This document shows positions 1 through 64,000 of a stretch of DNA of 64,000 nt, piece after piece. Under the pieces are notes generated by a model. It searched no databases and was not told the origin of the DNA. It saw only the letters and a program-made list of their open reading frames with translations. The DNA comes from Protaetiibacter sp. SSC-01. Its GTDB lineage: Bacteria > Actinomycetota > Actinomycetes > Actinomycetales > Microbacteriaceae. How positions within the stretch are numbered: position 1 is the stretch's first letter; each line of letters begins with the position of its first letter. The stretch covers positions 1,922,001-1,986,000 of the forward strand of contig NZ_CP059987.1 in NCBI RefSeq assembly GCF_014483895.1, written 5' to 3'. A program made the position numbers and the translations under genes.

Positions 1-573
1 CCGCTCGACGATGAAGAGCTCCTCGCCCGCGAGCGGATGCCCGGGCAGGGTTCCGAAGGCGGCGCCACGGCGCGTGGGCTGGTCGACCACGAAGACGACG
101 CGCACGGGGAAGGCCTTGGGCCAGAACGAGGCGCGCAGCATGCCGGTGTCGCCCGCGCGCACGATCGCGTCGCCCTCGGGCGTGTAGAGCGCCTCTCCCC
201 CGGCGCCGACGGTCGCCGGCGTGACGGGGTTGCCGTCGTCGTCGAACGCCACGGGCACGTACGCGGCCTGGGTCGCCTCGGCGGGCGCCTCGACGGGCGT
301 CACGTGGAAGCCGGCGCCGCGCTGGATACCCCAGCTCATGACGCGCATCCACGCGTACTCCCAGCGCTCGGGTCCGTGCCCGACGCGCACGGTGCGCTCG
401 AAGGGGCGGTAGCCGCGCGGCGGGTAGCGCATGAGGTCGGGCGCCTGGGTGGCGCCGACGGCGCCGTAGGTCACGGGTACGCGCCAGAGCCGGGCGAGCT
501 CGCCGTGCGCGGAGGCGGCGGGGGCCGTCGACCGTCGCGGGGCGTCGCCGGGGGGCGCGGACGCGGGTGACAC
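1..573 (-). CDS. DUF1990 family protein (3' end outside window)
   Basis: The reading frame is open to the left edge, so the C-terminus is missing. It reads VTYGAVGATQ near residues 34-43 and GHPLAGEELFIVER at the edge. That segment matches the equivalent stretch of the neighbouring DUF1990 protein (AHPLTGEECFLVER), so the two are paralogues. The chosen start is GTG, with GGGAGAA about 7 bases upstream. The gene lies 33 bases downstream of its paralogue on the same strand, so co-transcription after lepA is likely. DUF1990 proteins have no firmly assigned reaction, and no catalytic motif could be named here. Confidence 0.8.
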   Translation of the reverse strand, partial: MSPASAPPGDAPRRSTAPAASAHGELARLWRVPVTYGAVGATQAPDLMRYPPRGYRPFERTVRVGHGPERWEYAWMRVMSWGIQRGAGFHVTPVEAPAEATQAAYVPVAFDDDGNPVTPATVGAGGEALYTPEGDAIVRAGDTGMLRASFWPKAFPVRVVFVVDQPTRRGAAFGTLPGHPLAGEELFIVER

Positions 574-606
574 GCGTCGATTCTCCCAGATTTCCGGATG
601 GAAGCG

Positions 607-1341
607 CTAACGATTCGAGGAAGAGTCGCTTTCACCGCCGCGCAGCTCCCACGGGAGCTCATCCGCGTCGAGTTCGACGGGCTCCTCGGGCGGGCGGTCG
701 AAGGGCCCGGGCGCGGGACCCAGCCCGTAGCCGAGGCGCGCGATGCCGTCGACGCCCGACGGGCCCTCGCCCACCATCCGGCGACGTGCGCGGCGCAGGC
801 CCGGCAGCGGCGCATCCGTGCCGAGGATGAGGCGCACGGCGCTCTCGGCATAGCGGCGCTGGAAGATGCGGACACCGGCGCGCACGGCGGGCGCAAGCCA
901 CCGCCAGGGGCCGCGCGAGACGCGCGTCACGGTGCGCGTGATGAGCCACACCGCGCCATCCGCGTCTCGCTCGACGAGGAAGCACTCCTCCCCCGTGAGC
1001 GGATGCGCGGGTCGCGTGCCGTAGCCGAAGCCGCGCATCCGGGGCTCCTCGGCGACCCAGACGACCCGCACGGGCTCGAACTGGCGCACGAGCCGCGAGC
1101 GGTACGTCGTGTCGTAGTAGCGGCCGGCCACGACGCGCTCGTCGTCGGGCACGACCTCGAAGCCGATCGCCGTCTTGATGCGCCACCCCGAGACGACCGC
1201 GACGGCCCGCTTCCACAGGGCATCGCCCTCGCCGAGGCGGATGCGCCGCTCGCGCACGCGGAATCCGGGCGGCACCTCGGCGCCCGGCCGCGACATCCCG
1301 ACCTCGGAGTAGGTCAGCCCCGCGGGCGGCTCGGCACCCAT
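607..1341 (-). CDS. DUF1990 family protein
   Basis: This 244-residue protein starts MGAEPPAGLTYSEVGMSRPG. Family-like stretches follow: a WKRAVAVVSGWRIKTAIGFEV segment, GFGYGTRPAHPLTGEECFLV, and VWLITRTVTRVSRG near the C-terminal third. The start ATG lies 5 bases after the lepA stop codon, which points to translational coupling with lepA. A longer upstream extension of the frame overlaps lepA and is rejected because its composition is that of a shadow of lepA. It forms a tandem pair with the partial gene to its left. Function is unknown. Confidence 0.85.
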   Translation of the reverse strand: MGAEPPAGLTYSEVGMSRPGAEVPPGFRVRERRIRLGEGDALWKRAVAVVSGWRIKTAIGFEVVPDDERVVAGRYYDTTYRSRLVRQFEPVRVVWVAEEPRMRGFGYGTRPAHPLTGEECFLVERDADGAVWLITRTVTRVSRGPWRWLAPAVRAGVRIFQRRYAESAVRLILGTDAPLPGLRRARRRMVGEGPSGVDGIARLGYGLGPAPGPFDRPPEEPVELDADELPWELRGGESDSSSNR

Positions 1342-1346
1342 GCGGG

Positions 1347-3203
<1,857 letters not shown>

Positions 3204-3294
3204 ATCCGGACGATTCTCCCATGCCCCGGGGGTTCGCCGCGCCGCGGGCGCTCCCGGGCCGCGCGCGTCGAGGGGGACCCATGCTGTACCCCAA

Positions 3295-3314
3295 GGGGGA
3301 CACGTTTGTCCCCC
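3295..3314. other. GC hairpin upstream of lepA
   Basis: Seven-base arms (GGGGGAC and GTCCCCC) are separated by six bases. The hairpin lies about 90 bases upstream of the lepA start in a 230-base gene-free stretch. It could be part of the lepA leader or a residual terminator. There is no T-tract on either side. Confidence 0.3.
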
Positions 3315-3434
3315 GAAGGTGGGCGCGCGGAGGAGGCGCCCGACACGGCAGCGTGGGGGTATCGATCGGGACGCTCGGTTCCGTCGACCACCGGCTCGCG
3401 TCGCCCCCTGCACGACGTGACCCGGCCCCACGGC

Positions 3435-3465
3435 GGAGGGCGGGCGGCAATGCCGCCCGCCCTCC
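3435..3465 (-). terminator. Perfect 15-bp stem hairpin after the DUF4190 gene
   Basis: The arms GGAGGGCGGGCGGCA and TGCCGCCCGCCCTCC are perfectly complementary around a single central base. The hairpin starts 21 bases past the stop of the DUF4190 gene. There is no T-tract, which is common for actinobacterial terminators. It separates that gene from lepA. Confidence 0.65.
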
Positions 3466-3486
3466 GTTACAGGGGGATCACCCGAC

Positions 3487-3969
3487 TCAGAACAGGTCGA
3501 AGAACCCGACGTCGAGACCGGGCCACGCGAACGCACCCCACAGGGCGAACGGCGCGAAGAACGCGAGGCCGAGGATGCCGACGATGAGCCAGCCGAACGC
3601 GCCGACGAAGCCGAGCGCGAGGCCCCAGTTCGCCATCGTGCGGCCCTGCGGCTCGCGCGAGCGGGCGACGAAGCCGAACACGATCGCGGCGACGGATGCG
3701 AGCCACCAGCCGGTGGGGATCGCGGCGATGCCGAGCACGAGCGCGGCGATGCTGAAACCGGGGGTTGGGGTGACGGTCGCGCCCACCGGCTGAGCGGCGG
3801 GCTGGGCCTGCGTCGCGGCGTACGGGTTCTCGGGGATCGAGGTCGTTGAGGTGGTCGGGGTCGTCGAGGCGCCGGTGGTGGTGTCGGTCGCCGGGGTCTC
3901 GGCCGTGGTGGCGGTGTCGGCGGAGTGCTCGGGGGCGCCCGCCTCGGGGAGGGAGGTCGTTTCGGTCAT
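3487..3969 (-). CDS. DUF4190-type small membrane protein
   Basis: This 160-residue protein has a Thr/Pro/Ala-rich, probably disordered N-terminal half of about 80 residues ([11 protein letters not shown]...). Two or three hydrophobic segments follow: [20 protein letters not shown], then [20 protein letters not shown]. The small-residue-rich hydrophobic pair separated by [14 protein letters not shown] is typical of DUF4190 proteins. The start is the ATG of MTETTS. An in-frame upstream extension has no ribosome-binding site and reads like non-coding sequence. The gene stands alone between lepA and rpsT. Role unknown. Confidence 0.75.
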
Positions 3970-4245
3970 GCATCCAGACTCGTCGTCCGGCCCCTCCCCC
4001 GGAATCCGGACAACCCCCGGATCGGCGGGCGGGCATCCGTCCGACCCGTGCGGAGGCGCGCCGCCGCACGTTGGCACCGGCCCGCGGTGCCTGGTAACGT
4101 AGACCCTTGGGTCTGGGCTCAGGACGCTACGCGTCGTGGCCTCGATCTATAAGTTTCCGCGTGACCCACAACACGCGATACGCCGGGATGCGCCCCTCTA
4201 CCGCAGACGGCACACACCATCCGTTCCAGAACGAAAGACACATCC

Positions 4246-4506
4246 ATGGCGAACATCAAGTCGCAGATCAAGCGCATCAACACCAACAAGAAGGCGCAGG
4301 AGCGCAACAAGGCGGTCAAGAGCGAGCTCAAGACCGCCGTGCGCGCCACGCGCGAGGCCATCGCCGCGGGCGACAAGGCCACGGCCGAGACGGCCCTCCT
4401 CAAGGCGACCAAGAAGCTCGACAAGGCCGTCAGCAAGGGCGTCATCCACAAGAACCAGGCCGCGAACCGCAAGTCGGCGATCGCGAAGCAGGTCGCGTCG
4501 CTCTAA
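4246..4506 (+). CDS. rpsT: 30S ribosomal protein S20
   Basis: This 86-residue basic protein begins [18 protein letters not shown] and ends [11 protein letters not shown], the typical S20 sequence and length. It binds 16S rRNA in the 30S body. GAACGAAAGACA provides a purine-rich region ahead of the ATG. A gene-free leader of about 150 bases precedes it, with a TAACGT-like -10 near 4097, which leaves room for a long untranslated leader. A strong terminator follows. Confidence 0.98.
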
Positions 4507-4521
4507 GCGCTCCGATCTTCG

Positions 4522-4561
4522 AACGGGCCTCGCACCTCCGGGTGCGGGGCCCGTCTCGTTT
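4522..4561 (+). terminator. rpsT intrinsic terminator
   Basis: The arms ACGGGCC-TCGCACC and GGTGCG-GGGCCCGT pair around TCCG, and TCTCGTTTG follows. The hairpin begins 15 bases after the rpsT stop codon. Confidence 0.8.
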
Positions 4562-4613
4562 GCGGCGGTGCGCCCCTCGACGCGGCCCCCGTTCCCGTCT
4601 CAAGGACCCCGGG

Positions 4614-5639
4614 TCAGCGGGTGGTGCCGCGGGCGGCGATGACGCCGATCATGCGCTCGAGCGCGAAGACGGGGTCGCGGCCGGCGCCCTTGACCTGGGC
4701 GTCGGCGAGGGCGAGCGCCTCGATCGCGCGGGCGAGGCCCTCATCCGTCCAGCCCTGGAGGTCGCGGCGGGCTCGGTCGACCTGCCAGGCCTGCAGGCCG
4801 AACTGGCGCGCGAGGTCGTTCGACGAGCCGCGGGCGCCGGCGAGCTTCGCCATCGTGCGCACCTTCATCGCGAACGCGGCGACCATGGGCACGGGGTCGG
4901 AGCCGGATGCGAGCGCGTGCCGCATGAGGCCGAGCGCCTCGCCGGGGCGGCCGGCGATCGCGGCGTCGGCGACGGCGAAGGCGGTGACCTCGGTGCGGCC
5001 CGCGTAGTAACGGTCGACGACGGCCTCGGTGATGTCGCCGTCGGTATCGGAGACGAGCTGGCGGCACGCGGCGGCGAGCTCGGCGAGGTCGTCGGTGAAG
5101 GCGGACACGAGCGCGCGCACGGCGCCGGCGGTGGCCTTTCGCTTCGCAGCACGGAACTCGGCCGAGGCGAATGCGACCTTGTCGTCGTCGCGGTTGAGCT
5201 CGGCGCACACGACCTCGACGCCCCGGCCCGCTCCCCCGCGGATCGCGTCGAGCAGCTTCTTGCCGCGCACACCGCCGCCGTGACGCAGCACGAGCACGGT
5301 GTCGTCGGCGGGCGACTCGAGGTACGAGAGCGTCTCCTCGAGGAACGCGTCGGTGCACTTCTCGACCTGGCTCACGCGGATGAGGCGCGGCTCGGCGAAG
5401 AGCGACGGGCTCGCGAGCGTGAGCAGCTCCCCCGGCGCATAGGCGCCCGCGTCGATGTCGGACACCTCGAGGCTCGGGTCGGCGGCGCGCAGCTTCTCGC
5501 GCACGGCGCGGATCGCGCGCTCGGCGAGCAGCTCCTCGGGGCCCGTGACGAGCACGACGGGCGCCGGCTCGATGCGGTCCCACGACAGCTGCGGGATGAC
5601 GGTCTTCGCGCTCTTCGCCGCTGTCGCACGTGCCGCCAT
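4614..5639 (-). CDS. holA: DNA polymerase III delta subunit (clamp loader)
   Basis: The clamp-loader delta subunit opens the beta clamp. The 341-residue protein has the family's N-terminal segment (PAPVVLVTGPEELLAERAIRAV) and the arrangement SYLESPADDTVLVLRHGGG, and its C-terminal helical region ends FALERMIGVIAARG. The length is normal. Its ATG lies only 9 bases after the comEC stop on the same strand. A TAGGCT box that contains that stop codon ends 6 bases before the ATG, so the gene may also be transcribed without a leader from its own promoter. comEA-comEC-holA is the usual actinobacterial order. Confidence 0.93.
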   Translation of the reverse strand: MAARATAAKSAKTVIPQLSWDRIEPAPVVLVTGPEELLAERAIRAVREKLRAADPSLEVSDIDAGAYAPGELLTLASPSLFAEPRLIRVSQVEKCTDAFLEETLSYLESPADDTVLVLRHGGGVRGKKLLDAIRGGAGRGVEVVCAELNRDDDKVAFASAEFRAAKRKATAGAVRALVSAFTDDLAELAAACRQLVSDTDGDITEAVVDRYYAGRTEVTAFAVADAAIAGRPGEALGLMRHALASGSDPVPMVAAFAMKVRTMAKLAGARGSSNDLARQFGLQAWQVDRARRDLQGWTDEGLARAIEALALADAQVKGAGRDPVFALERMIGVIAARGTTR

Positions 5640-5648
5640 ACTCTCAGC

Positions 5649-7994
5649 CTAACGAGCGCCGCCGACCTCGCCGCGCTCCGTCCAGACACGCGGCCCCTCC
5701 CCAGGCGCCACAGGCGCGGCGACGAGGATGAGGCCGTCGAGGTCGGTGCGGAATGCGGCCGTTCCCGAGGCCGCGAGCGCATCGAGGGCGGCGTCGGTCG
5801 GGTGGCCGTAGTCGTTCTCCGCTCCGACGCCGATGAGGCCGACCGATGCCGCGGCGGCCGCGTAGAGCTCGGCGCTGAAGTCGGCGGAGCCGTGGTGGGC
5901 CACCTTGAGCACGTCGACGCGCGGCAGGCGCGTCGCGCCGACCATCCGGCGCTGAGAGGTCTCGTCGAGATCGCCCAGCAGGAGCGCGCTGAGGCACGGG
6001 TCGCATCCGTCGCCCGGGGTCACGAGCAGGGCGACGGATGCCGCGTTGCCAGGCTCGACGCCACGCTCGGACGGCCACAGCGCGCGCCACGCGAGGGCCC
6101 CGATGGCACCCGTCATGCCCTGCTCGGCGTCGACGACGCGCGCGCCGCGGGTGCGGAGCTCGTCACGGAGGCGGGTGTCGTCGGGCTCCGCCACGGGACC
6201 GACCAGGGCGACGTCGACGCGGCCGACCACGGCATCCGCTCCCCCGACGTGGTCGTGGTCGTAGTGGGTGAGCACGAGGAGGTCGATGCGCGCGACGCCC
6301 AGCTCGTCGAGGCACGCGGCGAGCAGCTGCGGGTCGGGGCCCGTGTCGACGAGGGCGACGACGTCGCGCGAGCGGATGAGCGTCGCGTCGCCCTGCCCGA
6401 CGTCGCACATCGCGTACTGCCAGTCGACGGGCTGCGAGAGCGTCGTCGCGATGCGGATACCGGCGAGCGCTCCCCCGTAGCCGAGGAGGCCCACACACAC
6501 GACGCCCGCCGCGAGGCGACGCCAGTGGGCGCCCGGCGAGCCCAGGGCGGCCACGAGCGCGACGGCGCTGAGCACGACGAGCGCGGCGACGCCGACCGCG
6601 CCGGCCGGCCACGGCATCCGCGCTCCCGGCAGCCCCGCGAACAGCTCGGCGACGGCTGCGATCCACGCGGCGGGGAGCCACGCGATGCTCGCGACGGCCT
6701 GCGCGAGCGGAGGCGAAAGCGGCGCGAGCAGGCACGCGATGAGGCCGAGCACGGTCGCGAGGGGCGCGGCAGGGCCCGCGAGCAGGTTGGCGGGCACGCC
6801 CCACAACGGGAGCGTGGGACTCAGGAGCAGCAGCACGGGCTGGCACGCGAGCTGTGCGGCGAGCGGCACGGCGATGACGAGCGCGAGCGGCGACGGCATC
6901 CAGCGCGCGAGCACGGATGCGAGGGGCCCCGCGAGCAGCAGCAGCCCCGTCGTTGCGAGCACCGAGAGCGCGAAGCCGTAGGAGCGCGCGAGCCACGGAT
7001 CGATCACGAGGAGCACGACGACGGCGAGGCTGAGCGCCGCAACGCCGCGGGTGGCTCGGCCGAGCGAGAGGGCGAGCAGCACGACACCCGCCATGACGGC
7101 CGCGCGGAGCACACTCGGCTCGGGCGTGACGAGCACGACGAAGCCCGCGAGGGCGGCGAGCGAGACGGCGACGCGGGCGCCTCGCGACATCCCGAGCAGG
7201 GCGCAGGCAGCGAACACCGCGCCGACGACGACGGCGCAGTTGGCGCCCGACACCGCCGTGAGGTGCGTGAGGGACGACGCTTTCATGGCGGCGTCGAGCG
7301 GGCCGTCGACGCGGCTCGTGTCGCCGACGGCGAGACCCGGCAAGAGCAGCGCTCCAGCCCCCGGCAGGTGCTCGCTCAGAGCCACGAGCCCCTCGCGGAG
7401 CTCGGCCGCGGCCGCGAGCAGCGGGGGCGAGCGGCCCACGTGCTCGGCGGGCCCCGACGCGAACGCGAGCAGGGCGACCTCGTCGCCCGGGGCTGCGGGC
7501 CGCAGCCGCGCCTCGAGACGCCAGGTCTCCCCGATCCGCACGGTCGCTGCCGCGTCGAGGAAGACGAGCACGGGCGCGGAGCCTGCGGCGGGATCGTCGA
7601 CGAGCGTCGCGTCTCCGCGGGCGCGGCCGTCGACGACGCCCCCCGTCACGACGACGTCGAGCTCGACCGCGGGGCCGCCGACCGCATGCGCCAGGTTCGT
7701 CGGCACTCGGGTGGGGAGCTGCAGCGCGACGACGGTCGCGACGAGCGCGGCGGCCGTGAGCCCGAGGGAGAGGTAGGCGCACGCCCGCACGCGCAGGGCC
7801 GCGACCGCGGCACCCGCGGCCGCCGCCCACAGCACGCACGTGACGACGCCGAGCGGAACGTCGGGCGCGAACCCGATGAGCACGCCGGCGGCCGCCCACG
7901 CGCCGAGCGCCGCGGGGACGAGACGCAGCTCGGCCGCACCGACGGGGCGCCCCACCGAGGCGACCACCTCATCCGTCACCGACACCCTGCTCAC
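5649..7994 (-). CDS. comEC: ComEC/Rec2 competence-type DNA channel protein
   Basis: This 781-residue polytopic membrane protein has N-terminal hydrophobic segments and the Competence domain, including SSLTHLTAVSGANCAVV. A C-terminal metallo-beta-lactamase-like domain carries the metal motif LTHYDHDHVGG near residue 577 and a later VAHHGSAD. In the family it forms the inner-membrane channel for single-stranded DNA uptake. The start is GTG, overlapping the comEA stop in a GTGA arrangement. A longer extension would overlap comEA and is a shadow. No pilus or DprA genes are in the window, so natural competence cannot be inferred. Confidence 0.92.
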   Translation of the reverse strand: MSRVSVTDEVVASVGRPVGAAELRLVPAALGAWAAAGVLIGFAPDVPLGVVTCVLWAAAAGAAVAALRVRACAYLSLGLTAAALVATVVALQLPTRVPTNLAHAVGGPAVELDVVVTGGVVDGRARGDATLVDDPAAGSAPVLVFLDAAATVRIGETWRLEARLRPAAPGDEVALLAFASGPAEHVGRSPPLLAAAAELREGLVALSEHLPGAGALLLPGLAVGDTSRVDGPLDAAMKASSLTHLTAVSGANCAVVVGAVFAACALLGMSRGARVAVSLAALAGFVVLVTPEPSVLRAAVMAGVVLLALSLGRATRGVAALSLAVVVLLVIDPWLARSYGFALSVLATTGLLLLAGPLASVLARWMPSPLALVIAVPLAAQLACQPVLLLLSPTLPLWGVPANLLAGPAAPLATVLGLIACLLAPLSPPLAQAVASIAWLPAAWIAAVAELFAGLPGARMPWPAGAVGVAALVVLSAVALVAALGSPGAHWRRLAAGVVCVGLLGYGGALAGIRIATTLSQPVDWQYAMCDVGQGDATLIRSRDVVALVDTGPDPQLLAACLDELGVARIDLLVLTHYDHDHVGGADAVVGRVDVALVGPVAEPDDTRLRDELRTRGARVVDAEQGMTGAIGALAWRALWPSERGVEPGNAASVALLVTPGDGCDPCLSALLLGDLDETSQRRMVGATRLPRVDVLKVAHHGSADFSAELYAAAAASVGLIGVGAENDYGHPTDAALDALAASGTAAFRTDLDGLILVAAPVAPGEGPRVWTERGEVGGAR

Positions 7995-8605
7995 GGCGCC
8001 ACCAAGGGGCGCAGCGCCTCGACCGTCTTCGCCCCGATGCCGCTCACGGCGAGCAGGTCGTCGACCGAGCGGATCGGGCCGTTCGCCTCGCGCCACTCGA
8101 CGATGCGCTGCGCCATCGCGGGGCCGATGCGCGGCAGGGTGTCGAGCGTCGAGACGTCGGCCGTGTTGAGGTCGACGCGGCCGTCGGATGACGTGCCGAC
8201 CGCCGAGGGAGGCACCTCGCCGACGGCGGGCACGAGGAGCTGCTCGCCGTCGGCGATCACGCGCGCGAGGTTGACCCCCGCGGGGTCGGCGCCGTCGGTG
8301 AGACCACCCGCCGCCGAGACGGCGTCGATGACGCGCGCGCCCTCGCGCAGCTCGTAGAGACCCGGACGCTCGACCTGCCCGAGCACGTGGATGAAGATCG
8401 GGGACTCGGATGCGGAGGCGACGAGGGCGGGGTCGGCGAGCGCATCCGGCGAGCCGTCGGGCGCGACGGTGCGCTCGGCGCCGCGCGGGGTGATCGCCGT
8501 CACGAAGACCGCGACGGCGGCGCCCGCGAGGAGGACGACGAGCGCCGCCCCGACCCCGCGGCGCACCCGGGCGCGTTGGGTGCTGGGGTCGGGACGGACG
8601 CTCAC
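7991..8605 (-). CDS. comEA: ComEA-type helix-hairpin-helix DNA-binding protein
   Basis: This 204-residue protein has one N-terminal membrane segment (GAALVVLLAGAAVAVFVTAI), then an SLBB domain (IFIHVLGQVERPGLYELREG). The C-terminal tandem helix-hairpin-helix includes VDLNTADVSTLDTLPRIGPA and LLAVSGIGAKTVEALRPL. In the family it is a membrane-anchored receptor for double-stranded DNA that feeds ComEC. The start is the GTG of VSVRPDPST. Upstream codons of the open frame are Pro/Arg-rich and lie in a gene-free repeat region. It is coupled to comEC by a GTGA overlap. Confidence 0.92.
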   Translation of the reverse strand: MSVRPDPSTQRARVRRGVGAALVVLLAGAAVAVFVTAITPRGAERTVAPDGSPDALADPALVASASESPIFIHVLGQVERPGLYELREGARVIDAVSAAGGLTDGADPAGVNLARVIADGEQLLVPAVGEVPPSAVGTSSDGRVDLNTADVSTLDTLPRIGPAMAQRIVEWREANGPIRSVDDLLAVSGIGAKTVEALRPLVAP

Positions 8606-8725
8606 CCGGGGAACGGTACGGGCGGGGTGCGGGGGCGCGTGGGGGTGACGGTGGGAAGTGGGGATGGGAGCGCGGCGGGGCGGGTGGGGAGGACGGGTTA
8701 CGGGGCGCACGAGGTCAGACGTGGG

Positions 8726-8833
8726 CTGGTTTCGACACGCGCCGTCGGCGCTACTCAACCAGCGGGGATTGCGGCCCCCGTCCGCTACTCAACCAGCGGG
8801 GATTGCGGCCCCCGTCCGCTACTCAACCAGCGG
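8726..8833. repeat. Dispersed repeat A, with 34-bp tandem copies
   Basis: A GGTTTCGACACGC start is followed by CTACTCAACCAGCG. Two exact tandem 34-base units start at 8751 and 8785, and a third, partial copy starts at 8819. The block fills the 238-base gap between leuS and comEA and stops about a dozen bases before the leuS stop codon. Confidence 0.85.
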
Positions 8834-8844
8834 GATGGGCGGCG

Positions 8845-11409
8845 TCAGCCCCGCGTCGCGATGTTGACGACCTTGGGGGCGCGCACGATCACGTTGACGA
8901 TCTCGCGGTCGCCGATGGCGCGCTGCACCGCGGCAGAGGCGCGGGCCAGGGCCTCGAGCTCGTCGCCGTCGATGTGGGGCGAGACCTCGAGACGGTCGCG
9001 CACCTTGCCGTCGACCTGCACGATCGCGGTGATCGACTCCTCGACGAGCAGCCGCTCGTCGGCCTTCGGCAGCGTCTGCAGCGCGACGGTGGCCTCGTGA
9101 CCGAGCTTCGCCCACATGTCCTCGGCCGTGTACGGCGAGAAGAGCGACAGCAGCACGGCGAGCACCTCGGCGGCCTCACGCACAGCCGGGTCTCCCCCGC
9201 CCACGCCCGTGTCGATCGCCTTGCGCACCACGTTGACGTGCTCCATGAGGCGCGCGACGAGCACGTTGAACTTGAACGACTCGACGAGGCCCGGCGCATC
9301 CGCGAGCAGGCGGTGCGTCGCACGGCGCAGGGCCGTGTCGCCCACACCGAACTCGACGCCCGGCTCGGAGGTCACGTCGCCCGCGACGCGCCAAGCACGC
9401 GCGAGGAACTTCGCCGAGCCCGAGGGCGAGACGTCGGCCCAGTCGATGTCGTCCTCCGGCGGGCCGGCGAACGCCATCGTGAGGCGCACGGCGTCGACGC
9501 CGAACTCGTCGAGCTGATCGGAGAGACGCACGAGGTTGCCGCGGCTCTTCGACATCGCCGAGCCGTCCATGAGCACCATGCCCTGGTTGAGCAGCGCCGA
9601 GAACGGCTCGGTGAAGCTCACGTAGCCGAGGTCGAACAGCACCTTCGTGATGAAGCGCGCGTACAGCAGATGCAGGATCGCGTGCGTCACACCGCCCACG
9701 TACTGGTCGACGGGGGCCCACTTCTCGGCCTCCGCCACGTCGAACGCCTGCGTGTCGTCGTTCGGCGAGAGGAAGCGCAAGAAGTACCACGAGCTGTCGA
9801 CGAAGGTGTCCATCGTGTCGGGGTCGCGGCGGGCCTTCGTGCCGTCGGGCAGGGTCACCTCGACCCAGTCGGTGGCGGCGCCGAGCGGCGAGGTGCCCTT
9901 CGGCTGCAGGTCGAGGCCCTCCGACGGCGGCAGCGCGACCGGCAGGGCGTCCTCGGAGACGGGGATCTCGCGTCCGTCCTCGGTGTGGAGGATCGGGATG
10001 GGCGTGCCCCAGTAGCGCTGGCGCGAGATGAGCCAGTCGCGCAGGCGGTAGGTCTTGGCGGCGCGGCCCGTGCCGGCCTCCTCGAGCAGCTCGATGACGC
10101 GACGGATGGCGTTCTGCTTGCTGAGGCCGTCGAGCGGGCCGGAGTTCACCATCCGTCCGTCGCCCGCGAGCGCCTCGCCCGTGACGGCCGGGTCCATCGA
10201 CGCGAGGTCGGCCACGGCATCCGGGTCCTCGATCATCTCGGGCGTGATGACGGGGATCGCGCCGGTGATGGGCGCGGTCACGTCGACGACGACCTTGATC
10301 GGGAGGTCGAACTTGCGCGCGAAGTCGAGGTCGCGCTGGTCGTGCGCGGGCACGGCCATGACGGCGCCGTGGCCGTAGTCGGAGAGAACGTAGTCGGCCG
10401 TCCACACGGGGATGCGCTCGCCGTTGACGGGGTTGATCGCGTAGCGCTCGAGCGGGATGCCGGTCTTCTCGCGCGTCGTGTCCTGGCGCTCGATCTCGGT
10501 CTTCTTCTGCACCTGCGCGAGGTAGTCGGCGAACGCCGCCTGCACCTCGGGGGTCGAGCCGGCGGCGAGCTCCGCCGCGAGCTCCGAGTCGGGCGCGACG
10601 ACCATGAAGGTCGCGCCGAAGAGCGTGTCGGGGCGCGTCGTGAAGACCGTGACCTTCTCGTCGTGGCCCTCGATGACGAAGTCGACGTCGGCGCCGACCG
10701 AGCGGCCGATCCAGTTGCGCTGCATCGCGATGACCTTGCTCGGCCAGTGGCCCTCGAGCTGGTTCAGGTCGTCGAGCAGACGGTCGGCGTAGTCGGTGAT
10801 CTTGAAGTACCACTGCGTGAGCTTCTTCTTCGTGACGACGTTGTCGCAGCGCTCACAGCGCCCGTCGACGACCTGCTCGTTCGCGAGCACCGTCTGGTCG
10901 AACGGGCACCAGTTCACCCAGCTCGCCTTGCGGTACGCGAGGCCCTTCTCGTAGAGCTTGAGGAAGAGCCACTGGTTCCACTTGTAGTACTCCGGGTCGG
11001 AGGTGTGGATGACGCGGTCCCAGTCGAAGCTCGTCGCGTAGCGGCGCATCGACGAGCGCTGCTGGGCGATGTTGTCGTACGTCCACTCGCGCGGGTCGAT
11101 GCCGCGCTTGATGGCGGCGCCCTCCGCGGGGAGGCCGAACGAGTCCCAGCCGATCGGGTGCAGCACGTTGAAGCCCTGCAGGCGCCAGTAGCGCGCGATG
11201 ATGTCGCCGAGGGCGTACGCCTCCGCGTGGCCCATGTGCAGGTCGCCCGACGGGTACGGGAACATGTCGAGCACGTACTTGCGCGGACGCTTGTCGTCGG
11301 CATCCGAGGTGGAGAACGGCTTGAGCTCGTCCCACACGGGGAGCCAGCGCTCCTGGATGCGACGGAAGTCGTAGCCCTGCTCGTCTCCGGTGTGGTCGTG
11401 CTCGCTCAC
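8845..11409 (-). CDS. leuS: Leucyl-tRNA synthetase
   Basis: This class I synthetase of 854 residues charges tRNA-Leu. The HIGH-type motif [11 protein letters not shown] is at residues 51-61. The KMSKS-type motif reads AMSKSRGN near residue 620. A zinc-like CPFD...CERC segment lies in between. The inserted editing domain includes [20 protein letters not shown]. The start is the GTG of [12 protein letters not shown], just before the conserved [10 protein letters not shown]. The remaining upstream frame overlaps the yaeQ gene. GAGAGG lies roughly 13 bases ahead. Confidence 0.97.
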
Positions 11410-11492
11410 TGCGGTGTCTCTGCCTCTCGGGATTGCAACCTTTACAGAGTAGTCAACGTTCGCCGAGCGCTTCGTGTGCCCGTGCGAGGTGC

Positions 11493-12032
11493 TCACTCGA
11501 TGGCGTGGTCGTGCACGGTCGTGCTGAGCGTCGTGCCGTTGAGCTCGAGGTAGAGCTGCTTCTCGGTGACGGAGACGGTCATCTCGTTGCGCCGCTCGAG
11601 CGCGCGCGTCGCGTCGTCGACGAAACCGGGGTCGAAGCTGTGCAGCACGATGTGCTCTGCGCGGTGGATCTTCTTGCCCGCCCACTGCGGCAGCAGCTTC
11701 GCGGGGTCGCGGTGCGTGTAGATGGTGGCGCGGCCGGCGGCCTTGCTGCCCGTGTGCAGGCGGGCGGCATCCGGTGCACCCACCTCGATCCACGCGGTCA
11801 GGCGGCCCGTGAGGTCGCGGATGACGACGGCCGGCTCGTCGGTGGCGGAGACGCCCTCCGTGAAGGCGATGCCCTCCTCGTACTCGAGGCAGTAGGCGAG
11901 CACGCGCGTGAGCATGAACGCCTCGGTCTCGGACGGATGCTGCGCCACGCGCAGCGCGAGCTCCTCGTAGACGCCGCGGTCGACATCCGCGAGGTGCACC
12001 GTGAAGGTGTGGATCGTCGCGCCGGCAGCCAT
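11493..12032 (-). CDS. yaeQ: YaeQ family protein
   Basis: This 179-residue protein matches YaeQ length and its characteristic segments: [20 protein letters not shown] at the N-terminus, then LARVL-like [17 protein letters not shown] and [16 protein letters not shown]. YaeQ folds like a variant of PD-(D/E)XK nucleases, but its cellular role is unsettled. The gene stands between pabB and leuS on the same strand. Its stop lies 83 bases before the leuS start. TAGGCT sits 8 bases before the ATG, so a very short leader is possible. Confidence 0.85.
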
Positions 12033-12043
12033 GGCCCCCGAGC

Positions 12044-13414
12044 CTACGCGGACTCCGGATGCGCGCCGAGCGCGGCGAGCAGCGCGGCGGCCTTGAGGCG
12101 CGCCTCGGCGAGCTCGGCATCGGGGTCGGAGAGCGCCGTGATGCCGCCGCCCGTGCCGACGGATGCGCCCCTCGCGTCGAGCACGATCGTGCGGATCGTC
12201 ATGGCCAGGTCGGCGGAGCCGTCGGCGGCGAGGTAGCCGAACGCGCCCGCGTAGGGGCCGCGGGGGCGGGCCTCGAGCCGCTCGAGGAGGTCCATCGCGC
12301 GGCGCTTGGGAGCGCCCGTCATCGAGCCGGCCGGGAAGCACGCCGCGACGGCGTCGACCGCGCCGAGGCCGTCGCGCAGGCGGCCCTCGATCGTCGACAC
12401 GAGCTGGTGCACGTGCGCGTACGACTCCACCTCGAGCAGCCCCGTCACGGCGACCGAGCCCGTCTCGCACACGCGCGAGAGGTCGTTGCGCATGAGGTCG
12501 ACGATCATGAGGTTCTCGGCGCGCTCCTTCTCGCTCTCGACGAGCTCGGTGCGCAGGCGCGCGTCGTCGGCGGGGTCCACACCGCGCGGGCGGGTGCCCT
12601 TGATGGGGCTCGTGCGCACGACGCCGTCGGACGCGACCTCGAGAAAGCGCTCGGGCGACGCCGACGCGAGGGTCGTGTCGCCGATGCGCAGGAGGCCTCC
12701 GTGGTGGGTCGCGCTCGACGCGCGCACGGCGTCGAACACGTCGAGCGCGTCGAAGTCACCCTCGACGCGGGCCTCGGTCGTGAGGCACAGCTGGTACGCC
12801 TCGCCCTCGCGGATCGCGTCGCGGCACGCCTCGATGTTGGCGAGGTAGCGGGCGGGAGTGTCGTGCCAATGGACAGAGGTGGTCGAGGAGTGAGCCGGAG
12901 GCACGCGTCTCGAGACCACCGGCTCGAGTCCTGCGTCCGCGGTGGTCTCGAGACGCGTCGCTTCGCGGCGCTCCTCGACCACCTGGATCGTGCGCTCCCG
13001 CCACTCGGCGAGCTCGCCCTCCCACGCGTCGCCGAGCGCGAGCAGCTCCGCCGAGCCATCGGCCTCCACGACGACGAGCCGGTCGACGCGCAGGAACGCG
13101 GCATCCGGATGCGGCCCCCGCGCGGCCACGGGCATCCCGACGGTCTCGCCCCGCAGCTCGTAGCCGAACCATCCGACGAGACCGAGCGGCACCGCCCCGA
13201 GCGGCTCGTCGACGCGCAGCGTCGTGAGCTCGCTCCGGAGTGTCGCGAGCACCTCCCCCTGCGGAGGCACGACCCGCGCCCCCGACCCGACGAAGGCACG
13301 ACCCCCGGGCCCCGAATCGAGCCAGAACGCATCCCCCTCGGGATGCAGAGCGGCGAAGAGATCGCGTGCCCGATATACCTCTCCGAGCGGATGCCGCAGG
13401 AGCCGGGGACGCAT
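12044..13414 (-). CDS. pabB: Aminodeoxychorismate synthase component I, with repeat-derived insert
   Basis: This 456-residue chorismate-binding enzyme makes 4-amino-4-deoxychorismate for folate. PIKGTRPRG lies near residue 271 and favours PabB over Trp[17 protein letters not shown] lies near 300 and [10 protein letters not shown] near 366. Residues 144-180 (starting [13 protein letters not shown]) are encoded by an inverted pair of dispersed repeat B and sit between the N-terminal and catalytic parts. The frame is kept across it. The start is the ATG 11 bases from the divergent pabC start, with a TAGACT box 6 bases before it, so transcription may be leaderless. Confidence 0.92.
12878..12984. 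repeat. Dispersed repeat B, inverted pair inside pabB
   Basis: One arm begins GGTGGTCGAGGAG and ends CGTCTCGAGACCACC. The opposite arm reads GGTGGTCTCGAGACGCGTCG and ends GCTCCTCGACCACCT. The block lies wholly within the pabB frame, with no stop codon. Related single copies are intergenic near 20.57 kb and 36.91 kb. Confidence 0.85.
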
Positions 13415-13426
13415 AGCCTGAGTCTA
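13414..13426. promoter_or_regulatory. Divergent leaderless promoter pair for pabB and pabC
   Basis: The two ATG codons are 11 bases apart. The 17-base sequence from 13412 to 13428 begins CATAG and ends CTATG. It contains TAGCCT six bases before the pabC ATG and, on the other strand, TAGACT six bases before the pabB ATG. Each -10-like box overlaps the other gene's start codon. Confidence 0.55.
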
Positions 13427-14256
13427 TGAGCGCGCCGTCATCCGCCCCCGTGGCGACCACGTCGCTGTGGCAGCGCGGGGAGCTCGTGGCGCGCGAGGAC
13501 TGCGACATCGCGCCCGCGATCGTCGAGGTCGCCGATTCGTGGCTCGTCGAGGAGGGCGCCGTGCGCGGCCTCGACCTGCACCGCGAGCGCTTCCTCACCT
13601 CGATCCCCCGCTCCCGGGCGCGCGATCTCGACCTCGAGGCCTTCTGGGACGCCGCCATCGCGAGCATCCCGCGCCACGGCACCTGGTTCCCCCGCGTGGA
13701 GCTGCGCGAGCAGCTCGGAGCACCGCAGCTGCTCTTCCGGCTGCGCGAGGCGCCCGCCCTGCAGCGCTCGCTCGTGCTCACGACCCACACGGGCCGCGAC
13801 CCCCGCACGACACCGACCGTCAAAGGCCCCGACCTCGCGTCGATGGTGCGGCTGCGCACCGAGGCACAACGCCGTGGAGCGGATGAGGCGGTGCTCGTGA
13901 CGGCGGACGGTCACGTCGTCGAGGGCTCCACGACGAGCATCGTCTGGTGGGAGGGCGGCACGCTCGCCGTCGTCGACCGCGCGCTCCCCCGCATCCCCTC
14001 GACGACCGAGCGCACGGTCGTCGCGCTCGCGACCGCGCTCGGCGTGCCCGTCGAGGAACGCCGCGTGCGTCCCGAGGAGCTCGACGGGCTCGAGGTGTGG
14101 GCGCTCAACGCGCTGCACGGCATCCGCATCGTCACGGCGTGGCAGGGCGGGCCGCCGGCGACCGCCGAGGAGCCCGGCCGGCTCTCGCGCTGGCGCCTGC
14201 GTCTCGACGCGCTCCGTCGTCCGCTCCCCGAGGGGAAGGGCGGCACCGCGGCGTGA
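13426..14256 (+). CDS. pabC: Aminodeoxychorismate lyase, class IV aminotransferase
   Basis: This PLP enzyme of fold type IV has 276 residues and is expected to release p-aminobenzoate from the PabB product. The PLP lysine is most likely K133 in TPTVKGPDLASM. EGSTTSIVWW near residue 166 is the conserved downstream family segment. It is divergent from pabB, which supports the folate role over branched-chain aminotransferase or D-amino-acid transaminase. Its stop overlaps the start of the DedA-like gene (GTGA). No Shine-Dalgarno sequence fits between the two divergent genes. Confidence 0.88.
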   Translation: MSAPSSAPVATTSLWQRGELVAREDCDIAPAIVEVADSWLVEEGAVRGLDLHRERFLTSIPRSRARDLDLEAFWDAAIASIPRHGTWFPRVELREQLGAPQLLFRLREAPALQRSLVLTTHTGRDPRTTPTVKGPDLASMVRLRTEAQRRGADEAVLVTADGHVVEGSTTSIVWWEGGTLAVVDRALPRIPSTTERTVVALATALGVPVEERRVRPEELDGLEVWALNALHGIRIVTAWQGGPPATAEEPGRLSRWRLRLDALRRPLPEGKGGTAA

Positions 14257-14942
14257 GCTGGTTCAACGAGATGCTCATGGCGATCCTCGACGCCGTGCAG
14301 TCGGTCGACCCCGTGCTGCGCACGCTGCTCGCGGGCGTCGGCATCATGCTCGAGACCTCGGTGCTCGTCGGGCTCGTCGTGCCCGGCGACACGATCGTCA
14401 TCGTCGCGGCGACGGCCGTCGACAGCCCCCTCGAGTACGCGGCGCTCGTGGCCGTCGTCATCATCGGCGCTCTCGCGGGCGAGTCGATCGGCTTCGCGCT
14501 CGGGCGCTTCTTCGGCCCGCGCATCCGGCACTCCCGCCTCGGGCGCCGCATCGGCGAGACGCACTGGCAGCGCGCCGAGAACTACGTCGACCGGCGCGGC
14601 GGCATCGCGGTGTTCATCTCGCGGTTCCTGCCCGTGCTGCACTCGCTCGTGCCTCTCACCGTCGGCATGAGCACGATGAGCTACCGCCGATTCATCTCGT
14701 GGACGGCGCCCGCGTGCGTGCTGTGGGCGTTCGCCTACGTGACGGTCGGCTCGGTCGCCGCGGGGTCGTACCGCGAGCTCGCGAACCAGCTGCACTACGC
14801 CGGGTACGTGTTCGTCGGCGTCATCGTGCTGTTCCTGATCGTCGTGGTCGTCGTGAAGAAGCTGCTCGAGCGCTCCGAGGCGCGGCACTGGGCGCGGCCG
14901 GGCGACGGGGACGCGAACACGGTCGAACTGCCGGAGGAGTGA
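14253..14942 (+). CDS. DedA/VTT family membrane protein
   Basis: This 229-residue polytopic inner-membrane protein has family stretches: an N-terminal LVGLVVPGDTIVIVAATAV (the P-G-[DE] motif), GESIGFALGRFFGPR, and ISRFLPVLHSLVPLTVGMST. Two or more C-terminal hydrophobic helices follow, with a charged tail. DedA proteins act in membrane homeostasis and probable lipid-carrier translocation. The substrate here is unknown. The start is GTG, overlapping the pabC stop. It converges on the ABC importer genes across an inverted repeat block. Confidence 0.9.
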   Translation: MSWFNEMLMAILDAVQSVDPVLRTLLAGVGIMLETSVLVGLVVPGDTIVIVAATAVDSPLEYAALVAVVIIGALAGESIGFALGRFFGPRIRHSRLGRRIGETHWQRAENYVDRRGGIAVFISRFLPVLHSLVPLTVGMSTMSYRRFISWTAPACVLWAFAYVTVGSVAAGSYRELANQLHYAGYVFVGVIVLFLIVVVVVKKLLERSEARHWARPGDGDANTVELPEE

Positions 14943-14954
14943 GAGCGGGTCAGG

Positions 14955-15058
14955 CGGGGGGCTGGTTTCGACACGCCGCCTCTGGCGGCTACTCAACCAG
15001 CGAGTGATCGCCGCCGGGTTGAGTAGCGAGCGCAGCTCGCGTGTCGAAACCAGCCCCC
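14955..15058. repeat. Inverted pair of dispersed repeat A between convergent genes
   Basis: The left copy reads GGCTGGTTTCGACACG ... CTACTCAACCAGCG, and the right copy is its reverse complement with a different centre. The outer arms GGGGGGCTGGTTTCGACACG and its complement are nearly perfect. The block lies exactly between two convergent stop codons (14942 and 15068). It can form a long hairpin on either transcript, so it may act as a two-way terminator. Confidence 0.8.
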
Positions 15059-15067
15059 CTGAACCCC

Positions 15068-15982
15068 CTAGATCAGCCCCTGCTCCCTGAGCCACGCCGT
15101 CGCGATCGCCGCGGTCGACTCCTGGTCGACGGTCGACTTCACGTTGAGGGCGACGAGGCCCTCGGGCGTGAGCTTCGCGCTCACGGCGTTGATGACATCC
15201 GCGATCTCGTCGGCGATGTCGGCGTTCACAAGCGGCACGACGTTCGACGCGAGGAAGAGGCCCTTCGGGTCGTCGAGCGTCACGAGCTCCTCGGTCTGGA
15301 TGCGCGGGTCGGCGCTGAAGACGTTGGCGATGTTGACGGTGCCCGCGACGAGGTCCTCGACGGTCGTGTCGCCCGTGGCCTGGAACTGCACCTCGACGCC
15401 GTACTTCTCCTGGAGGCCGCTCGGACCGTAGGGGCGCTCCTCGAGCTCCGGCGGACCCCCGAGCACGAGCGGCACGCCGATGCCGGCGAGGTCGTCGAGG
15501 CTCGAGAGACCGTGCTCGTCGGCGAAGGCCTTCGTGACGTTGTAGGAGTCCTGGTCGGTCGCGGGCGACTGGTCGAGCACCGTGAGACCGTCCGGCAGCG
15601 CCTCCTGGAGCGCGGCGTAGACGTCCTCGGAGGCGGTCGCCTCGGTCGTGTCGTCGTAGAACTGCAGCAGGTTGCCCGTGTACTCGGGGAACAGGTCGAC
15701 GGTGCCGTCCTCGAGGGCGGGCAGGTAGGCGTCGCGCTGGCCGATGCTGAACTCGCGCTCGACCTCGAAGCCGGCGTTCTCGAGCGCCTGCGCGTAGATC
15801 TCGGCGATGATCTCGTTCGAGTAGTAGGCCTGCGACCCGACGACGATGGTGCTGCTGTCGGAATCCGGTTCCGTGGTGCCCGAGTCGAGCGGGTCCCCGG
15901 TTGCGCACCCTGAGAGGGCCAATGCCGCCCCCACCGCGGCCGCACCGAGTGCGAGCCGGCCCTTGTTCCGTGCTGTGAACAT
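15068..15982 (-). CDS. Glycine betaine/choline-type ABC substrate-binding lipoprotein
   Basis: This 304-residue protein has a lipoprotein signal with the lipobox LALSGC (Cys26), followed by an OpuAC/ProX-type domain. Its landmarks are IVVGSQAYYSNEIIAEIYAQ, DLFPEYTGNLLQF and LASNVVPLVN. It is the last gene of a four-gene operon encoding an osmoprotectant importer of the OpuC class, which has separate binding protein, two permeases and ATPase. The exact ligand (betaine, carnitine, choline or proline betaine) cannot be read off. GAGAAGAGAGAACGAC precedes the ATG. Confidence 0.9.
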   Translation of the reverse strand: MFTARNKGRLALGAAAVGAALALSGCATGDPLDSGTTEPDSDSSTIVVGSQAYYSNEIIAEIYAQALENAGFEVEREFSIGQRDAYLPALEDGTVDLFPEYTGNLLQFYDDTTEATASEDVYAALQEALPDGLTVLDQSPATDQDSYNVTKAFADEHGLSSLDDLAGIGVPLVLGGPPELEERPYGPSGLQEKYGVEVQFQATGDTTVEDLVAGTVNIANVFSADPRIQTEELVTLDDPKGLFLASNVVPLVNADIADEIADVINAVSAKLTPEGLVALNVKSTVDQESTAAIATAWLREQGLI

Positions 15983-15997
15983 GTCGTTCTCTCTTCT

Positions 15998-16732
15998 CTA
16001 CTTGGTGGCAGGTTCCACCGCCGCACGACGCCGGGACGGCGCCTCGCGGACGTCGGGGGTGCGTCCCGCGGTGACCCCGCGCGGGACGACGAGGTGCTGC
16101 GCGAGCGCGAAGAGCCCGTCGAGCACGAGGGCGAGCGCGACCACGATGAGCGCCCCGCCGAGGATCTGGTCGAAGCGCCGCAGCTGCAGCCCCTGGATGA
16201 TGTAGTAGCCGACCCCGCCGAGGTTGACGTACGCGGCGATCGTGACGGTCGCGACGACCTGCAGGGCCGCCGAGCGGAGCCCGCCGATGAGCAGCGGCAG
16301 GCCGAGCGGCACCTCGATGCGCCACACGATCTGCCACTCGGTCATGCCCATCGCGCGGCCCGCGTCGATGACGCGGCGGTCGATCGCCTCGAAGCCCGAG
16401 TAGGCGCCCGCGAGGATCGACGGGATCGCGAGCAGCACGAACGCCGTCACCGCGGCCTCCGGCTTGTGCAGCACGCCGAACAGCAGCACGAGCAGCACGA
16501 GCAGGCCGAACGACGGGATCGCGCGCGCGGCTCCCGAGACGGCGACGGCGACCTCGCGCCCGCGTCCCGTGTGGCCGATGAGCCAGCCGAGCGGGATCGC
16601 GATCGCGGCCGCGACCGCGAGCGACACGAAGGTGTAGAACAGGTGCTCCCCGATCGCGCGGTCGATCGGGTGCGACCCCGTCATCCGATCGGGGCTGAAG
16701 ATCCACGCGAAGGCGTCGGCGAAGAGGTTCAT
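15998..16732 (-). CDS. Osmoprotectant ABC permease (OpuC type)
   Basis: This 244-residue inner-membrane permease has the BPD-type EAA-like loop (IDAGRAMGMTEWQIVWRIEVP) and TIAAYVNLGGVGYYIIQGL. It has about six membrane segments. The start MNLFADAF overlaps the stop of the other permease in an ATGA arrangement. The frame upstream of it is the shadow of that gene. It probably pairs with the second permease as a heterodimer. Confidence 0.9.
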   Translation of the reverse strand: MNLFADAFAWIFSPDRMTGSHPIDRAIGEHLFYTFVSLAVAAAIAIPLGWLIGHTGRGREVAVAVSGAARAIPSFGLLVLLVLLFGVLHKPEAAVTAFVLLAIPSILAGAYSGFEAIDRRVIDAGRAMGMTEWQIVWRIEVPLGLPLLIGGLRSAALQVVATVTIAAYVNLGGVGYYIIQGLQLRRFDQILGGALIVVALALVLDGLFALAQHLVVPRGVTAGRTPDVREAPSRRRAAVEPATK

Positions 16733-17421
16733 GCGGCACCCCCGTCCGGCAGGGCGACGCGTGCCGCCCGCACCGCGCGGCGCCCGCGATCGCGTCGCGC
16801 CCACGGCATGAGCAGCCGCCCCGCGAGCACGAGCAGCGCGTCGACGATGAGCGCGATCGCCATGACCGCGACGACCCCCGCGAACACCTCGGGGATGATG
16901 CGCCGCTGGAGGCCGTTCGTGAAGAGGTAGCCGAGGTTGTCGACGCCGATGAGGATGCCGACGGTCGCGAGCGAGATCGTCGAGACCGCCGCGACGCGCA
17001 GGCCCGCGAGCACGACGGGCCCCGCGAGCGGGAACTCGACGGTCCAGAAGCGCCGCCACGGGCCGTAGCCGATCGCGACGGCCGCCTGCCGCACAGCCGG
17101 ATCGACCGAGCCCAGCGCATCCGCCACCGACCGTGCCAGGATCGCGACCGCGTAGATCGTGAGCGCGATGACGAGGTTCGCCTCGGACAGGTAGCTGATG
17201 CCGAGCGTCGGCGGAAGCAGCGCGAAGAGCGCGAGCGACGGGATGGTGTAGAGCAGGCCCGTGACCGTGAGCACGGCCCCGCGCGTGAGCCTGTAGCGGA
17301 ACGCGACCCAGCCGAGCGGGATCGCGATGAGGAAGCCGAGAACGATCGGCAGCGCGCTCTGCCGCAGGTGCTCGAGCGCGAGCCCGGCGATGAGGTCGAG
17401 GTTCGCGAGCACCCAGGTCAT
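16729..17421 (-). CDS. Osmoprotectant ABC permease (OpuC type)
   Basis: This 230-residue membrane protein starts MTWVLANLDLIAGLALEHLR, with the EAA-type loop VRQAAVAIGYGPWRRFWTVEFP and TISLATVGILIGVDNLGYLF. It is coupled by an ATGA overlap to the ATPase gene upstream and to the second permease downstream, so all are likely made from one message. The basic C-terminal tail (RRDRGRRAVRAAR) is cytosolic. Confidence 0.9.
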   Translation of the reverse strand: MTWVLANLDLIAGLALEHLRQSALPIVLGFLIAIPLGWVAFRYRLTRGAVLTVTGLLYTIPSLALFALLPPTLGISYLSEANLVIALTIYAVAILARSVADALGSVDPAVRQAAVAIGYGPWRRFWTVEFPLAGPVVLAGLRVAAVSTISLATVGILIGVDNLGYLFTNGLQRRIIPEVFAGVVAVMAIALIVDALLVLAGRLLMPWARRDRGRRAVRAARVALPDGGAA

Positions 17422-18239
17422 GCCTCGCCCTCCAGCAGCACCCCCTGGGTGCGACCGGCCGTGTCGACGAGCACCGTGCCGTTCGGCGTGCTCTTGGTGC
17501 GCAGGGCGCGCGACCCCCGCTCGGCGCCGATGAACGAGGCGACGAACTCGCTCGCGGGCGCCTCGATGATCTCGGACGGCGAGCCGAGCTGTGCGATCTG
17601 GGCGCCCGTCTCGAGGATCACGACCTGATCGCCCAGCAGGAACGCCTCGTCGATGTCGTGCGTCACGAAGACGACGGTCTTGTCGAGCTCGCGCTGCAGA
17701 CGGATGGTCTCCTGCTGCAGCTCGGCGCGCACGATGGGGTCGACGGCGCCGAAGGGCTCGTCCATGAGCAGGATGTTGGGGTCGGCCGCGAGGCCGCGCG
17801 CGACGCCCACGCGTTGCTGCTGACCGCCCGAGAGCTGGCTCGGGTAACGCTTCGCGAGGGAGCGGTCGAGCCCGACGGTGTCGAGCAGCTCGAGCGCGCG
17901 CAGGCGCGCCTCACGCCGCGGCACGCCGTTCAGCACGGGCACGGTCGCGACGTTGTCGACGACCGTGAGGTGCGGCAGGAGGCCGCCGTTCTGCATGACG
18001 TAGCCGATGCCGCGCCGCAGCTTCACGGGGTCGCGCCCCTGCACGCTCTCGCCGTCGATCTCGATCGTGCCCGAGGTGGGTTCGACCATGCGGTTGATCA
18101 TGCGCAGGAGCGTCGTCTTGCCGCTGCCCGACGAGCCCACGAGCACCGTAGTCTTGCGCGCCGGGATGACGAGGCTGAAGTCGTCGACCGCCACGGTGCC
18201 TTCGGGGAAACGCTTCGTCACCGACCGGAACTCGATCAT
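17418..18239 (-). CDS. Osmoprotectant ABC transporter ATPase
   Basis: This 273-residue ATP-binding protein is the first gene of the operon. Walker A GSSGSGKTT is at residues 35-43, the signature LSGGQQQR near 138, Walker B ILLMDEP near 158, and the switch histidine in VFVTHDIDEAF. There is no C-terminal CBS pair of the OpuAA type. The chain ends after a short segment, so osmotic sensing through CBS domains is not supported. The start MIEFRSVTKRF has GGAGGGCGGGC directly ahead. Confidence 0.92.
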   Translation of the reverse strand: MIEFRSVTKRFPEGTVAVDDFSLVIPARKTTVLVGSSGSGKTTLLRMINRMVEPTSGTIEIDGESVQGRDPVKLRRGIGYVMQNGGLLPHLTVVDNVATVPVLNGVPRREARLRALELLDTVGLDRSLAKRYPSQLSGGQQQRVGVARGLAADPNILLMDEPFGAVDPIVRAELQQETIRLQRELDKTVVFVTHDIDEAFLLGDQVVILETGAQIAQLGSPSEIIEAPASEFVASFIGAERGSRALRTKSTPNGTVLVDTAGRTQGVLLEGEA

Positions 18240-18372
18240 GCCCGCCCTCCGCTGGACCGGTGCGGGGTGACCGGTCTGCCTCCACTCAACCGTATGGAGG
18301 CCCACCGACGCTGGGCATTACGAAAACGTCACCCGTGCGCTATGCAGCGCACGACGGATGCCGCCCCGCGGC

Positions 18373-19020
18373 TCAGGAGGGAAGCGGCAGGTACTCGGCG
18401 AGAACGCTGCGCATGACCGCGCGTGCCGCGTCGAGGCGTGCGGCGTCGCCCTTCGCGTCGCGCGCGAAGGCACGCGCGATGAGCGCGTCGGCGGCCTCGT
18501 AGGCGAGCTCGAAGCCCGTGCGGGCGCGCTCGTCGTCGGCGAGCTCGAAGCGGTCGACGAGCGCCTCGAAGATCGTGCGGGCGACGACCGAGTTGCGGGG
18601 CTCGCCCTCGGCGGGGCGCAGGTCGAGCACGTCGCCGAGGCGGATCGAGGCGAACCCGGTCTCTGTGCGGAAGAACTCGACGAGCGCGTCGAACGACGCC
18701 GAAAGCGCGGCGAACCAGTCCTCGTGCTGCGGCTCGGCGACGACCGCGAGGAGGCGCTCGGTGAGGCGCTCCTCGTTGCGGGCCGCGAGGCTCTGCAGCA
18801 CGGCGATGCGGTCGGGGAAGTAGCGGTAGACGGTGCCGATCGAGGCGCCCGCACCATCCGCGACCATCGCGGTCGTCAGGCGCTCGTATCCGATCTCGGC
18901 GACGACCGCCGCGGCGGCGTCGAGAAGCGCAGCGAGCCGCGCGGTGCTGCGGGCCTGCATGGGCTCGTTGCGGATCAGGCTCGCGTGGATGTCGCGGGCA
19001 GCGGACAGAGTCTCGGGCAC
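18373..19020 (-). CDS. TetR family transcriptional regulator
   Basis: This 215-residue repressor-type protein has an N-terminal HTH around ARLAALLDAAAAVVAEIGYE and ASIGTVYRYFPDRIAVLQSL, the standard TetR recognition helix region. The ligand-binding half is variable. The start is GTG (VPETLSAARD) with GGAGTGAACCC ahead. It is divergent from the App1-like gene (82-base gap) and follows no obvious operon partner. Possible targets are that gene, itself, or the importer operon downstream. Nothing in the sequence decides between them. Confidence 0.85.
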   Translation of the reverse strand: MPETLSAARDIHASLIRNEPMQARSTARLAALLDAAAAVVAEIGYERLTTAMVADGAGASIGTVYRYFPDRIAVLQSLAARNEERLTERLLAVVAEPQHEDWFAALSASFDALVEFFRTETGFASIRLGDVLDLRPAEGEPRNSVVARTIFEALVDRFELADDERARTGFELAYEAADALIARAFARDAKGDAARLDAARAVMRSVLAEYLPLPS

Positions 19021-19102
19021 GGGTTCACTCCTCGTCGTCGTCGCGATTCTAGCCCGTAGAACCCTTTGTCTGGGCTGAAGGATGACGTGACACACTGGAC
19101 GG

Positions 19103-20158
19103 ATGGAGCCCCCCGCCGAGGCCTCGCCCGCCGCCCCGGCGAAGCCGCCGCGACATCACCTCGCGTCCCGCATCGAGGACGCCGTGCACCGTTTCCGCGA
19201 GCGCCGCGGACGCCGTCGCGGGCTCGTGCCCACGATCGTGCCGTTCCCGGGCTACGGGGGCGACGGATGGATGCGCGTGCTCGGCCGAGTCGTGCTCGTG
19301 AAGCCCGGCCGCCGCGCCCCCGACAGGTACACGAGCATCCGGGGTTGGCGCAGCTTCACGAGCATCCCCGTGGGCGCCGCCGAGATCCACGTGCAGGCGG
19401 GCGACGTCGAGCACGTCATCCACGCCGACCGCGGCGGTGTCATCGACGCACGCGTCGAGGCGGAGCTCGCGCCGGGCTGGTCGTCGGTGCTCCTGACGCT
19501 CGAGGGGGCGGATGCCATCGAGGCGCCCGTCTTCGTCGTCGGCGGGGACGTGCGGTTCGGCCTCGTCTCCGACATCGACGACACGGTCGTCGTCACGGCG
19601 CTCCCCCGCCCCCTGCTCGCAGGCTGGAACACCTTCGTCGTCAACGAGCACGCGCGGCGGCCCGTGCCCGGGATGCCGGTGCTCTACGACCGGCTCATGG
19701 CGGCGCATCCGGGCTCCCCGATCATCTACCTCTCGACGGGCGCGTGGAACACCGTGCGCACGCTCGACCGCTTCCTGTCGCGCAACCTCTACCCGCGCGG
19801 CACCTTCCTGCTGACCGACTGGGGGCCGACGCCCGAGCGCTGGTTCCGAAGCGGTCAGGAGCACAAGAAGCAGAACCTCGCGCGCCTCGCCGCCGAGTTC
19901 CCGCACGTGCGCTGGCTGCTCGTCGGGGACGACGGTCAGCACGACGAGCTGCGGTACCGCGAGTTCGCGGATGCGCACCCCGGCAACGTCGCGGCGGTCG
20001 CGATCCGCGAGCTGACGCCGGGCGAGGCGGTGCTCGCGGGTGGTCGCTCGCAGCGCGCGTCGCACGACGACTCGGCCCCGTGGGTCTACGGGGTCGACGG
20101 CGCGGAGCTCGCGGAGCAGCTCGCCGAGCTCGGGATCCTCTCCACGCCGCGCGCCTGA
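19103..20158 (+). CDS. App1-like (DUF2183) phosphatase-domain protein
   Basis: This 351-residue protein has an HAD-like catalytic start, GLVSDIDDTVVVT near residue 155 (DxDxT/V motif), then IIYLSTGAWNTVRTLDRFL, LTDWGPTPERWFRSG, HKKQNL and LLVGDDGQHD. These are the conserved blocks of the App1/DUF2183 domain. Yeast App1 is a phosphatidate phosphatase. The bacterial substrate is not established. No signal peptide or membrane segment is visible, so the protein is probably cytosolic. The ATG lies 82 bases from the divergent TetR gene. Confidence 0.88.
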   Translation: MEPPAEASPAAPAKPPRHHLASRIEDAVHRFRERRGRRRGLVPTIVPFPGYGGDGWMRVLGRVVLVKPGRRAPDRYTSIRGWRSFTSIPVGAAEIHVQAGDVEHVIHADRGGVIDARVEAELAPGWSSVLLTLEGADAIEAPVFVVGGDVRFGLVSDIDDTVVVTALPRPLLAGWNTFVVNEHARRPVPGMPVLYDRLMAAHPGSPIIYLSTGAWNTVRTLDRFLSRNLYPRGTFLLTDWGPTPERWFRSGQEHKKQNLARLAAEFPHVRWLLVGDDGQHDELRYREFADAHPGNVAAVAIRELTPGEAVLAGGRSQRASHDDSAPWVYGVDGAELAEQLAELGILSTPRA

Positions 20159-20189
20159 GACCCGGTTCTTTCCAGCCGCGACGCGACCG

Positions 20190-20219
20190 TTGTCCCCCGC
20201 TCGGGGGCCCTGCTACCGT
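20190..20219 (+). promoter_or_regulatory. Probable promoter of the small membrane-protein gene
   Basis: TTGTCC (-35) and TACCGT (-10) are separated by 18 bases. The -10 box ends 66 bases before the ATG of the 86-residue protein. Confidence 0.45.
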
Positions 20220-20285
20220 GGTGCCACCCCCGCGCCGGCTCCCCCGTCGGCACCACCCACCCCCACCCCCATCCCGGAGCCCCGA

Positions 20286-20546
20286 ATGTCCGGTCTGCTC
20301 GCCCTGCTGCTCGTCGCCCTCGCCGCGGCCGCCCTCGCGGCCATCGCGAGCGCCCTCGTCGTGCTGCGCCGTGCGGGTCGGCTCGGGATGCGGCAGGCGC
20401 TCGCGTCGGGCGGTCTCGCCGTGCTCACGGCGCTCGCCACGACGGCCGGCATCGCCGCGCTGCAGCCCGCAGCCCCGGTGGCGACGGTCGTGGAGCCCGC
20501 TGCGGTCGTCGACGTGCAGCTGCCGACGCTCGCACTCGAGGAATAG
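20286..20546 (+). CDS. Small two-segment membrane protein
   Basis: This 86-residue hypothetical protein has two hydrophobic segments: LLALLLVALAAAALAAIASA, then a positively charged turn (RRAGRLGMR), then LAVLTALATTAGIAAL. An acidic C-terminus ends LALEE. The ATG has GGAG seven bases ahead, and a plausible promoter lies upstream. The frame stays open further upstream, but that part is Pro/Ser/Arg low-complexity sequence overlapping the App1-like gene. No family was recognised. Confidence 0.6.
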   Translation: MSGLLALLLVALAAAALAAIASALVVLRRAGRLGMRQALASGGLAVLTALATTAGIAALQPAAPVATVVEPAAVVDVQLPTLALEE

Positions 20547-20566
20547 CGGCGAGATCGCGCCGACCT

Positions 20567-20617
20567 GGTGGGAGTCTCGAGACGCGTCGGGCTGCGCCCG
20601 GCGCTCCTCGACCACCT
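20567..20617. repeat. Dispersed repeat B
   Basis: GTCTCGAGACGCGTCG ... GCGCTCCTCGACCACCT is a full single copy of the family that is inserted in pabB. It lies between the small membrane-protein gene and the AlkZ-like gene. Confidence 0.8.
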
Positions 20618-20661
20618 GAGTCTCCGGTACGGATGTCGCCCGCCCCCGCCAGACTGTGCCC

Positions 20662-21777
20662 ATGACCACGCGACCCCCCGCACGCGCCCGCCGGCTGCTC
20701 ACGGGCCTGCGCCTCGCCGCTCAGCACATCGCGCGCCCGCTCGCCGACCCGGTCGAGGCCGTGCGGTCGATGCTCGCGATGCAGGGCCAGGACTACCTCG
20801 GGGTGCTGTGCTCGGCGGGCCTGCGCAGCGGCGCGAGCGAGTCCGAGGTCGAGGCGGCCCACGCATCCGGCGCCCTCGTGCGCTCGTGGCCCATGCGCGG
20901 CACGCTGCACCTCGTCGCCGCCGAGGACCTCGGATGGCTGCTGTCGCTCACGAGCGAGCGCATCGTGCGGATGACGGCGGGTCGGTACCGCGAGCTCGAG
21001 CTCGACGAGCGCGACTTCGCGCGCGCCGCGGCCGTGGCACGCGACCGGCTCGCGGGCGGCGGGCGCGCGGACCGCGCAGAGCTGCTCGCCGCCTTCCAGG
21101 AGGCCGGCATCGGCACCGAGGGCCAGCGCGGCCCGCATCTGCTCGGCCATCTGGCCTACACAGGACTCATCGTGCTGAGCGGGCGCACCGAGTACGCGCT
21201 GCTCGACGAGCACGTGCGCGAGCCGCGACGCCTCGACCCGCAGTCCGCGGCCGACGAGCTCGCGCTGCGCTACTTCACGGGCCACGGCCCCGCGACCGTG
21301 CGCGACCTCGCGTGGTGGTCGGGGCTGCCGCTCACGCGCGTGCGCGAGGCGGCGGCGCGCGTGCGCGACCGCCTCGACGCGATCGAGGTCGAGGGTGTCG
21401 AGTACCTCATGCGCCCGGGGCTCGAGGCCGACGGCGACGGCGTGCACCTCCTGCCCGGCTTCGACGAGTACCTGCTCGGCTACACCGACCGTTCGGCGGC
21501 GCTCGCGCCCGAGCGCGCGGATGCGGTCGTGCCGGGCGGCAACGGCATGTTCCGGTCGACGATCGTGGCGCGCGGCGAGGTGCTCGGCGTGTGGACGCGC
21601 GAGCGGCGCAAGGCCGCGGTGCGGATCGCGCTCGAGCCGTTCGCGCCGCTCAGCGGGCGCGACGAGCGCGGGGTCGCATCCGCCGCGCGGCGGTACGGGC
21701 GGTTCCTGGGGAGTGCGGCCGAGGTGGATGGCCTCGAGGCGCGTCCGCCGCGCGGGCGCTCCTCGATCGCCTCGTGA
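20662..21777 (+). CDS. AlkZ-like winged-helix DNA-binding protein
   Basis: This 371-residue protein belongs to the HTH_42/DUF1006 (AlkZ-like) group. Landmarks are the N-terminal MLAMQGQDYLGV, WPMRGTLHLVAAEDLGWLL, TGHGPATVRDLAWWSGLPL (the QxQ/Q-x-D region reads RDLAWWSG) and HLLPGFDEYLLGYTDR. Some members are DNA glycosylases for interstrand crosslinks or alkylated bases, and many are uncharacterised. The last 15 residues (GLEARPPRGRSSIAS) come from a degenerate copy of dispersed repeat B. CAGACT lies 6 bases before the ATG, and a GTG two codons upstream is an alternative start. It converges on nagZ with 3 bases between the stops. Confidence 0.85.
   Translation: MTTRPPARARRLLTGLRLAAQHIARPLADPVEAVRSMLAMQGQDYLGVLCSAGLRSGASESEVEAAHASGALVRSWPMRGTLHLVAAEDLGWLLSLTSERIVRMTAGRYRELELDERDFARAAAVARDRLAGGGRADRAELLAAFQEAGIGTEGQRGPHLLGHLAYTGLIVLSGRTEYALLDEHVREPRRLDPQSAADELALRYFTGHGPATVRDLAWWSGLPLTRVREAAARVRDRLDAIEVEGVEYLMRPGLEADGDGVHLLPGFDEYLLGYTDRSAALAPERADAVVPGGNGMFRSTIVARGEVLGVWTRERRKAAVRIALEPFAPLSGRDERGVASAARRYGRFLGSAAEVDGLEARPPRGRSSIAS
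21731..21774. repeat. Degenerate dispersed repeat B at a gene's 3' end
   Basis: GGCCTCGAGGCGCGTCCGCC ... GGGCGCTCCTCGATCGCCT aligns with the intact copies (CTCGAGACGCGTC ... GCGCTCCTCGACCACCT). It encodes the last residues of the AlkZ-like protein. Confidence 0.6.
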
Positions 21778-21780
21778 CGC

Positions 21781-22974
21781 CTACCCCACCGCGTCGAGGC
21801 ACGCGCCCTCGCACCGCGCGAAGGCGGCATCCGAGGTCGCGACCGAGCGTCGCAGCTCCAGCACGCGCCGCGCGGCCTCCTCGAGGCGCATGAGCGGCAC
21901 GGTCCCGTCGACGATGACGGCGCGCTCGATGCGCTCGGCGAGCGCCCACGGGTCGATCGGGCCCACGTACAGCAGAAGGTCGGCGCCCGCCGCGAGCGCC
22001 GCGACGCCGTCGACGTACGGATCCTCGTAGGCGGGCTCTCCGCTCGACGTCAGCATCCAGAGGTCGTCGGTGACGGCGACACCCTCGAAGCCGAGGTCCT
22101 CGCGCAGCACGCGGTACCACTCGCGCGAGAGGGTCGCGGGCACGGGGTCGACCGCCGTGAAGCGCAGGTGCCCCATCATGACGAGCTCGGCACCCGCCGC
22201 GATGCCGGACTCGAACGGCGGGGCGTGCACGGCTCGCCACTCCCCCGCCCCCATGTCGGTCGTCGGGATGAGCGCGTGCGAGTCGCCCGCGGCGGCCCCG
22301 TGCCCCGGGAAGTGCTTGAGCGTCGAGAGCACCGTGCCGTGCTCCCCCGCGACCGCCGCGGCGACGCGCTCCGACACCGAGGCCGGGTCGCCTCCGAACG
22401 CGCGCGGGGCGAGGAACGAGCGGGGGTCGCCCACGACATCCGCGACGACGCCGAAGTTGACGGTGAACCCGCCGGATGCCGCGAGCCGCGCGCGCTCGGC
22501 GAACGCGGCCTGCGTGGCATCGGGCGGCATCCCCGCGAGCGTGGCGGCGCTCGGCCCGGCGTCGGGCAGACGCGCGACGATGCCGCCCTCCTGGTCGACG
22601 GCCGTGAGCGGCGGAAGGCTCGAGTCGGCCGTGAGCGCCCCGGTGAGGGCCGCCGCGTAGGAAGGCGAGCGCTGCGTGTCGTCGCCCATGAGGATGACGC
22701 CGCCCACCCCAGATGCCGCCACGAGCTCGCGCGCGGACGCCGGGTCACGGCTCGGCACGCGCATCATGATGACGCTCGCAGCGAGCTCGCGCACCGACAT
22801 CCGCGCGAGGGCCGCCTCGACGTAGGCGGCATCCGCGTCGACGGGCGAGGCGGGTGGCGCATCCGCCCACGTACGCGGCGGCGCCGCCGAAACCGGTCGA
22901 GCGCCCTGCGTGCAGGCGAGCAGGGCCGCGGCGGCCACGAGAGCCGCCGCGAGCCCCGCCGCCCGCATCCGCAT
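21781..22974 (-). CDS. nagZ: GH3 beta-N-acetylhexosaminidase-like lipoprotein
   Basis: This 397-residue glycoside hydrolase family 3 protein has a lipoprotein signal (AAALLACTQG). VDQEGGIVARLPDAGPS, the KHFPGHG motif near residue 221 (followed by AAAGDSH, the catalytic Asp-His dyad loop of NagZ-type enzymes) and VTDDLWM near 303 (nucleophile Asp) support N-acetylglucosaminidase activity in cell-wall recycling outside the membrane. It lies 19 bases after the alpha-glucoside permease operon on the same strand. A TACGCT box 6 bases before the ATG suggests its own leaderless transcript. Confidence 0.9.
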   Translation of the reverse strand: MRMRAAGLAAALVAAAALLACTQGARPVSAAPPRTWADAPPASPVDADAAYVEAALARMSVRELAASVIMMRVPSRDPASARELVAASGVGGVILMGDDTQRSPSYAAALTGALTADSSLPPLTAVDQEGGIVARLPDAGPSAATLAGMPPDATQAAFAERARLAASGGFTVNFGVVADVVGDPRSFLAPRAFGGDPASVSERVAAAVAGEHGTVLSTLKHFPGHGAAAGDSHALIPTTDMGAGEWRAVHAPPFESGIAAGAELVMMGHLRFTAVDPVPATLSREWYRVLREDLGFEGVAVTDDLWMLTSSGEPAYEDPYVDGVAALAAGADLLLYVGPIDPWALAERIERAVIVDGTVPLMRLEEAARRVLELRRSVATSDAAFARCEGACLDAVG

Positions 22975-22993
22975 GCGACGAGCGTAGAAGGCG

Positions 22994-23938
22994 CTAGCCC
23001 TTCACCGCTCCCCCGAGCCCCGCCCCGCGCAGGAACACGCGCTGGAAGACGAGGAACAGCACGACCGGGATGATCGTCGAGATCGCGAGCGCCGCGAGCG
23101 TCACATCGAGCTCGGTCTGCGACTGGATGTTCGGGAGCCGCACGCCGAGCGGTTGCACGGCCGCATCCGGCAGCACGAGCTTCGGCCACAGGTAGTCCTT
23201 GAGCGACGCGATGATGATGAACACCGACACGACGCCCACGATGGGGCGCGACATGGGAAGCACGATCGACCAGAACATGCGGAACGGCCCTGCCCCGTCG
23301 GTGCGTGCCGCCTCGAACACCTCGTACGGCAGGCTGTCGAAGAACCGTTTGACGACGAGGATGTTGAACGCGTTCGCCGCCGTGGGGAGCCACACGCCGA
23401 GGTAGGTGTTGAGCAGGCTCGGGCCGAACGCGGGCCGCGCGACCGTGATGAAGAGCGGCACGAGCAGCACGACCGACGGCACGAAGAGCGTCGCGAGCAC
23501 GGCCGCCTGCAGCACCCGAGCGTAGGCGGGCCGGAGGATCGACAGCACGTAGGCGCCGCTCGTCGCGACGACGAGCCCGATGACCCACTGGCCCGCCGCG
23601 AGCGCGATCGTGTTGAAGAAGTACTTCCCCACCTCGACCTCGACCCACGCCTGCTCGAGGTTCGCCCAGTCGATGCCGCTCGGCCACAGGGCGAGGGGGT
23701 GCTGGATGGTGTCCTGCGTCGTCGAGATCGCGGCCTTCGCGAGCCACAGGAGCGGCCCGAGGCCCACGATCACGAGACCGACCAGCAGGAACACGTGCGA
23801 CGCCACCTGCCCCGCCCGCACCGGCCGGCGGCGCCGGTCGTGCAGCGACAGGATGCCGCGCTCGGTGTCGAGGTCGGGGTTCTCCTTCGGCCCGCGGCCT
23901 CGCGCCCGCAGCGCGGGCAGCTTGAGGGTCGTGCTCAT
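22994..23938 (-). CDS. Sugar ABC permease, MalG-like
   Basis: This 314-residue inner-membrane permease has the EAA loop FEAARTDGAGPFRMFWSIVLP near its last third and about six membrane segments, starting SHVFLLVGLVIVGLGPLLWL. The ATG overlaps the stop of the MalF-like gene (ATGA). With the other permease and the binding protein it forms a CUT1 importer for alpha-linked sugars. No ATPase is encoded here, so a shared MsiK-type ATPase elsewhere is expected. Confidence 0.92.
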   Translation of the reverse strand: MSTTLKLPALRARGRGPKENPDLDTERGILSLHDRRRRPVRAGQVASHVFLLVGLVIVGLGPLLWLAKAAISTTQDTIQHPLALWPSGIDWANLEQAWVEVEVGKYFFNTIALAAGQWVIGLVVATSGAYVLSILRPAYARVLQAAVLATLFVPSVVLLVPLFITVARPAFGPSLLNTYLGVWLPTAANAFNILVVKRFFDSLPYEVFEAARTDGAGPFRMFWSIVLPMSRPIVGVVSVFIIIASLKDYLWPKLVLPDAAVQPLGVRLPNIQSQTELDVTLAALAISTIIPVVLFLVFQRVFLRGAGLGGAVKG

Positions 23939-24903
23939 CAGTCGGTGCTCCACTTCTGCGTGGCCTTGAAGTACAGGAAGGATGCGGCGGCGAGGAAGAG
24001 CGCGAGCATGACCGAGAGCGCGGTCGCCTCGCCGTACTTCCCGCCGAGGCTGTTCTCGAACGCGTAGCGGTAGATGAGCAGCAGCACCGTCACCGTCGCG
24101 TTGTTGGGCCCGCCGCCCGTGAAGAGGTACGGCTCGAGGAACACCTGCGCGGTCGCGATGATCTGCAGGATGAGCATGACGAAGATCACGCCGCGCAGCT
24201 GCGGGAGCGTCACGTGCCACACCTTGTGCCAGATGCCCGCGCCGTCGACCTCGGCGGCGTCGTACAGCTCCGGCGGCACCGCGAGCAGCGCGGCGAGGTA
24301 GATGATGATCGAGCCGCCCGCGGCGGCCCACGTCGCCTCGAGCACGAGGGCCGGCATGGCCTGGGCGGCATCCTGGATCCACGGCTGGGGCGGAATGCCG
24401 ACCCAGCCGATGATCGTGTTGAAGACGCCCGTCGGCGAGGCGGAGTAGAAGAACTTCCACAGCAGCACCGCCACGACGGGCGGCACGATGACGGGCAGGT
24501 ACGCGAGGGCCGAGTAGAGGCCCTTCATGCGCTTCACCTCGCTCATGAGCACCGCCATGAAGATCGGCAGCGGGAAGCCGAAGACGAGCGCGAGGAGCGC
24601 GAAGTACGCGGTGTTGACGATCGCGCGGCCGAGCAACGGGTCGCTCAGCACGTTGATGAAGTTGTCGAGCCCGACGAACTGGTAGGTGATGAGGTTCGTC
24701 TTCTGGAAGCTCATCCACAGCGACTGCAGGATGGGCCACCAGCTGTAGACGCTGAAGACGAAGATCATCGGCAGGGCGAACAGGAGCGTCACGAGGCCGC
24801 CGCGGCTCACCCAGCCCCGGATGCTGCGGTTGCGCCGCCGAGGCTGCGGGGCCCGCGGACGCAGGCGCTGCTCGACGGCACGCCGTTCGTCGAGGACGGT
24901 CAT
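23938..24903 (-). CDS. Sugar ABC permease, MalF-like
   Basis: This 321-residue membrane protein has a long basic N-terminal cytosolic part (about 40 residues), a first segment LVTLLFALPMIFVFSVYSWW, and the EAA-type loop YDAAEVDGAGIWHKVWHVTLP. The start MTVLDERRA has GAAGGAAACACC ahead. It follows the binding-protein gene after a strong hairpin (24926-24962). Confidence 0.92.
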   Translation of the reverse strand: MTVLDERRAVEQRLRPRAPQPRRRNRSIRGWVSRGGLVTLLFALPMIFVFSVYSWWPILQSLWMSFQKTNLITYQFVGLDNFINVLSDPLLGRAIVNTAYFALLALVFGFPLPIFMAVLMSEVKRMKGLYSALAYLPVIVPPVVAVLLWKFFYSASPTGVFNTIIGWVGIPPQPWIQDAAQAMPALVLEATWAAAGGSIIIYLAALLAVPPELYDAAEVDGAGIWHKVWHVTLPQLRGVIFVMLILQIIATAQVFLEPYLFTGGGPNNATVTVLLLIYRYAFENSLGGKYGEATALSVMLALFLAAASFLYFKATQKWSTD

Positions 24904-24925
24904 GGTGTTTCCTTCGGGTCGGGGT

Positions 24926-24962
24926 GGGGCCGCCGGACGCACGCACGGCATCCGGCGGCCCC
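24926..24962 (-). terminator. Hairpin between binding-protein and permease genes
   Basis: Twelve-base perfect arms (GGGGCCGCCGGA and TCCGGCGGCCCC) pair around a 13-base loop. The hairpin lies 7 bases past the stop of the binding-protein gene and 22 bases before the permease start. It is likely a partial terminator or a 3'-end stabiliser that favours binding-protein expression. Confidence 0.6.
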
Positions 24963-24969
24963 TGACGGG

Positions 24970-26316
24970 TCAGCCGCCGATGAGCGCCTGGGCGTCCTTG
25001 TCGGCCTGGGCGAGGAGCGCGTCGATGTCGGCGTTCTCGTCGGTCAGCACGGCCTGCACGACCGGGTCGAGGAGCGCGTAGACCTCCTGCGTGTGGCTCT
25101 TCGGCTCGCCCACGGGGGTCTGCTCGAAGATGTGGTCGATGAAGCCCTGCATCTGCTCGCGCGGCACGTTGACGTACGGCTCGATCCAGGTGAGCGACTC
25201 CTCGTAGGTCTCCTGGTCGAGCACCGGCAGCACCGGGGTGCCCACCGCCTGGCCGGCGTCGGCGAGCGCCTTCGCGTCGGCGACCGCGGCATCCTCGTTC
25301 AGGAGCTTCTGCATGTAGTACCAGTCGATCCACTTCACCGCGGCGTCCTTGGTGGAGTCGTCGAGGCTCGGGGGGATGACGGCGATGTCGCCGCCGCCGA
25401 GCACCTTGCCGCCGTCCTCCATGGGGATCGTCGTGAGGCCGTACACGGATGCGTCGAGCGAGAAGTCGCGCACGAGCGCCGTGTAGAGGTCGGACCCGGA
25501 GGTGTACATGCCGATGTTGCCGGCGGCGAACTCCTGGTTGATCGAACCCCAGTCGAGCAGGAAGTTGTCACCCATCGAGTCGTCCTCCCAGCGCAGGTCG
25601 TGGAAGAACTCGAGGGTCGCCTTCACGCCGTCGTTGGCGATCGTCGAGGTCGTGCCGTCGTCCGACTGCATGAAGCCGCCGCGCGACGCCGCCTGCGCGG
25701 TGAGCTGCCACCCGCCCGTGTTGTTCTGGGTCATCGTGGCGTAGCCCGCCTTGCCGGTCTTCTCGGCGATCTGCTTGGCGTACTCGCGCACCTCGTCCCA
25801 CGTCGTGGGCGGGGAGTCGGGGTCGAGCCCGGCCTGCTCGAAGAGCTCGCGGTTGTACTGGAGGCCGAGCGCGTACGCCTGGCGCGGGAACCCGTACAGG
25901 TGCCCGTCGCCGCCCGTCACGGCGTCGAGGATGATCGGGTTGAACTTGTCGGCGTAGCCGAGCTCGTTGATCTCCTCCGTGACGTCGCCGAGCTGGCCGT
26001 TCTCGAGCAGGGTCTTCGCGTCGGTGAAGGGCACCGTGAAGACGTCGGGCAGGCTGCCCGCGGCGAGCTGAGCGGTGAAGGTCGGGCCCTCCCACTCGTA
26101 CTCGACGCCGATGACGTCGATGTCGGGGTACTTCTTCTCGAACTGCTCCTCCTGCGCCGCGAACGCGTCGTACGCGGCCTGGTCGGCGCCGGGCGGGAAG
26201 GTGGCGACGCGGAGCTCGACCTTGCCGTCGGAGGAACCTCCGGTGCTGCAGGCGGCGAGCGAAGCGACCGTCGCGAACGCCGCGGCGATCGCGATCACCT
26301 TGGTGGGTGACTTCAT
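24970..26316 (-). CDS. Alpha-glucoside-type ABC substrate-binding lipoprotein
   Basis: This 448-residue extracytoplasmic sugar-binding protein (SBP_bac_1 class) has the lipobox SLAAC (Cys23). FTVPFTDAKTLLENGQLGDV, GFPRQAYALGLQYNRELF and TTWDEVREYAKQI are family-typical. The start MKSPTKVIAI has AAAGGCAAGACA ahead. A second ATG five codons upstream overlaps the GH13 stop in an ATGA arrangement but lacks a ribosome-binding site. The GH13 partner suggests alpha-glucosides (maltose, trehalose or sucrose-like) as cargo. This is inferred from context. Confidence 0.9.
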   Translation of the reverse strand: MKSPTKVIAIAAAFATVASLAACSTGGSSDGKVELRVATFPPGADQAAYDAFAAQEEQFEKKYPDIDVIGVEYEWEGPTFTAQLAAGSLPDVFTVPFTDAKTLLENGQLGDVTEEINELGYADKFNPIILDAVTGGDGHLYGFPRQAYALGLQYNRELFEQAGLDPDSPPTTWDEVREYAKQIAEKTGKAGYATMTQNNTGGWQLTAQAASRGGFMQSDDGTTSTIANDGVKATLEFFHDLRWEDDSMGDNFLLDWGSINQEFAAGNIGMYTSGSDLYTALVRDFSLDASVYGLTTIPMEDGGKVLGGGDIAVIPPSLDDSTKDAAVKWIDWYYMQKLLNEDAAVADAKALADAGQAVGTPVLPVLDQETYEESLTWIEPYVNVPREQMQGFIDHIFEQTPVGEPKSHTQEVYALLDPVVQAVLTDENADIDALLAQADKDAQALIGG

Positions 26317-26327
26317 TGTCTTGCCTT

Positions 26328-28049
26328 TCATCGTTGGGTGGTGGGGTGTGTTTCTCCGGGCTCGTGCTGTGGTCGTAGCCATGCCGTGGAGTTCGGGGGG
26401 AGGACGCCGTCGGCGACCTCCGAGCTCGCGAGGAGCACCTCGCGGTGGGGCGGGAGCTCGACGGGCTCGTCGAAGCTCGTGACGCTCACGAAATCGTCGC
26501 CGCGGCGGAACGCGAGCGCGGCGGGGCCGAGCTCGAGCCACGAGAAGGCGGCGTCGTGCAGGGCGTGCTCCGCCTTCCGGATGCGGAGGGCCGCCCGGTA
26601 GAGGCTCAGCATCGAGTCGGGGTCCGACTCCTGCGCCTCGACCGTGTAGAGCGCCCACTGCCGCGGCTGGGGCAGCCACGGTGTGCCGGGCGCGTGCGGG
26701 GTGCTGAAGCCGAACGGCGCCCGCGTGCCCGACCAGGGAAGCGGCACACGGCATCCGTCCCGCCCGGGGTCGACGCCGCCCGAGCGGTAGTGCATCGGGT
26801 CCTGGATGAGCTCGCGCGGGATGTCGGCCTCGGGCAGGCCGAGCTCGTCGCCCTGGTAGATGTACAGCGAGCCGGGCAGGGCTGCCGTGAGCAGGGCGGC
26901 CGCACGGGCGCGCCGCGTGCCGAGCGCGAGATCCGTGGGCACGCCGAAGCGCTTCGCGAGGAACGCGAACGAGCTGTCCTCGCGGCCGTAGCGGGTGACG
27001 GGGCGCGTCACGTCGTGGTTCGACAGCACCCACGTGCTCGGGGCGCCGACGGGCGCGTGGGCGCCGAGGGTGAGCTCGATCGAGGCGCGCAGCTCGGCGG
27101 CATCCCACGGGCGTGCGAGGAAGTCGAAGTTGAACGCGGTGTGCATCTCGTCGGGCCGCAGGTACTTCACGAAGCGGTCGAGCTCGGGCAGCCAGATCTC
27201 GCCGACGAGCACGCGCGTGCCCGGGTACGAGTCGGCGATCGCGCGCCATCCGCGGTACACGTCGTGCAGCTCGTCGCGGTCCTGCGTGGGGTGCTCGCCG
27301 GGGCCCGGGTTCTCGGGCACCTCGCCGAGCTCGGGGTCCTTGATGAGCAGGGCGGCGGAGTCGATGCGCACGCCCGCGACGCCGCGGTCGAACCAGAACC
27401 GCAGGATGTCCTCGTGCTCGCGGCGCACATCCGGGTGGTTCCAGTTGAGGTCGGGCTGCTCGGGCGTGAACAGGTGCAGGTACCACTGGCCGGGCGTGCC
27501 GTCGGGGTTCGTGGTGCGGGTCCACGTGTCGCCCGCGAAGGGCGACACCCAGTGGGTGGGGAGCTCGTCGGAGTCGACGAACCAGAACCGCTCGCGCTCG
27601 GGGCTGCCGGGGCCGGCGGCGAGGGCCGCCTGGAACCACGGGTGCTCGGCCGACACGTGGTTCGGCACGACGTCGATGATGGTGCGGATGCCGAGGGCGA
27701 GCGCCTCGCGGATGAGCAGCTCCGCCTCGGCGAGGGTGCCGAAGTCGGGGTGGATGGCGCGGTAGTCGCTCACGTCGTAGCCGCCGTCGGCGAGGGGGCT
27801 CGCGTACCAGGGCGTGAACCAGATGGCGTCGACGCCGAGATCCCTCAGGTAGCCGAGCCGGCTGCGCACGCCCGCGAGGTCGCCCGTGCCGTCTCCGTTC
27901 CCGTCCGCGAAGCTGCGCGGGTAGATCTGGTAGATGACGGCCGAGCGCCACCAGTCCGGGTCGTCGGTGCTCGGCGCGGGGGCGTGCACGGATGCGGCCT
28001 GCTCCGTGCGCTGGTCCGGTGCCGTGGTCGACAGGACGTCTGCGTCCAA
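26328..28049 (-). CDS. GH13 alpha-glucosidase
   Basis: This 573-residue alpha-amylase-family enzyme is probably cytosolic, with no signal peptide. VIYQIYPRSFADGNGDGTGD opens the barrel. Nucleophile Asp is in GVRIDSA near residue 229, the acid/base Glu in VGEIW near 281, and LSNHD near 343. YQIYPRSF and GDGTGDL fit exo-acting alpha-glucosidases and oligo-1,6-glucosidases better than endo-amylases. The start is TTG, with GAAGGAA 7 bases ahead. It is the first gene of the importer operon, hydrolysing sugar brought in by the downstream genes. Confidence 0.9.
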   Translation of the reverse strand: MDADVLSTTAPDQRTEQAASVHAPAPSTDDPDWWRSAVIYQIYPRSFADGNGDGTGDLAGVRSRLGYLRDLGVDAIWFTPWYASPLADGGYDVSDYRAIHPDFGTLAEAELLIREALALGIRTIIDVVPNHVSAEHPWFQAALAAGPGSPERERFWFVDSDELPTHWVSPFAGDTWTRTTNPDGTPGQWYLHLFTPEQPDLNWNHPDVRREHEDILRFWFDRGVAGVRIDSAALLIKDPELGEVPENPGPGEHPTQDRDELHDVYRGWRAIADSYPGTRVLVGEIWLPELDRFVKYLRPDEMHTAFNFDFLARPWDAAELRASIELTLGAHAPVGAPSTWVLSNHDVTRPVTRYGREDSSFAFLAKRFGVPTDLALGTRRARAAALLTAALPGSLYIYQGDELGLPEADIPRELIQDPMHYRSGGVDPGRDGCRVPLPWSGTRAPFGFSTPHAPGTPWLPQPRQWALYTVEAQESDPDSMLSLYRAALRIRKAEHALHDAAFSWLELGPAALAFRRGDDFVSVTSFDEPVELPPHREVLLASSEVADGVLPPNSTAWLRPQHEPGETHPTTQR

Positions 28050-28100
28050 CGCGGTGTTCCTTCGGGCTCTCGCGACGCCCGGGTCGGCGCCGACAGCCCG

Positions 28101-28129
28101 AATGTAGGGAACGCGACAAGATGACGCAA
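28101..28129 (-). promoter_or_regulatory. GH13 operon promoter
   Basis: On the minus strand, TTGCGT (-35) and TACATT (-10) are separated by 17 bases, about 50 bases before the TTG start of the GH13 gene. The -35 box carries the TTGC half-site of the presumed LacI operator. Confidence 0.6.
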
Positions 28130-28143
28130 GAACTAAACAATCT

Positions 28144-28156
28144 GCAAGAAACTTGC
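28144..28156. promoter_or_regulatory. Operator-like palindrome GCAAG-AAA-CTTGC
   Basis: This 5-3-5 inverted repeat lies just upstream of the GH13 promoter, and further CAAG/CTTGCG half-sites flank it. A related palindrome precedes the LacI gene (29522-29533). Binding by that LacI protein is inferred from proximity and repetition. Confidence 0.5.
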
Positions 28157-28218
28157 GAACTCTTGCGCGCTACCGCGGCCTCCTCGCGGGGGTTTCACTG
28201 CGGGCGCCGCGGTTCACC

Positions 28219-28311
28219 GCGGGTTGAGTGCGGCGCGCCGCGCGAACGCGCGACGCACCGCGTATCGAAACCCGCGCACCGCGCTCAACCCAGGGCCGGG
28301 TGACCTCGGTC
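28219..28311. repeat. Dispersed repeat A variant (TTGAGTGCGGCGCGCC type)
   Basis: GGGTTGAGTGCGGCGCGCCG is followed by GCGCGACGCACCGCGTATCG and AAACCC. A near-identical stretch occurs at 32020-32073. The GGTTGAG and ATCGAAACC ends match repeat A read in the opposite direction. Confidence 0.75.
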
Positions 28312-28338
28312 TCAACCGCAGCAGGTCATCAGTCGGTC

Positions 28339-28507
28339 GGGTTTCGATACGCCCGCTTCGCGGGCTACTCAACCAGCGGTGGGGCGCCCGCTTCGCGGGC
28401 TACTCAACCAGCGGTGGGGCGCCCGCTTCGCGGGCTACTCAACCAGCGGTAGGGCGCCCGCTCCGCGGGCTACTCGACCAGCGGTACAGCGCCCTCTCAA
28501 CCGGCGG
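28339..28507. repeat. Dispersed repeat A, four 35-bp tandem units
   Basis: Units begin at 28351, 28386, 28421 and 28456 with GCCCGCTTCGCGGGCTACTC (last unit CTCCGC). They follow GGTTTCGATAC and run into a final degenerate CTCAACCGGCGG. That final copy supplies the stop codon of the LacI gene. Confidence 0.9.
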
Positions 28508-29498
28508 CGACCCGCCCCGTCGACCCCCGCACGACGAGCTCCGGCTCGAACAGGTACTCCTCCGTCGACGCCTTGCCGCCCTGCAGCTGCGCCACGAGCA
28601 GCTCGATCGCGAGGCGCCCCATCGGCTCGATGGGCTGACGCACGGTCGTGAGCGCGGGATCCGTGGCGTTCATGAGGGCCGAGTCGTCGTAGCCGACGAT
28701 CGACACGTCATCCGGCACCTGCTTGCCCGCCCGGCGCACCGCCCGAACGGCCCCGAGGGCGAGCGGGTCTGACGCGCACAGGATGCCCGTGACACCCGCC
28801 CCGAGCAGCCGGCTCGCTGCCGCCTGCCCCGCCTCGAGCGTGTAGTGCGAGTGGGCGACCTCGATGGGGAGGCCGGCCGCATCCGCGAGACGCTGAGCGG
28901 ACGCGAGCTTGCGCTGCGACGGCACGTGGTCCTCCGGCCCGAGCACGAGGCCGATGCGCTCGTGGCCGAGCTGGCGCAGGTGGCTCCAGCCGAGCTCGAT
29001 CGCGACGGCGTCGTCGGTCGACACGGTCGGGAACTCGAGGGCGTCGACGCGCGCGTTGACGAGCACCGTGGGGATGCCGAGCTCGGCGAGCCGATGGTAG
29101 TGGTCGTGCGGGGAGTCGCCCTGCGAGTACTGGCCGCCGACGAAGACGACGCCCGAGACGCGCTGTTGCAGGAGCAGCTCGATGTAGTCGGCCTCGCTGA
29201 TACCGCCGGCGGTCTGGGTGCAGAGCACGGGCGTGTAGCCCTGCTGCACGAGCCCGCCGCCCACGAGTTCGCCGAACGCGGGGAAGATCGGGTTGGTGAG
29301 CTCGGGCAGGAACAACCCCACGAGCCGCGCCCGTTCGCCCCGCAGCTTGCTGGGGCGTTCGTAGCCGAGCACGTCGAGCGCCGCGAGCACGGCCTCCCGC
29401 GTGGTCTCGCTCACCCCCGGCTTCCCGTTGAGCACGCGGCTCACGGTGGCCTCGCTGACCCCGACCTTCTTGGCGACCTCGGCAAGACGACTCGTCAT
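28497..29498 (-). CDS. LacI family regulator of the alpha-glucoside operon
   Basis: This 333-residue regulator has a HTH at residues 1-25 (LAEVAKKVGVSEATVSRVLN), followed by a periplasmic-binding-protein-like ligand domain with VGLFLPELTNPIFPAFGELV and VGYDDSALMNATDPALTTVR. It lies upstream of the GH13 operon on the same strand, so it probably represses that operon. Similar GCAA/TTGC palindromes precede both genes. The final Ala-Gly and stop are encoded by the edge of the repeat A array (GCCGGTTGA). Confidence 0.9.
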   Translation of the reverse strand: MTSRLAEVAKKVGVSEATVSRVLNGKPGVSETTREAVLAALDVLGYERPSKLRGERARLVGLFLPELTNPIFPAFGELVGGGLVQQGYTPVLCTQTAGGISEADYIELLLQQRVSGVVFVGGQYSQGDSPHDHYHRLAELGIPTVLVNARVDALEFPTVSTDDAVAIELGWSHLRQLGHERIGLVLGPEDHVPSQRKLASAQRLADAAGLPIEVAHSHYTLEAGQAAASRLLGAGVTGILCASDPLALGAVRAVRRAGKQVPDDVSIVGYDDSALMNATDPALTTVRQPIEPMGRLAIELLVAQLQGGKASTEEYLFEPELVVRGSTGRVAAG

Positions 29499-29521
29499 GT
29501 CGGGAACTCTACGCAATCGGC

Positions 29522-29533
29522 GCAATTTCTTGC
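29522..29533. promoter_or_regulatory. Operator-like GCAA-N4-TTGC upstream of the LacI gene
   Basis: GCAATTTCTTGC lies 24 bases before the LacI start and resembles the GCAAG...CTTGC palindrome ahead of the GH13 operon. This suggests autoregulation. Confidence 0.45.
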
Positions 29534-29663
29534 AGCATGCGCGTTTCCGGCGCGTCTGCAGCCCCGCATCCGCTCCCCGCCGTGACCATTTCGTTACCGA
29601 CGGCGCCGCCAAGAACCCCCGCCCACCTCAGAACAGCAGGAGACGTGCGCGCGGATGCGGCGC

Positions 29664-31085
29664 TCAGCTCGCCGATCCGGGAGCGGACGGCGAATCGTCC
29701 TGCATCTCTGCGGTTGTGGCGGAATCGGCAGCGGCGGCCGGCGCCGCGGGCAGCCGACGGATGCCGACGAGCGACACGACGCCGCCGATCGCCATGAGCG
29801 CCGCGATGACCCACAGCGATCGGTGCAGTCCGTCGAGGTCGAGCACGCCGCCCGTGATGAGGCCGAGCATCGCGACGGCGAGCAGACCCGCGATGCGCGC
29901 GACCGCGTTGTTGACGGCGGATGCGATGCCCGAGCGGGCGGGCTCGATGGCCCCGAGGATCGCGGCCGTGAGCGGCGAGACCGTGACGGTGAGGCCGACG
30001 CCGAAGAGCACGATGCCGGGCAGCAGCTGCGTCCAGTACTCGAACGGCTCCCCCACCGCGAGCATCATGACCGAGGCGACGCCCATGATGATCGGGCCGA
30101 CCGTCATGGGGATGCGAGGCCCGATGCGCCCCGCGAGCGCGCCCGCCCACGACGAGCCGATCGTCATGAGGATCGAGATCGGCAGGCTCGCGAGGCCCGC
30201 GAGCGTCGCGGAGAGGCCCGCGCCCTGCTGCAGGTACACGCCGATCACGAAGCCGTTGAGGCTCAGCGCCGCGTAGACGAAGAAGGTGGCGATGTTGCCC
30301 CACCCGAAGTTGCGCACGAGGAACAGGCTCAACGGCATCATCGGTCGCGCGGCGAGCCGCTGACGCACGATGAAGCCTGTGAACGCGACGGCTCCGCCGA
30401 CGCCCGCCGCGATGACGGCCGCGTGCCAGCCGAGCCGCGGCTGCTCGATGAGGGCGAATACGATGCCGCCGAGCCCCACCGCGCACAGCACCGCGCCCAG
30501 CAGGTCGATCGACGCATCCGGTCGCCGCTCGTCGCGGTGCCCCAGCACGACGAGCAGCCACAGCACGACCGCGATCGGCACGACGTTGATCACGAACGCC
30601 CACCGCCACGACGCGAGGTCGACGAAGAGCCCGCCGACGAGGGGGCCCGCGAGCATCGTGGCGGAGGTCAGCGCCGTCCAGATGCCGATCGCCTTCGCCT
30701 GCAGCGCACCCGACATCGTCGAGGTGATGAGGGCGAGCGAGCTCGGCACGAGCAGTGCGCCGCCGACGCCCTGCACGCCGCGCGCGAGGATGAGCACGAG
30801 CGGGTCGGGCGCGAGGGCGATCGCGAGCGAGGCGACGCCGAACACGACGATGCCGACCCGCAGCATCCGGATGCGGCCGAAGACGTCGCTGAACGCGCCG
30901 GCCACGAGGATGAGCGAGCCGAGCGTCAGCAGGTAGGCGTCGACGATCCACTGCTGCGCCGCGAGCCCGCCGCCGAGCTCGCGCTCGATCGCGGGGAGGG
31001 CGACGTTGACGATCGTGGAGTCGAGGAACGCGACCGTCGACGCGAGCACGGCGATCGCGAGCACGAGCCGCTGATCGCGGTTCAC
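29664..31085 (-). CDS. DHA2-family (EmrB/QacA) MFS drug exporter
   Basis: This 473-residue protein has about 14 membrane segments. LASTVAFLDSTIVNVALPAI (motif D1 of 14-TMS exporters), ILARGVQGVGGALLVPSSLAL and WRWAFVINVVPIAV are typical of EmrB/QacA transporters. It is a proton-driven multidrug exporter with unknown substrate. The start is GTG (VNRDQRLVLA), overlapping the stop of the upstream hydrolase (GTGA), which implies coupling. The longer open frame to 31961 is a shadow of that gene and of repeats. Confidence 0.9.
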   Translation of the reverse strand: MNRDQRLVLAIAVLASTVAFLDSTIVNVALPAIERELGGGLAAQQWIVDAYLLTLGSLILVAGAFSDVFGRIRMLRVGIVVFGVASLAIALAPDPLVLILARGVQGVGGALLVPSSLALITSTMSGALQAKAIGIWTALTSATMLAGPLVGGLFVDLASWRWAFVINVVPIAVVLWLLVVLGHRDERRPDASIDLLGAVLCAVGLGGIVFALIEQPRLGWHAAVIAAGVGGAVAFTGFIVRQRLAARPMMPLSLFLVRNFGWGNIATFFVYAALSLNGFVIGVYLQQGAGLSATLAGLASLPISILMTIGSSWAGALAGRIGPRIPMTVGPIIMGVASVMMLAVGEPFEYWTQLLPGIVLFGVGLTVTVSPLTAAILGAIEPARSGIASAVNNAVARIAGLLAVAMLGLITGGVLDLDGLHRSLWVIAALMAIGGVVSLVGIRRLPAAPAAAADSATTAEMQDDSPSAPGSAS

Positions 31086-31783
31086 GTGCCGAGCTCGCGT
31101 TCGACCTCCTCGACCACGACCTGGGGCAGGCGCGGGTCGAGCAGGATGCGGAAGTGACCGACGACGGGCAGTGTCACGTTGCGCCCGCCCACCACGGTCG
31201 ACCCGTCGGGGATGTGGGGATCCCAGCGCGGGGCGATCGAGATGATGCGCGAGTTGACGTCTTCGACCGTGAGCAGGCGCGAGATGACGGGGTTGTCGGG
31301 GCGGAACTCGCGCACGGCCTTCGCGACGACGTAGTACGCCATCCGCGAGCCCGAGAACGGCGTCGCGATCGCGACGACGCGGTCGACGCGGCCCTCGACG
31401 TCGTCCTGCGCGAGCACGTGCTTGCCGATGAGGCCGCCCTTCGAGTGCGCGACGATCGCGACGTCGTGCAGGTCGAGCTCGCGGATGCGGCGCCACACGA
31501 TGTCGGCCGACTCGGGGATGGGGCGGTGGTTGAACCCGAGGCCGGGCACGGTGAACACCGGATGCCCCGCCGCGTTGAGCGCATCGGCCACGAGCCGCAG
31601 GTAGTGCCACGTCTCGTACACGCCCGGCGCTACCACGACGGGGCGCTTGTCGCCCTCGGCGTAGTGCGGCGGCACGGGCCACGCGCGCGCCGCGCGGGCG
31701 CGGAATCGCATCGCGTTCGGGAAGTCGCCCGCGATCGCGAGGGCGTGCCGCCGGAACGACGGATGCGGGCGCTGCTCGCTCAT
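31082..31783 (-). CDS. Alpha/beta hydrolase, lipase-like
   Basis: This 233-residue protein has the nucleophile elbow IVAHSKGGLIGK (Ser in AHSKG), PVVVAPGVYETWHYL at its start and FTVPGLGFNHRPI. It resembles small PGAP1/lipase-like esterases. The closing region has GHFRILLDPRLPQVVVEEV, with a candidate catalytic His. No signal peptide was seen. The ribosome-binding site GGGGGAGGTGTC is very strong. It is coupled to the drug exporter by overlap, but the functional link is unknown. Confidence 0.8.
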   Translation of the reverse strand: MSEQRPHPSFRRHALAIAGDFPNAMRFRARAARAWPVPPHYAEGDKRPVVVAPGVYETWHYLRLVADALNAAGHPVFTVPGLGFNHRPIPESADIVWRRIRELDLHDVAIVAHSKGGLIGKHVLAQDDVEGRVDRVVAIATPFSGSRMAYYVVAKAVREFRPDNPVISRLLTVEDVNSRIISIAPRWDPHIPDGSTVVGGRNVTLPVVGHFRILLDPRLPQVVVEEVERELGT

Positions 31784-31852
31784 GACACCTCCCCCTCGAG
31801 GCTACGCGCGCCCGGCGACACGGCGCTGGGGGCTTGCGCCCGCGCCGCCAAC

Positions 31853-32090
31853 CGTCGCTCGAGTGCCGCGCGCCGCCCCGCGGGTCAACGCGCACCGCAC
31901 CACCACCGTTGGTTGAGTGCAGCGCCCCGCCCCCGCCGGTCGACGCGCACCGCACCACCACCGTCGGTTGAGTGCAGCGCCCCGCCCCCGCCGGTCGACG
32001 CGCACCGCACCACCACCGTTGGTTGAGTGCGGCGCGCCGCGCCGGAGGCGCGACGCACCGCGTATCGAAACCCTCGCACCCCCTGGTGCG
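31853..32090. repeat. 55-bp tandem repeats (repeat A derivative)
   Basis: Units start at 31908, 31963 and 32018, each beginning GTTGGTTGAGTGC or GTCGGTTGAGTGC and ending CGCACCGCACCACCACC. A degenerate unit starts near 31853. The last unit changes to the GGCGCGCCGC...ATCGAAACC form that also occurs at 28.2 kb. Confidence 0.85.
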
Positions 32091-32092
32091 AG
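32073..32092 (-). terminator. Small hairpin downstream of the hydrolase gene
   Basis: CTCGCACC and GGTGCGAG pair perfectly around CCCT. On the minus strand the hairpin is followed by GGGTTTCG. It lies 135 bases past the stop of the alpha/beta hydrolase. Confidence 0.35.
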
Positions 32093-32129
32093 AAGCGGCA
32101 GGAGTCCTGCACCCCCACGTGATCAGGCC

Positions 32130-32240
32130 CGGGGGTTTCGATACGCCGCTGCGCGGCTACTCAACCAGCGGTGAAAGCGGGCCCCGCGGCTACTCAACCA
32201 GCGTGAGAGCGGTTCCCCGCGGCCGCTCAACCAGCGGGAG
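32130..32240. repeat. Dispersed repeat A, tandem degenerate copies
   Basis: GGTTTCGATACGCCG is followed by three CTCAACCAGCG-type copies, about 30 bases apart. The last copy overlaps the 3' end of the alpha/beta hydrolase and contains its stop codon. Confidence 0.8.
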
Positions 32241-33006
32241 CGCCCCACACCGCCCGCGCCACCGCATCCGGGTTCGTGTACTGCACGACGTGCGGGCCGG
32301 GCACTTCGACGTACGGCGCCGCGGCGCGCGCCGCGAGCGTGCGCCCCCACTTCCCCGACACGATCGGGTCGCGGTCGCCACGCACGACGACGACGGGCAT
32401 GCTGAGCCCGCCCACACGCTCCTCGAGCGCGTCGTCGAGCACGAGCGACAGCTGACGGATCGTGTACGCGGGACCCGCGCGGAACACGTAGTCGCTGAAC
32501 ACGATCCCGTTGACGGCGAGCGGCTCGCGCGTGCCGTCGAGCAGCAGCCGGCCGATCGCCTGCGCGGCGGTGCGACGCGACGGCTCCATCGTGGGCCCGA
32601 CGAGCACGATGCGCGACACGAGCTCCGGATGCCGCTGCGCGAGCGACACGGCGACCTGCGCACCCATCGAGTGGCCCACGACGACCACCTCGGGGGCCGA
32701 GAGCGTGCGGATGAACGCGGCCACGGCATCCGCGTGGTCGGCGAGGCTCACATGCCGCTTCGGGTCGGGGGCCGCGCCGTAGCCCGGCAGGTCGACGAGG
32801 TGCACGGTGCCGTCGTCGATGAGCCGGGATGCGAGCGGCCGGAAGTAGCGCGACGAGACACCGATGCCGTGCACGAGCACGAACGCCGGGCCGTCGGGGA
32901 TGCCGCGCTCGGGCAGGCGCGTGACGGCGACCCGGAGGCGCTCGTACTCCTCGTGCGTCGTGACGAAGAGCGTGCCGCGGAAGCGGCGGCGGCGCTCACG
33001 GGGCAT
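32227..33006 (-). CDS. Alpha/beta hydrolase
   Basis: This 259-residue protein has FVLVHGIGVSSRYFRPLA (oxyanion loop HG), nucleophile elbow VVVGHSMGAQVAVSLAQRHP and a late PGPHVVQYTNPDAV with the candidate His. The catalytic Asp is likely in VRGDRDPIV. It is probably a cytosolic esterase or C-C hydrolase. It follows the LLM monooxygenase gene by 10 bases, so the two may act on one substrate. The final Pro-Ala-Gly-stop is read from dispersed repeat A. Confidence 0.88.
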   Translation of the reverse strand: MPRERRRRFRGTLFVTTHEEYERLRVAVTRLPERGIPDGPAFVLVHGIGVSSRYFRPLASRLIDDGTVHLVDLPGYGAAPDPKRHVSLADHADAVAAFIRTLSAPEVVVVGHSMGAQVAVSLAQRHPELVSRIVLVGPTMEPSRRTAAQAIGRLLLDGTREPLAVNGIVFSDYVFRAGPAYTIRQLSLVLDDALEERVGGLSMPVVVVRGDRDPIVSGKWGRTLAARAAAPYVEVPGPHVVQYTNPDAVARAVWGAPAG

Positions 33007-33016
33007 GTGATCGATG

Positions 33017-34051
33017 CTATGTCGCCAGCAGCTCGCGCACGCGCGGCACCACGACGCCGCCGTAGAGCTCGATCGTGTGCATGAGGCGCTCGTGCGGCAC
33101 CGTGCCGGATGCGTACTTGAAGTCGAAGCGCTGCACGCCGAGCGTGCGCACGGTCGCCGCGATCTTCTGCGCGACGGTCTCGGGGCTTCCGACGTACTGG
33201 GATCCGTGCTGCACCTCGAGCTCGAACGAGTCGCGCGTGATGGGTCCCCAGCCGCGCTCGCGCCCGATCCGCTCCGCCATCGTGCGGTAGTGCGGCCACG
33301 CGATCTCGATCGCCTCCTCGTCGGTGTCGGCGATGAAGCCGGGCGAGTGCACGCCCACGGGGAGGTCGTCGGCGCCGAGCTGCGCGAGGGCGCGGTGGTA
33401 GAGGTCGACGTAGGGCGCGAAGCGCGCCGGGTCGCCGCCGATGATGGCGAGCGCGAGCGGGAAGCCGTAGCGCGCCGCGCGCACGACCGACTCGGGGCTG
33501 CCGCCCACGCCGACCCACGTGCGGATGGGGCCGCCCTCGGTCTTGGGGAACACATCCGCGTCGACGAGCGGGGCGCGCGTCGTGCCCTGCCACGTGACCG
33601 GCTTCTCCTTGAGCAGCTCGGCGAGCAGGTCGATCTTCTCCTCGAAGAGCACCTCGTAGTCGTGCAGGTCGAAGCCGAACAGCGGGAACGACTCGGTGAA
33701 CGAGCCGCGGCCGAGGGTGATCTCGGCGCGTCCGTTCGACACGGCGTGGAGCGTCGAGAAGCGCTCGAACACGCGGACGGGGTCGTCGGATGACAGCACG
33801 GTCACAGCCGTCGAGAGCTTGATGCGCTCGGTGCGGGCTGCGATCGCCGCGAGCAGGATCTCGGGCGAGCTGACGGCGAAGTCGTCGCGGTGGTGCTCGC
33901 CGATGCCGAACACGTCGACGCCGAGCTTGTCGGCGAGCACGCCCTGCTCGACCGTGTTGCGGATCACCTGGGCGTACGGGAGGCGGTTGCCGTCGGCGTC
34001 GACCGTCACGTCGCCGAAGGTGTCGAGGCCGAGTTCGAGCTGCTGCGTCAT
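33017..34051 (-). CDS. LLM-class flavin-dependent monooxygenase
   Basis: This 344-residue luciferase-like enzyme begins MTQQLELGLDTFGDVTVDAD. Its landmarks are GIGEHHRDDFAVSSPEILLA (EHH motif of the family), LSTAVTVLSSDDPVRVFERF, ISNGRAEI-like VSNGRAEITLGRG and WVGVGGSPESVVRAARYG. It uses FMNH2 or F420-type flavin, and which one cannot be read. The frame extends upstream into the kinase/GAF gene as a shadow. No Shine-Dalgarno is obvious. TTGCAT lies 5 bases before the ATG. Confidence 0.9.
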   Translation of the reverse strand: MTQQLELGLDTFGDVTVDADGNRLPYAQVIRNTVEQGVLADKLGVDVFGIGEHHRDDFAVSSPEILLAAIAARTERIKLSTAVTVLSSDDPVRVFERFSTLHAVSNGRAEITLGRGSFTESFPLFGFDLHDYEVLFEEKIDLLAELLKEKPVTWQGTTRAPLVDADVFPKTEGGPIRTWVGVGGSPESVVRAARYGFPLALAIIGGDPARFAPYVDLYHRALAQLGADDLPVGVHSPGFIADTDEEAIEIAWPHYRTMAERIGRERGWGPITRDSFELEVQHGSQYVGSPETVAQKIAATVRTLGVQRFDFKYASGTVPHERLMHTIELYGGVVVPRVRELLAT

Positions 34052-34092
34052 GGTCGATGCAACTGCATAGACCTCGCGCGCATTCCGCGTGA

Positions 34093-34475
34093 CTATACGG
34101 CCTGCGGGTACCGCACCGCGGGGGTCGGCACGTCGCCCGTCGAGGTGAGCTCGCTGCGCAGCGCGTGGCTCGCCACCTTGAGCTCGAGCTCGTCGGTCAG
34201 GAGGGCCGCGAGGTCGATGAGCGACTGCAGCTGCCCGTCGCCGAGCGTGCGCGCCTTGAAGTCGACCACTGAGATGACGCCCACGTTGTAGCCCTGCGGC
34301 GACTTGATGGGCACGCCCGCGTAGAACCGCATCCCGAATTCGCCCGTCACGAGCTCGTGCTCCGACGAACGCGGGTCGAGCAGGCAGTTCTCGACGACCC
34401 ACGGCTCGTCGTGCGCGACGACCGACGAGCACAGTCCGTCCTCGCGGGCGAGGCTCGAGAGCTCGGATGCGCGAG
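34093..34475 (-). pseudogene. Displaced GAF-domain half of the kinase gene
   Basis: From about 34475 down, a second frame encodes ASELSSLAREDGLCSSVVAH, CLLDPRSSEHELVTGEFGMR, FYAGVPIKSPQGYNVGVISV and an all-GAF C-terminus. It has no start of its own and no start-like signal. It continues exactly where the kinase reading frame turns into Arg/Ser-rich nonsense. Together the two frames would give one protein of about 474 residues if one base were added near 34470. Confidence 0.75.
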
Positions 34476-35516
34476 GAAGCGGATGTCGTCGTGCTCGATC
34501 ATGCTGACGATCGCCACGGGCGTCTCGGCCACGCGACGCGCGAGGTTCGCGACGCGCTCGAACACCTCGTCGCCGGGCCGCGCGTACGGCTGGTAGCGGT
34601 GCACGGCGTTCATGCGCGCCGTCTCCTCGATCGGCACGGGCGCGGGGCGGTTGCGGTGGCGGCCCGCGTCGTCGACGATGATCTGCCGCAGCGCGAGCTG
34701 CACGTCCCGCATGGGCGGCCGCTGCGCGGGGTCGCGCTGCAGCATCGCCGTGAGGAGGCTGCGCCATGCGGTGCTCAGGTCGGCCGGCACGACGGGGTCG
34801 GTCTTGAGGCGGGATACGGCGGATGCCGACGGGTCGCCCGGGTACTCGATGTGCCGCGTGAAGCACTCGAGCAGCACGAGTCCGAGCGAGTACACGTCGG
34901 ATGCGGGCCCCACGAGGTCGCGGAGCACCTGCTCGGGGCTCAGGTACGCGGCCGTGCCGGTCGTGTTGGTCTCCTCGGGGCCGAGCGCGGCGGCCGCGTC
35001 GAAGGCGATGCCGAAGTCGGTGAGGCGGGCGCGCGTGCGCACGTCACTCGTGCCGTAGTCGACGAGCATGACGTTGCTGGGCTTCAGGTCGCGGTGCACG
35101 ACGCCCCGCGTGTGCACGTAGTCGAGGGCCTCGGCGAGGTCGTACCCGATCTCGGCGATAGCACGCGGCGCGAGCTCGCCCGTCTTGATCGCCTCCTCGA
35201 GGTCGGGCCCGTTGACGAGCTCCATGATGAGGAACGGATGCGGCTCCTCGGGGACGGAGTCGTCGATGCCCGCGTCGAGGAGCGTGACGATGCCGTGGTG
35301 GTTGAGCGAGGCGAGCATCCGCAACTCCGCCGTGAAGACGGGCGTCGCCTCGGTGCCGGCGGGGATCGCTGCGAAGAGCTTGAGCGCGACCTCGCGCCCG
35401 AGCTGCTCGTCGCGTGCCCGGTAGACCTTCGCCATGCCGCCGCGGCCGATGAGGTCGGCGGGCCGATACCGCCCTTTGAGCATTACGTCGGCATAGGAAC
35501 CGTACGGACGATCCAT
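34347..35516 (-). CDS. Ser/Thr protein kinase, C-terminal GAF domain frameshifted
   Basis: The kinase domain is complete: glycine loop LIGRGGMAKVY near residues 23-31, Lys46 in VALKLF, HRDLKPSNVML near 142, TDFGIAF near 169 and SPEQVLRD. There is no membrane segment, unlike PknB-type kinases, so it is soluble. After VANLARRVAETPVAIVSMIE (start of a GAF domain) the frame reads IRFLAHPSSRASPARTDC and ends in nonsense. The rest of the GAF domain is in another frame. The start is the ATG of MDRPYGSYAD, with GGGGAAT ahead. The kinase half may still be functional. Confidence 0.8.
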   Translation of the reverse strand: MDRPYGSYADVMLKGRYRPADLIGRGGMAKVYRARDEQLGREVALKLFAAIPAGTEATPVFTAELRMLASLNHHGIVTLLDAGIDDSVPEEPHPFLIMELVNGPDLEEAIKTGELAPRAIAEIGYDLAEALDYVHTRGVVHRDLKPSNVMLVDYGTSDVRTRARLTDFGIAFDAAAALGPEETNTTGTAAYLSPEQVLRDLVGPASDVYSLGLVLLECFTRHIEYPGDPSASAVSRLKTDPVVPADLSTAWRSLLTAMLQRDPAQRPPMRDVQLALRQIIVDDAGRHRNRPAPVPIEETARMNAVHRYQPYARPGDEVFERVANLARRVAETPVAIVSMIEHDDIRFLAHPSSRASPARTDCARRSSRTTSRGSSRTACSTRVRRSTSS

Positions 35517-35660
35517 ATTCCCCACCCCCTTGTCCCCGATGGTACCGGCTGACCGGCCATTTTGAACTATGCCGTCTACCCCTTGACAGGCGACGACATG
35601 TGTTCGATGCGTTCGCATGAATATCACCGCGGTGAACGGCGGTTCACACGCGATGAGCGG

Positions 35661-36701
35661 TCAGAGACCGGCCGCGAGCTCGGCGTAGACGTCGGCGACC
35701 TCGGCGTGTCGCGCGAGCGGCGCGGCCTGCCCCGCCCAGAGCGAGAGGAGCTCTCCCTCGTCGCGCTTCGCGGCCTCCGCGCGGAAGGTGCCGGTCGCCC
35801 AGTTCTGCGCGGGGAACGGAGCAATCGCATCCGCGTGCTCGATCTCGCGCACGGCGCGGTTCGGGATGCCCCGGGCGAGCCGCCCGCTCATGGCGCGCGT
35901 GAGCACGGTGCCGTCATCAGTGGACGAGCGGATGGCGCGGCGGTGCGCCTCGGTGGCGGCCGACTGGCGCGTGGCGAGGAAGGCCGTGCCGACGAGCACG
36001 CCGTCGGCACCGAGGGCGCGAGCGGCGGCGACACCGCGGCGGTCGGCGATGCCGCCGGCCGCGATGACGGGCACGCTCACGGCGTCGACGACCTGCGGCA
36101 CCAGGGCGAGCGTGCCGACGAGCGACTCATCCGCGCGCCGCAGGAACGAGACGCGATGCCCGCCGGCCTCGGCGCCGCTCGCGATGATCGCGTCGACGCC
36201 GCCGGTCTCGAGCGCGCGCGCCTCGGCGACGGTCGTCGCCGTGCCGATGACGCGGATGCCGCGGTCGTGCGCGGCCGCCACCACCTCCGGCGCGGGCACG
36301 CCGAAGACGACGCTCAGCACCGCCGGGCGAGCCTCGAGCACGGCGTCGAGCTGCTGCTCGGCGGGCGGGAGGAACGCGGCGGGCGGGTTCGGCGGCGTCA
36401 TGCCGAGTTCGGCATAGAAGGGCGCGAGGGCCGCAGTGACGGCGCCCGCGTCGACCTCAGAGGGCGTCACCTCATCGCCCGTCGGCAGCCAGAGGTTGAG
36501 CCCGAAAGGCCGGTCGGTGACGGCCCGGAGCGCTGTCGCCGTCTCGCGGATGCGCTCGGCGGAATATCCGTAGAGCCCGTACTGCCCGAGCCCTCCGAGC
36601 TCGCTCACTGCGGCCGTGAGCTCGACGTTCGAAAGCCCCCCGAAGGCGCCGAGCAGGATCGGCTGCCGGATGCCGAGCAGCTCCTCGAGGCGGCCCGTCA
36701 T
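35661..36701 (-). CDS. 2-nitropropane dioxygenase-like FMN enzyme
   Basis: This 346-residue TIM-barrel nitronate monooxygenase-type protein begins MTGRLEELLGIRQPILLGAF. Phosphate/FMN-binding and catalytic region blocks are visible: SGAEAGGHRVSFLRR (the A-G-G-H signature), PVIAAGGIADRRGVAAARAL and GADGVLVGTAFLATRQSAAT. The reaction is probably nitronate oxidation. Related proteins include trans-2-enoyl-ACP reductases, but the AGGH signature fits nitronate monooxygenase. Its ATG overlaps the stop of a 51-residue zinc-ribbon gene (ATGA). Confidence 0.9.
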   Translation of the reverse strand: MTGRLEELLGIRQPILLGAFGGLSNVELTAAVSELGGLGQYGLYGYSAERIRETATALRAVTDRPFGLNLWLPTGDEVTPSEVDAGAVTAALAPFYAELGMTPPNPPAAFLPPAEQQLDAVLEARPAVLSVVFGVPAPEVVAAAHDRGIRVIGTATTVAEARALETGGVDAIIASGAEAGGHRVSFLRRADESLVGTLALVPQVVDAVSVPVIAAGGIADRRGVAAARALGADGVLVGTAFLATRQSAATEAHRRAIRSSTDDGTVLTRAMSGRLARGIPNRAVREIEHADAIAPFPAQNWATGTFRAEAAKRDEGELLSLWAGQAAPLARHAEVADVYAELAAGL

Positions 36702-36853
36702 CCGTCCGCCTCCGGCAGCTCGGCCCCGCACCGGGCGCACACGGACGCCGGCTCGCGCGACTCGTCGAGGGCGCCGCACTCGGGGCACACGCGCCCGAGC
36801 CAGCAGGCGGCGTCGCCCACGGGCTCCGGAAGGCGGATGAAGCCGTCGGTCAC
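36698..36853 (-). CDS. 51-residue zinc-ribbon protein
   Basis: The small frame starts with GTG (VTDGFIRLPEPVGDAACWLG) and carries two CxxC knuckles, CPEC at residues 23-26 and CARC at 39-42, which together suggest one zinc site. It ends LPEADG, and its stop overlaps the ATG of the nitronate monooxygenase-like gene, implying coupled translation. TAGCGT lies 7 bases before the GTG, so a leaderless start is likely. No family name was recognised. It may be a rubredoxin-like or structural zinc partner of the enzyme. Confidence 0.65.
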   Translation of the reverse strand: MTDGFIRLPEPVGDAACWLGRVCPECGALDESREPASVCARCGAELPEADG

Positions 36854-36906
36854 GCGTTCGACGCTACTCCCCCGCGTCCGGAGTGTTACGGGGGCGATGC
36901 CGACCT

Positions 36907-36950
36907 AGGTGGTCGAGGAGCGCCGCGAAGCGACGCCTCTCGAGACGACC
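36907..36950. repeat. Dispersed repeat B
   Basis: GGTGGTCGAGGAGCGCCGCG is followed by AAGCGACGCCTCTCGAGACG, which is close to the reverse complement of the copy near 20.57 kb. It lies in the 299-base gap before cebE. Confidence 0.8.
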
Positions 36951-37016
36951 CCGACGCAGAACCCCGCCCCGTCGGCCCCGCCCTGTCTCCCCCCGCCCTG
37001 GGGCCACCCCCGCGTA

Positions 37017-37072
37017 TTGACACCGGGAGCGCTCCCGGGATAGCGTCTCGCACCAACCGGGAGCGCTCCCGG
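37017..37072 (+). promoter_or_regulatory. ceb operon promoter with two CebR boxes
   Basis: TTGACA (37017-37022) and TAGCGT (37041-37046) are 18 bases apart. A perfect 16-base palindrome, CCGGGAGCGCTCCCGG, fills the spacer (37023-37038). An identical copy lies at 37057-37072, with centres 34 bases apart. The core GGGAGCGCTCCC equals the CebR operator core known from Streptomyces. Repression by occlusion of the spacer is expected, relieved by cellobiose-type inducers. Confidence 0.9.
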
Positions 37073-37152
37073 AAATGCCCGAAAACATCCGGACCCGAGC
37101 GCATACCGGCGGGCCCCCGCGCCTGAACCTTCACCGACACAAAGGAGTGACC

Positions 37153-38430
37153 ATGAGGACGACCCTGCGCGCACGCACCGCGCTCGGCATCGCCACCATC
37201 TCGAGCGTCGCGCTCATCGCGAGCGGCTGCGCCTCGGACGGCGGCAGTGGCGGCGAGGGTGGTGACATCACCCTCACCATCGCCACGTTCAACGACTTCG
37301 GCTACACCGACGAGCTGCTCAAGGAGTACGAGGCCGCGAACCCCGGCATCAAGATCGTTCACAACCGCGCCGCCACCAGCAACGACGCGCGAGCGAACTT
37401 CTTCCAGAAGCTCGGCGCCGGCTCGGGCCTCGCCGACGTCGAGGCGATCGAGGTGGACTGGCTGCCCGAGATGATGCAGTACTCCGACAAGCTCTTCGAC
37501 CTCACCGACGCATCCGTCGAGGGCCGCTGGCTCGACTGGAAGACCGCGGCGGCGACGGATGCCGACGGTCGCCTCGTCGGCTACGGCACCGACATCGGCC
37601 CCGAGGCGATCTGCTACCGCGCCGACCTGTTCGCAGAGGCCGGCCTCCCGACCGACCGCACCGAGGTCGCCGCCCTGCTCGAGGGCGACTGGGACCGCTA
37701 CTTCGAGGTCGGCCAGCAGTACGTCGACAAGACCGGCAAGGCCTGGTTCGACTCGGCCGGCGCCACCTACCAGGGCATGAGCAACCAGTTCACCAACTTC
37801 TACGAGGAGAACGACGGCACGGTCATCGCCACCGAGAACCCCGACGTCGAGGAGACGTTCCGCGCGGTGCTCGAGGCCTCGGCCGACCTGTCGGCGAAGC
37901 TCGGCCAGTGGTCGGACGACTGGTTCGGCGCCCTCTCGACCGGCGAGTACGCCACGATGCTCTGCCCCGGCTGGATGCTCGGCGTCATCTCGGGCAACGC
38001 GGCCGACACGACCGGCTGGGACATCGCCGACGTCTTCCCCGGCGGCGGTGGCAACTGGGGCGGCTCGTACCTGACCGTTCCCGCGCAGGGCAAGAACACC
38101 GAGGAGGCGAAGAAGTTCGCCGCCTGGCTGACCGCGCCCGAGCAGCAGATCAAGGCGTTCACGAACGCCGGCACCTTCCCGAGCCAGGTCGCCGCCTACG
38201 ACGACGCCGCGCTCACCGGGTCGATCAACGAGTACTTCAACAGCGCGCCCGTGGGCGAGATCCTCGCCAACCGCGCGAGCGCCGTGAACCCCGAGCCCCC
38301 CTTCAAGGGCCCGAAGTACTTCCAGATCAACGACGCCGCACAGCAGGCGCTCACCCGCGTGGAAGAGGGTCAGCAGACCATCGACCAGTCCTGGGAGCAG
38401 TTCGTCAGCGAGGTCGAAGCCCTCGGCTGA
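37153..38430 (+). CDS. cebE: Cellobiose/beta-glucoside ABC substrate-binding lipoprotein
   Basis: This 425-residue lipoprotein has the lipobox IASGC (Cys26) and an SBP_bac_1 domain: TLTIATFNDFGYTDELLKEY, ADVEAIEVDWLPEMMQYSD, GTDIGPEAICYRADLFAEAG and LCPGWMLGVIS. It captures cello-oligosaccharides outside the membrane. The assignment to Ceb rests on the operon order, the GH1 gene and the CebR boxes. The ribosome-binding site AAAGGAGTGACC is ideal. Confidence 0.88.
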   Translation: MRTTLRARTALGIATISSVALIASGCASDGGSGGEGGDITLTIATFNDFGYTDELLKEYEAANPGIKIVHNRAATSNDARANFFQKLGAGSGLADVEAIEVDWLPEMMQYSDKLFDLTDASVEGRWLDWKTAAATDADGRLVGYGTDIGPEAICYRADLFAEAGLPTDRTEVAALLEGDWDRYFEVGQQYVDKTGKAWFDSAGATYQGMSNQFTNFYEENDGTVIATENPDVEETFRAVLEASADLSAKLGQWSDDWFGALSTGEYATMLCPGWMLGVISGNAADTTGWDIADVFPGGGGNWGGSYLTVPAQGKNTEEAKKFAAWLTAPEQQIKAFTNAGTFPSQVAAYDDAALTGSINEYFNSAPVGEILANRASAVNPEPPFKGPKYFQINDAAQQALTRVEEGQQTIDQSWEQFVSEVEALG

Positions 38431-38435
38431 GGCCG

Positions 38436-38483
38436 CTGAGCTGAGCTGACACTGAGCTGAGCTAACACTGAGCTGAGCTGACA
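38436..38483. repeat. Three 16-bp tandem repeats after cebE
   Basis: Units CTGAGCTGAGCTGACA, CTGAGCTGAGCTAACA and CTGAGCTGAGCTGACA lie end to end, starting 6 bases past the cebE stop. One base differs in the middle unit. Confidence 0.9.
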
Positions 38484-38487
38484 CCCC

Positions 38488-38526
38488 TGCGGGGGCGGGC
38501 ACATGGATGGGATGCCCGCCCCCGCA
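38488..38526 (+). terminator. Hairpin between cebE and cebF
   Basis: Fourteen-base perfect arms (TGCGGGGGCGGGCA and TGCCCGCCCCCGCA) pair around an 11-base loop, with no T-tract. The hairpin is likely a partial terminator or message stabiliser that keeps cebE expression above that of the permeases. Confidence 0.6.
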
Positions 38527-38597
38527 CCACACCACCCGACCCTGCACCCGCATCCGCACCCGCACGCGGGCGGGCACCCACGCACCGAGGACTCTCC

Positions 38598-39557
38598 ATG
38601 ACCACGCACACCGCCGCACCGCCGCGGCGCCCGCGCGGCGGCTCACCGCTCACGGGCCGGCAGCGCTTCGCCAACTTCAGCTACAAGGCGACGCCCTACG
38701 TCTACATCTCGCCGTTCTTCATCCTGTTCGCGATCGTCGGCCTGTTCCCGCTGCTCTACACGGCCTACGTGTCGCTGCACCAGTGGAGCCTCATCGGGGG
38801 CGACGGCGGCTGGATCGCCTTCGACAACTACGCGGCGGTCCTCGGCGACAAGAAATTCTGGATCGCGCTCCGCAACTCGGTGAGCATCTTCCTGCTCTCC
38901 TCGGTGCCGCAGATCATTTTCGCGCTGCTCATCGCATCCGCTCTCGACACCAACCTCCGCGGCAAGACCTTCTGGCGGATGGGCGTGCTGCTTCCCTACG
39001 TCGTCGCACCCGTCGCGGTGGCCCTCATCTTCGGGCAGCTGTTCGCCGACCAGTTCGGTGCGATCAACAACCTGCTCGGCACGTTCGGCATCCCGCCCGT
39101 GCGCTGGCACGTCGACCCGCTCGCGAGCCACGTGGCGATCGCGACGATGGTGAACTTCCGCTGGACCGGCTACAACTCGCTCGTGCTGCTCGCCGCGATG
39201 CAGGCGATCCCGCGCGACTACTACGAGGCGGCCGTCATCGACGGCGCGGGGCGCATCCGGCAGTTCCTGTCGGTGACGATCCCCGGCATCCGCCCCACCC
39301 TCATCTTCGTCATCATCACCTCGACGATCGGCGGCCTGCAGATCTTCGACGAGCCGCGCCTTTACGACCAGTTCGGCCAGGGCGGCTCCGACTCGCAGTG
39401 GCTGACGCTCACCCTCTACCTCTACAACCTCGGCTGGGACCGCTTCGACTTCGGCAAGGCCTCGGCGGTCGCGTGGCTGCTGTTCCTCGTGATCGCGATC
39501 TTCGGCCTCGTGAACCTGCTGCTCTCGCGCCGCATCTCGACGGAAGGAACCCGCTGA
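38598..39557 (+). CDS. cebF: Cellobiose ABC permease, MalF-like
   Basis: This 319-residue inner-membrane permease has VYISPFFILFAIVGLFPLLY as first segment, EAA loop YYEAAVIDGAGRIRQFLSVTIP and six membrane segments. It follows cebE after the tandem repeats and hairpin, and overlaps cebG by one base (TGATG). No ATPase gene is in the operon, as in Streptomyces ceb, where MsiK serves several importers. Confidence 0.9.
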   Translation: MTTHTAAPPRRPRGGSPLTGRQRFANFSYKATPYVYISPFFILFAIVGLFPLLYTAYVSLHQWSLIGGDGGWIAFDNYAAVLGDKKFWIALRNSVSIFLLSSVPQIIFALLIASALDTNLRGKTFWRMGVLLPYVVAPVAVALIFGQLFADQFGAINNLLGTFGIPPVRWHVDPLASHVAIATMVNFRWTGYNSLVLLAAMQAIPRDYYEAAVIDGAGRIRQFLSVTIPGIRPTLIFVIITSTIGGLQIFDEPRLYDQFGQGGSDSQWLTLTLYLYNLGWDRFDFGKASAVAWLLFLVIAIFGLVNLLLSRRISTEGTR

Positions 39558-40468
39558 TGTCCGCCGGACCCGCACCCGCGCCCGTGCTCTCCCCCGCGCA
39601 GCTCGCGCGCAACCGCCGTCGACGGATGCGTCGGCTCACGGTCGCGCAGCGCAAGCCCGGCATCCTGGGCTACGCCTTCCTCGGGGCGGTGCTGCTCATC
39701 AGCATCCTGCCGCTGTACTGGTCGTTCCTCGTCGCGTCGGGCGACTCGACGTCGGCGCGCGACCCGAACCTCTCGTGGTTCCCGGGGGCGCACTTCATCG
39801 AGAACGCGTACGCCGCGATCACGAACCCGGCCGTCAACTTCTGGAAGGCGCTCGGCAACTCGCTCTTCGTCTCGGTGACGGTGTCGGCCTCCGTCGTGTT
39901 CTTCTCGACGCTCGCCGGCTACGCCTTCGCGAAGCTCAAGTTCAAGGGCCGCGGGCCGCTGCTCGTGTTCATCGTCGCGACGATGGCGGTGCCGACGCAG
40001 CTCGGCGTCGTGCCGCTCTACCTGCTCATGGCCCAGTTCGGCTGGATCGACAGCATGCAGGCGATCATCGTGCCGGCGCTCGTGAACGCGTTCGGGGTGT
40101 TCTGGATGACGCAATACATCTCGCAGGCGATCCCCGACGAGATCATCGAGGCGGCCCGTGTCGACGGTGCGAGCGCGTTCCGCTCGTTCTGGTCGATCGC
40201 CCTGCCGATCGCGCGGCCCGCCGCGACGATGCTCGCCCTCTTCACCTTCGTGGCGACGTGGACGAACTTCTTCTGGCCGTTCATCGTGCTCACGCCGCAG
40301 AACCCGACGCTGCCGGTGGCGCTCTCGCTGCTGCAGGCGAACTACTTCGTCGACTACTCGGTCGTGCTCGCGGGCACGCTCGTGGCGACCGTGCCGCTGC
40401 TCGTGCTCTTCGTGGTGGCCGGCAAGCAGCTCGTGACGGGCATCATGCAGGGGGCGGTGAAGGCGTGA
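39557..40468 (+). CDS. cebG: Cellobiose ABC permease, MalG-like
   Basis: This 303-residue membrane protein has a basic N-terminus (RNRRRRMRRLTVAQRK), then GYAFLGAVLLISILPLYWSF and EAA loop IEAARVDGASAFRSFWSIALP. It forms a heterodimer with the CebF-like protein. Its stop overlaps the GTG of the beta-glucosidase gene (GTGA), tying transport and hydrolysis together in translation. Confidence 0.9.
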   Translation: MSAGPAPAPVLSPAQLARNRRRRMRRLTVAQRKPGILGYAFLGAVLLISILPLYWSFLVASGDSTSARDPNLSWFPGAHFIENAYAAITNPAVNFWKALGNSLFVSVTVSASVVFFSTLAGYAFAKLKFKGRGPLLVFIVATMAVPTQLGVVPLYLLMAQFGWIDSMQAIIVPALVNAFGVFWMTQYISQAIPDEIIEAARVDGASAFRSFWSIALPIARPAATMLALFTFVATWTNFFWPFIVLTPQNPTLPVALSLLQANYFVDYSVVLAGTLVATVPLLVLFVVAGKQLVTGIMQGAVKA

Positions 40469-41931
40469 GCTCGCTCTCCTCTCCCGCTCTGTCCTCCCTT
40501 CCTCGCGACTTCGTGTTCGGGGCCGCCACCGCCGCCTTCCAGATCGAGGGCGCCGCGTGGACGGATGGCCGCCGCGACTCGATCTGGGACGCCTTCTGCC
40601 GCGTGCCCGGCGCCGTGATCAACGGCGACGACGGGTCGGTCGCGTGCGACCACTACCACCGCTACCCGGAGGACGTCGCGCTCATGAAGCAGCTCGGGCT
40701 CGACGCCTACCGCTTCTCGATCTCGTGGGCGCGCGTGGTGCCGGATGACGTGGCAGTGAACTCCGCGGGGCTCGCGTTCTACGACCGGCTGGTCGACTCG
40801 CTGCTCGAGGCCGGCATCCGTCCGTGGCCCACGCTCTACCACTGGGACCTGCCGCAGGCGCGGGAGGAGCTCGGCGGCTGGCCGGCGCGCGACACGGCGG
40901 AGCGGTTCGTCGAGTACGCGCTCGCCGTGCACGGTGCGCTCGGCGACCGGCTCGACACCTGGACGACTTTCAACGAGCCCTGGTGCTCGTCGTTCCTCTC
41001 CTACACGGCGGGGGCGCACGCGCCCGGGCGCCGATCGAAGGAGGACGGCGTGGCCGCGGGGCATCACCTGCTCCTCGCGCACGGCCTGGCCGCGCGCGAG
41101 TTGAAGGCCGCGGGGGCTGCACAGGTGGGCATCACGCTCAACCTCGCGCCTGTGCGCCCCCTGCGCGCCGACGACCCGGGCGACCTCGACGCCGTGCGCC
41201 GCATCGACGGGCAGTTCAACCGCTTCTTCCTCGACCCGCTGTTCCGGGGTGAGTACGCACAGGACCTGCGGGAGGATCTCGCGGGCCTCGGTCTCGAGAA
41301 CGTCGTGCACAGCGGCGACCTCGACGTCATCCGCGACTCGGCCGACTTCCTGGGCGTGAACTACTACCACGGTGAGACGGTGTCGGTGCTGCCGCCTGTG
41401 CAGGAGCAGAGGCAGGAGGCGCCGACCGAGCGCGAGACCGGCTCGCCGTTCCCCGCCGACGAGGGAATCCACTGGCATCCGACGGGCACCGCGGTGACGT
41501 CGATGGGCTGGGAGATCGAGCCCGACGGCCTCGTCGAGCTGCTCGAGCGTGTGCAGCGCGACTACACGGGCCCCGCCGGCATCCCCGTGTTCGTGACCGA
41601 GAACGGGGCCGCGTTCGACGACGAGGTCGCCGCCGACGGCTCGGTGCCGGATGCCGACCGCGTCGGCTTCCTGCGCGGCCACCTCGAGGCGGTCGCGGAG
41701 GCGCGCTCGCGCGGTGTCGACGTGCGCGGCTACTTCTACTGGTCGCTGCTCGACAACTTCGAGTGGGCGTGGGGGTACGAGAAGCGGTTCGGGCTCGTGC
41801 GGGTCGACTACGGCACGCAGCAGCGCACGCTCAAGCACTCGGCGCTCGCCTACCGCGAGCTCATCGCGGGCGCGCGTGCCGCATCCGCGGGGGCGTCGGG
41901 CCCGTCTGCTTCGGGCGCGTCGGTACGCTGA
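40465..41931 (+). CDS. bglC: GH1 beta-glucosidase
   Basis: This 488-residue family 1 glycoside hydrolase is cytosolic (no signal peptide). The acid/base glutamate is in TTFNEPW near residue 172 and the nucleophile in FVTENGAAF near 379. FVFGAATAAFQIEGA at the N-terminus and FYWSLLDNFEWAWGYEKRFG near the C-terminus are hallmark segments. It cleaves imported cellobiose or short cello-oligosaccharides to glucose. The C-terminal Ala/Ser/Gly tail is dispensable-looking. Confidence 0.93.
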   Translation: MSSLSSPALSSLPRDFVFGAATAAFQIEGAAWTDGRRDSIWDAFCRVPGAVINGDDGSVACDHYHRYPEDVALMKQLGLDAYRFSISWARVVPDDVAVNSAGLAFYDRLVDSLLEAGIRPWPTLYHWDLPQAREELGGWPARDTAERFVEYALAVHGALGDRLDTWTTFNEPWCSSFLSYTAGAHAPGRRSKEDGVAAGHHLLLAHGLAARELKAAGAAQVGITLNLAPVRPLRADDPGDLDAVRRIDGQFNRFFLDPLFRGEYAQDLREDLAGLGLENVVHSGDLDVIRDSADFLGVNYYHGETVSVLPPVQEQRQEAPTERETGSPFPADEGIHWHPTGTAVTSMGWEIEPDGLVELLERVQRDYTGPAGIPVFVTENGAAFDDEVAADGSVPDADRVGFLRGHLEAVAEARSRGVDVRGYFYWSLLDNFEWAWGYEKRFGLVRVDYGTQQRTLKHSALAYRELIAGARAASAGASGPSASGASVR

Positions 41932-41935
41932 TCCG

Positions 41936-42979
41936 GTGGCCAAGCCGACGACAGCCTCGCGTCGCCCCACCCTCGAGATGGTGGCCGCCGAGGCGGGGGT
42001 GACCCGTTCGACGGTGTCGCGTGCCCTCAACGGCGAGCCGGATGTGTCTGCCGCCACGATCGAGCACGTGCGGCAGGTGGCGGCGCGCATGGGCTACGTG
42101 CCGAACCGCGCGGCGAAGTCGCTCGCCTCGGCGCGGTCGATGGCGATCGCGCTCGTGATCCCGGAGCCCGGGCAGCTCGCGCTCGCCGACCCGCACCTCA
42201 TCTCGATCATGGCGGGGGTGTCGCGGCGCATCGAGCAGTCGGACTACCTGCTCAACCTCATGGTGTCGGGCGGCACGGGCTCGGCGGGTGCGGATGCCGC
42301 GCTCGGCTCGAAGCTGCAACGCTACCTCTCGAGCGGCGTGGTCGACGGCGTGCTCATCGCGTCGCAGCACACGCGCGACGAGTGGCTGCTGCACCTGCAC
42401 GACACCCTGCCGGTCGTCTTCGGCGGTCGCCCCTCGGCCCAGACCGACCCCCCGAACTACTTCATCGACGTCGACAACCGCGGCGCCGCCGCCGCGGCCG
42501 TGCAGCACCTCGTGTCGCTCGGCCGCCGTCGCATCGCGACGATCACGGGTCCCGCCGACATGTCGGCCGCATCCGACCGCCTCGAGGGGTGGCGGGACGC
42601 GTTGGGCTCGGCAGGGTTGCCCGCCGACCTGGAGATCCCGGGCGACTTCACCGCCGCATCCGGAACCGGGGGCGTTTCTCGGTTGCTTTCGTCTGCGCCG
42701 GACGTGGACGCGATCTTCGCCGCGAACGACGTGATGGGCGCGGCCGCGGTCGCCGCGCTGCTGGATGCGGGCCGCCGCGTGCCCGAGGACGTGGCCGTAG
42801 TCGGTTTCGACGACTCCTCCGCGGCGCTCACCGCGCGTGTGCCCCTCACGACCGTGAACCAGCCGTCGGAGCGCATGGGCGAGCTCATGGCCGACACCCT
42901 CCTCCGCATCCTCGCGGGTGAGAATGTGCCGGTGTCGACGGTGGTGGAGTCGCGCCTGGTGCGGCGGGCGTCGGCGTAG
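41936..42979 (+). CDS. cebR: LacI family repressor CebR
   Basis: This 347-residue regulator has a HTH at about residues 12-34 (LEMVAAEAGVTRSTVSRALN) and an effector domain with VVGFDDSSAALTARVPLTTV near the end. It is the last gene of the ceb operon and probably binds the two palindromes at 37.0 kb, releasing them in the presence of cellobiose. The start is GTG. A TACGCT box that overlaps the bglC stop codon ends 6 bases before it, so a separate leaderless transcript could supply the repressor. Confidence 0.88.
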   Translation: MAKPTTASRRPTLEMVAAEAGVTRSTVSRALNGEPDVSAATIEHVRQVAARMGYVPNRAAKSLASARSMAIALVIPEPGQLALADPHLISIMAGVSRRIEQSDYLLNLMVSGGTGSAGADAALGSKLQRYLSSGVVDGVLIASQHTRDEWLLHLHDTLPVVFGGRPSAQTDPPNYFIDVDNRGAAAAAVQHLVSLGRRRIATITGPADMSAASDRLEGWRDALGSAGLPADLEIPGDFTAASGTGGVSRLLSSAPDVDAIFAANDVMGAAAVAALLDAGRRVPEDVAVVGFDDSSAALTARVPLTTVNQPSERMGELMADTLLRILAGENVPVSTVVESRLVRRASA

Positions 42980-42991
42980 TCACGGCCACCA

Positions 42992-43567
42992 TTAGGAGCT
43001 GGCCTGCGAATACCCGGGCGTTCTCATCACCTTCGCGGCACCCGCGTTCCGTCGGCGCCGACGCTCAATTGCTGCCTTGACCGGGCGCGACACCCGGTAG
43101 AGGCTCCAGCGCGCTCGGTGCCGGCCAACCTTTCGGTACACGCGCGACCAGTACCAGCGTTCGGCTCCAGCCTTGATTGGCCATAGGACCGCGGGGGCGA
43201 CGAAGCCCGCTAGCACGAGCCACAAGGCCGGATCCTCCCATGCGCTGCCGACGTCCGGGTGCCCAAGCCTGTAGCTGATCCCAGCTAGTGCACCGGCTGT
43301 TGAAGTGACCACGAGGAGCAGAGCCGACATGCGGTAGACCCACTGGCGCGATATCAGCAGCCACACAACCACGCCGATCGCACCTACTGCCAGCCAGAGG
43401 ATGGCCTCGGGACTTTCAAGCCAACGCTGTGTCTGCCGAAGCAGCTCGATGCCCTGGACGTCGGCGGGAATGAGTGCGATGAGCGGTTCTCCGAATATTC
43501 GCATGAACACGCTCGTGGCGAGCGCCGACAGGATCGACACAAACACCACGCCGATGGCCCTAGACAT
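42992..43567 (-). CDS. Membrane protein of unknown function
   Basis: This 191-residue protein has about four hydrophobic segments (VVFVSILSALATSVFMRIFG, AILWLAVGAIGVVVWLLISR, SALLLVVTSTAGALAGISYR and LWLVLAGFVAPAVLWPIKAG). Its C-terminal third of about 60 residues is strongly basic and has an RRRRR run. No family was recognised. It converges on cebR with a 12-base gap and marks the left edge of the island. CATAAT lies 5 bases before the ATG, with no Shine-Dalgarno. Confidence 0.6.
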   Translation of the reverse strand: MSRAIGVVFVSILSALATSVFMRIFGEPLIALIPADVQGIELLRQTQRWLESPEAILWLAVGAIGVVVWLLISRQWVYRMSALLLVVTSTAGALAGISYRLGHPDVGSAWEDPALWLVLAGFVAPAVLWPIKAGAERWYWSRVYRKVGRHRARWSLYRVSRPVKAAIERRRRRNAGAAKVMRTPGYSQASS

Positions 43568-43775
43568 AGCTCATTATGAGAAGAGACCTCCGACATCCGC
43601 TGCTGGCGCGCCGCCGCGCGACCGCCGTCTCGGAGACCCCAATCCCGATACACCTGCGGGCCTACTGCTGTTTGACTGCGCAGCGTTCAGCAGCGCGTGT
43701 CGAGATCTGATCCAGGTGTAGCTGCCACCACAAAGCGGGGATTCGCCGCCAGGCTCCCGTCGCTAGCGTCAGGCC
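43568..43775. other. Intergenic stretch at the left of the defence island
   Basis: This 208-base divergent gap has visibly lower G+C than the core regions. Apart from the two start-proximal boxes (CATAAT and TAGCGT), no gene, repeat or tRNA was recognised. Confidence 0.5.
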
Positions 43776-44870
43776 ATGGCAGACCTCACCCCTGCGCAAC
43801 TCGCCCTCGAACTGGGCGTCACCGCTAAGCGCGTCCGCACGATCCTCCGCGCTCGCTACGGCACACTGCCATCGCACGAGACCCGCTGGCAGCTCACCGA
43901 CGAGCAGGCCGCGCACGTCCGCGCTGAGCTGGCAGGCAAGGCTAACGACTCAGACGCATGGCCCTTGGAACCCGGAGACGTCGTACTCCGCCGCGAGCTT
44001 CACGAGCGCTTCGGCGGCTCACGCCAGAACGGGATCGTCACGCTGCCGGGCCAGGACGACATCCTGATCTTCTCCGGCTCGGGCGGGTCAAGCCACGGCT
44101 ACGCGGTTCACGAGGGATACCGCGAGGACGGTTCCTTCGGCTACACCGGCGAGGGCCAGGTCGGCGACCAGGAGTTCCTGCGTGGCAACAAGGCGATCCG
44201 CGACTCCGCCGCCAACGGCAAGCGGCTTCAGCTCTTCACGGTCGAGGGAACGCGAGCCCAGTACGTCGGCGAGTTCACCACGGGCGAGCCCACCTACCGC
44301 GTCGAGACCATTCCGGATCGCAACGGCAGCCCGCGGAAAGGCATCATCTTCAACCTCGTTCCCGTGAGCGCTGACATGTCGCTCCTGGGCGAGCCCGAGG
44401 GGCCGCTGCTCAACGGTGCCGAGGTGCTGTCGTGGATGCCGCCGGACGCCTCCGACATCGTCATCGCGCAGACCGAAGAGGCGCCGCCAGGCGAACGCGT
44501 GGTGTCGCGCATCGAGATGCAACTGCAGGCGGACTTCGGCGAGTGGTCGCGCGAACGGAACGATCCGCCGTCGCGACTTCTCCTGCGATCCGACGGCGCC
44601 ACCATCGAACCCGATCTCTACCTCGCAGGGTCTGGCTTCATCGTCGAGGCGAAGAAGTCGATCAGCCGCAATCTCGTACGGACGGCGATCGGGCAGGTCC
44701 TGGACTACACGCATGTTGCCGAGCGACACGGAACGGCCGCACGGCCAATGGTGTTGCTCCCCGGCCGCCCCGCCCCCGACCTGATGACCCTCATGTCGAA
44801 GCTCGGCATCACGGTCGCGTTCCGCGGTGACGGTGACTTCGAGGTAGTGGAGCCCGCTAGCGCTGACTAA
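43776..44870 (+). CDS. Type IV-like restriction endonuclease: HTH, ScoMcrA-like SRA, PD-(D/E)XK
   Basis: This 364-residue protein has three regions. Residues 1-55 form a short HTH (LTPAQLALELGVTAKRVRTI), Lsr2-tail-like. Residues 65-170 match the SRA-like domain of ScoMcrA (GDVVLRRELHERFGGSRQNG, HEGYREDGSFGYTGEGQVGD, GNKAIRDSAANGKRLQLF). Residues 245-330 carry a PD-(D/E)XK nuclease signature: IEPDLYLAG (Asp280) and FIVEAKKS (Glu291, Lys293), then AIGQVLDYTH (Gln307). It should cut DNA bearing a modified base. TAGCGT lies 6 bases before the ATG. Its 3' end overlaps the convergent Nudix gene by 14 bases. Confidence 0.8.
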   Translation: MADLTPAQLALELGVTAKRVRTILRARYGTLPSHETRWQLTDEQAAHVRAELAGKANDSDAWPLEPGDVVLRRELHERFGGSRQNGIVTLPGQDDILIFSGSGGSSHGYAVHEGYREDGSFGYTGEGQVGDQEFLRGNKAIRDSAANGKRLQLFTVEGTRAQYVGEFTTGEPTYRVETIPDRNGSPRKGIIFNLVPVSADMSLLGEPEGPLLNGAEVLSWMPPDASDIVIAQTEEAPPGERVVSRIEMQLQADFGEWSRERNDPPSRLLLRSDGATIEPDLYLAGSGFIVEAKKSISRNLVRTAIGQVLDYTHVAERHGTAARPMVLLPGRPAPDLMTLMSKLGITVAFRGDGDFEVVEPASAD

Positions 44871-45249
44871 GCAGCCGGACAAACGGCACGTCGGGCTCCG
44901 CCCACTCGACACTCTCAAGGTCAGCGGGGTCGAGCCACTGGAGTTGATCGTGGTCGGTGCTGTGGGTGGGTAGTTCGGCCTGCGCGGTGGCGCGGTAGCA
45001 AGTCAGCCGGATGATTCGTTCACCAACGATCGTGTCGTGCGTGCCGAGCGAGGTCCCGACTCGGATGCGGGCGCCGAGCTCCTCAAGAATCTCGCGCTCA
45101 AGGGCCGCCGCCGGCTGCTCGCCCGGCTCGACCTTGCCACCCGGGAATTCCCACGCCCCGCCCGCGGCAATATCCGAGCGGCGCCTGCACGCAAGCACAC
45201 GGCCGTCCTCGAGGGTCAACACCGCGGCGACGACCTCGAGAACCTTCAC
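44857..45249 (-). CDS. Nudix hydrolase, MutT-like
   Basis: This 130-residue protein has the Nudix box GGKVEPGEQPAAALEREILEE (GX5EX7REUXEEXGU pattern) preceded by AAGGAWEFP, typical of MutT 8-oxo-dGTP pyrophosphohydrolases. LACRRRSDIAAGGAWEFPGG also fits that class. The start is GTG (VKVLEVVAAVL), with CATACT 7 bases ahead. It lies between the type IV-like nuclease gene (14-base convergent overlap) and the TspO-like gene. A nucleotide-cleansing role is likely. A defence role is not shown. Confidence 0.88.
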   Translation of the reverse strand: MKVLEVVAAVLTLEDGRVLACRRRSDIAAGGAWEFPGGKVEPGEQPAAALEREILEELGARIRVGTSLGTHDTIVGERIIRLTCYRATAQAELPTHSTDHDQLQWLDPADLESVEWAEPDVPFVRLLSQR

Positions 45250-45296
45250 GCGGTTCAGTATGTCGGGGCGGGAGCCGCGCCGCGCCTCCGAGCCCG

Positions 45297-46106
45297 CTAC
45301 GACGTGGGCGCGCGGCCGCGAGCGAAGCGAACGATGATCGCCGACAGCAGCACAACCACCGCGATCACGATCGCCGTGATCCCGATACCGGTGCTCTCCG
45401 GCTCCCCTGCCAGTCGCCCGACGGCCAGCCAGCTCAGCCCCCACGTGAGCGCAAGCGCCGGCGCGACCCGCCCGCGGCTGAACGACGCGATTGCCACCCC
45501 GATCAGCCCGACGACGACGAGCACCACGATGCCGACCGGAGTGGCGGCGTCGCCCCACGCATCCGGTGCGATGTCCGTCAGGAACGCCGTTGTATTCGCG
45601 ACAGTCGCGAGCGTCACCCAGCCGAGGTGCAGCCCGTTGGCGCCATCGATGAGGAGCGAGTCGAGCACTCCCCCGCCGGCCTCGCGGGTGCCCACCGCGA
45701 TCCGGAAGATGATGCAGAGCACGACCAGCAGGGCGACGATGCCGATCACGGTGAGCAGCAACGTCGTGAACTGCGCGAACACGAGCCACAGCCCGTTGAG
45801 CACCATGCTGAGCGCGATCCACCACCCGAGCGCGCGCTGCCGTTCGCTGGCGCGCTGGCCCGGCAGCGCCTGCCGCACCGTGTAGGCGAGCAGTCCGACG
45901 TAGATGACGCTCCAGATCGAGAACGCCTGCTGCGCCGGCGCGAGGAAGCTGTACTCGGCGCTCAGCTTGCCGTCTTGCAGGTCTTCTACGGGCGTGCCCC
46001 CGAAGATACCTGTGCCGACGAGCGCGGCGATGATCATGAACGCGGCCGCTGAGATGACCGCGACCTGGCGGGCGATGTCGGACGGGCGGGATGTTCGCTC
46101 GATCAT
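45297..46106 (-). CDS. TspO/MBR-like membrane protein (long actinobacterial form)
   Basis: This 269-residue protein has about eight hydrophobic segments. GGTPVEDLQDGKLSAEYSFL, LAPAQQAFSIWSVIYVGLLA (the A-F-x-I-W-x-x-x-Y signature) and ALGWWIALSMVLNGLWLVFA resemble the tryptophan-rich sensory protein family, extended at the C-terminus compared with the roughly 160-residue TspO. The start MIERTSRPSD has TACCGT 6 bases ahead. The ligand is unknown, possibly tetrapyrroles as in the family. Confidence 0.75.
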   Translation of the reverse strand: MIERTSRPSDIARQVAVISAAAFMIIAALVGTGIFGGTPVEDLQDGKLSAEYSFLAPAQQAFSIWSVIYVGLLAYTVRQALPGQRASERQRALGWWIALSMVLNGLWLVFAQFTTLLLTVIGIVALLVVLCIIFRIAVGTREAGGGVLDSLLIDGANGLHLGWVTLATVANTTAFLTDIAPDAWGDAATPVGIVVLVVVGLIGVAIASFSRGRVAPALALTWGLSWLAVGRLAGEPESTGIGITAIVIAVVVLLSAIIVRFARGRAPTS

Positions 46107-46368
46107 GGTTCGACGGTATGGGGCACGATCGGATGCGTCAGGGGCCTTGACACGAATCGGACCAAGGTGGCCGGCGTCCACCCCGTGGGAGACAACCGGG
46201 TAGGTGCGCCGCAGCACACACGCATAGTTGGCACAACCGAACTCGCAGCCCGCCGATGGCTACCGGTCGAGTCCATCGTCGAAGCGGCCTCTGCGGCGTC
46301 TTCGCCACGGTACGAAGAGCGAGCAGACCTCGGTCGCGGACTCGTCTGACCAGAGCGGGCAGAAGAGG

Positions 46369-49350
46369 TCAGAGCTTCCACGCTCCCGGAACCGCACGCG
46401 CGTAGTCGCCGACGCCGATCGCCTCGAAATGTCGCTTCGCGGCCTTGATCTTGGCCAGCTCGGTCGGCCGAAGTTTCGAGTCGTCGAGCGTGCTCTTCGT
46501 TTCGCGGATCATGTAGATCCGGTCCTCGCCGTCCTCCTGCTTGATGATCGCCCAGTCGGGGTTGTAGGGGCCGACCGGGGTGTCGATCTTGAACTTCGCG
46601 GGCAGCTTCATGAACAACTTGATGTCCTCGCGGGAGTCGAGTAGCTCTGCGAACTTACGCTCCACGTCCGAGTCGAAGACGACGTAGTCAAAGTCGGTCT
46701 TCTGGGTGTGCTGCACCTTGTACATCTGGTCGAGGAAGCGCTCCTTTTCCTCCTCACCGTCCCGCTGCAGCTCACGTAGCTCGTAGACCGAGCCCGCGAT
46801 CCGCTCGTACTGGATGCCGTCGACCACGATCTTCGCCAGCTCACTTTGGAGGGCGCGCTTGGCCATCGAGATGAAGTCGTTGGGGTTGCCAATGAACTCA
46901 CCCAGTCGCTCGCTGCCGATCAGGATGTCGACGATGGTCTTGCGGGTGAGGGAGGTAGTCTCCTGCAACTCGGTAACGATGTCGGGCAGGTCATAACTGC
47001 CCTTGAGATCGGCTGAGCGGGTGCTGAGTTCCTCGCCCTTCGCCCCGCCGCGAAGCACCTTTACTCCGGCGCGGGTGACCTGGATGCGCAGCGGGTCGAT
47101 CTCGGGCGCTTCACGGATCGCCCGGATGGCGTTCTCAATCAATTGCTCGCGCTCGACCCTGACGCGGTAGGTGGTTCTCTGACTGATGGTCTCCCAAAAT
47201 TCCTCGAACCCCGGGGTGGAGTAGAGCCGCTTATTGAGCACGCGCGCTTGACGCTTGCCAACCGGCTTGACGTACTTGCCGATGTTCGCGCGCTCGACCA
47301 GCTCGATGATCATCGCCTCAGCCCAGGCGAAGTCGACAGGCAGGTCGAGCGTGAAGCCGAGCTGGCTCGGCTGGAACTTCGAGGTGACGACACCGTCCTC
47401 GTCGATGAAGCCATGGCCTTTGAGGTGCTCCCATACGAGGAGGGAGCGCTGATAGCCGAACAGGTGGTCGGTGATCGCACCGTTCGTGTCCTGCAGCGGA
47501 ATCTTCGAGAACTCGGCCTTGCGCACCCGGCCGATCTCAACCCCGGCGTCCTTGTACTCGCGCTGGAGTGCATCCGCGAACTTCGTGTAGGACTCGTTCG
47601 CCACGACCGTCAGAGTCGCGACGCCACGGTCAGCGACACGGGTGTACCCGTCGTGGGTCTTGGCGACAGGCAGACGAAGGCCACGGCCGAGGGTCTGACG
47701 ACGCTCAACCTCTTTGCCCATTTCGCGCAGGGTGCAGATCTGGAATACGTTCGGGTTGTCCCACCCCTCACGCAGGGCAGAGTGACTGAAGATGAATCGC
47801 ACGGGCTCGTTCTCATCAAGCAGTCGAGCCTTGTCCCGCATGATCAGCTCATAGGCGTCGTCATCGGCCTTGGTCGTGCCGGACGAATCCTGGAAGGTCG
47901 TCGTCTTGCCGCGCTTGATCTGGGAAAAGTACGCGCGGCGAAGCTCACTCGGCGCCTGCGGCAGCAGCTCCTGGTAACGCGAAGACCTCGCGCGCTCCTC
48001 GGCGAAGACCTCGTCGAACCACTGCACGAATTCGCCATTCGCGTCATCGTTGTTCCTGCCGACGCCCAGGTAACCGGCGACCTTATCAACGAAGAAGAGG
48101 CTGAGCACCTTGATACCCTTGGCGCGCAGCATCGACTCCTTGCGCAGGTGCTCGCGGACGGTCTCGCGGATCATCTCCTTGTAGATCGCACCGGCGGAGG
48201 CACCAATACTCTCGCCCTCATAGAGGAAGCCGTGCGAGGTGAGGTCGACGTAGGCGGGCTCGATGCTCATCTCGTTGATGCGCCAGCCCCCGTAGATCGG
48301 GTTGTTCGTCAAGCGCACATCCGACAGTTCCTGGTGTTGCTTCACGCTCACGACCCGGCGCTCGAGCGAGCCGTCGACCTTGCGGCACGAAAGCTCCAGG
48401 CGGGCCGACCACGACGGCTCGCGCCGCACCTCAACCAGCTTGATATACGGTGTCGCGTCCGCGCCCTCCTGGGCCACCTCGGCCACAACGATCTGCTTCA
48501 CCAACCCGAGGTCGTGGGCATCCACCGGGTCAAGCCGGAAGACGACGTTGCGTTGCTTCTTGTGGGTCGCGCTGTAGCGCAAAGTAAAGACCGGATCGAG
48601 TTCGCCCACCGCCGACTGCGAGAGCTGCGACTCCATGTTCTGCGGCTCATCCATGATCACGACCGGATGGGTCGCCTTCAGGTAGTCGATCGGCCGCAGC
48701 CCGTTCAGCTTGTCGCGCGTCTGATGGATAATGCGGGTGTTCTTGTCACCGCGGATCGAGTCGATCGTCATGATCAGCACCTGCACGTTTGTGGATGTCG
48801 CGAACGACTGCACCTCCTCGGCGCTCTTGCCGCTGTAGATCGAGGCATCAAAGGTGACGCCCCGCGGCTTGTAGAGCTTCTCGAAGTGCTCGCGCATGAG
48901 CCGGATGCTCGTGCTGACGCCCTCACGAATCGCCACGCTCGGCACAAGGATCACGAACTTCGTGAAGTTGTAACGTACGGCCAGCTCGAAGATCGTGCGG
49001 AGGTAGACATACGTCTTGCCCGTGCCGGTCTCCATCTCGATATCGAAGTCAAGCGCGTCGCCCGAAAGCGACGGCGCGACCTCGAGGCCATTTCGATCCT
49101 GCACACGCTGCAGGTTCGCGAGGATCAGGTCGCGATCGAGCACCAGGCTGTTGCCGACTGCACCTACCTCCTGCGTGAGGTCGATATCGAGGGGCGCCTG
49201 ATCCGAGTCGGGCAACACTGCCGTACCACGCAGGGTCGTGACCAGATTCTCCGCATCCTTCGGTTGCCCGTCGAACAGGTCAACCACGGACGCGATCGCA
49301 TCCAGCTGGTACGGCTGACTGGCGTCGAACTGAAACCCTGATCCGCTCAT
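46369..49350 (-). CDS. Type III restriction-like Res subunit (helicase-nuclease)
   Basis: This 993-residue DNA translocase has motif I METGTGKT at residues 106-113, motif II MDEPQN near 232 (DEPQ is characteristic of type III Res), ATHKK after RYSAT, and motif VI RRQTLGRGLRLP. A C-terminal PD-(D/E)XK nuclease is suggested by GPYNPDWAII near 930 and MIRETKS near 950. It needs the Mod subunit for target recognition and ATP for movement. The ATG overlaps the Mod stop by one base (TGATG). A GTG one codon earlier is possible. Confidence 0.93.
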   Translation of the reverse strand: MSGSGFQFDASQPYQLDAIASVVDLFDGQPKDAENLVTTLRGTAVLPDSDQAPLDIDLTQEVGAVGNSLVLDRDLILANLQRVQDRNGLEVAPSLSGDALDFDIEMETGTGKTYVYLRTIFELAVRYNFTKFVILVPSVAIREGVSTSIRLMREHFEKLYKPRGVTFDASIYSGKSAEEVQSFATSTNVQVLIMTIDSIRGDKNTRIIHQTRDKLNGLRPIDYLKATHPVVIMDEPQNMESQLSQSAVGELDPVFTLRYSATHKKQRNVVFRLDPVDAHDLGLVKQIVVAEVAQEGADATPYIKLVEVRREPSWSARLELSCRKVDGSLERRVVSVKQHQELSDVRLTNNPIYGGWRINEMSIEPAYVDLTSHGFLYEGESIGASAGAIYKEMIRETVREHLRKESMLRAKGIKVLSLFFVDKVAGYLGVGRNNDDANGEFVQWFDEVFAEERARSSRYQELLPQAPSELRRAYFSQIKRGKTTTFQDSSGTTKADDDAYELIMRDKARLLDENEPVRFIFSHSALREGWDNPNVFQICTLREMGKEVERRQTLGRGLRLPVAKTHDGYTRVADRGVATLTVVANESYTKFADALQREYKDAGVEIGRVRKAEFSKIPLQDTNGAITDHLFGYQRSLLVWEHLKGHGFIDEDGVVTSKFQPSQLGFTLDLPVDFAWAEAMIIELVERANIGKYVKPVGKRQARVLNKRLYSTPGFEEFWETISQRTTYRVRVEREQLIENAIRAIREAPEIDPLRIQVTRAGVKVLRGGAKGEELSTRSADLKGSYDLPDIVTELQETTSLTRKTIVDILIGSERLGEFIGNPNDFISMAKRALQSELAKIVVDGIQYERIAGSVYELRELQRDGEEEKERFLDQMYKVQHTQKTDFDYVVFDSDVERKFAELLDSREDIKLFMKLPAKFKIDTPVGPYNPDWAIIKQEDGEDRIYMIRETKSTLDDSKLRPTELAKIKAAKRHFEAIGVGDYARAVPGAWKL

Positions 49351-51299
49351 CACGCCGTCCAGACCTCGATGCCTTTGCTCTTCGCGAGCTGGGACATGTT
49401 GGTCTTGAGTTCGTCGTCGCCCTGGAAAGCATCCTCGAGCACGATGATCCTCGTCGGCGCTTCATCAACGAGCGCTCGGAGCTGCTCAAGTGTCGGCTTG
49501 ACGTGCTCGTTTAGGTATGCCAGCACTGCGACGTCACCGTCTCGGTCGCGCACAAGCCGGACTTCGAGTGCGCCGATCTCCGCAGACGAGACGGCCTCGG
49601 TCAGCGAGTAGCCCTGCTTGAGCAGGATCTCGGTGAGCAGCTCATCGGCAGTCGCATCGTCGGTTGCGCTATCGCGAAGGCTGAGGAGATGCTGCTGCAA
49701 AGCGTCTTCCTCGACCTCGCTAGACAACCGCCATTTCGCGAAGTTGGTGTCCGAGAGTTTGTAGGAGCGGAATCCAATGTCGAGCGGGGGACCTCCATCG
49801 ACCTGAAGCTGGTTCTTTCGCGTGCCGGCGAGCGAATCGCCAGCCTTATCGATACGCCGACGCGCGAGATCTGCAATTGTGCCTCCGGTCCCGTCGCCCA
49901 CGGGCTCTGGCAACTGGACCTGAATATGACGACGTCGACCCGAGTCCCTCAAGTTGGCTGACATCACAGCGTGCGCGGTCGTCGCCGACCCCGAGAAGAA
50001 GTCAAGAATCAACGCGTCTTCGTCGGGGCGCGTGAAGACAGCGACGAGATACTCGATCAGACCGAGGGGTTTCGGGTAGGAGAACGTCAACCCCCATGAG
50101 GCAAGAAGCGAGCTGTTCTGCTTGGTCGTCCCGAGATTCCGGAGGACAGACAGGACATGACCCTGATCTTCCGCGCGGCGCTTCATCATGTAGATCGCAC
50201 CCGTATCCCTCAGCTCGAACCACGTCTCGCGGCCATCCGCGTCGTCGATGGGTGAGCATCCGTTGCGGATGAATAGATCAAGCAAGTTCCGAGAACTCCA
50301 ACCGCTACGCACGCGTGCAGGAGTTACGACCTTCCCATTCTCGACGAGGATCTCGTCCAACACGTGCGGGTACGAGTCCTCCCTAATGCCAATCCGACCG
50401 GAGGTAAAATTCGCAGGGAAGCCCACGGGCAGCTCGACCTCAGAAGGCGGGTTCGCCGGACCATTCTTCGTGATCGAGTTCTCAATCAGTTCGCGGTACA
50501 GCTTGCTCTCTTCGCCGATGTTGGGGTCGATCACAGTCGGGCGCGCAAACTTCGATGTGTTCCGGGCGTAGGCGAGCACGTACTCGTGGACGCCCTTGAT
50601 CTTGCTCTGCTGGTCGACGTTGCCGTCGTTGAGCCACACGAACTGAGCAATGAGGTTGTTCTCTCCAAACACCTCGTCACAGAGCCGACGCAGCTGCGCC
50701 TGTTCGACGTCATTGATCGAGATCAGAATCACGCCATCGTCCGTCAGCAAGTTGCGAGCAAGTTTGAGACGCGGGTACATCATGTTCAGCCAGGCCGAAT
50801 GGTAGTGAGGATTATCCGAGGTATTCTTCGCGATGGTGCTCTTGGCGTTGCCGTCATCACCGATCAGCCCGGCGTACTCCAGGTAGGTCTGGAGCCCTTC
50901 GCGGTAATTATCCGGGTAGACGAAGTCCTTGCCGGTGTTGTACGGAGGGTCGATGTAGATCAGCTTGATCTTCGCGTGGTAGTGCTTCTGTAGGATCTTG
51001 AGCACTTCGAGATTGTCGCCCTCGATGAAGACGTTCTGCGTCGTGTCCCAGTCCTTCGAGTTTTCGAAGTCAGGACGCAGCGTCGCCGTGGTCGGCTCCT
51101 GTGCCGCGCGTAGCGCGCGCCTCTTGCCGGGCCAGAATAGTCCGAACCGCTCGCTGGTCTCGACTGCGTCACCGTCGAGCAGCTCCTTCAGCTTCTCGAC
51201 GTCCACCTTGCCATCTGCGATGGCCTCGGGAATCAAGAAGGCAAGCTGCGCTGCCAACTCGGTCCGGAAGTGCGGGGTCGTCGCTGGTGTCTCGTGCAC
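49350..51299 (-). CDS. Type III-like Mod DNA methyltransferase
   Basis: This 649-residue beta-class amino-methyltransferase has the catalytic motif DPPYNTGKDFVY near residue 118 and the AdoMet-binding motif DFFSGSATTAHAVM near 431. The target-recognition region lies between them. DPPY indicates N6-adenine (or N4-cytosine) methylation. The N-terminal part FWPGKRRALRAAQEPTTATL and the C-terminal ISINDVEQAQLRRL are typical of Mod proteins associated with Res. The start is GTG, with GGGAGA 9 bases ahead. It is divergent from the FRG gene by 77 bases. Confidence 0.93.
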   Translation of the reverse strand: MHETPATTPHFRTELAAQLAFLIPEAIADGKVDVEKLKELLDGDAVETSERFGLFWPGKRRALRAAQEPTTATLRPDFENSKDWDTTQNVFIEGDNLEVLKILQKHYHAKIKLIYIDPPYNTGKDFVYPDNYREGLQTYLEYAGLIGDDGNAKSTIAKNTSDNPHYHSAWLNMMYPRLKLARNLLTDDGVILISINDVEQAQLRRLCDEVFGENNLIAQFVWLNDGNVDQQSKIKGVHEYVLAYARNTSKFARPTVIDPNIGEESKLYRELIENSITKNGPANPPSEVELPVGFPANFTSGRIGIREDSYPHVLDEILVENGKVVTPARVRSGWSSRNLLDLFIRNGCSPIDDADGRETWFELRDTGAIYMMKRRAEDQGHVLSVLRNLGTTKQNSSLLASWGLTFSYPKPLGLIEYLVAVFTRPDEDALILDFFSGSATTAHAVMSANLRDSGRRRHIQVQLPEPVGDGTGGTIADLARRRIDKAGDSLAGTRKNQLQVDGGPPLDIGFRSYKLSDTNFAKWRLSSEVEEDALQQHLLSLRDSATDDATADELLTEILLKQGYSLTEAVSSAEIGALEVRLVRDRDGDVAVLAYLNEHVKPTLEQLRALVDEAPTRIIVLEDAFQGDDELKTNMSQLAKSKGIEVWTA

Positions 51300-51376
51300 G
51301 TCTCAGAGTCTCCCACGCCGCGACGACGACACATGTGTCGCCGAGCGCTCGTGCCTACTGCCGTACGCTTCCCACT

Positions 51377-52312
51377 ATGCCGACGACACCACCGTCCTGG
51401 GACCCGCAAAGCTACTTCAAAGCTTGGGAGCGTTCGGTCGATAGTTGGGCGAGACTTGAGGAAGAGCTCAAGAACGTCGAATGGGTGTCTGACGGAAGAA
51501 AACTAGTTTGGCGGGGCGTTCACGACAGCAGTTACGGCTTATTAAGTTCAGCTTACCGCTGGCTGAAGCGCCACGACAATAGGATCCCTTCGGAAGCACG
51601 GTTGCGCGACCTAGAGTCCAAATTGCTGACCATCTCCCGGACCACTTGGCCGGATAGGGGGGGCAGCGCCCTGGAAACATTGGCACATATTCAACACTAT
51701 GGTGGCCCTACGCGGCTGATCGATGTCAGCCATTCCGTGGAAGTTGCGGTGTTTTTTGCGACGGAGCAGAGATTCGATAAGGACACTCATAAGCCTCTCG
51801 AGGATGTCGATGGGCGGCTCTTTGCATTCCAGTCTGACGATCGGGTTATCGATCTCGACTCGAACTGGGGCTCACGGGAGATACCTTGGGCGCATTGGGA
51901 ACGAGAAGAGAATGGTTGGGAGACATCCCTTCCATTCGTTTGGAACCCGCCACGCGCCTTGAATGAACGAATCACTGCTCAGCATGGAGCGTTCCTAGTG
52001 GGCGGAGTGCCGTCGCTTCCGCACGGTCAGAACTCGCGGTATCGAATGCCTGGCGCCTGGCAACACGGAAACATGAAAACAATGCCTGCTGCCGATGTAC
52101 GGGAAATCACATCTGTTTCAGTCTTTTTGAAAAGTCTCGACCGCCGAACTACCAAGAAGTCTCAGGCGGCCTACACGTTGAGAATCGCAGCAAAGGCGAA
52201 ACCTGAAATCAGGAAGAAGCTGCTGGAAAAACGCGGCCTGCATCATGGATCAATCTATCCAGATCTCTATGGACTCGCAGAGCACGGCGCAAGCCTGGCA
52301 TCGTTCGCTTAG
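51377..52312 (+). CDS. FRG-domain protein within the restriction cluster
   Basis: This 311-residue soluble protein has the FRG domain: LVWRGVHDSSYGLLSSAYRW (F/W-R-G motif), SALETLAHIQHYGGPTRLID and VSHSVEVAVFFATEQ. The C-terminal half is unassigned. It is the only plus-strand gene between Mod and the SNF2 helicase. Its base composition is clearly lower in G+C (one 60-base line from 51721 has 30 G/C, against 42 in a leuS line from 10201), which suggests separate acquisition. TACGCT lies 7 bases before the ATG. The biochemical role of FRG domains is not established. Confidence 0.82.
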   Translation: MPTTPPSWDPQSYFKAWERSVDSWARLEEELKNVEWVSDGRKLVWRGVHDSSYGLLSSAYRWLKRHDNRIPSEARLRDLESKLLTISRTTWPDRGGSALETLAHIQHYGGPTRLIDVSHSVEVAVFFATEQRFDKDTHKPLEDVDGRLFAFQSDDRVIDLDSNWGSREIPWAHWEREENGWETSLPFVWNPPRALNERITAQHGAFLVGGVPSLPHGQNSRYRMPGAWQHGNMKTMPAADVREITSVSVFLKSLDRRTTKKSQAAYTLRIAAKAKPEIRKKLLEKRGLHHGSIYPDLYGLAEHGASLASFA

Positions 52313-52375
52313 CCACCGCTTCTCCCCGTGGACTAGAGGAGACCGGGAATGAATGCGGGCGGCTCATCCTGCCGC

Positions 52376-55333
52376 TCACTTCGAGAGTTGCCAGCGAATC
52401 GTGAACAGGTGCTCGTTCTCCTGGATGCCCTGGAGCGACTGCTCGATCAGTTCGAGATACTTGTCAGCCTCGGCGCGGAGCTTCTTGCGCGTGTCTCGGA
52501 AGTCCTCGTCGGCTTCCTCGGCACGCTGCTCCCACTTGCGTGCCTCTTTCTTGAGGCGTAGCTGCTCCATCGGGTCGTCCGCCTGTCGGGCGAGCTTGCG
52601 GGCTTCCTTCTCCTTGGCCCGGTACTCGCGGATCCTGCCTTCGTGCTCGGCCTTGCGATCCTGCTGGTTGCGGTATAGCAGTTCCTCCTGCTGGTCGTAG
52701 TAGCGGGAGTTGCGTCCCTGGACTTCCTTCTCCAGCTCAGCCCGACGGGCATCAAGGTACGGCGTGAAACGTGCCGCTTCGATCGACACCGGCTGCTCGC
52801 CAACCTCGATGCAAGCCAGGTCGAGGATGTCTGCGACATACTCCTCGTCGAGCCACCGGCCGTCGTCGGTCAGGGCGCCGGCGAGCATGTAGGACTCGGA
52901 GATGTCCTCATCGCGTGCCTTCATGCGGAAGGTCACAACGTTCGCAGTTAGCTCGCCGCTGGTTCCTTCCAGCGCGCGGATTGCGCTACTCACCCGCTCC
53001 GACTGCCAAAGCGAAAACTTCACCTCTCGTGCCGGAGTGTCGTGGGCCTTTGCCGTATCGATGACGTGCCTTGCGAGCGGGCTCGCGTAGCGGTACTGGT
53101 GGGCGTTCTCCAGCGGCTGGGATTTGAAGAAGTAGCGGCCGGTCGGCGCGTCCTTCACCGGGGACTGGTTCAGTACGAAGATGCGCCCGTCGCCCTCGAA
53201 GGTCGCGTGCCCGTGCAGTTCGTGTCGGGTTACCGCGAGCAACAAGCGCTCGAACTTGTTGAGTACCTCGCCGGACTGCGTGTCGTACGCCTTGAGCCGA
53301 TCCTGGACGTGCGGGTCAAGGTTGTCGAAGACCTTCGCCTTGGCGCTGGCCATCTCATGCGAGATCTCGGTCGCGTACTGCGCCTCCAGCTCGCGGAACG
53401 CGGCATCCAGCTCGTCGGCGGTTCTGCAGTGGGTGAGAATATCGCTGATCGTTTTCTCAAAGTCCAGGCCATCCTCGATCGCTCCGAGCACCTCGTCGCT
53501 GGCACCGAAGACGCTGGAGAACAGCTGGAACTTGTTCGTCAGCAGTTCCAGGATGCGCTGCTCGGCAATGTTGCCCTTGTTCGAGAAGTTCACGACGACA
53601 ACGTTGTGCTTCTGCCCGAAACGGTGCACCCGGCCGATGCGCTGCTCGACCCGCTGTGGGTTCCACGGCAGGTCATAGTTGACGAGCATCGAGCAGAACT
53701 GCAGGTTGATGCCCTCTGCGGCAGCCTCAGTCGCGATCATGATCGTCCCGTCGGTGCGGAAGTAATCCACGAGCGCCTTGCGACGATCCACTGCCGCGAT
53801 GCCGGTGATCAGGTCACTGTCTCTGTTCTTTTCTAGCCACGCCTGGTAAATCGCGGTCTGCTCGGGTCCGCTGTTCGAGCCATTGAACAGGACAAGCCCC
53901 TCGCCACGACCAGCCTCACGCAGCGATCGGGCGATGTACTCCTGCGTCTTGGTCGAGTCGGTGAAGATGATGGCCTTCTCCGGAGCGCCCAGCTGACGCA
54001 ATCGCTCAAAGCCCCGGTCGAGTGCCTCACCGAGCTTGACCGCCTTCTGGTTCACAGTGATCGAACGGGCAAGCGCAGCGTACTCGCGCAGCTCGACAAC
54101 CTCAGCCCGCGTCGCCTCCAACAGCGACTCATCACGGGGCATCGATGAGGCACGGGAACCAGTGCCAGTATCCTCGAGCTCCTCCGCCTCTTCCAGTTCC
54201 TCGCTGGTGATCTCATCGTCAATGGCGAAGTCGGCTGCAACGAGGCCGCCACGCCCATGGTGACGCTGTCCGGTCGCGACTTCGTCAGCCAGGCGATTCG
54301 CGATGTTTTCGAGCGTGCTCGCGACCGCATAGGTCGACGAGCCGAGGCGCTTACGGATGATCAGGGCAGAGAGGTGACGTTGGCTGCCCGCGAAGGCGAA
54401 TAGCTCGTCGCGCTGCAGGTAGTCGTTCACCAGGTCGTAGAGCCGCGCCTCGTCCGGCGAGGGAGTGAACTCGACCGTCAGCGGCAGGCGCTGGGTGAAG
54501 TGAATGTACTTGTCAGCGTCACGACGCAGCGTGCGCTTCGATATGGTCGCGACACGTTCCGCCAAGTCGCTTGAGTCGTCAAGCCATTCACGCGCGCGAT
54601 CTGCATTGCGCGGGTCGGACAGGGACCCAAAATGACGGGACACATCGATCTTCTTGACGTATCGCTCGCGGAACGCGTCTAGAGAGTGGAAGTAGTCCGG
54701 ATAAAAAATCGCTACCAATCCATATAGTTCCTCGAGCTTGTTCTGCAACGGTGTCGCCGTCAGCAGAACTGTCTTGTGCGCGCCCGAGACTATGTGCGCC
54801 ACCGCCTCGGCAGCCTTGGTCTTGCCTGTCCAGTAGTTGCGCAGCCGGTGGGCCTCGTCCGCGACCACGAGATCCCACGCCTTCAGCAGCGACGTCTCAT
54901 GTCGGAGCGCGAACTCGTAGGAACAGATCAGCACTTGCGTCGAGCGCCCACCCGCTGCGGCAAGCAGTGATTCTTTCGACTTCGGGTCGAGGATGGCGGA
55001 CGGGATCAGGAACTTCTCGTATAGCTCCTGCTGCCACTGCTGCCGCAGACTCGACGGGGCAACGATCAGGATGCTGCGGCGGCGCTCCGCCCAGTGCTGA
55101 GAGATGACGATCCCCGCCTCGATCGTCTTTCCGAGGCCCACCTCGTCAGCCAGGATCACGCCCGGCAGGAACGGTGTCTGCAAAGCAAAGAGGGCGGCGT
55201 CGATCTGGTGCGGCTTCGGCTCCACCTGGGCGTCGAACAGCAAGCCAGCGAGCTTGCCGACGTGGTCATTGGCGTAGCTGCGCTGAAGCTCGTGCGCGTA
55301 ATACTTCGCCTGGTAGTGGCTGATTCTGGTCAC
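52376..55333 (-). CDS. SNF2/RapA-like DEAD/DEAH helicase
   Basis: This 985-residue superfamily 2 ATPase has Walker A LADEVGLGKT at residues 61-70, DEAH in VVADEAHRLRN near 161, LTATPLQNKLEELYGL (motif III) and the C-terminal motifs NYDLPWNPQRVEQRIGRVHR and FGQ near 560. After the helicase core come an acidic insert (TSEELEEAEELED) and, near residues 880-970, a long charged coiled coil (AEHEGRIREYRAKEKEARKL). The start is GTG, with GGAG 6 bases ahead. It shares strand with Mod/Res, and the FRG gene intervenes. It resembles helicases of defence clusters such as DrmD, but no other DISARM gene is present. Confidence 0.9.
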   Translation of the reverse strand: MTRISHYQAKYYAHELQRSYANDHVGKLAGLLFDAQVEPKPHQIDAALFALQTPFLPGVILADEVGLGKTIEAGIVISQHWAERRRSILIVAPSSLRQQWQQELYEKFLIPSAILDPKSKESLLAAAGGRSTQVLICSYEFALRHETSLLKAWDLVVADEAHRLRNYWTGKTKAAEAVAHIVSGAHKTVLLTATPLQNKLEELYGLVAIFYPDYFHSLDAFRERYVKKIDVSRHFGSLSDPRNADRAREWLDDSSDLAERVATISKRTLRRDADKYIHFTQRLPLTVEFTPSPDEARLYDLVNDYLQRDELFAFAGSQRHLSALIIRKRLGSSTYAVASTLENIANRLADEVATGQRHHGRGGLVAADFAIDDEITSEELEEAEELEDTGTGSRASSMPRDESLLEATRAEVVELREYAALARSITVNQKAVKLGEALDRGFERLRQLGAPEKAIIFTDSTKTQEYIARSLREAGRGEGLVLFNGSNSGPEQTAIYQAWLEKNRDSDLITGIAAVDRRKALVDYFRTDGTIMIATEAAAEGINLQFCSMLVNYDLPWNPQRVEQRIGRVHRFGQKHNVVVVNFSNKGNIAEQRILELLTNKFQLFSSVFGASDEVLGAIEDGLDFEKTISDILTHCRTADELDAAFRELEAQYATEISHEMASAKAKVFDNLDPHVQDRLKAYDTQSGEVLNKFERLLLAVTRHELHGHATFEGDGRIFVLNQSPVKDAPTGRYFFKSQPLENAHQYRYASPLARHVIDTAKAHDTPAREVKFSLWQSERVSSAIRALEGTSGELTANVVTFRMKARDEDISESYMLAGALTDDGRWLDEEYVADILDLACIEVGEQPVSIEAARFTPYLDARRAELEKEVQGRNSRYYDQQEELLYRNQQDRKAEHEGRIREYRAKEKEARKLARQADDPMEQLRLKKEARKWEQRAEEADEDFRDTRKKLRAEADKYLELIEQSLQGIQENEHLFTIRWQLSK

Positions 55334-55524
55334 ACACGTCTCCGGACCGGCGGCGTGCGCAACCGGGATAGCGACGCGCTACGCAGCGTTCCGTCCTTGG
55401 ACACGTACCTCCGCCTTCGTTGCTCGAGGGCATCCACCCGTGACCTCCTTCAGGGTATCCATCGACGTCGAACGTTATGCGTCCCCACATCTGGGGCAAT
55501 TGGGGTTGTCATCTCGCCGGAGAC
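55334..55524. other. Intergenic stretch between helicase and membrane-protein genes
   Basis: This 191-base gap between two minus-strand genes contains no supported gene or repeat. It may carry the promoter of the helicase gene, but no convincing -35/-10 pair was found. Confidence 0.4.
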
Positions 55525-56547
55525 TTAGTCGTTGGAAAGGAGAACGTCGATCGCACGCTTCCAGCGAGCTCTCAACGGCGTCGGCGTGAGCATGGAAGCG
55601 AGCTTCTGGATGTCTCCTTCAATCTGCACCGTCTGACGTTGCGACAGCCAGACCGCAGCCCTCGCCGCACCGTCGCGCACAGACCACCCGGACCATGTCA
55701 TTGTCCCGCTCAGAATCACAACCAGTTGACCACCGATCATCGCGACGACGAGCGGATAAACACTGCTCCAGTGCAATATTCCAATCCCAATGAGCAACGC
55801 GAGGGATACGTGCACGGCAGCGGCGGGAAGAAAGGCGATGGACCGCGCGTAGCGGTCATCGGCGAGGTTGTGCAGCAGGCGCGACACCCAGGTCGCGACG
55901 GTCAGGAGCGCTGCGCCGAGGAAGATCCAAGATAGGACGACGAGGTCGAACGCCGCTTCCGGATACGTGAGCGCGAGCGCAGCAAGCACGACTACGACCA
56001 CGGCGCCGAGGTTGGCGACGAGAACAATCCAGACCTTCTGCCGCGCCTGCACTTCGAGCCGCTCGATTCGAGTCGTCAGGGATTGTTCGCGAGCACGCAA
56101 CTCAGCAATGTGATCGGCAGCAGGCGGCGAACCGAACGTCCCCAACTGCGCTGCCAGGAACCACACAATGATGCTGACCAACAGCGACATTGCGAAGGCA
56201 ACTGCCCCATCGACCTCGCGCACGCGAATTGCTAAGAGCGCTATAAGCGGAAACGTCGTGGCCGCGAGCATCTCTCCGAACAAGGCGATAATCCGTCGCC
56301 GGTCGCCCACCTGTCCGGCAATCGCAGACACATAGAGAGCCAGAAGTGCGGTGAGGTGAGCGGTCAGTGCCCACCCGATTTGCGTCCCGACTGCCTCACT
56401 CACCTGCATTGCGACTTGCCCCGCGTCTGGCCCCGCGAGCAAGAAAAGACTCGGTAGCAAGGCGACTAGACCCAAGCCAGTGATCGTGAACTCCACGAAG
56501 ACTGCGATGGATCGCCGCGGCAGGTATAGCGACTCAACGTTGGCCAT
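55525..56547 (-). CDS. Polytopic membrane protein with central coiled coil
   Basis: This 340-residue protein has about four N-terminal membrane segments, a central soluble stretch with a likely coiled coil (HIAELRAREQSLTTRIERLE), then about four more hydrophobic segments. Its basic C-terminal tail includes LRARWKRAIDVLLSND. No family was recognised. It lies upstream of the SNF2 helicase on the same strand, inside the island. This membrane-coil-membrane layout is seen in some defence effectors, but an effector role is only a guess here. The ATG has GGGGAGGAGG ahead. Confidence 0.65.
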   Translation of the reverse strand: MANVESLYLPRRSIAVFVEFTITGLGLVALLPSLFLLAGPDAGQVAMQVSEAVGTQIGWALTAHLTALLALYVSAIAGQVGDRRRIIALFGEMLAATTFPLIALLAIRVREVDGAVAFAMSLLVSIIVWFLAAQLGTFGSPPAADHIAELRAREQSLTTRIERLEVQARQKVWIVLVANLGAVVVVVLAALALTYPEAAFDLVVLSWIFLGAALLTVATWVSRLLHNLADDRYARSIAFLPAAAVHVSLALLIGIGILHWSSVYPLVVAMIGGQLVVILSGTMTWSGWSVRDGAARAAVWLSQRQTVQIEGDIQKLASMLTPTPLRARWKRAIDVLLSND

Positions 56548-56854
56548 GGCGAACGGCCTCCTCCCCGACGGACGCCGCCAAAACTACCGTCTGCCAGCGA
56601 GGCGATCACCTTTGGCCCCCGGCTCGACTCGGAGGGGTGTCGGCTCAATCACCGGCATTGACGAGCCCGATTGGGCTCGTCAGCGCCTCGCTCACTTCGC
56701 TCAACCGCACATCGATCGTGCTGGCCATGCCGATCGCCCAGGCGTCGACTCGAGCAAAATGAGCGCGCAGCGCCCTGCCGGAGACAGCGGTCCTCGTACT
56801 CAAGCGGCGCCAGTATCGTGATCCTGTAACCGCCGTTCAGAGCGAAAGTCGCCG
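56548..56854. other. Divergent intergenic region before mcrB (307 bases)
   Basis: It holds a perfect hairpin, GACGAGCCC-GATT-GGGCTCGTC (56660-56681), inside a 32-base sequence that recurs near 60.47 kb. On the minus strand a possible 27-codon frame (MASTIDVRLSEVSEALTSPI...) runs across it. TATCGT near 56815 is a weak -10 candidate for mcrB. Confidence 0.5.
56661..56692. repeat. Left copy of 32-base repeat flanking mcrBC
   Basis: ACGAGCCCGATTGGGCTCGT followed by CAGCGCCTCGCT matches 60468-60499 at 28 of 32 positions, in the same orientation. The first 20 bases are palindromic. Confidence 0.6.
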
Positions 56855-58945
56855 ATGACTACCGAATCTCGTACACCTCAGCGCCTCCGCCGAGCCATAG
56901 AACTGCTATCCGAAGGCAGCCCCGCGAACACGCGTGCGACCCTCTGGGCGGCCGTTCGCACTGAGATCCCGCTCACGGAATACGAGGCCGCCTTGCTCAG
57001 CAATGGCGTGACGCGCGCCGAAACCGACTGGGCATTCGCATCGTCGAACCTCGTGAAGAGCGGATGGTTGGTCAAGGACGGCAACGGCGGATGGGCGATC
57101 ACGGAAGCCGGCCGCGGTGCGCTCCGCAACTTCCCGGACCCGGTGGAGTTTGCGCGGACGGCAGCGGCGGCGTACAAGTCGTGGCGCGATGAGCAAGCTG
57201 CAGCACTTTCCCGCGGAATCGTGCCCGCAGACGACAAGCAAGCACTGATCGTAGACACAGCCAAGCTCTTCGCCGAGCGCGGGCTCGCTGAGCTCAGCTC
57301 CGTCTTTTCCCCCGGGCGGTCCGTTTGGAATGAGCGCACAACAGCGGAACTCATCGCGAAGTTTGTGGACTCTGACGGATCCGGCGCCGGCAGTTTTGTG
57401 GAGAAGGTGGCCCAGCAATTGTCGGACGCAACCGACGACGCGCGGCTGCTCATGGCGGAACTCGTCGCCCTACAGCTGCTGCCGGCCAGCACCGACACGA
57501 TCGGCGCTGACAAGAAGCTGGCGCGGGTCCAAGCCGTCCTCGACCTCATGGACCACCCGGTGCAGGTCCCGGCCGAGATCCGCGCGGCGTTCGGCGCAGG
57601 AGCTTTCAACCCCGGCGTCGCGATGGCGAACAGTCTTGGGGCCGCGATGACGATCATGGTGAACTTCGCCGACTCATGGGTGCGCCTGCCTGAGGAAGAA
57701 CGCATTCGGCTCCTGGAGGATCCGTGGGAGTTCCGCGACTTCGTCCACGCTGTGCCGGGCACGTCCTTCCCATCCCAACGGCTGTCGCTGATGTATCTCA
57801 TGCACCCGGAGACCTTCACCAGCATCGTGCAGGCGGACGCGCGCGAGCGTATCCGGAACGCATTCATCGGGGAGATCGATCGTGGGCCGAGCGACCTGGA
57901 TCGAGACCTCCGCGACATCTGGGTAGCTCTGCAGGTAAAGCACAAGAAGCGCATCCACTTCTGGATGCCGGAGTTCCTCGAGGTCTGGAGCAAGGAAGAC
58001 GCATCGTCGACGAAGGTCGATGCGCCGATACCCGCCGCGCAGGTGACCCTCCCTGCACCTGATGAAGCACTGGCCGGCGAGCTCCTGATCTCGCGAGAGT
58101 GGCTCGACCAGGCGATGCACCTGCTCGCGAGGCGAAAGCAGGTCGTTCTCTACGGCCCTCCGGGCACCGGCAAGACCTATCTCGCAAAGGCACTTTCTCG
58201 ATACGCGAGCGGCGGAGTTGCTCCCTCGATCGTTCAGTTCCACCCGAGCTACTCCTATGAGGACTTCGTCGCCGGGTACCGACCGGCGACGGTCGACGGG
58301 CAACTGCACTACCGACTGAAGGCTGGCCCCCTCCTTCGGCTCTCCGAAGAGGCTGCCAAGAATCCCGAGCGACCACACTTCCTCGTCATCGACGAGATCA
58401 ACCGGGGGAATCTCGCCAAGGTTTTCGGAGAGCTGTACTTCCTCCTCGAATACCGCAACGAGGAGATTGACCTCTTGTACGGCCATCCCGATGGAGACGG
58501 AGCCAAGTTCGCGTTGCCAGCCAATTTGTTCATCATCGGCACGATGAACACGTCCGACCGTTCCATCGCGCTGCTCGATGCAGCGATGCGGCGTCGCTTC
58601 GGGTTCCTCGAACTCCACCCTGACCGTGAGCCCATCCGGGGCTTGCTTCCGGCCTGGCTACGACAGCACGGGCAGGACGCCGGGCATGCCGAGGTTCTCG
58701 CTGAGCTGAACCGTCGAATCGCCGACCGGTCACTTCGCGTGGGCCCCAGTTACCTCATGCCGCGAGACGGGATCCTTGACGAACCCCGCCTCCGAGAGAT
58801 CTGGGCGTACGAGATCTTGCCGCTGCTGGAGGAGATGCACTTCGGTGAGGACATCAACCTCGAGGCGGAGTACGGGCTCGACTCTCTCCGTCGATCCATG
58901 GCTGCAGCACGCGGCGACGAGGCGGCGGACTCCCCGGAAGAATGA
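56855..58945 (+). CDS. mcrB: McrB-type AAA+ GTPase of a modification-dependent restriction system
   Basis: This 696-residue motor subunit has an N-terminal winged-helix segment at residues 1-95 (ESNGV-type EYEAALLSNGVTRAETDWAF and SGWLVKDGNGGWAITEAGRG), a variable middle, and the AAA+ domain. Walker A GPPGTGKT is near 434, Walker B FLVIDEINRGN near 508, and the McrB signature GTMNTSDRSIALLDAAMRRR near 563. McrB hydrolyses GTP and recognises modified DNA through its N-terminal part, which here is not the E. coli type, so the recognised modification is unknown. It overlaps mcrC (ATGA). Confidence 0.92.
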   Translation: MTTESRTPQRLRRAIELLSEGSPANTRATLWAAVRTEIPLTEYEAALLSNGVTRAETDWAFASSNLVKSGWLVKDGNGGWAITEAGRGALRNFPDPVEFARTAAAAYKSWRDEQAAALSRGIVPADDKQALIVDTAKLFAERGLAELSSVFSPGRSVWNERTTAELIAKFVDSDGSGAGSFVEKVAQQLSDATDDARLLMAELVALQLLPASTDTIGADKKLARVQAVLDLMDHPVQVPAEIRAAFGAGAFNPGVAMANSLGAAMTIMVNFADSWVRLPEEERIRLLEDPWEFRDFVHAVPGTSFPSQRLSLMYLMHPETFTSIVQADARERIRNAFIGEIDRGPSDLDRDLRDIWVALQVKHKKRIHFWMPEFLEVWSKEDASSTKVDAPIPAAQVTLPAPDEALAGELLISREWLDQAMHLLARRKQVVLYGPPGTGKTYLAKALSRYASGGVAPSIVQFHPSYSYEDFVAGYRPATVDGQLHYRLKAGPLLRLSEEAAKNPERPHFLVIDEINRGNLAKVFGELYFLLEYRNEEIDLLYGHPDGDGAKFALPANLFIIGTMNTSDRSIALLDAAMRRRFGFLELHPDREPIRGLLPAWLRQHGQDAGHAEVLAELNRRIADRSLRVGPSYLMPRDGILDEPRLREIWAYEILPLLEEMHFGEDINLEAEYGLDSLRRSMAAARGDEAADSPEE

Positions 58946-60129
58946 CACGCTACGAGGTGCGGGAGGCCGACACGGCCTTCCTGAAGATGCCGTTGGCCGC
59001 TGTCCAGGCCCTCACCTCGCTCGGCGTCTGCACGGCCAGCCCGGCCGGCGACGCGGGTTGGCGCGTCTCCAATGTCGCAAAGGTCGGGGCGATCAGCTTC
59101 CCCGGCGGCGAGGTACACATTCAGCCGAAGCTCGAGATCTCCAGGCTCTTCTGGATGCTGGGAACGGGCAGGCAGTGGGGCGACTGGCGGGACGGCGACG
59201 TTGAGCTCAACCGATCTGACACTCTCAGCGCTGCTATCGCAGAGAGCTTTGCCCATTTCGCCGAGGCGGCACTACGGCGAGGGATCCTTCAGGGCTACCG
59301 CTCGACGGAAGCCACCGAGACCGCAGTTCGCGGCAAGTGGTTGATCTCCGAACAGGTGAGACGCCGCTCTGGGCTCGTTCTGCCTGTCGAACTGCAGTAC
59401 GACGACTACGTCGCCGACATCGCCGAGAACCGCGCAATCAGAGGTGCGGCGATCCGCGCCCTACGGTTCCCCAGCCTCCCGCCAAGTCTGCGACGACGCC
59501 TTGAGCGCATCGAGCGGGAGCTTTTCGAAGTTGCTCCGGGCACACACAAGAGCTCGCAGTCTGTCTTCTTCGATCGACGAAACTCCCACTACCGCCCCGC
59601 AATCGAGCTCGCGGGGCTCATCTTGGCGGAGGACGGCATCGATCACGGCGCGCAGGGAGCGCGATCGCGAAGTTACCTCCTCGACCTCGCCAAGATGTTC
59701 GAGGACTTTATCGAGGCGGAGGTTCGGCGCGCGGCTCGGAACTTCCCGGGGACGATCACCGCTCAGCACAGAGGAACGCTCGACCAGGCGCAGCGGGTCG
59801 ACATTCGACCCGACCTCGTCTGGAGCAAAGGTGGTCGCGTGCGGGCGATCCTCGACGCCAAGTACAAGACCGAGAAGCCGCACCGAGGTCATCCCAACCC
59901 TGACATCTATCAGATGCTGGCGTATTGCATCCGGTATGGCGTCCGCGCCGGGCACCTTATCTACGCCAAGGGCAATGCAGACCCTGCGCGCTACGTCATC
60001 GAGCAGGCAGGCGTGACCATCGTGTGTCACGCGCTCGACCTGTCGGCCGAACCCGCACAGATCGAGCGTCAAGTCGATTGGTTGGTCGCGGACGCACTCG
60101 GTCCTGATCTCCAGCAGGACCTGCCATGA
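58942..60129 (+). CDS. mcrC: McrC-type nuclease subunit
   Basis: This 395-residue endonuclease partner of McrB has an N-terminal beta-rich part (VGAISFPGGEVHIQPKLEIS). The PD-(D/E)XK core is DIRPDLVWSKGG near residue 289 (Asp) and AILDAKYKTEK near 304 (Asp-Ala-Lys). NPDIYQMLAYCIRYGVRAGH is the family's C-terminal block with the catalytic-fold Gln. The start is the ATG that overlaps the mcrB stop. It cuts DNA when stimulated by McrB GTP hydrolysis. Confidence 0.92.
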   Translation: MTRYEVREADTAFLKMPLAAVQALTSLGVCTASPAGDAGWRVSNVAKVGAISFPGGEVHIQPKLEISRLFWMLGTGRQWGDWRDGDVELNRSDTLSAAIAESFAHFAEAALRRGILQGYRSTEATETAVRGKWLISEQVRRRSGLVLPVELQYDDYVADIAENRAIRGAAIRALRFPSLPPSLRRRLERIERELFEVAPGTHKSSQSVFFDRRNSHYRPAIELAGLILAEDGIDHGAQGARSRSYLLDLAKMFEDFIEAEVRRAARNFPGTITAQHRGTLDQAQRVDIRPDLVWSKGGRVRAILDAKYKTEKPHRGHPNPDIYQMLAYCIRYGVRAGHLIYAKGNADPARYVIEQAGVTIVCHALDLSAEPAQIERQVDWLVADALGPDLQQDLP

Positions 60130-60194
60130 CCCGCAACACAACGTGCCCTCTTCTGGGTCATGACACGTTCGCACCGCCCACCTAGCGTGCAGTC

Positions 60195-60434
60195 ATGGCG
60201 ACGTGGAAGAGCGACGTGATCGCGGCCCTTCGCAGCCTCGGGGGCGAAGCTAACCTCAGCGACATCTACGCCGCGGTGGCGGCAAGGAGAAGGACGCTCC
60301 CTGAATCGTGGCAGGCGATTGTCCGGCAGGTGATCGAGTCCCACTCCTCGGACTCGAACAACTTCAAGGGGAAAGACGTCTTCTACTCAGCCGGTGGCAT
60401 CGGCAGCGGCCGGTGGGGGCTCCGTAGACCCTGA
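60195..60434 (+). CDS. Small HTH protein next to mcrBC
   Basis: This 79-residue protein has a winged-helix-like pattern: LRSLGGEANLSDIYAAVAAR, SWQAIVRQVIESHSSDSNNF and DVFYSAGGIGSGRWGLR. This block is seen fused to, or next to, restriction enzymes (HARE-HTH/Mrr N-terminal-like). It may guide a nuclease to DNA or regulate the cassette. TAGCGT lies 6 bases before the ATG, so a leaderless transcript is likely. It follows mcrC by 65 bases and converges on the MFS gene. Confidence 0.7.
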   Translation: MATWKSDVIAALRSLGGEANLSDIYAAVAARRRTLPESWQAIVRQVIESHSSDSNNFKGKDVFYSAGGIGSGRWGLRRP

Positions 60435-60451
60435 CACTTGAAGCGCCTAGG

Positions 60452-61825
60452 TCACGCCTCGGCGCCCACGAGCCCGATCGGGCTTGTCGGCGGCTCGCTG
60501 TCTTCATTCGTTCGCGCCGACGAAACCACCTGCATCCGCTCCCGCCCCCGCAGGGTCCGCCGGATCCGCCACGCCGCGTACAGCGCCGCGAGGCTGATCG
60601 CGATGTGCAGCCCGAGGAACGCGTCCGCCAGCCCCGCACCGAGCAGCACGCCCGCCACGAGCGGCCCCGCGGCCGAGAACGCGGTCTGCAGGGCGCCGAT
60701 CGTGCCGAGAGTCTGGCCGACCATGCCGCGCGGCGCGAGCGACGCGGTGAGCGGGTTGAGCACGGGGCTGTACATCGTCTCCCCCACCGCGAACACCCCG
60801 TAGGTGGTGATGAAGATCGCCGCCGCGAGGCCCGGCGCGAGGTGCGCGGCCGACAGCAGCAGCCACGAGAACACCCAGATGCCCGCCACCACCATGAGCA
60901 GCGTCGGCGCGCTGCGCTTGGCCGTGACTTTCACCACGACGACCTGCAGCGCCACGATCACGAGGCAGTTCACGGCGGCGGCTATTCCGATCGCCGAGGC
61001 GTCGACGTCGAGCACCGTGAGGGCGTACGCGGGCAGGCCCGACTCGAACTGGGCGTAGAAGCCGAGGGCGAGGGTTGTGGTGAGAACGGCCGTCCAGCGC
61101 AGGGCGGGGTCGGCGAAGATCGTGCGCAGCGCGCCGCGCTGGCTGCGGCGGCCGGATGCGTCGACCACCGCGATCGCGCCGGTGTTCGCCTCCTGGATCG
61201 CCGCAGAAGAAGCGGATGCCGGGGTCTCGTCGCCGAACGACTCGTCGGAGCCGAGCACGGCATCCGCCACTCCCCCGCGCACACGGCCAGCGGCCCAGAT
61301 GATGACCGACGACAGCACGAAGCCGCCCGCGGCCATGATGAAGCCCACGTTGAGCCCGTCGGCACGGTCGAGATCGACCACGAGGCCCGCGAGGAATGCG
61401 CCCGCGGCCATGCCGAGCGACTCACCCGTGAACTTGTAGGCGAAGATCTTGCGGCGGTCGCCGCTCGACGACCACTGCAGCGCGAGCACCTGCTTGGCGG
61501 GCACGGCGGCGGCGAGGCCGAGTCCGAAGACGAGCATGCCGACGAGGAACGTCACGGCGTCACCGATGAACACGAGCGCGCCGACGCCGGCGGCACCCAC
61601 GAGCTGCGAGACGACGGCGACCGTCACCGGGTTGTGGCGGTCTGCGAGGCGTCCGGCGAGCGGTGCAGCCACGAGGGCGCCGACCGAGAAGAGGGAAGCG
61701 GATGCGGCGGCGAGCAGCACACCCCACCCGCGCGTCTCGGCGGCGTAGGCGAACTGGTACGGCAGCACGGCGCCCCAGCCGAGCGAGCCGATGCTGGACG
61801 CGAGCACGAGAAGCCGGGCGCGCAT
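60452..61825 (-). CDS. MFS transporter controlled by the divergent MarR gene
   Basis: This 457-residue protein has about 12 membrane segments. LSVGALVAAPLAGRLADRHN-like FSVGALVAAPLAGRLADRHN (motif A) and GLGLAAAVPAKQVLALQWSS are visible, with a long cytosolic loop in the middle (SDESFGDETPASASSAAIQE). Drug-export-type, substrate unknown. The start MRARLLVLASSI has GGAGGAGATCCACCC ahead. Its last residues (TSPIGLVGAEA) lie on the right copy of the 32-base repeat. Confidence 0.88.
   Translation of the reverse strand: MRARLLVLASSIGSLGWGAVLPYQFAYAAETRGWGVLLAAASASLFSVGALVAAPLAGRLADRHNPVTVAVVSQLVGAAGVGALVFIGDAVTFLVGMLVFGLGLAAAVPAKQVLALQWSSSGDRRKIFAYKFTGESLGMAAGAFLAGLVVDLDRADGLNVGFIMAAGGFVLSSVIIWAAGRVRGGVADAVLGSDESFGDETPASASSAAIQEANTGAIAVVDASGRRSQRGALRTIFADPALRWTAVLTTTLALGFYAQFESGLPAYALTVLDVDASAIGIAAAVNCLVIVALQVVVVKVTAKRSAPTLLMVVAGIWVFSWLLLSAAHLAPGLAAAIFITTYGVFAVGETMYSPVLNPLTASLAPRGMVGQTLGTIGALQTAFSAAGPLVAGVLLGAGLADAFLGLHIAISLAALYAAWRIRRTLRGRERMQVVSSARTNEDSEPPTSPIGLVGAEA
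60468..60499. repeat. Right copy of 32-base repeat flanking mcrBC
   Basis: ACGAGCCCGATCGGGCTTGT followed by CGGCGGCTCGCT differs from the copy at 56661 at four positions. It is part of the MFS coding sequence. Confidence 0.6.
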
Positions 61826-61880
61826 GGGTGGATCTCCTCCGTCGAAGTGGTGCGGGTGGTTCGGGTGATGCGAGTTCAGG

Positions 61881-61926
61881 CTTCGACGTCGAAGCTTTCG
61901 ATGTCGAAATGTTAGCATTCGAACAT
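61881..61926. promoter_or_regulatory. Shared MarR/MFS promoter with three palindromes
   Basis: CTTCGACGTCGAAG (61881-61894) and TTTCGATGTCGAAA (61896-61909) are perfect or near-perfect palindromes. ATGTT...AACAT (61909-61926) is a third. The sequence ATGTTAGCAT contains an extended -10 on both strands: TGT-TAGCAT rightwards for marR and TGC-TAACAT leftwards for the MFS gene. The palindromes lie in the early transcribed region of the MFS gene, where a MarR dimer would block it. Confidence 0.7.
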
Positions 61927-61928
61927 CC

Positions 61929-62450
61929 ATGGGACAATCGGGCATGGCCAGAGCCCCCCAGAGCGTGCAGGCGCAGTACCGCCGCGACGTCGCCACCTAC
62001 GTCAAGGCGGGCGGCGAGGAGTCGGTGCAGCGCGTCATCACCGCAGTGCAGAGCCTCAACCGCAAGCTCGACCAGTGGTACGCGCGGCAGCTCGCCGACC
62101 TCGACATCGCCCCCGGCGAGTGGAGCGTCGTCACCGCGCTCGCCAAGGCCGGCGCGGCGCTCACCCCGAGTCAGCTGGCCGACCTCACGAACGTGGCCCC
62201 GTCATCCATGACCCACCGCCTCGACAAGCTCGCCGAGCGCGGCCTCATCGAGCGCGCCCCCGATCCGCAGAACCGCACGCGCGTCTACGTGAACCTCACC
62301 GACGACGGGTGGCAGCTGTTCTCGCTCGCGATCCGCGGGTCGAACGTCGTCGAGTCGGATGTGCTGCAGGACTTGAGCGATGAGGAGCGCGGGGAGCTGG
62401 CGCGCATGCTCGAGGTCGTGATCGCGCGGCTCGACGAGGTGGACGCGTGA
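61929..62450 (+). CDS. MarR family regulator
   Basis: This 173-residue protein has a winged helix: LDIAPGEWSVVTALAKAGAA, LTPSQLADLTNVAPSSMTHR (recognition helix) and LDKLAERGLIERAPDPQNRT (wing). It is divergent from the MFS exporter and probably represses it and itself through the palindromes between them. A second in-frame ATG at 61944 (MARAPQSVQ) has GGGA ahead and may be the true start. The first ATG lies 4 bases after the predicted transcription start. Confidence 0.88.
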   Translation: MGQSGMARAPQSVQAQYRRDVATYVKAGGEESVQRVITAVQSLNRKLDQWYARQLADLDIAPGEWSVVTALAKAGAALTPSQLADLTNVAPSSMTHRLDKLAERGLIERAPDPQNRTRVYVNLTDDGWQLFSLAIRGSNVVESDVLQDLSDEERGELARMLEVVIARLDEVDA

Positions 62451-62465
62451 TCGCTGGCTGAGGAG

Positions 62466-62590
62466 CCCGCCTCACCCGCTGGTTGAGTAGCCCGCGCAGC
62501 CTCACCCGCTGGTTGAGTAGCCCGCCCAGCGGGCGTGTCGAAACCGCGTTGGTTGAGTAGCCCGCGAAGCGGGCGTGTCGAAACCAGCCC
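62466..62590. repeat. Dispersed repeat A, three copies after marR
   Basis: Three CGCTGGTTGAGTAGCCCGC or GTTGGTTGAGTAGCCCGC copies occur, two followed by GCGGGCGTGTCGAAACC. The orientation is opposite to the copies at 28.3 kb. The block begins 15 bases past the marR stop. Confidence 0.85.
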
Positions 62591-62681
62591 GCCGATCACC
62601 CCCAGCACCCCGAGCCAGCACCTCTCCACAGATTCCTCCTAACCAGGCCCGCACCGCCGCGCGCACCGCGAATCTGGCTCC

Positions 62682-63848
62682 ATGCCCACGGCCGAACCCC
62701 ACATCCTCCGCGCCTCGACGAGCGCCGACTTCCTCGCCTCGGTGCCCGCGATCTGCGGCTTCACCGCCCGGAACAGCGTGGTGGTGGTGCCTTTCGCAGG
62801 AAAGCAAGGCCGGGGCGCGTTCCGCTTCGACCTTCCCGTCGACGACCGCACCGCGACGACGGCCGCGCTCGCCAAGTCCATCCCCGAGTTCGTGCGGCGC
62901 ATGCCGGGCACCGACGGGGTCGCGGTCATCGTCTACACCGACGGCACGTTCGCTGAGCGCCGTGGAACGCCGCACCTCGAGCTCTGGAGGGCGATCCGCC
63001 CCCGGTTGCGGAAGGCGGGTTTCGCCATCAAGGAGGCGGCGGTGGTCGCGGCGGACGGATGGGCGAGCTACCTGGATCCCGGCCGCCCGCTCGGCGGTCG
63101 CCCTCTCGACGAGATCACCGGAAGCCGCATGGCGCTCGAGGCGGCCTACCACGTCGACCGCATCGCCGACCTCCATGCGTGGAGCTCGCTCCCCGACCCC
63201 GACCCCCGGATCGCGCAGCACGTGGCGGTCGCGATCGACGACCTCGTGTACTACGACGAGCGCCTCGACGCGTTCGGTGTCGCGCATCCGTACACGCCTG
63301 ATCCGATCTCGCTCGCCGAGCGGATGCTGAGCGCCCCCGCGCACGAGCTCGGCATCGATGCGCTCGCGGAGATCGTCGTCACGTGCGACGCTCCGGCCCT
63401 TCGGGATGTGCTGCTGATCGCCCTCGCCGGTGGCCGAGAGCGCGGCGAGAACGCGCTGAGGTTCCAGCTCGACGCATACGATCGGCAGGCTGCGACGGGC
63501 GAATCGTTCGACGAGCAGGCGCTCGCCGACATCGGGAACCGCCCGGACGACGACGACCTCATCATGGTGGGGCGATCGCAGTTCCGCCCGAACGCGAAGC
63601 ATCTGGAGGCGAGCATCGAGGCGCTTCGGCGCGCCGCCGCCCACGCACCTCGGCCCCGGAGGGCCGGGCCGCTCTGTGTCCTGGCCTGGATGCTGTGGGC
63701 ACGAGGCCTGATGTCGCCGGCGTCGCAGATGCAGGCGCTCGCCTACGAGTGCGACCCCGACCTTCGGATGGTCGAGACGATCGAATGGCTCCTTTCGTCC
63801 GGACCGCCGGAGTGGGGGTACCGCGTCGCGACAGATGTGCAGAGCTGA
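62682..63848 (+). CDS. DUF4192 family protein
   Basis: This 388-residue protein has the DUF4192 opening block, ILRASTSADFLASVPAICGF followed by TARNSVVVVPFAG, then a long variable middle. GPLCVLAWMLWARGLMSPAS and MQALAYECDPDLRMVETIEW stand near the C-terminus, the typical end of the family. It is found widely in actinobacteria and its function is unknown. It is probably cytosolic. GAATCT lies 6 bases before the ATG, with no Shine-Dalgarno. Confidence 0.85.
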   Translation: MPTAEPHILRASTSADFLASVPAICGFTARNSVVVVPFAGKQGRGAFRFDLPVDDRTATTAALAKSIPEFVRRMPGTDGVAVIVYTDGTFAERRGTPHLELWRAIRPRLRKAGFAIKEAAVVAADGWASYLDPGRPLGGRPLDEITGSRMALEAAYHVDRIADLHAWSSLPDPDPRIAQHVAVAIDDLVYYDERLDAFGVAHPYTPDPISLAERMLSAPAHELGIDALAEIVVTCDAPALRDVLLIALAGGRERGENALRFQLDAYDRQAATGESFDEQALADIGNRPDDDDLIMVGRSQFRPNAKHLEASIEALRRAAAHAPRPRRAGPLCVLAWMLWARGLMSPASQMQALAYECDPDLRMVETIEWLLSSGPPEWGYRVATDVQS

Positions 63849-63963
63849 GTCGTTCTGCACACGCTCAACATGGCGAAGATCTCGGTGTCCGACGGGTCAG
63901 GCGATCGCGTCGGGCTGAACGTGGGGCCTATCCAAGCACCGATCTTCGCGCTATTTTCAGTAT

Positions 63964-64000
63964 GTGGTGAAGATAGCGACGCTCAAGCGACCGGATGCCA
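63964..64000 (+). CDS. Possible 5' end of a further gene, cut by window edge
   Basis: GTGGTGAAGATAGCGACGCT opens a frame that stays open to the edge (VVKIATLKRPDA). Only 12 codons are visible and there is no clear ribosome-binding site, so this is a weak call. Confidence 0.2.
   Translation, partial: MVKIATLKRPDA

Follow-up and report, generated by a model that had tools for sequence, protein, structure and literature searches.

Gene content and composition of the locus

The window analyzed here, a 64,000-nucleotide stretch of the Protaetiibacter sp. SSC-01 genome, carries a block of restriction and other defense-related genes with the following layout:

46369-49353, minus strand: Res, the type III restriction subunit, 994 aa (PF19778 and PF04851); core gene 3
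49350-51299, minus strand: Mod, a type III DNA methyltransferase of the m6A type, 649 aa (PF01555); core gene 2
51377-52312, plus strand: FRG-domain gene, 311 aa (PF08867); cargo inserted between SNF2 and Mod, not core
52376-55333, minus strand: SNF2-family, RapA/DrmD_b-like DNA motor, 985 aa (PF00176 and PF00271); core gene 1
55525-56547, minus strand: membrane protein, 340 aa, with eight hydrophobic segments; a neighbor without detected homologues
56855-58945, plus strand: McrB-like GTPase subunit, 696 aa (PF07728 and PF14338), of a neighboring type IV restriction pair
58942-60129, plus strand: McrC-like subunit, 395 aa (PF10117, 162 bits)

The five genes that a first-pass annotation had claimed, from Res to the membrane protein, all lie where it placed them, the four other than the membrane protein with matches to Pfam and PADLOC families, and the coordinates and strands bear out an FRG gene on the opposite strand between Mod and SNF2. 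The overlap of one base that it reported for Res and Mod holds if Res starts at the following ATG (1 nt) and fails if the start is the GTG (4 nt). For FRG the start is the ATG at 51377, within a listed open reading frame that opens at 51101. GC content is 58-64% across the defense stretch versus 72% in window bases 1-38000, and FRG has the lowest value (54.7%) among the eight genes measured. A scan of positions 46000-60300 for sigma-70-type promoters, aimed at a promoter for FRG or Mod, gave no matches versus 2.1 in shuffled sequence, an uninformative outcome.

Families of the core genes

Canonical type III enzymes, of the EcoP15I type, need only Mod and Res, and both subunits have the features of that family here. 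Res, which combines an SF2 ATPase with a C-terminal PD-(D/E)XK nuclease, matches PADLOC REase_III (PDLC03647) with 894 bits, has the EcoP15I Res subunit (4zcf, E 6e-55) as its sole match among solved structures, and retains the motifs GTGKT, DEPQ, and a C-terminal PD..ETK. Mod matches MTase_III (PDLC03634) with 506 bits, has 6k0w, 4zcf, and 7dsu as relatives of solved structure, and carries the DPPY motif at residue 117 and FSGS, of the FxGxx type, at 435; its target-recognition domain (TRD), the exchangeable central domain, occupies approximately residues 230-470.

The third core gene encodes the SNF2/RapA-like helicase recognized in the first-pass annotation, an identity that its two Pfam domains and structural matches confirm. 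Its motifs are GLGKT, DEAH, and QRIGRVHRFGQ, and its closest profile is DrmD_b (559 bits, under the cut-off of 950), followed by DrmD at 246 bits against a cut-off of 610. With the predicted model (pLDDT 82.8, pTM 0.76) as query, the best five PDB matches are all RapA, and the alignments begin at approximately RapA residue 130-150. The protein thus resembles RapA minus its N-terminal part and is without a recognized nuclease or specificity domain; two long helices (853-917 and 921-966) close the model, consistent with the C-terminal coiled coil described previously. Judged from sequence, the motifs of Mod, Res, and SNF2 are those expected for activity, and all are present.

Linkage of the SNF2 motor to Mod and Res

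Loci of SNF2 relatives were sampled from the best 80 of 560 relatives listed, so that close relatives are favored. Within this sample, 49 loci, the window included, extend 9 kb or more downstream, and 43 of them have both Mod and Res beside SNF2 (a Res cluster first labeled "ResD" is SbcC-like and was left out of this count); Mod is downstream on the same strand in 42 of the 49. Control loci of other SNF2 genes have Mod in 1/20 and Res in 0/20. The linkage spans named organisms of 11 phyla, recurs within the same order (12 SNF2 loci, with Mod in 11 and Res in 10), and, beyond chromosomes, is found in all four annotated plasmid loci. It also persists where gene order is permuted to Mod-Res-SNF2 (loci L044, L073, and L200), and a single SNF2 clade pairs with three PADLOC families of Res. 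Among 10 full-length SNF2 genes in a phylum sample, six, the window's included, have Mod and Res, three have other methylases nearby, and one lies at a contig end. More distant SNF2 relatives adjoin other methylases, either DrmMI-like or type IIG-like, and one adjoins an HEC-06/DruE-like locus. The recurring unit is therefore well supported as three genes, encoding a predicted RapA/DrmD_b-like SNF2 ATPase, Mod, and Res, and the earlier suggestion that the helicase extends a type III module stands on the 43/49 loci and 11 phyla. Literature searches on SNF2 with type III or with Mod/Res found no description of this unit in the passages available. A small HTH gene precedes SNF2 in 4/4 annotated plasmid loci and was considered as a fourth core gene; a profile built from the four sequences matches 6/83 loci, the window not among them, which rules this out.

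Of 16 additional Res loci, eight have Mod-Res next to a second, distant SNF2 lineage, suggesting that a motor of this kind has been needed more than once. Five of the same 16 loci lack SNF2 across wide flanks, and the remaining three are cut by contig ends. Because of the five SNF2-free loci, and because EcoP15I-type enzymes need only two subunits, type III restriction does not generally require the motor. In a tree of Res sequences the SNF2-linked members cluster, with four label changes against a shuffled mean of 12.6 and none of 500 shuffles as low. The label "no SNF2" in that tree denotes the absence of a clade-A SNF2, a different SNF2 being present in 8/16 such loci, and the branch of locus L151 is very long; for these reasons, and because of the three loci at contig ends, the tree is used only for the clustering claim.

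Co-divergence and exchange of the recognition domain

Across 18 loci, SNF2 distances correlate closely with those of Res (r 0.975) and of the Mod core (r 0.957), whereas the correlation with the TRD is 0.095, with 1265 of 5000 permutations as high. Among 10 close Mods, none of the 45 pairs exceeds 30% TRD identity. Divergence is thus shared by SNF2, Res, and the core of Mod, while the TRD is swapped independently; the history of the organisms, or of a shared locus, may account in part for the 18-locus co-divergence. SNF2 as a specificity partner of Mod is unsupported, as its distances do not track the TRD. Over all 52 loci the distance correlations fall to 0.37 for SNF2-Mod and 0.43 for SNF2-Res, and in the ResB group the SNF2-Mod value is 0.21 (142 of 2000 permutations as high), weak correlations that indicate exchange of SNF2 between Mod/Res types.

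These patterns bear on what the motor does. SNF2 and RapA-type proteins strip other proteins from DNA or from polymerase (for RapA according to the titles of PDB entries), and such an activity could serve self-protection: the motor would act as a reset factor that strips Mod-Res off under-methylated host DNA, after TRD exchange or during replication, and so would limit self-restriction rather than strengthen attack. Frequent TRD exchange, which would expose the chromosome each time, and the close tracking of Res by SNF2 both favor this idea, but Mod-Res loci without SNF2 persist, and we regard it as unlikely. We consider it less likely still that SNF2 is an independent defense gene or a DISARM-like remnant that rides with Mod-Res in defense islands with no functional link. 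Defense genes do cluster, the best profile is DrmD_b, and the relatives beside DrmMI-like or type IIG-like methylases and the HEC-06/DruE-like locus fit such a gene; however, the adjacency to Mod and Res is tight, direct, and mostly co-directional, control SNF2 genes are without Mod and Res, linkage holds as gene order permutes, and divergence is common to the three genes but not to the TRD. The reading we prefer places the motor on the restriction side, as a partner of Res.

Cargo and neighboring genes

The FRG protein matches PF08867 with 62.9 bits (cut-off 25) and the PADLOC candidate family PDC-S15, whose conserved RG, QHxGxPTRL, and AQ..F positions are present. A search of its predicted model against the PDB reached a best E of 0.68, which is chance level, and five of the 14 chance-level rows listed are ART-fold proteins. 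The passages available of one study place the FRG family in the ADP-ribosyltransferase superfamily (PMC9503650).

FRG occurs in one of the 90 SNF2 loci of a sample built on the best 80 of 560 relatives listed, namely the window itself, and in none of the 12 SNF2 loci of the order. The spacing between homology blocks at this point is 1094 nt in the window versus 90 nt in the Kocuria locus L043, and the gene is a recent insertion of ∼1 kb that is missing from relatives. In 297 genomes of the order, FRG homologues are present in 13 and SNF2 in 13, with both only in the window's own genome; as chance alone predicts ∼0.5 shared genomes for sets this small, this indicates no association between FRG and SNF2 rather than avoidance. 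SNF2, Mod, or Res were found in 0/9 of the FRG-homologue loci fetched. The same slot is occupied in other loci by AIPR, Fic, Schlafen, SIR2, Abi, or AAA genes, as identified with Pfam, and in 32 of 54 loci with the order SNF2-Mod-Res one of the two gaps contains an additional open reading frame, 150 aa or longer, although these were called mechanically as the longest frames and those on the opposite strand may be partly spurious. FRG may still add an abortive step as exchangeable cargo.

As had been noted, the membrane protein belongs to no recognized family: Pfam, PADLOC, NCBIfam, and PHROGs gave no match to this protein of eight hydrophobic segments with a charged loop around residues 145-170. 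The gene is present in 1/297 genomes of the order, in one of the 90 SNF2 loci of that sample, again the window's own, and in none of the 12 within the order, and the plasmids and viral contigs searched yielded no homologues.

An McrB/McrC pair, missed in the first-pass annotation, adjoins the membrane gene upstream of SNF2. The McrB protein scores 148 bits with model NF008457, under its cut-off, and carries the motif MNTSDRS. McrBC lies beside SNF2 in 4/90 loci of the same sample and in 0/12 in the order; on these counts it was rejected as a fixed partner and is treated as a neighbor. McrBC is a separate system in the same low-GC stretch, and the membrane gene is likewise a neighbor and not a part of the unit.

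The neighborhood comparison that the first-pass annotation had proposed for all three additional genes thus divides them: the helicase accompanies Mod and Res, and the FRG and membrane genes do not. The composite of five genes envisaged there, with SNF2, FRG, and the membrane protein jointly extending Mod-Res by an abortive membrane step, is very improbable, for although the genes are adjacent in the window, with FRG placed within the span of the operon, SNF2 is rarely accompanied by FRG or by the membrane gene, FRG homologues lie apart from all three core genes, and the searches run returned no homologue of the membrane gene.

Comparison with known systems

The locus shares with the type III enzymes EcoP15I and EcoP1I a type III-family Mod and Res with their motifs, the subunits being sequence relatives of those of EcoP15I, and differs in the addition of a linked third gene, the SNF2 motor. 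Type I DISARM (DrmD, DrmMI, DrmA, DrmB, and DrmC) offers a helicase nearest to DrmD_b and an adenine-type methylase, but the methylase here is a type III Mod and not DrmMI, and Res is added. For DrmB (DUF1998/MZB), PF09369 had no matches in the whole genome, versus matches in 8/14 control genomes. The matches to DrmA profile PDLC02572 in the genome are the SNF2 gene, in two pieces, and one weak helicase elsewhere; the profile also matches 13/14 control genomes and so is not specific. DrmC had no match among the eight window genes scanned with PADLOC. With SNF2 under the DrmD and DrmD_b cut-offs, no MZB domain, and no specific DrmA match, membership in DISARM was rejected.

Systems related to BREX and centered on Hma or DUF499 likewise join an SNF2-type helicase and an N6 methylase in one operon, as described in the passages available (PMC12839542), whereas the present locus has a type III Mod and Res; this assignment was also rejected, as a Pfam scan of eight window genes gave no match to a DUF499 ATPase. 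Pin17FIII (PMC5608340, in the passages available) resembles the locus in an SNF2/RAD54 helicase upstream, the SNF2-family gene there being part of a mobile region and adjacent to methylases, but its authors call the genes a type IIG pair, not Mod-Res. Loci of the second SNF2 lineage have an SNF2-family helicase, a small gene, Mod, and Res in one direction; they differ in that the helicase is distant (∼1085 aa, nearest PADLOC C3a139 "HKD+Snf2" in the three tested out of eight) and in a DUF4391 gene in 5/7 tested loci. No description of this lineage with DUF4391, Mod, and Res was found in the literature searched.

Effector or toxin cargo of the PrrC/PARIS type, embedded in restriction loci, underlies the guardian concept as set out in the passages available of two studies (PMC12707154 and PMC3506569), and repeated replacement of one toxin by another has already been proposed for type I and type III loci (PMC3506569). 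These loci share with ours effector-type genes inside a restriction operon; FRG in the SNF2-Mod-Res slot was seen only in the window. The cargo-slot position of FRG is consistent with a PrrC/PARIS-like guardian, by analogy.

Proposed mechanism and implications

The locus is probably a type III restriction-modification system extended to a core of SNF2, mod, and res, in which SNF2 helps Res on protein-covered DNA and FRG is an inserted, exchangeable cargo of the guardian type; the roles of the motor and of FRG are those we infer. Mod would place its methyl mark on a single strand of an asymmetric site and direct Res. As with EcoP15I, Res would cleave foreign DNA lacking that mark once sites have communicated at the expense of ATP. 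SNF2 would be a double-strand DNA motor indifferent to sequence, clearing or remodeling the proteins that lie ahead of the Mod-Res complex, and FRG, on the model of PrrC and PARIS, would be a toxin or NADase set free by a block of the core. A broader proposal is more tentative, and we judge it somewhat more apt to fail than to hold: that SNF2-Mod-Res forms a type III class of its own, widespread and as yet without a name, where Res depends on an obligatory RapA-like partner motor to work on DNA that is transcribed or covered by protein. Such a class would also be a base for guardian effectors, FRG among them, that can replace one another, and two unrelated SNF2 lineages would have been recruited to Mod-Res independently.

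Textbooks present type III restriction as the work of two genes. Among the loci examined, members of three Res families are regularly accompanied by the SNF2 motor as a third partner; if the motor proves necessary, a component would be added to a textbook enzyme class that would explain action on protein-carrying DNA. Annotation tools such as PADLOC would then have a single unit to call, in place of the present "type III" system plus an unattached DrmD-like helicase. The variable gap, for its part, offers a ready-made spot in which to look for restriction-guarding effectors.

Gene content of the block

The first-pass annotation had proposed, from sequence alone, a composite defence system in which an SNF2 helicase, an FRG gene and a membrane gene extend a Mod-Res pair. 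All five genes were confirmed; their starts are plausible, and they carry the motifs that activity would require:

46369-49353, minus strand, Res
49350-51299, minus strand, Mod
51377-52312, plus strand, FRG
52376-55333, minus strand, SNF2 helicase
55525-56547, minus strand, membrane protein

The genome carrying the window is 2.96 Mb, and the GC content of the block is 58-64% versus 72% over window bases 1-38000; a search of the whole window for tRNA genes found none. Directly upstream of the membrane gene, and divergent from it, lies a McrB-McrC pair (56855-60129) that the annotation left unmentioned. A 364-aa ORF at 43776-44870 resembles phrog_15103 (unknown function) and has a terminal PD...EAK motif, like a PD-(D/E)XK nuclease; it has no Pfam, PADLOC or NCBIfam match.

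The best profile for the SNF2 protein is DrmD_b, under the cut-off, and a Pfam scan recognised no nuclease domain. The top five PDB matches of its AlphaFold2 model (49 sequences; pLDDT 82.8, pTM 0.76) are all RapA, at E 2e-27 to 7e-19 and a whole-chain TM of about 0.44-0.52, so the domain arrangement of the two proteins differs in detail. Because the profile match starts at about RapA residue 130-150, the RapA N-terminal part is absent.

SNF2 is linked to Mod and Res

With the SNF2 protein as query against 396 genomes of the phylum, full-length relatives scoring at least 489 bits were found in 10 (the window's own counted), the next score being 138. An alignment of these ten (A1) was used to scan named genomes, and the best 80 of at least 560 relatives, a sample biased toward close relatives, were kept. 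Adding the window and nine loci from the phylum search gave a set of 90 loci, 89 of which have a clear SNF2 ORF. Mod is found in 69 and Res in 57 of the 89, counted within the available DNA of this close-relative sample, in which many contigs are short. Among the 49 loci with at least 9 kb downstream (window counted), Mod occurs in 44, Res in 43 and both in 43 (42 of 48 minus the window), and in 42 Mod follows SNF2 in the same orientation. As a control, 20 other, lower-scoring SNF2 genes from the same phylum search, with 6-20 kb flanks, have Mod beside one and Res beside none. The recurrence of Mod and Res thus bears out one part of the proposed composite, but FRG and the membrane gene are each present in 1 of 90 loci, in a sample of close relatives (best 80 of at least 560). 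McrBC adjoins SNF2 in four of the 90 (the window, L035, L048 and L076).

The order Actinomycetales gives a similar count: SNF2 at E <=1e-100 is present in 13 of 297 genomes, and the 12 loci besides the window have Mod beside 11 and Res beside 10 (one contig ends after Mod, and one locus has neither), with FRG, the membrane gene and McrBC in none of the 12. All three genes occur together in 57 loci (window counted), the named-organism ones spanning 11 phyla, and their order is permuted to Mod-Res-SNF2 in L044, L073 and L200. Since the window Res matches PADLOC PDLC03647 and, of four others tested, two match PDLC03648 and two PDLC03654, one SNF2 lineage accompanies three type III Res families. 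We regard the three-gene architecture of SNF2, Mod and Res as very likely.

Separately, SbcC- and SbcD-like genes lie immediately 3' of SNF2-Mod-Res in three unrelated bacteria (L087, L088 and L095; SbcC-like tested in L087), and a Flavobacterium celericrescens locus (L050, 14276-18890) has two type III Mod genes and a GmrSD-like gene in the slot, the SNF2-Mod and Mod-Res gaps where cargo sits.

SNF2 at E <=1e-100 also occurs on 44 plasmid records, of which 27 are typed as conjugative. Four plasmid loci were examined, and all have the order SNF2, DNA methyltransferase and DEAD/DEAH helicase-family protein, the last labelled Res by profile search in each; in one, an IS256 element and an Abi-family gene occupy the gap, and in another a DUF262 gene separates the methylase from Res. 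Just 5' of SNF2 in these loci is a small helix-turn-helix gene (L245 6232-6432, L246 8766-9011, L247 8808-9035, L248 8792-8992) of at least two sequence types; as a further core component it was rejected, being found in just 6 of 83 other loci.

Exceptions and a second SNF2 lineage

Six of the 49 loci are exceptions: L111 has Mod but lacks Res, and neither gene is present in L071, L108, L109, L113 and L116. Six of the ten phylum SNF2 genes have Mod and Res; in L039, L041 and L042 SNF2 lies beside other methylases (DrmMI- or type IIG-like in L039), and in L040 the contig ends 775 bases downstream of SNF2. The L113 SNF2 adjoins HEC-06- and DruE-like genes; this Thiomicrospira region (9932-22837) has two SNF2-family ORFs flanking a HEC-06/Orf5-like gene and a 1759-aa DruE-like protein.

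In reverse, Res relatives at E <=1e-60 were found in 22 of the 396 phylum genomes, four of them among the ten with the clade SNF2, and 16 of the remaining 18 Res loci were fetched. In eight of the 16, another SNF2-family helicase, of about 980-1150 aa and with profile scores of 130-160, precedes a small gene, Mod and Res. Five loci lack SNF2 although their flanks are wide, and contig ends cut the other three. From these counts, 12 of 17 judgeable Mod-Res loci adjoin an SNF2 of one of two lineages. The loci with the second, distant lineage (L249, L250, L251, L252, L254, L256, L257 and L258) form a separate recurring type III arrangement, in which the small gene is DUF4391 in five of seven tested and the best match of the helicase is PADLOC C3a139 'HKD+Snf2' in all three tested.

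Co-divergence and exchange

Ten close systems (the window, L043, L191-L193, L195-L197, L034 and L045) share 64-92% full-length identity with the window in SNF2 and Res, and 75-80% in the first 200 residues of Mod; the target-recognition part (TRD) of Mod is at most 30% identical in all 45 pairs. Across the 18 loci with the window Res type, distances for SNF2, Res and the Mod core show correlations of 0.957-0.975 (reached by 0 of 5000 permutations), versus 0.095 for SNF2-TRD (1265 of 5000) and 0.115 for Res-TRD (1136 of 5000). Judged from these comparisons, SNF2, Mod and Res evolve as a single unit, of which the reading head alone is exchanged. Separately, window SNF2 residues of about 200-250 include some 20 extra residues versus nine aligned others, and identity is lower there in close relatives.

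Over 52 loci, the correlations are 0.37 for SNF2-Mod, 0.43 for SNF2-Res and 0.92 for Mod-Res. Within Res groups, SNF2-Res reaches 0.955 in ResA (10 loci), 0.80 in ResB (25) and 0.56 in ResC (17), and SNF2-Mod 0.88, 0.21 (142 of 2000 permutations as high) and 0.56, respectively. These distances indicate that SNF2 has switched partners among Mod-Res types, with no switch visible inside the window's group. The closest order-level SNF2 relatives (86-91%) belong to families other than the window's, the sole same-family relative being at 78%, which suggests transfer between families.

FRG, the membrane gene and the slot

Kocuria rhizophila TA68 (L043) has SNF2 and Res DNA 87-88% identical to the window's, and the gap between the homology blocks is 90 nt there versus 1094 nt in the window, where it contains FRG: FRG has been inserted into this locus. 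It has the lowest GC of eight genes measured (54.7%), and because it runs against the operon, simple read-through, we infer, can no longer join SNF2 and Mod-Res in a single transcript. FRG homologues occur in 13 of 297 order genomes, overlapping the SNF2 set in the window's own genome only, and SNF2, Mod or Res is found in none of nine FRG-homologue loci fetched (of 12). The predicted FRG model (pLDDT 72.8) has no significant PDB match; PMC9503650 assigns FRG to the ADP-ribosyltransferase superfamily as a possible NADase. No homologue of the membrane gene was found in the 297 order genomes (its own aside), plasmids or viral contigs, and no match in four family libraries.

By mechanical ORF calls, 32 of 54 loci in SNF2-Mod-Res order have at least one extra ORF of at least 150 aa in the gaps (SNF2-Mod in 28 loci, Mod-Res in 12) and 22 have none. 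Families among 20 slot or nearby ORFs scanned include AIPR, Schlafen AlbA_2, Fic, SMC/AAA, Abi_2, AAA_21 with DUF4276, RhuM, YhcG, GmrSD, SIR2-like (one match below its own cut-off) and Bro-N; two ORFs have no family match, and one (SbcD-like) lies outside the slot. Changing toxin-like genes in type I and type III restriction loci have been proposed (PMC3506569), and PMC12707154 reviews restriction guardians, PrrC and PARIS among them. FRG would be guardian cargo of this kind.

A third core gene

Mod would methylate and guide, Res would cut, and SNF2 would be a sequence-independent motor aiding Res on protein-covered DNA. For this last step alone our confidence falls somewhat short of even, the main rival for the motor being that it serves self-protection. 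The nearest precedents are DISARM, the Hma/BREX-related systems and an SNF2/RAD54 gene that PMC5608340 mentions as adjoining a type IIG pair; nothing in the literature searched, with most subscription journals outside it, was found to describe SNF2, Mod and Res together as one unit. We class SNF2-Mod-Res as a type III restriction system in which SNF2 is a third core gene.
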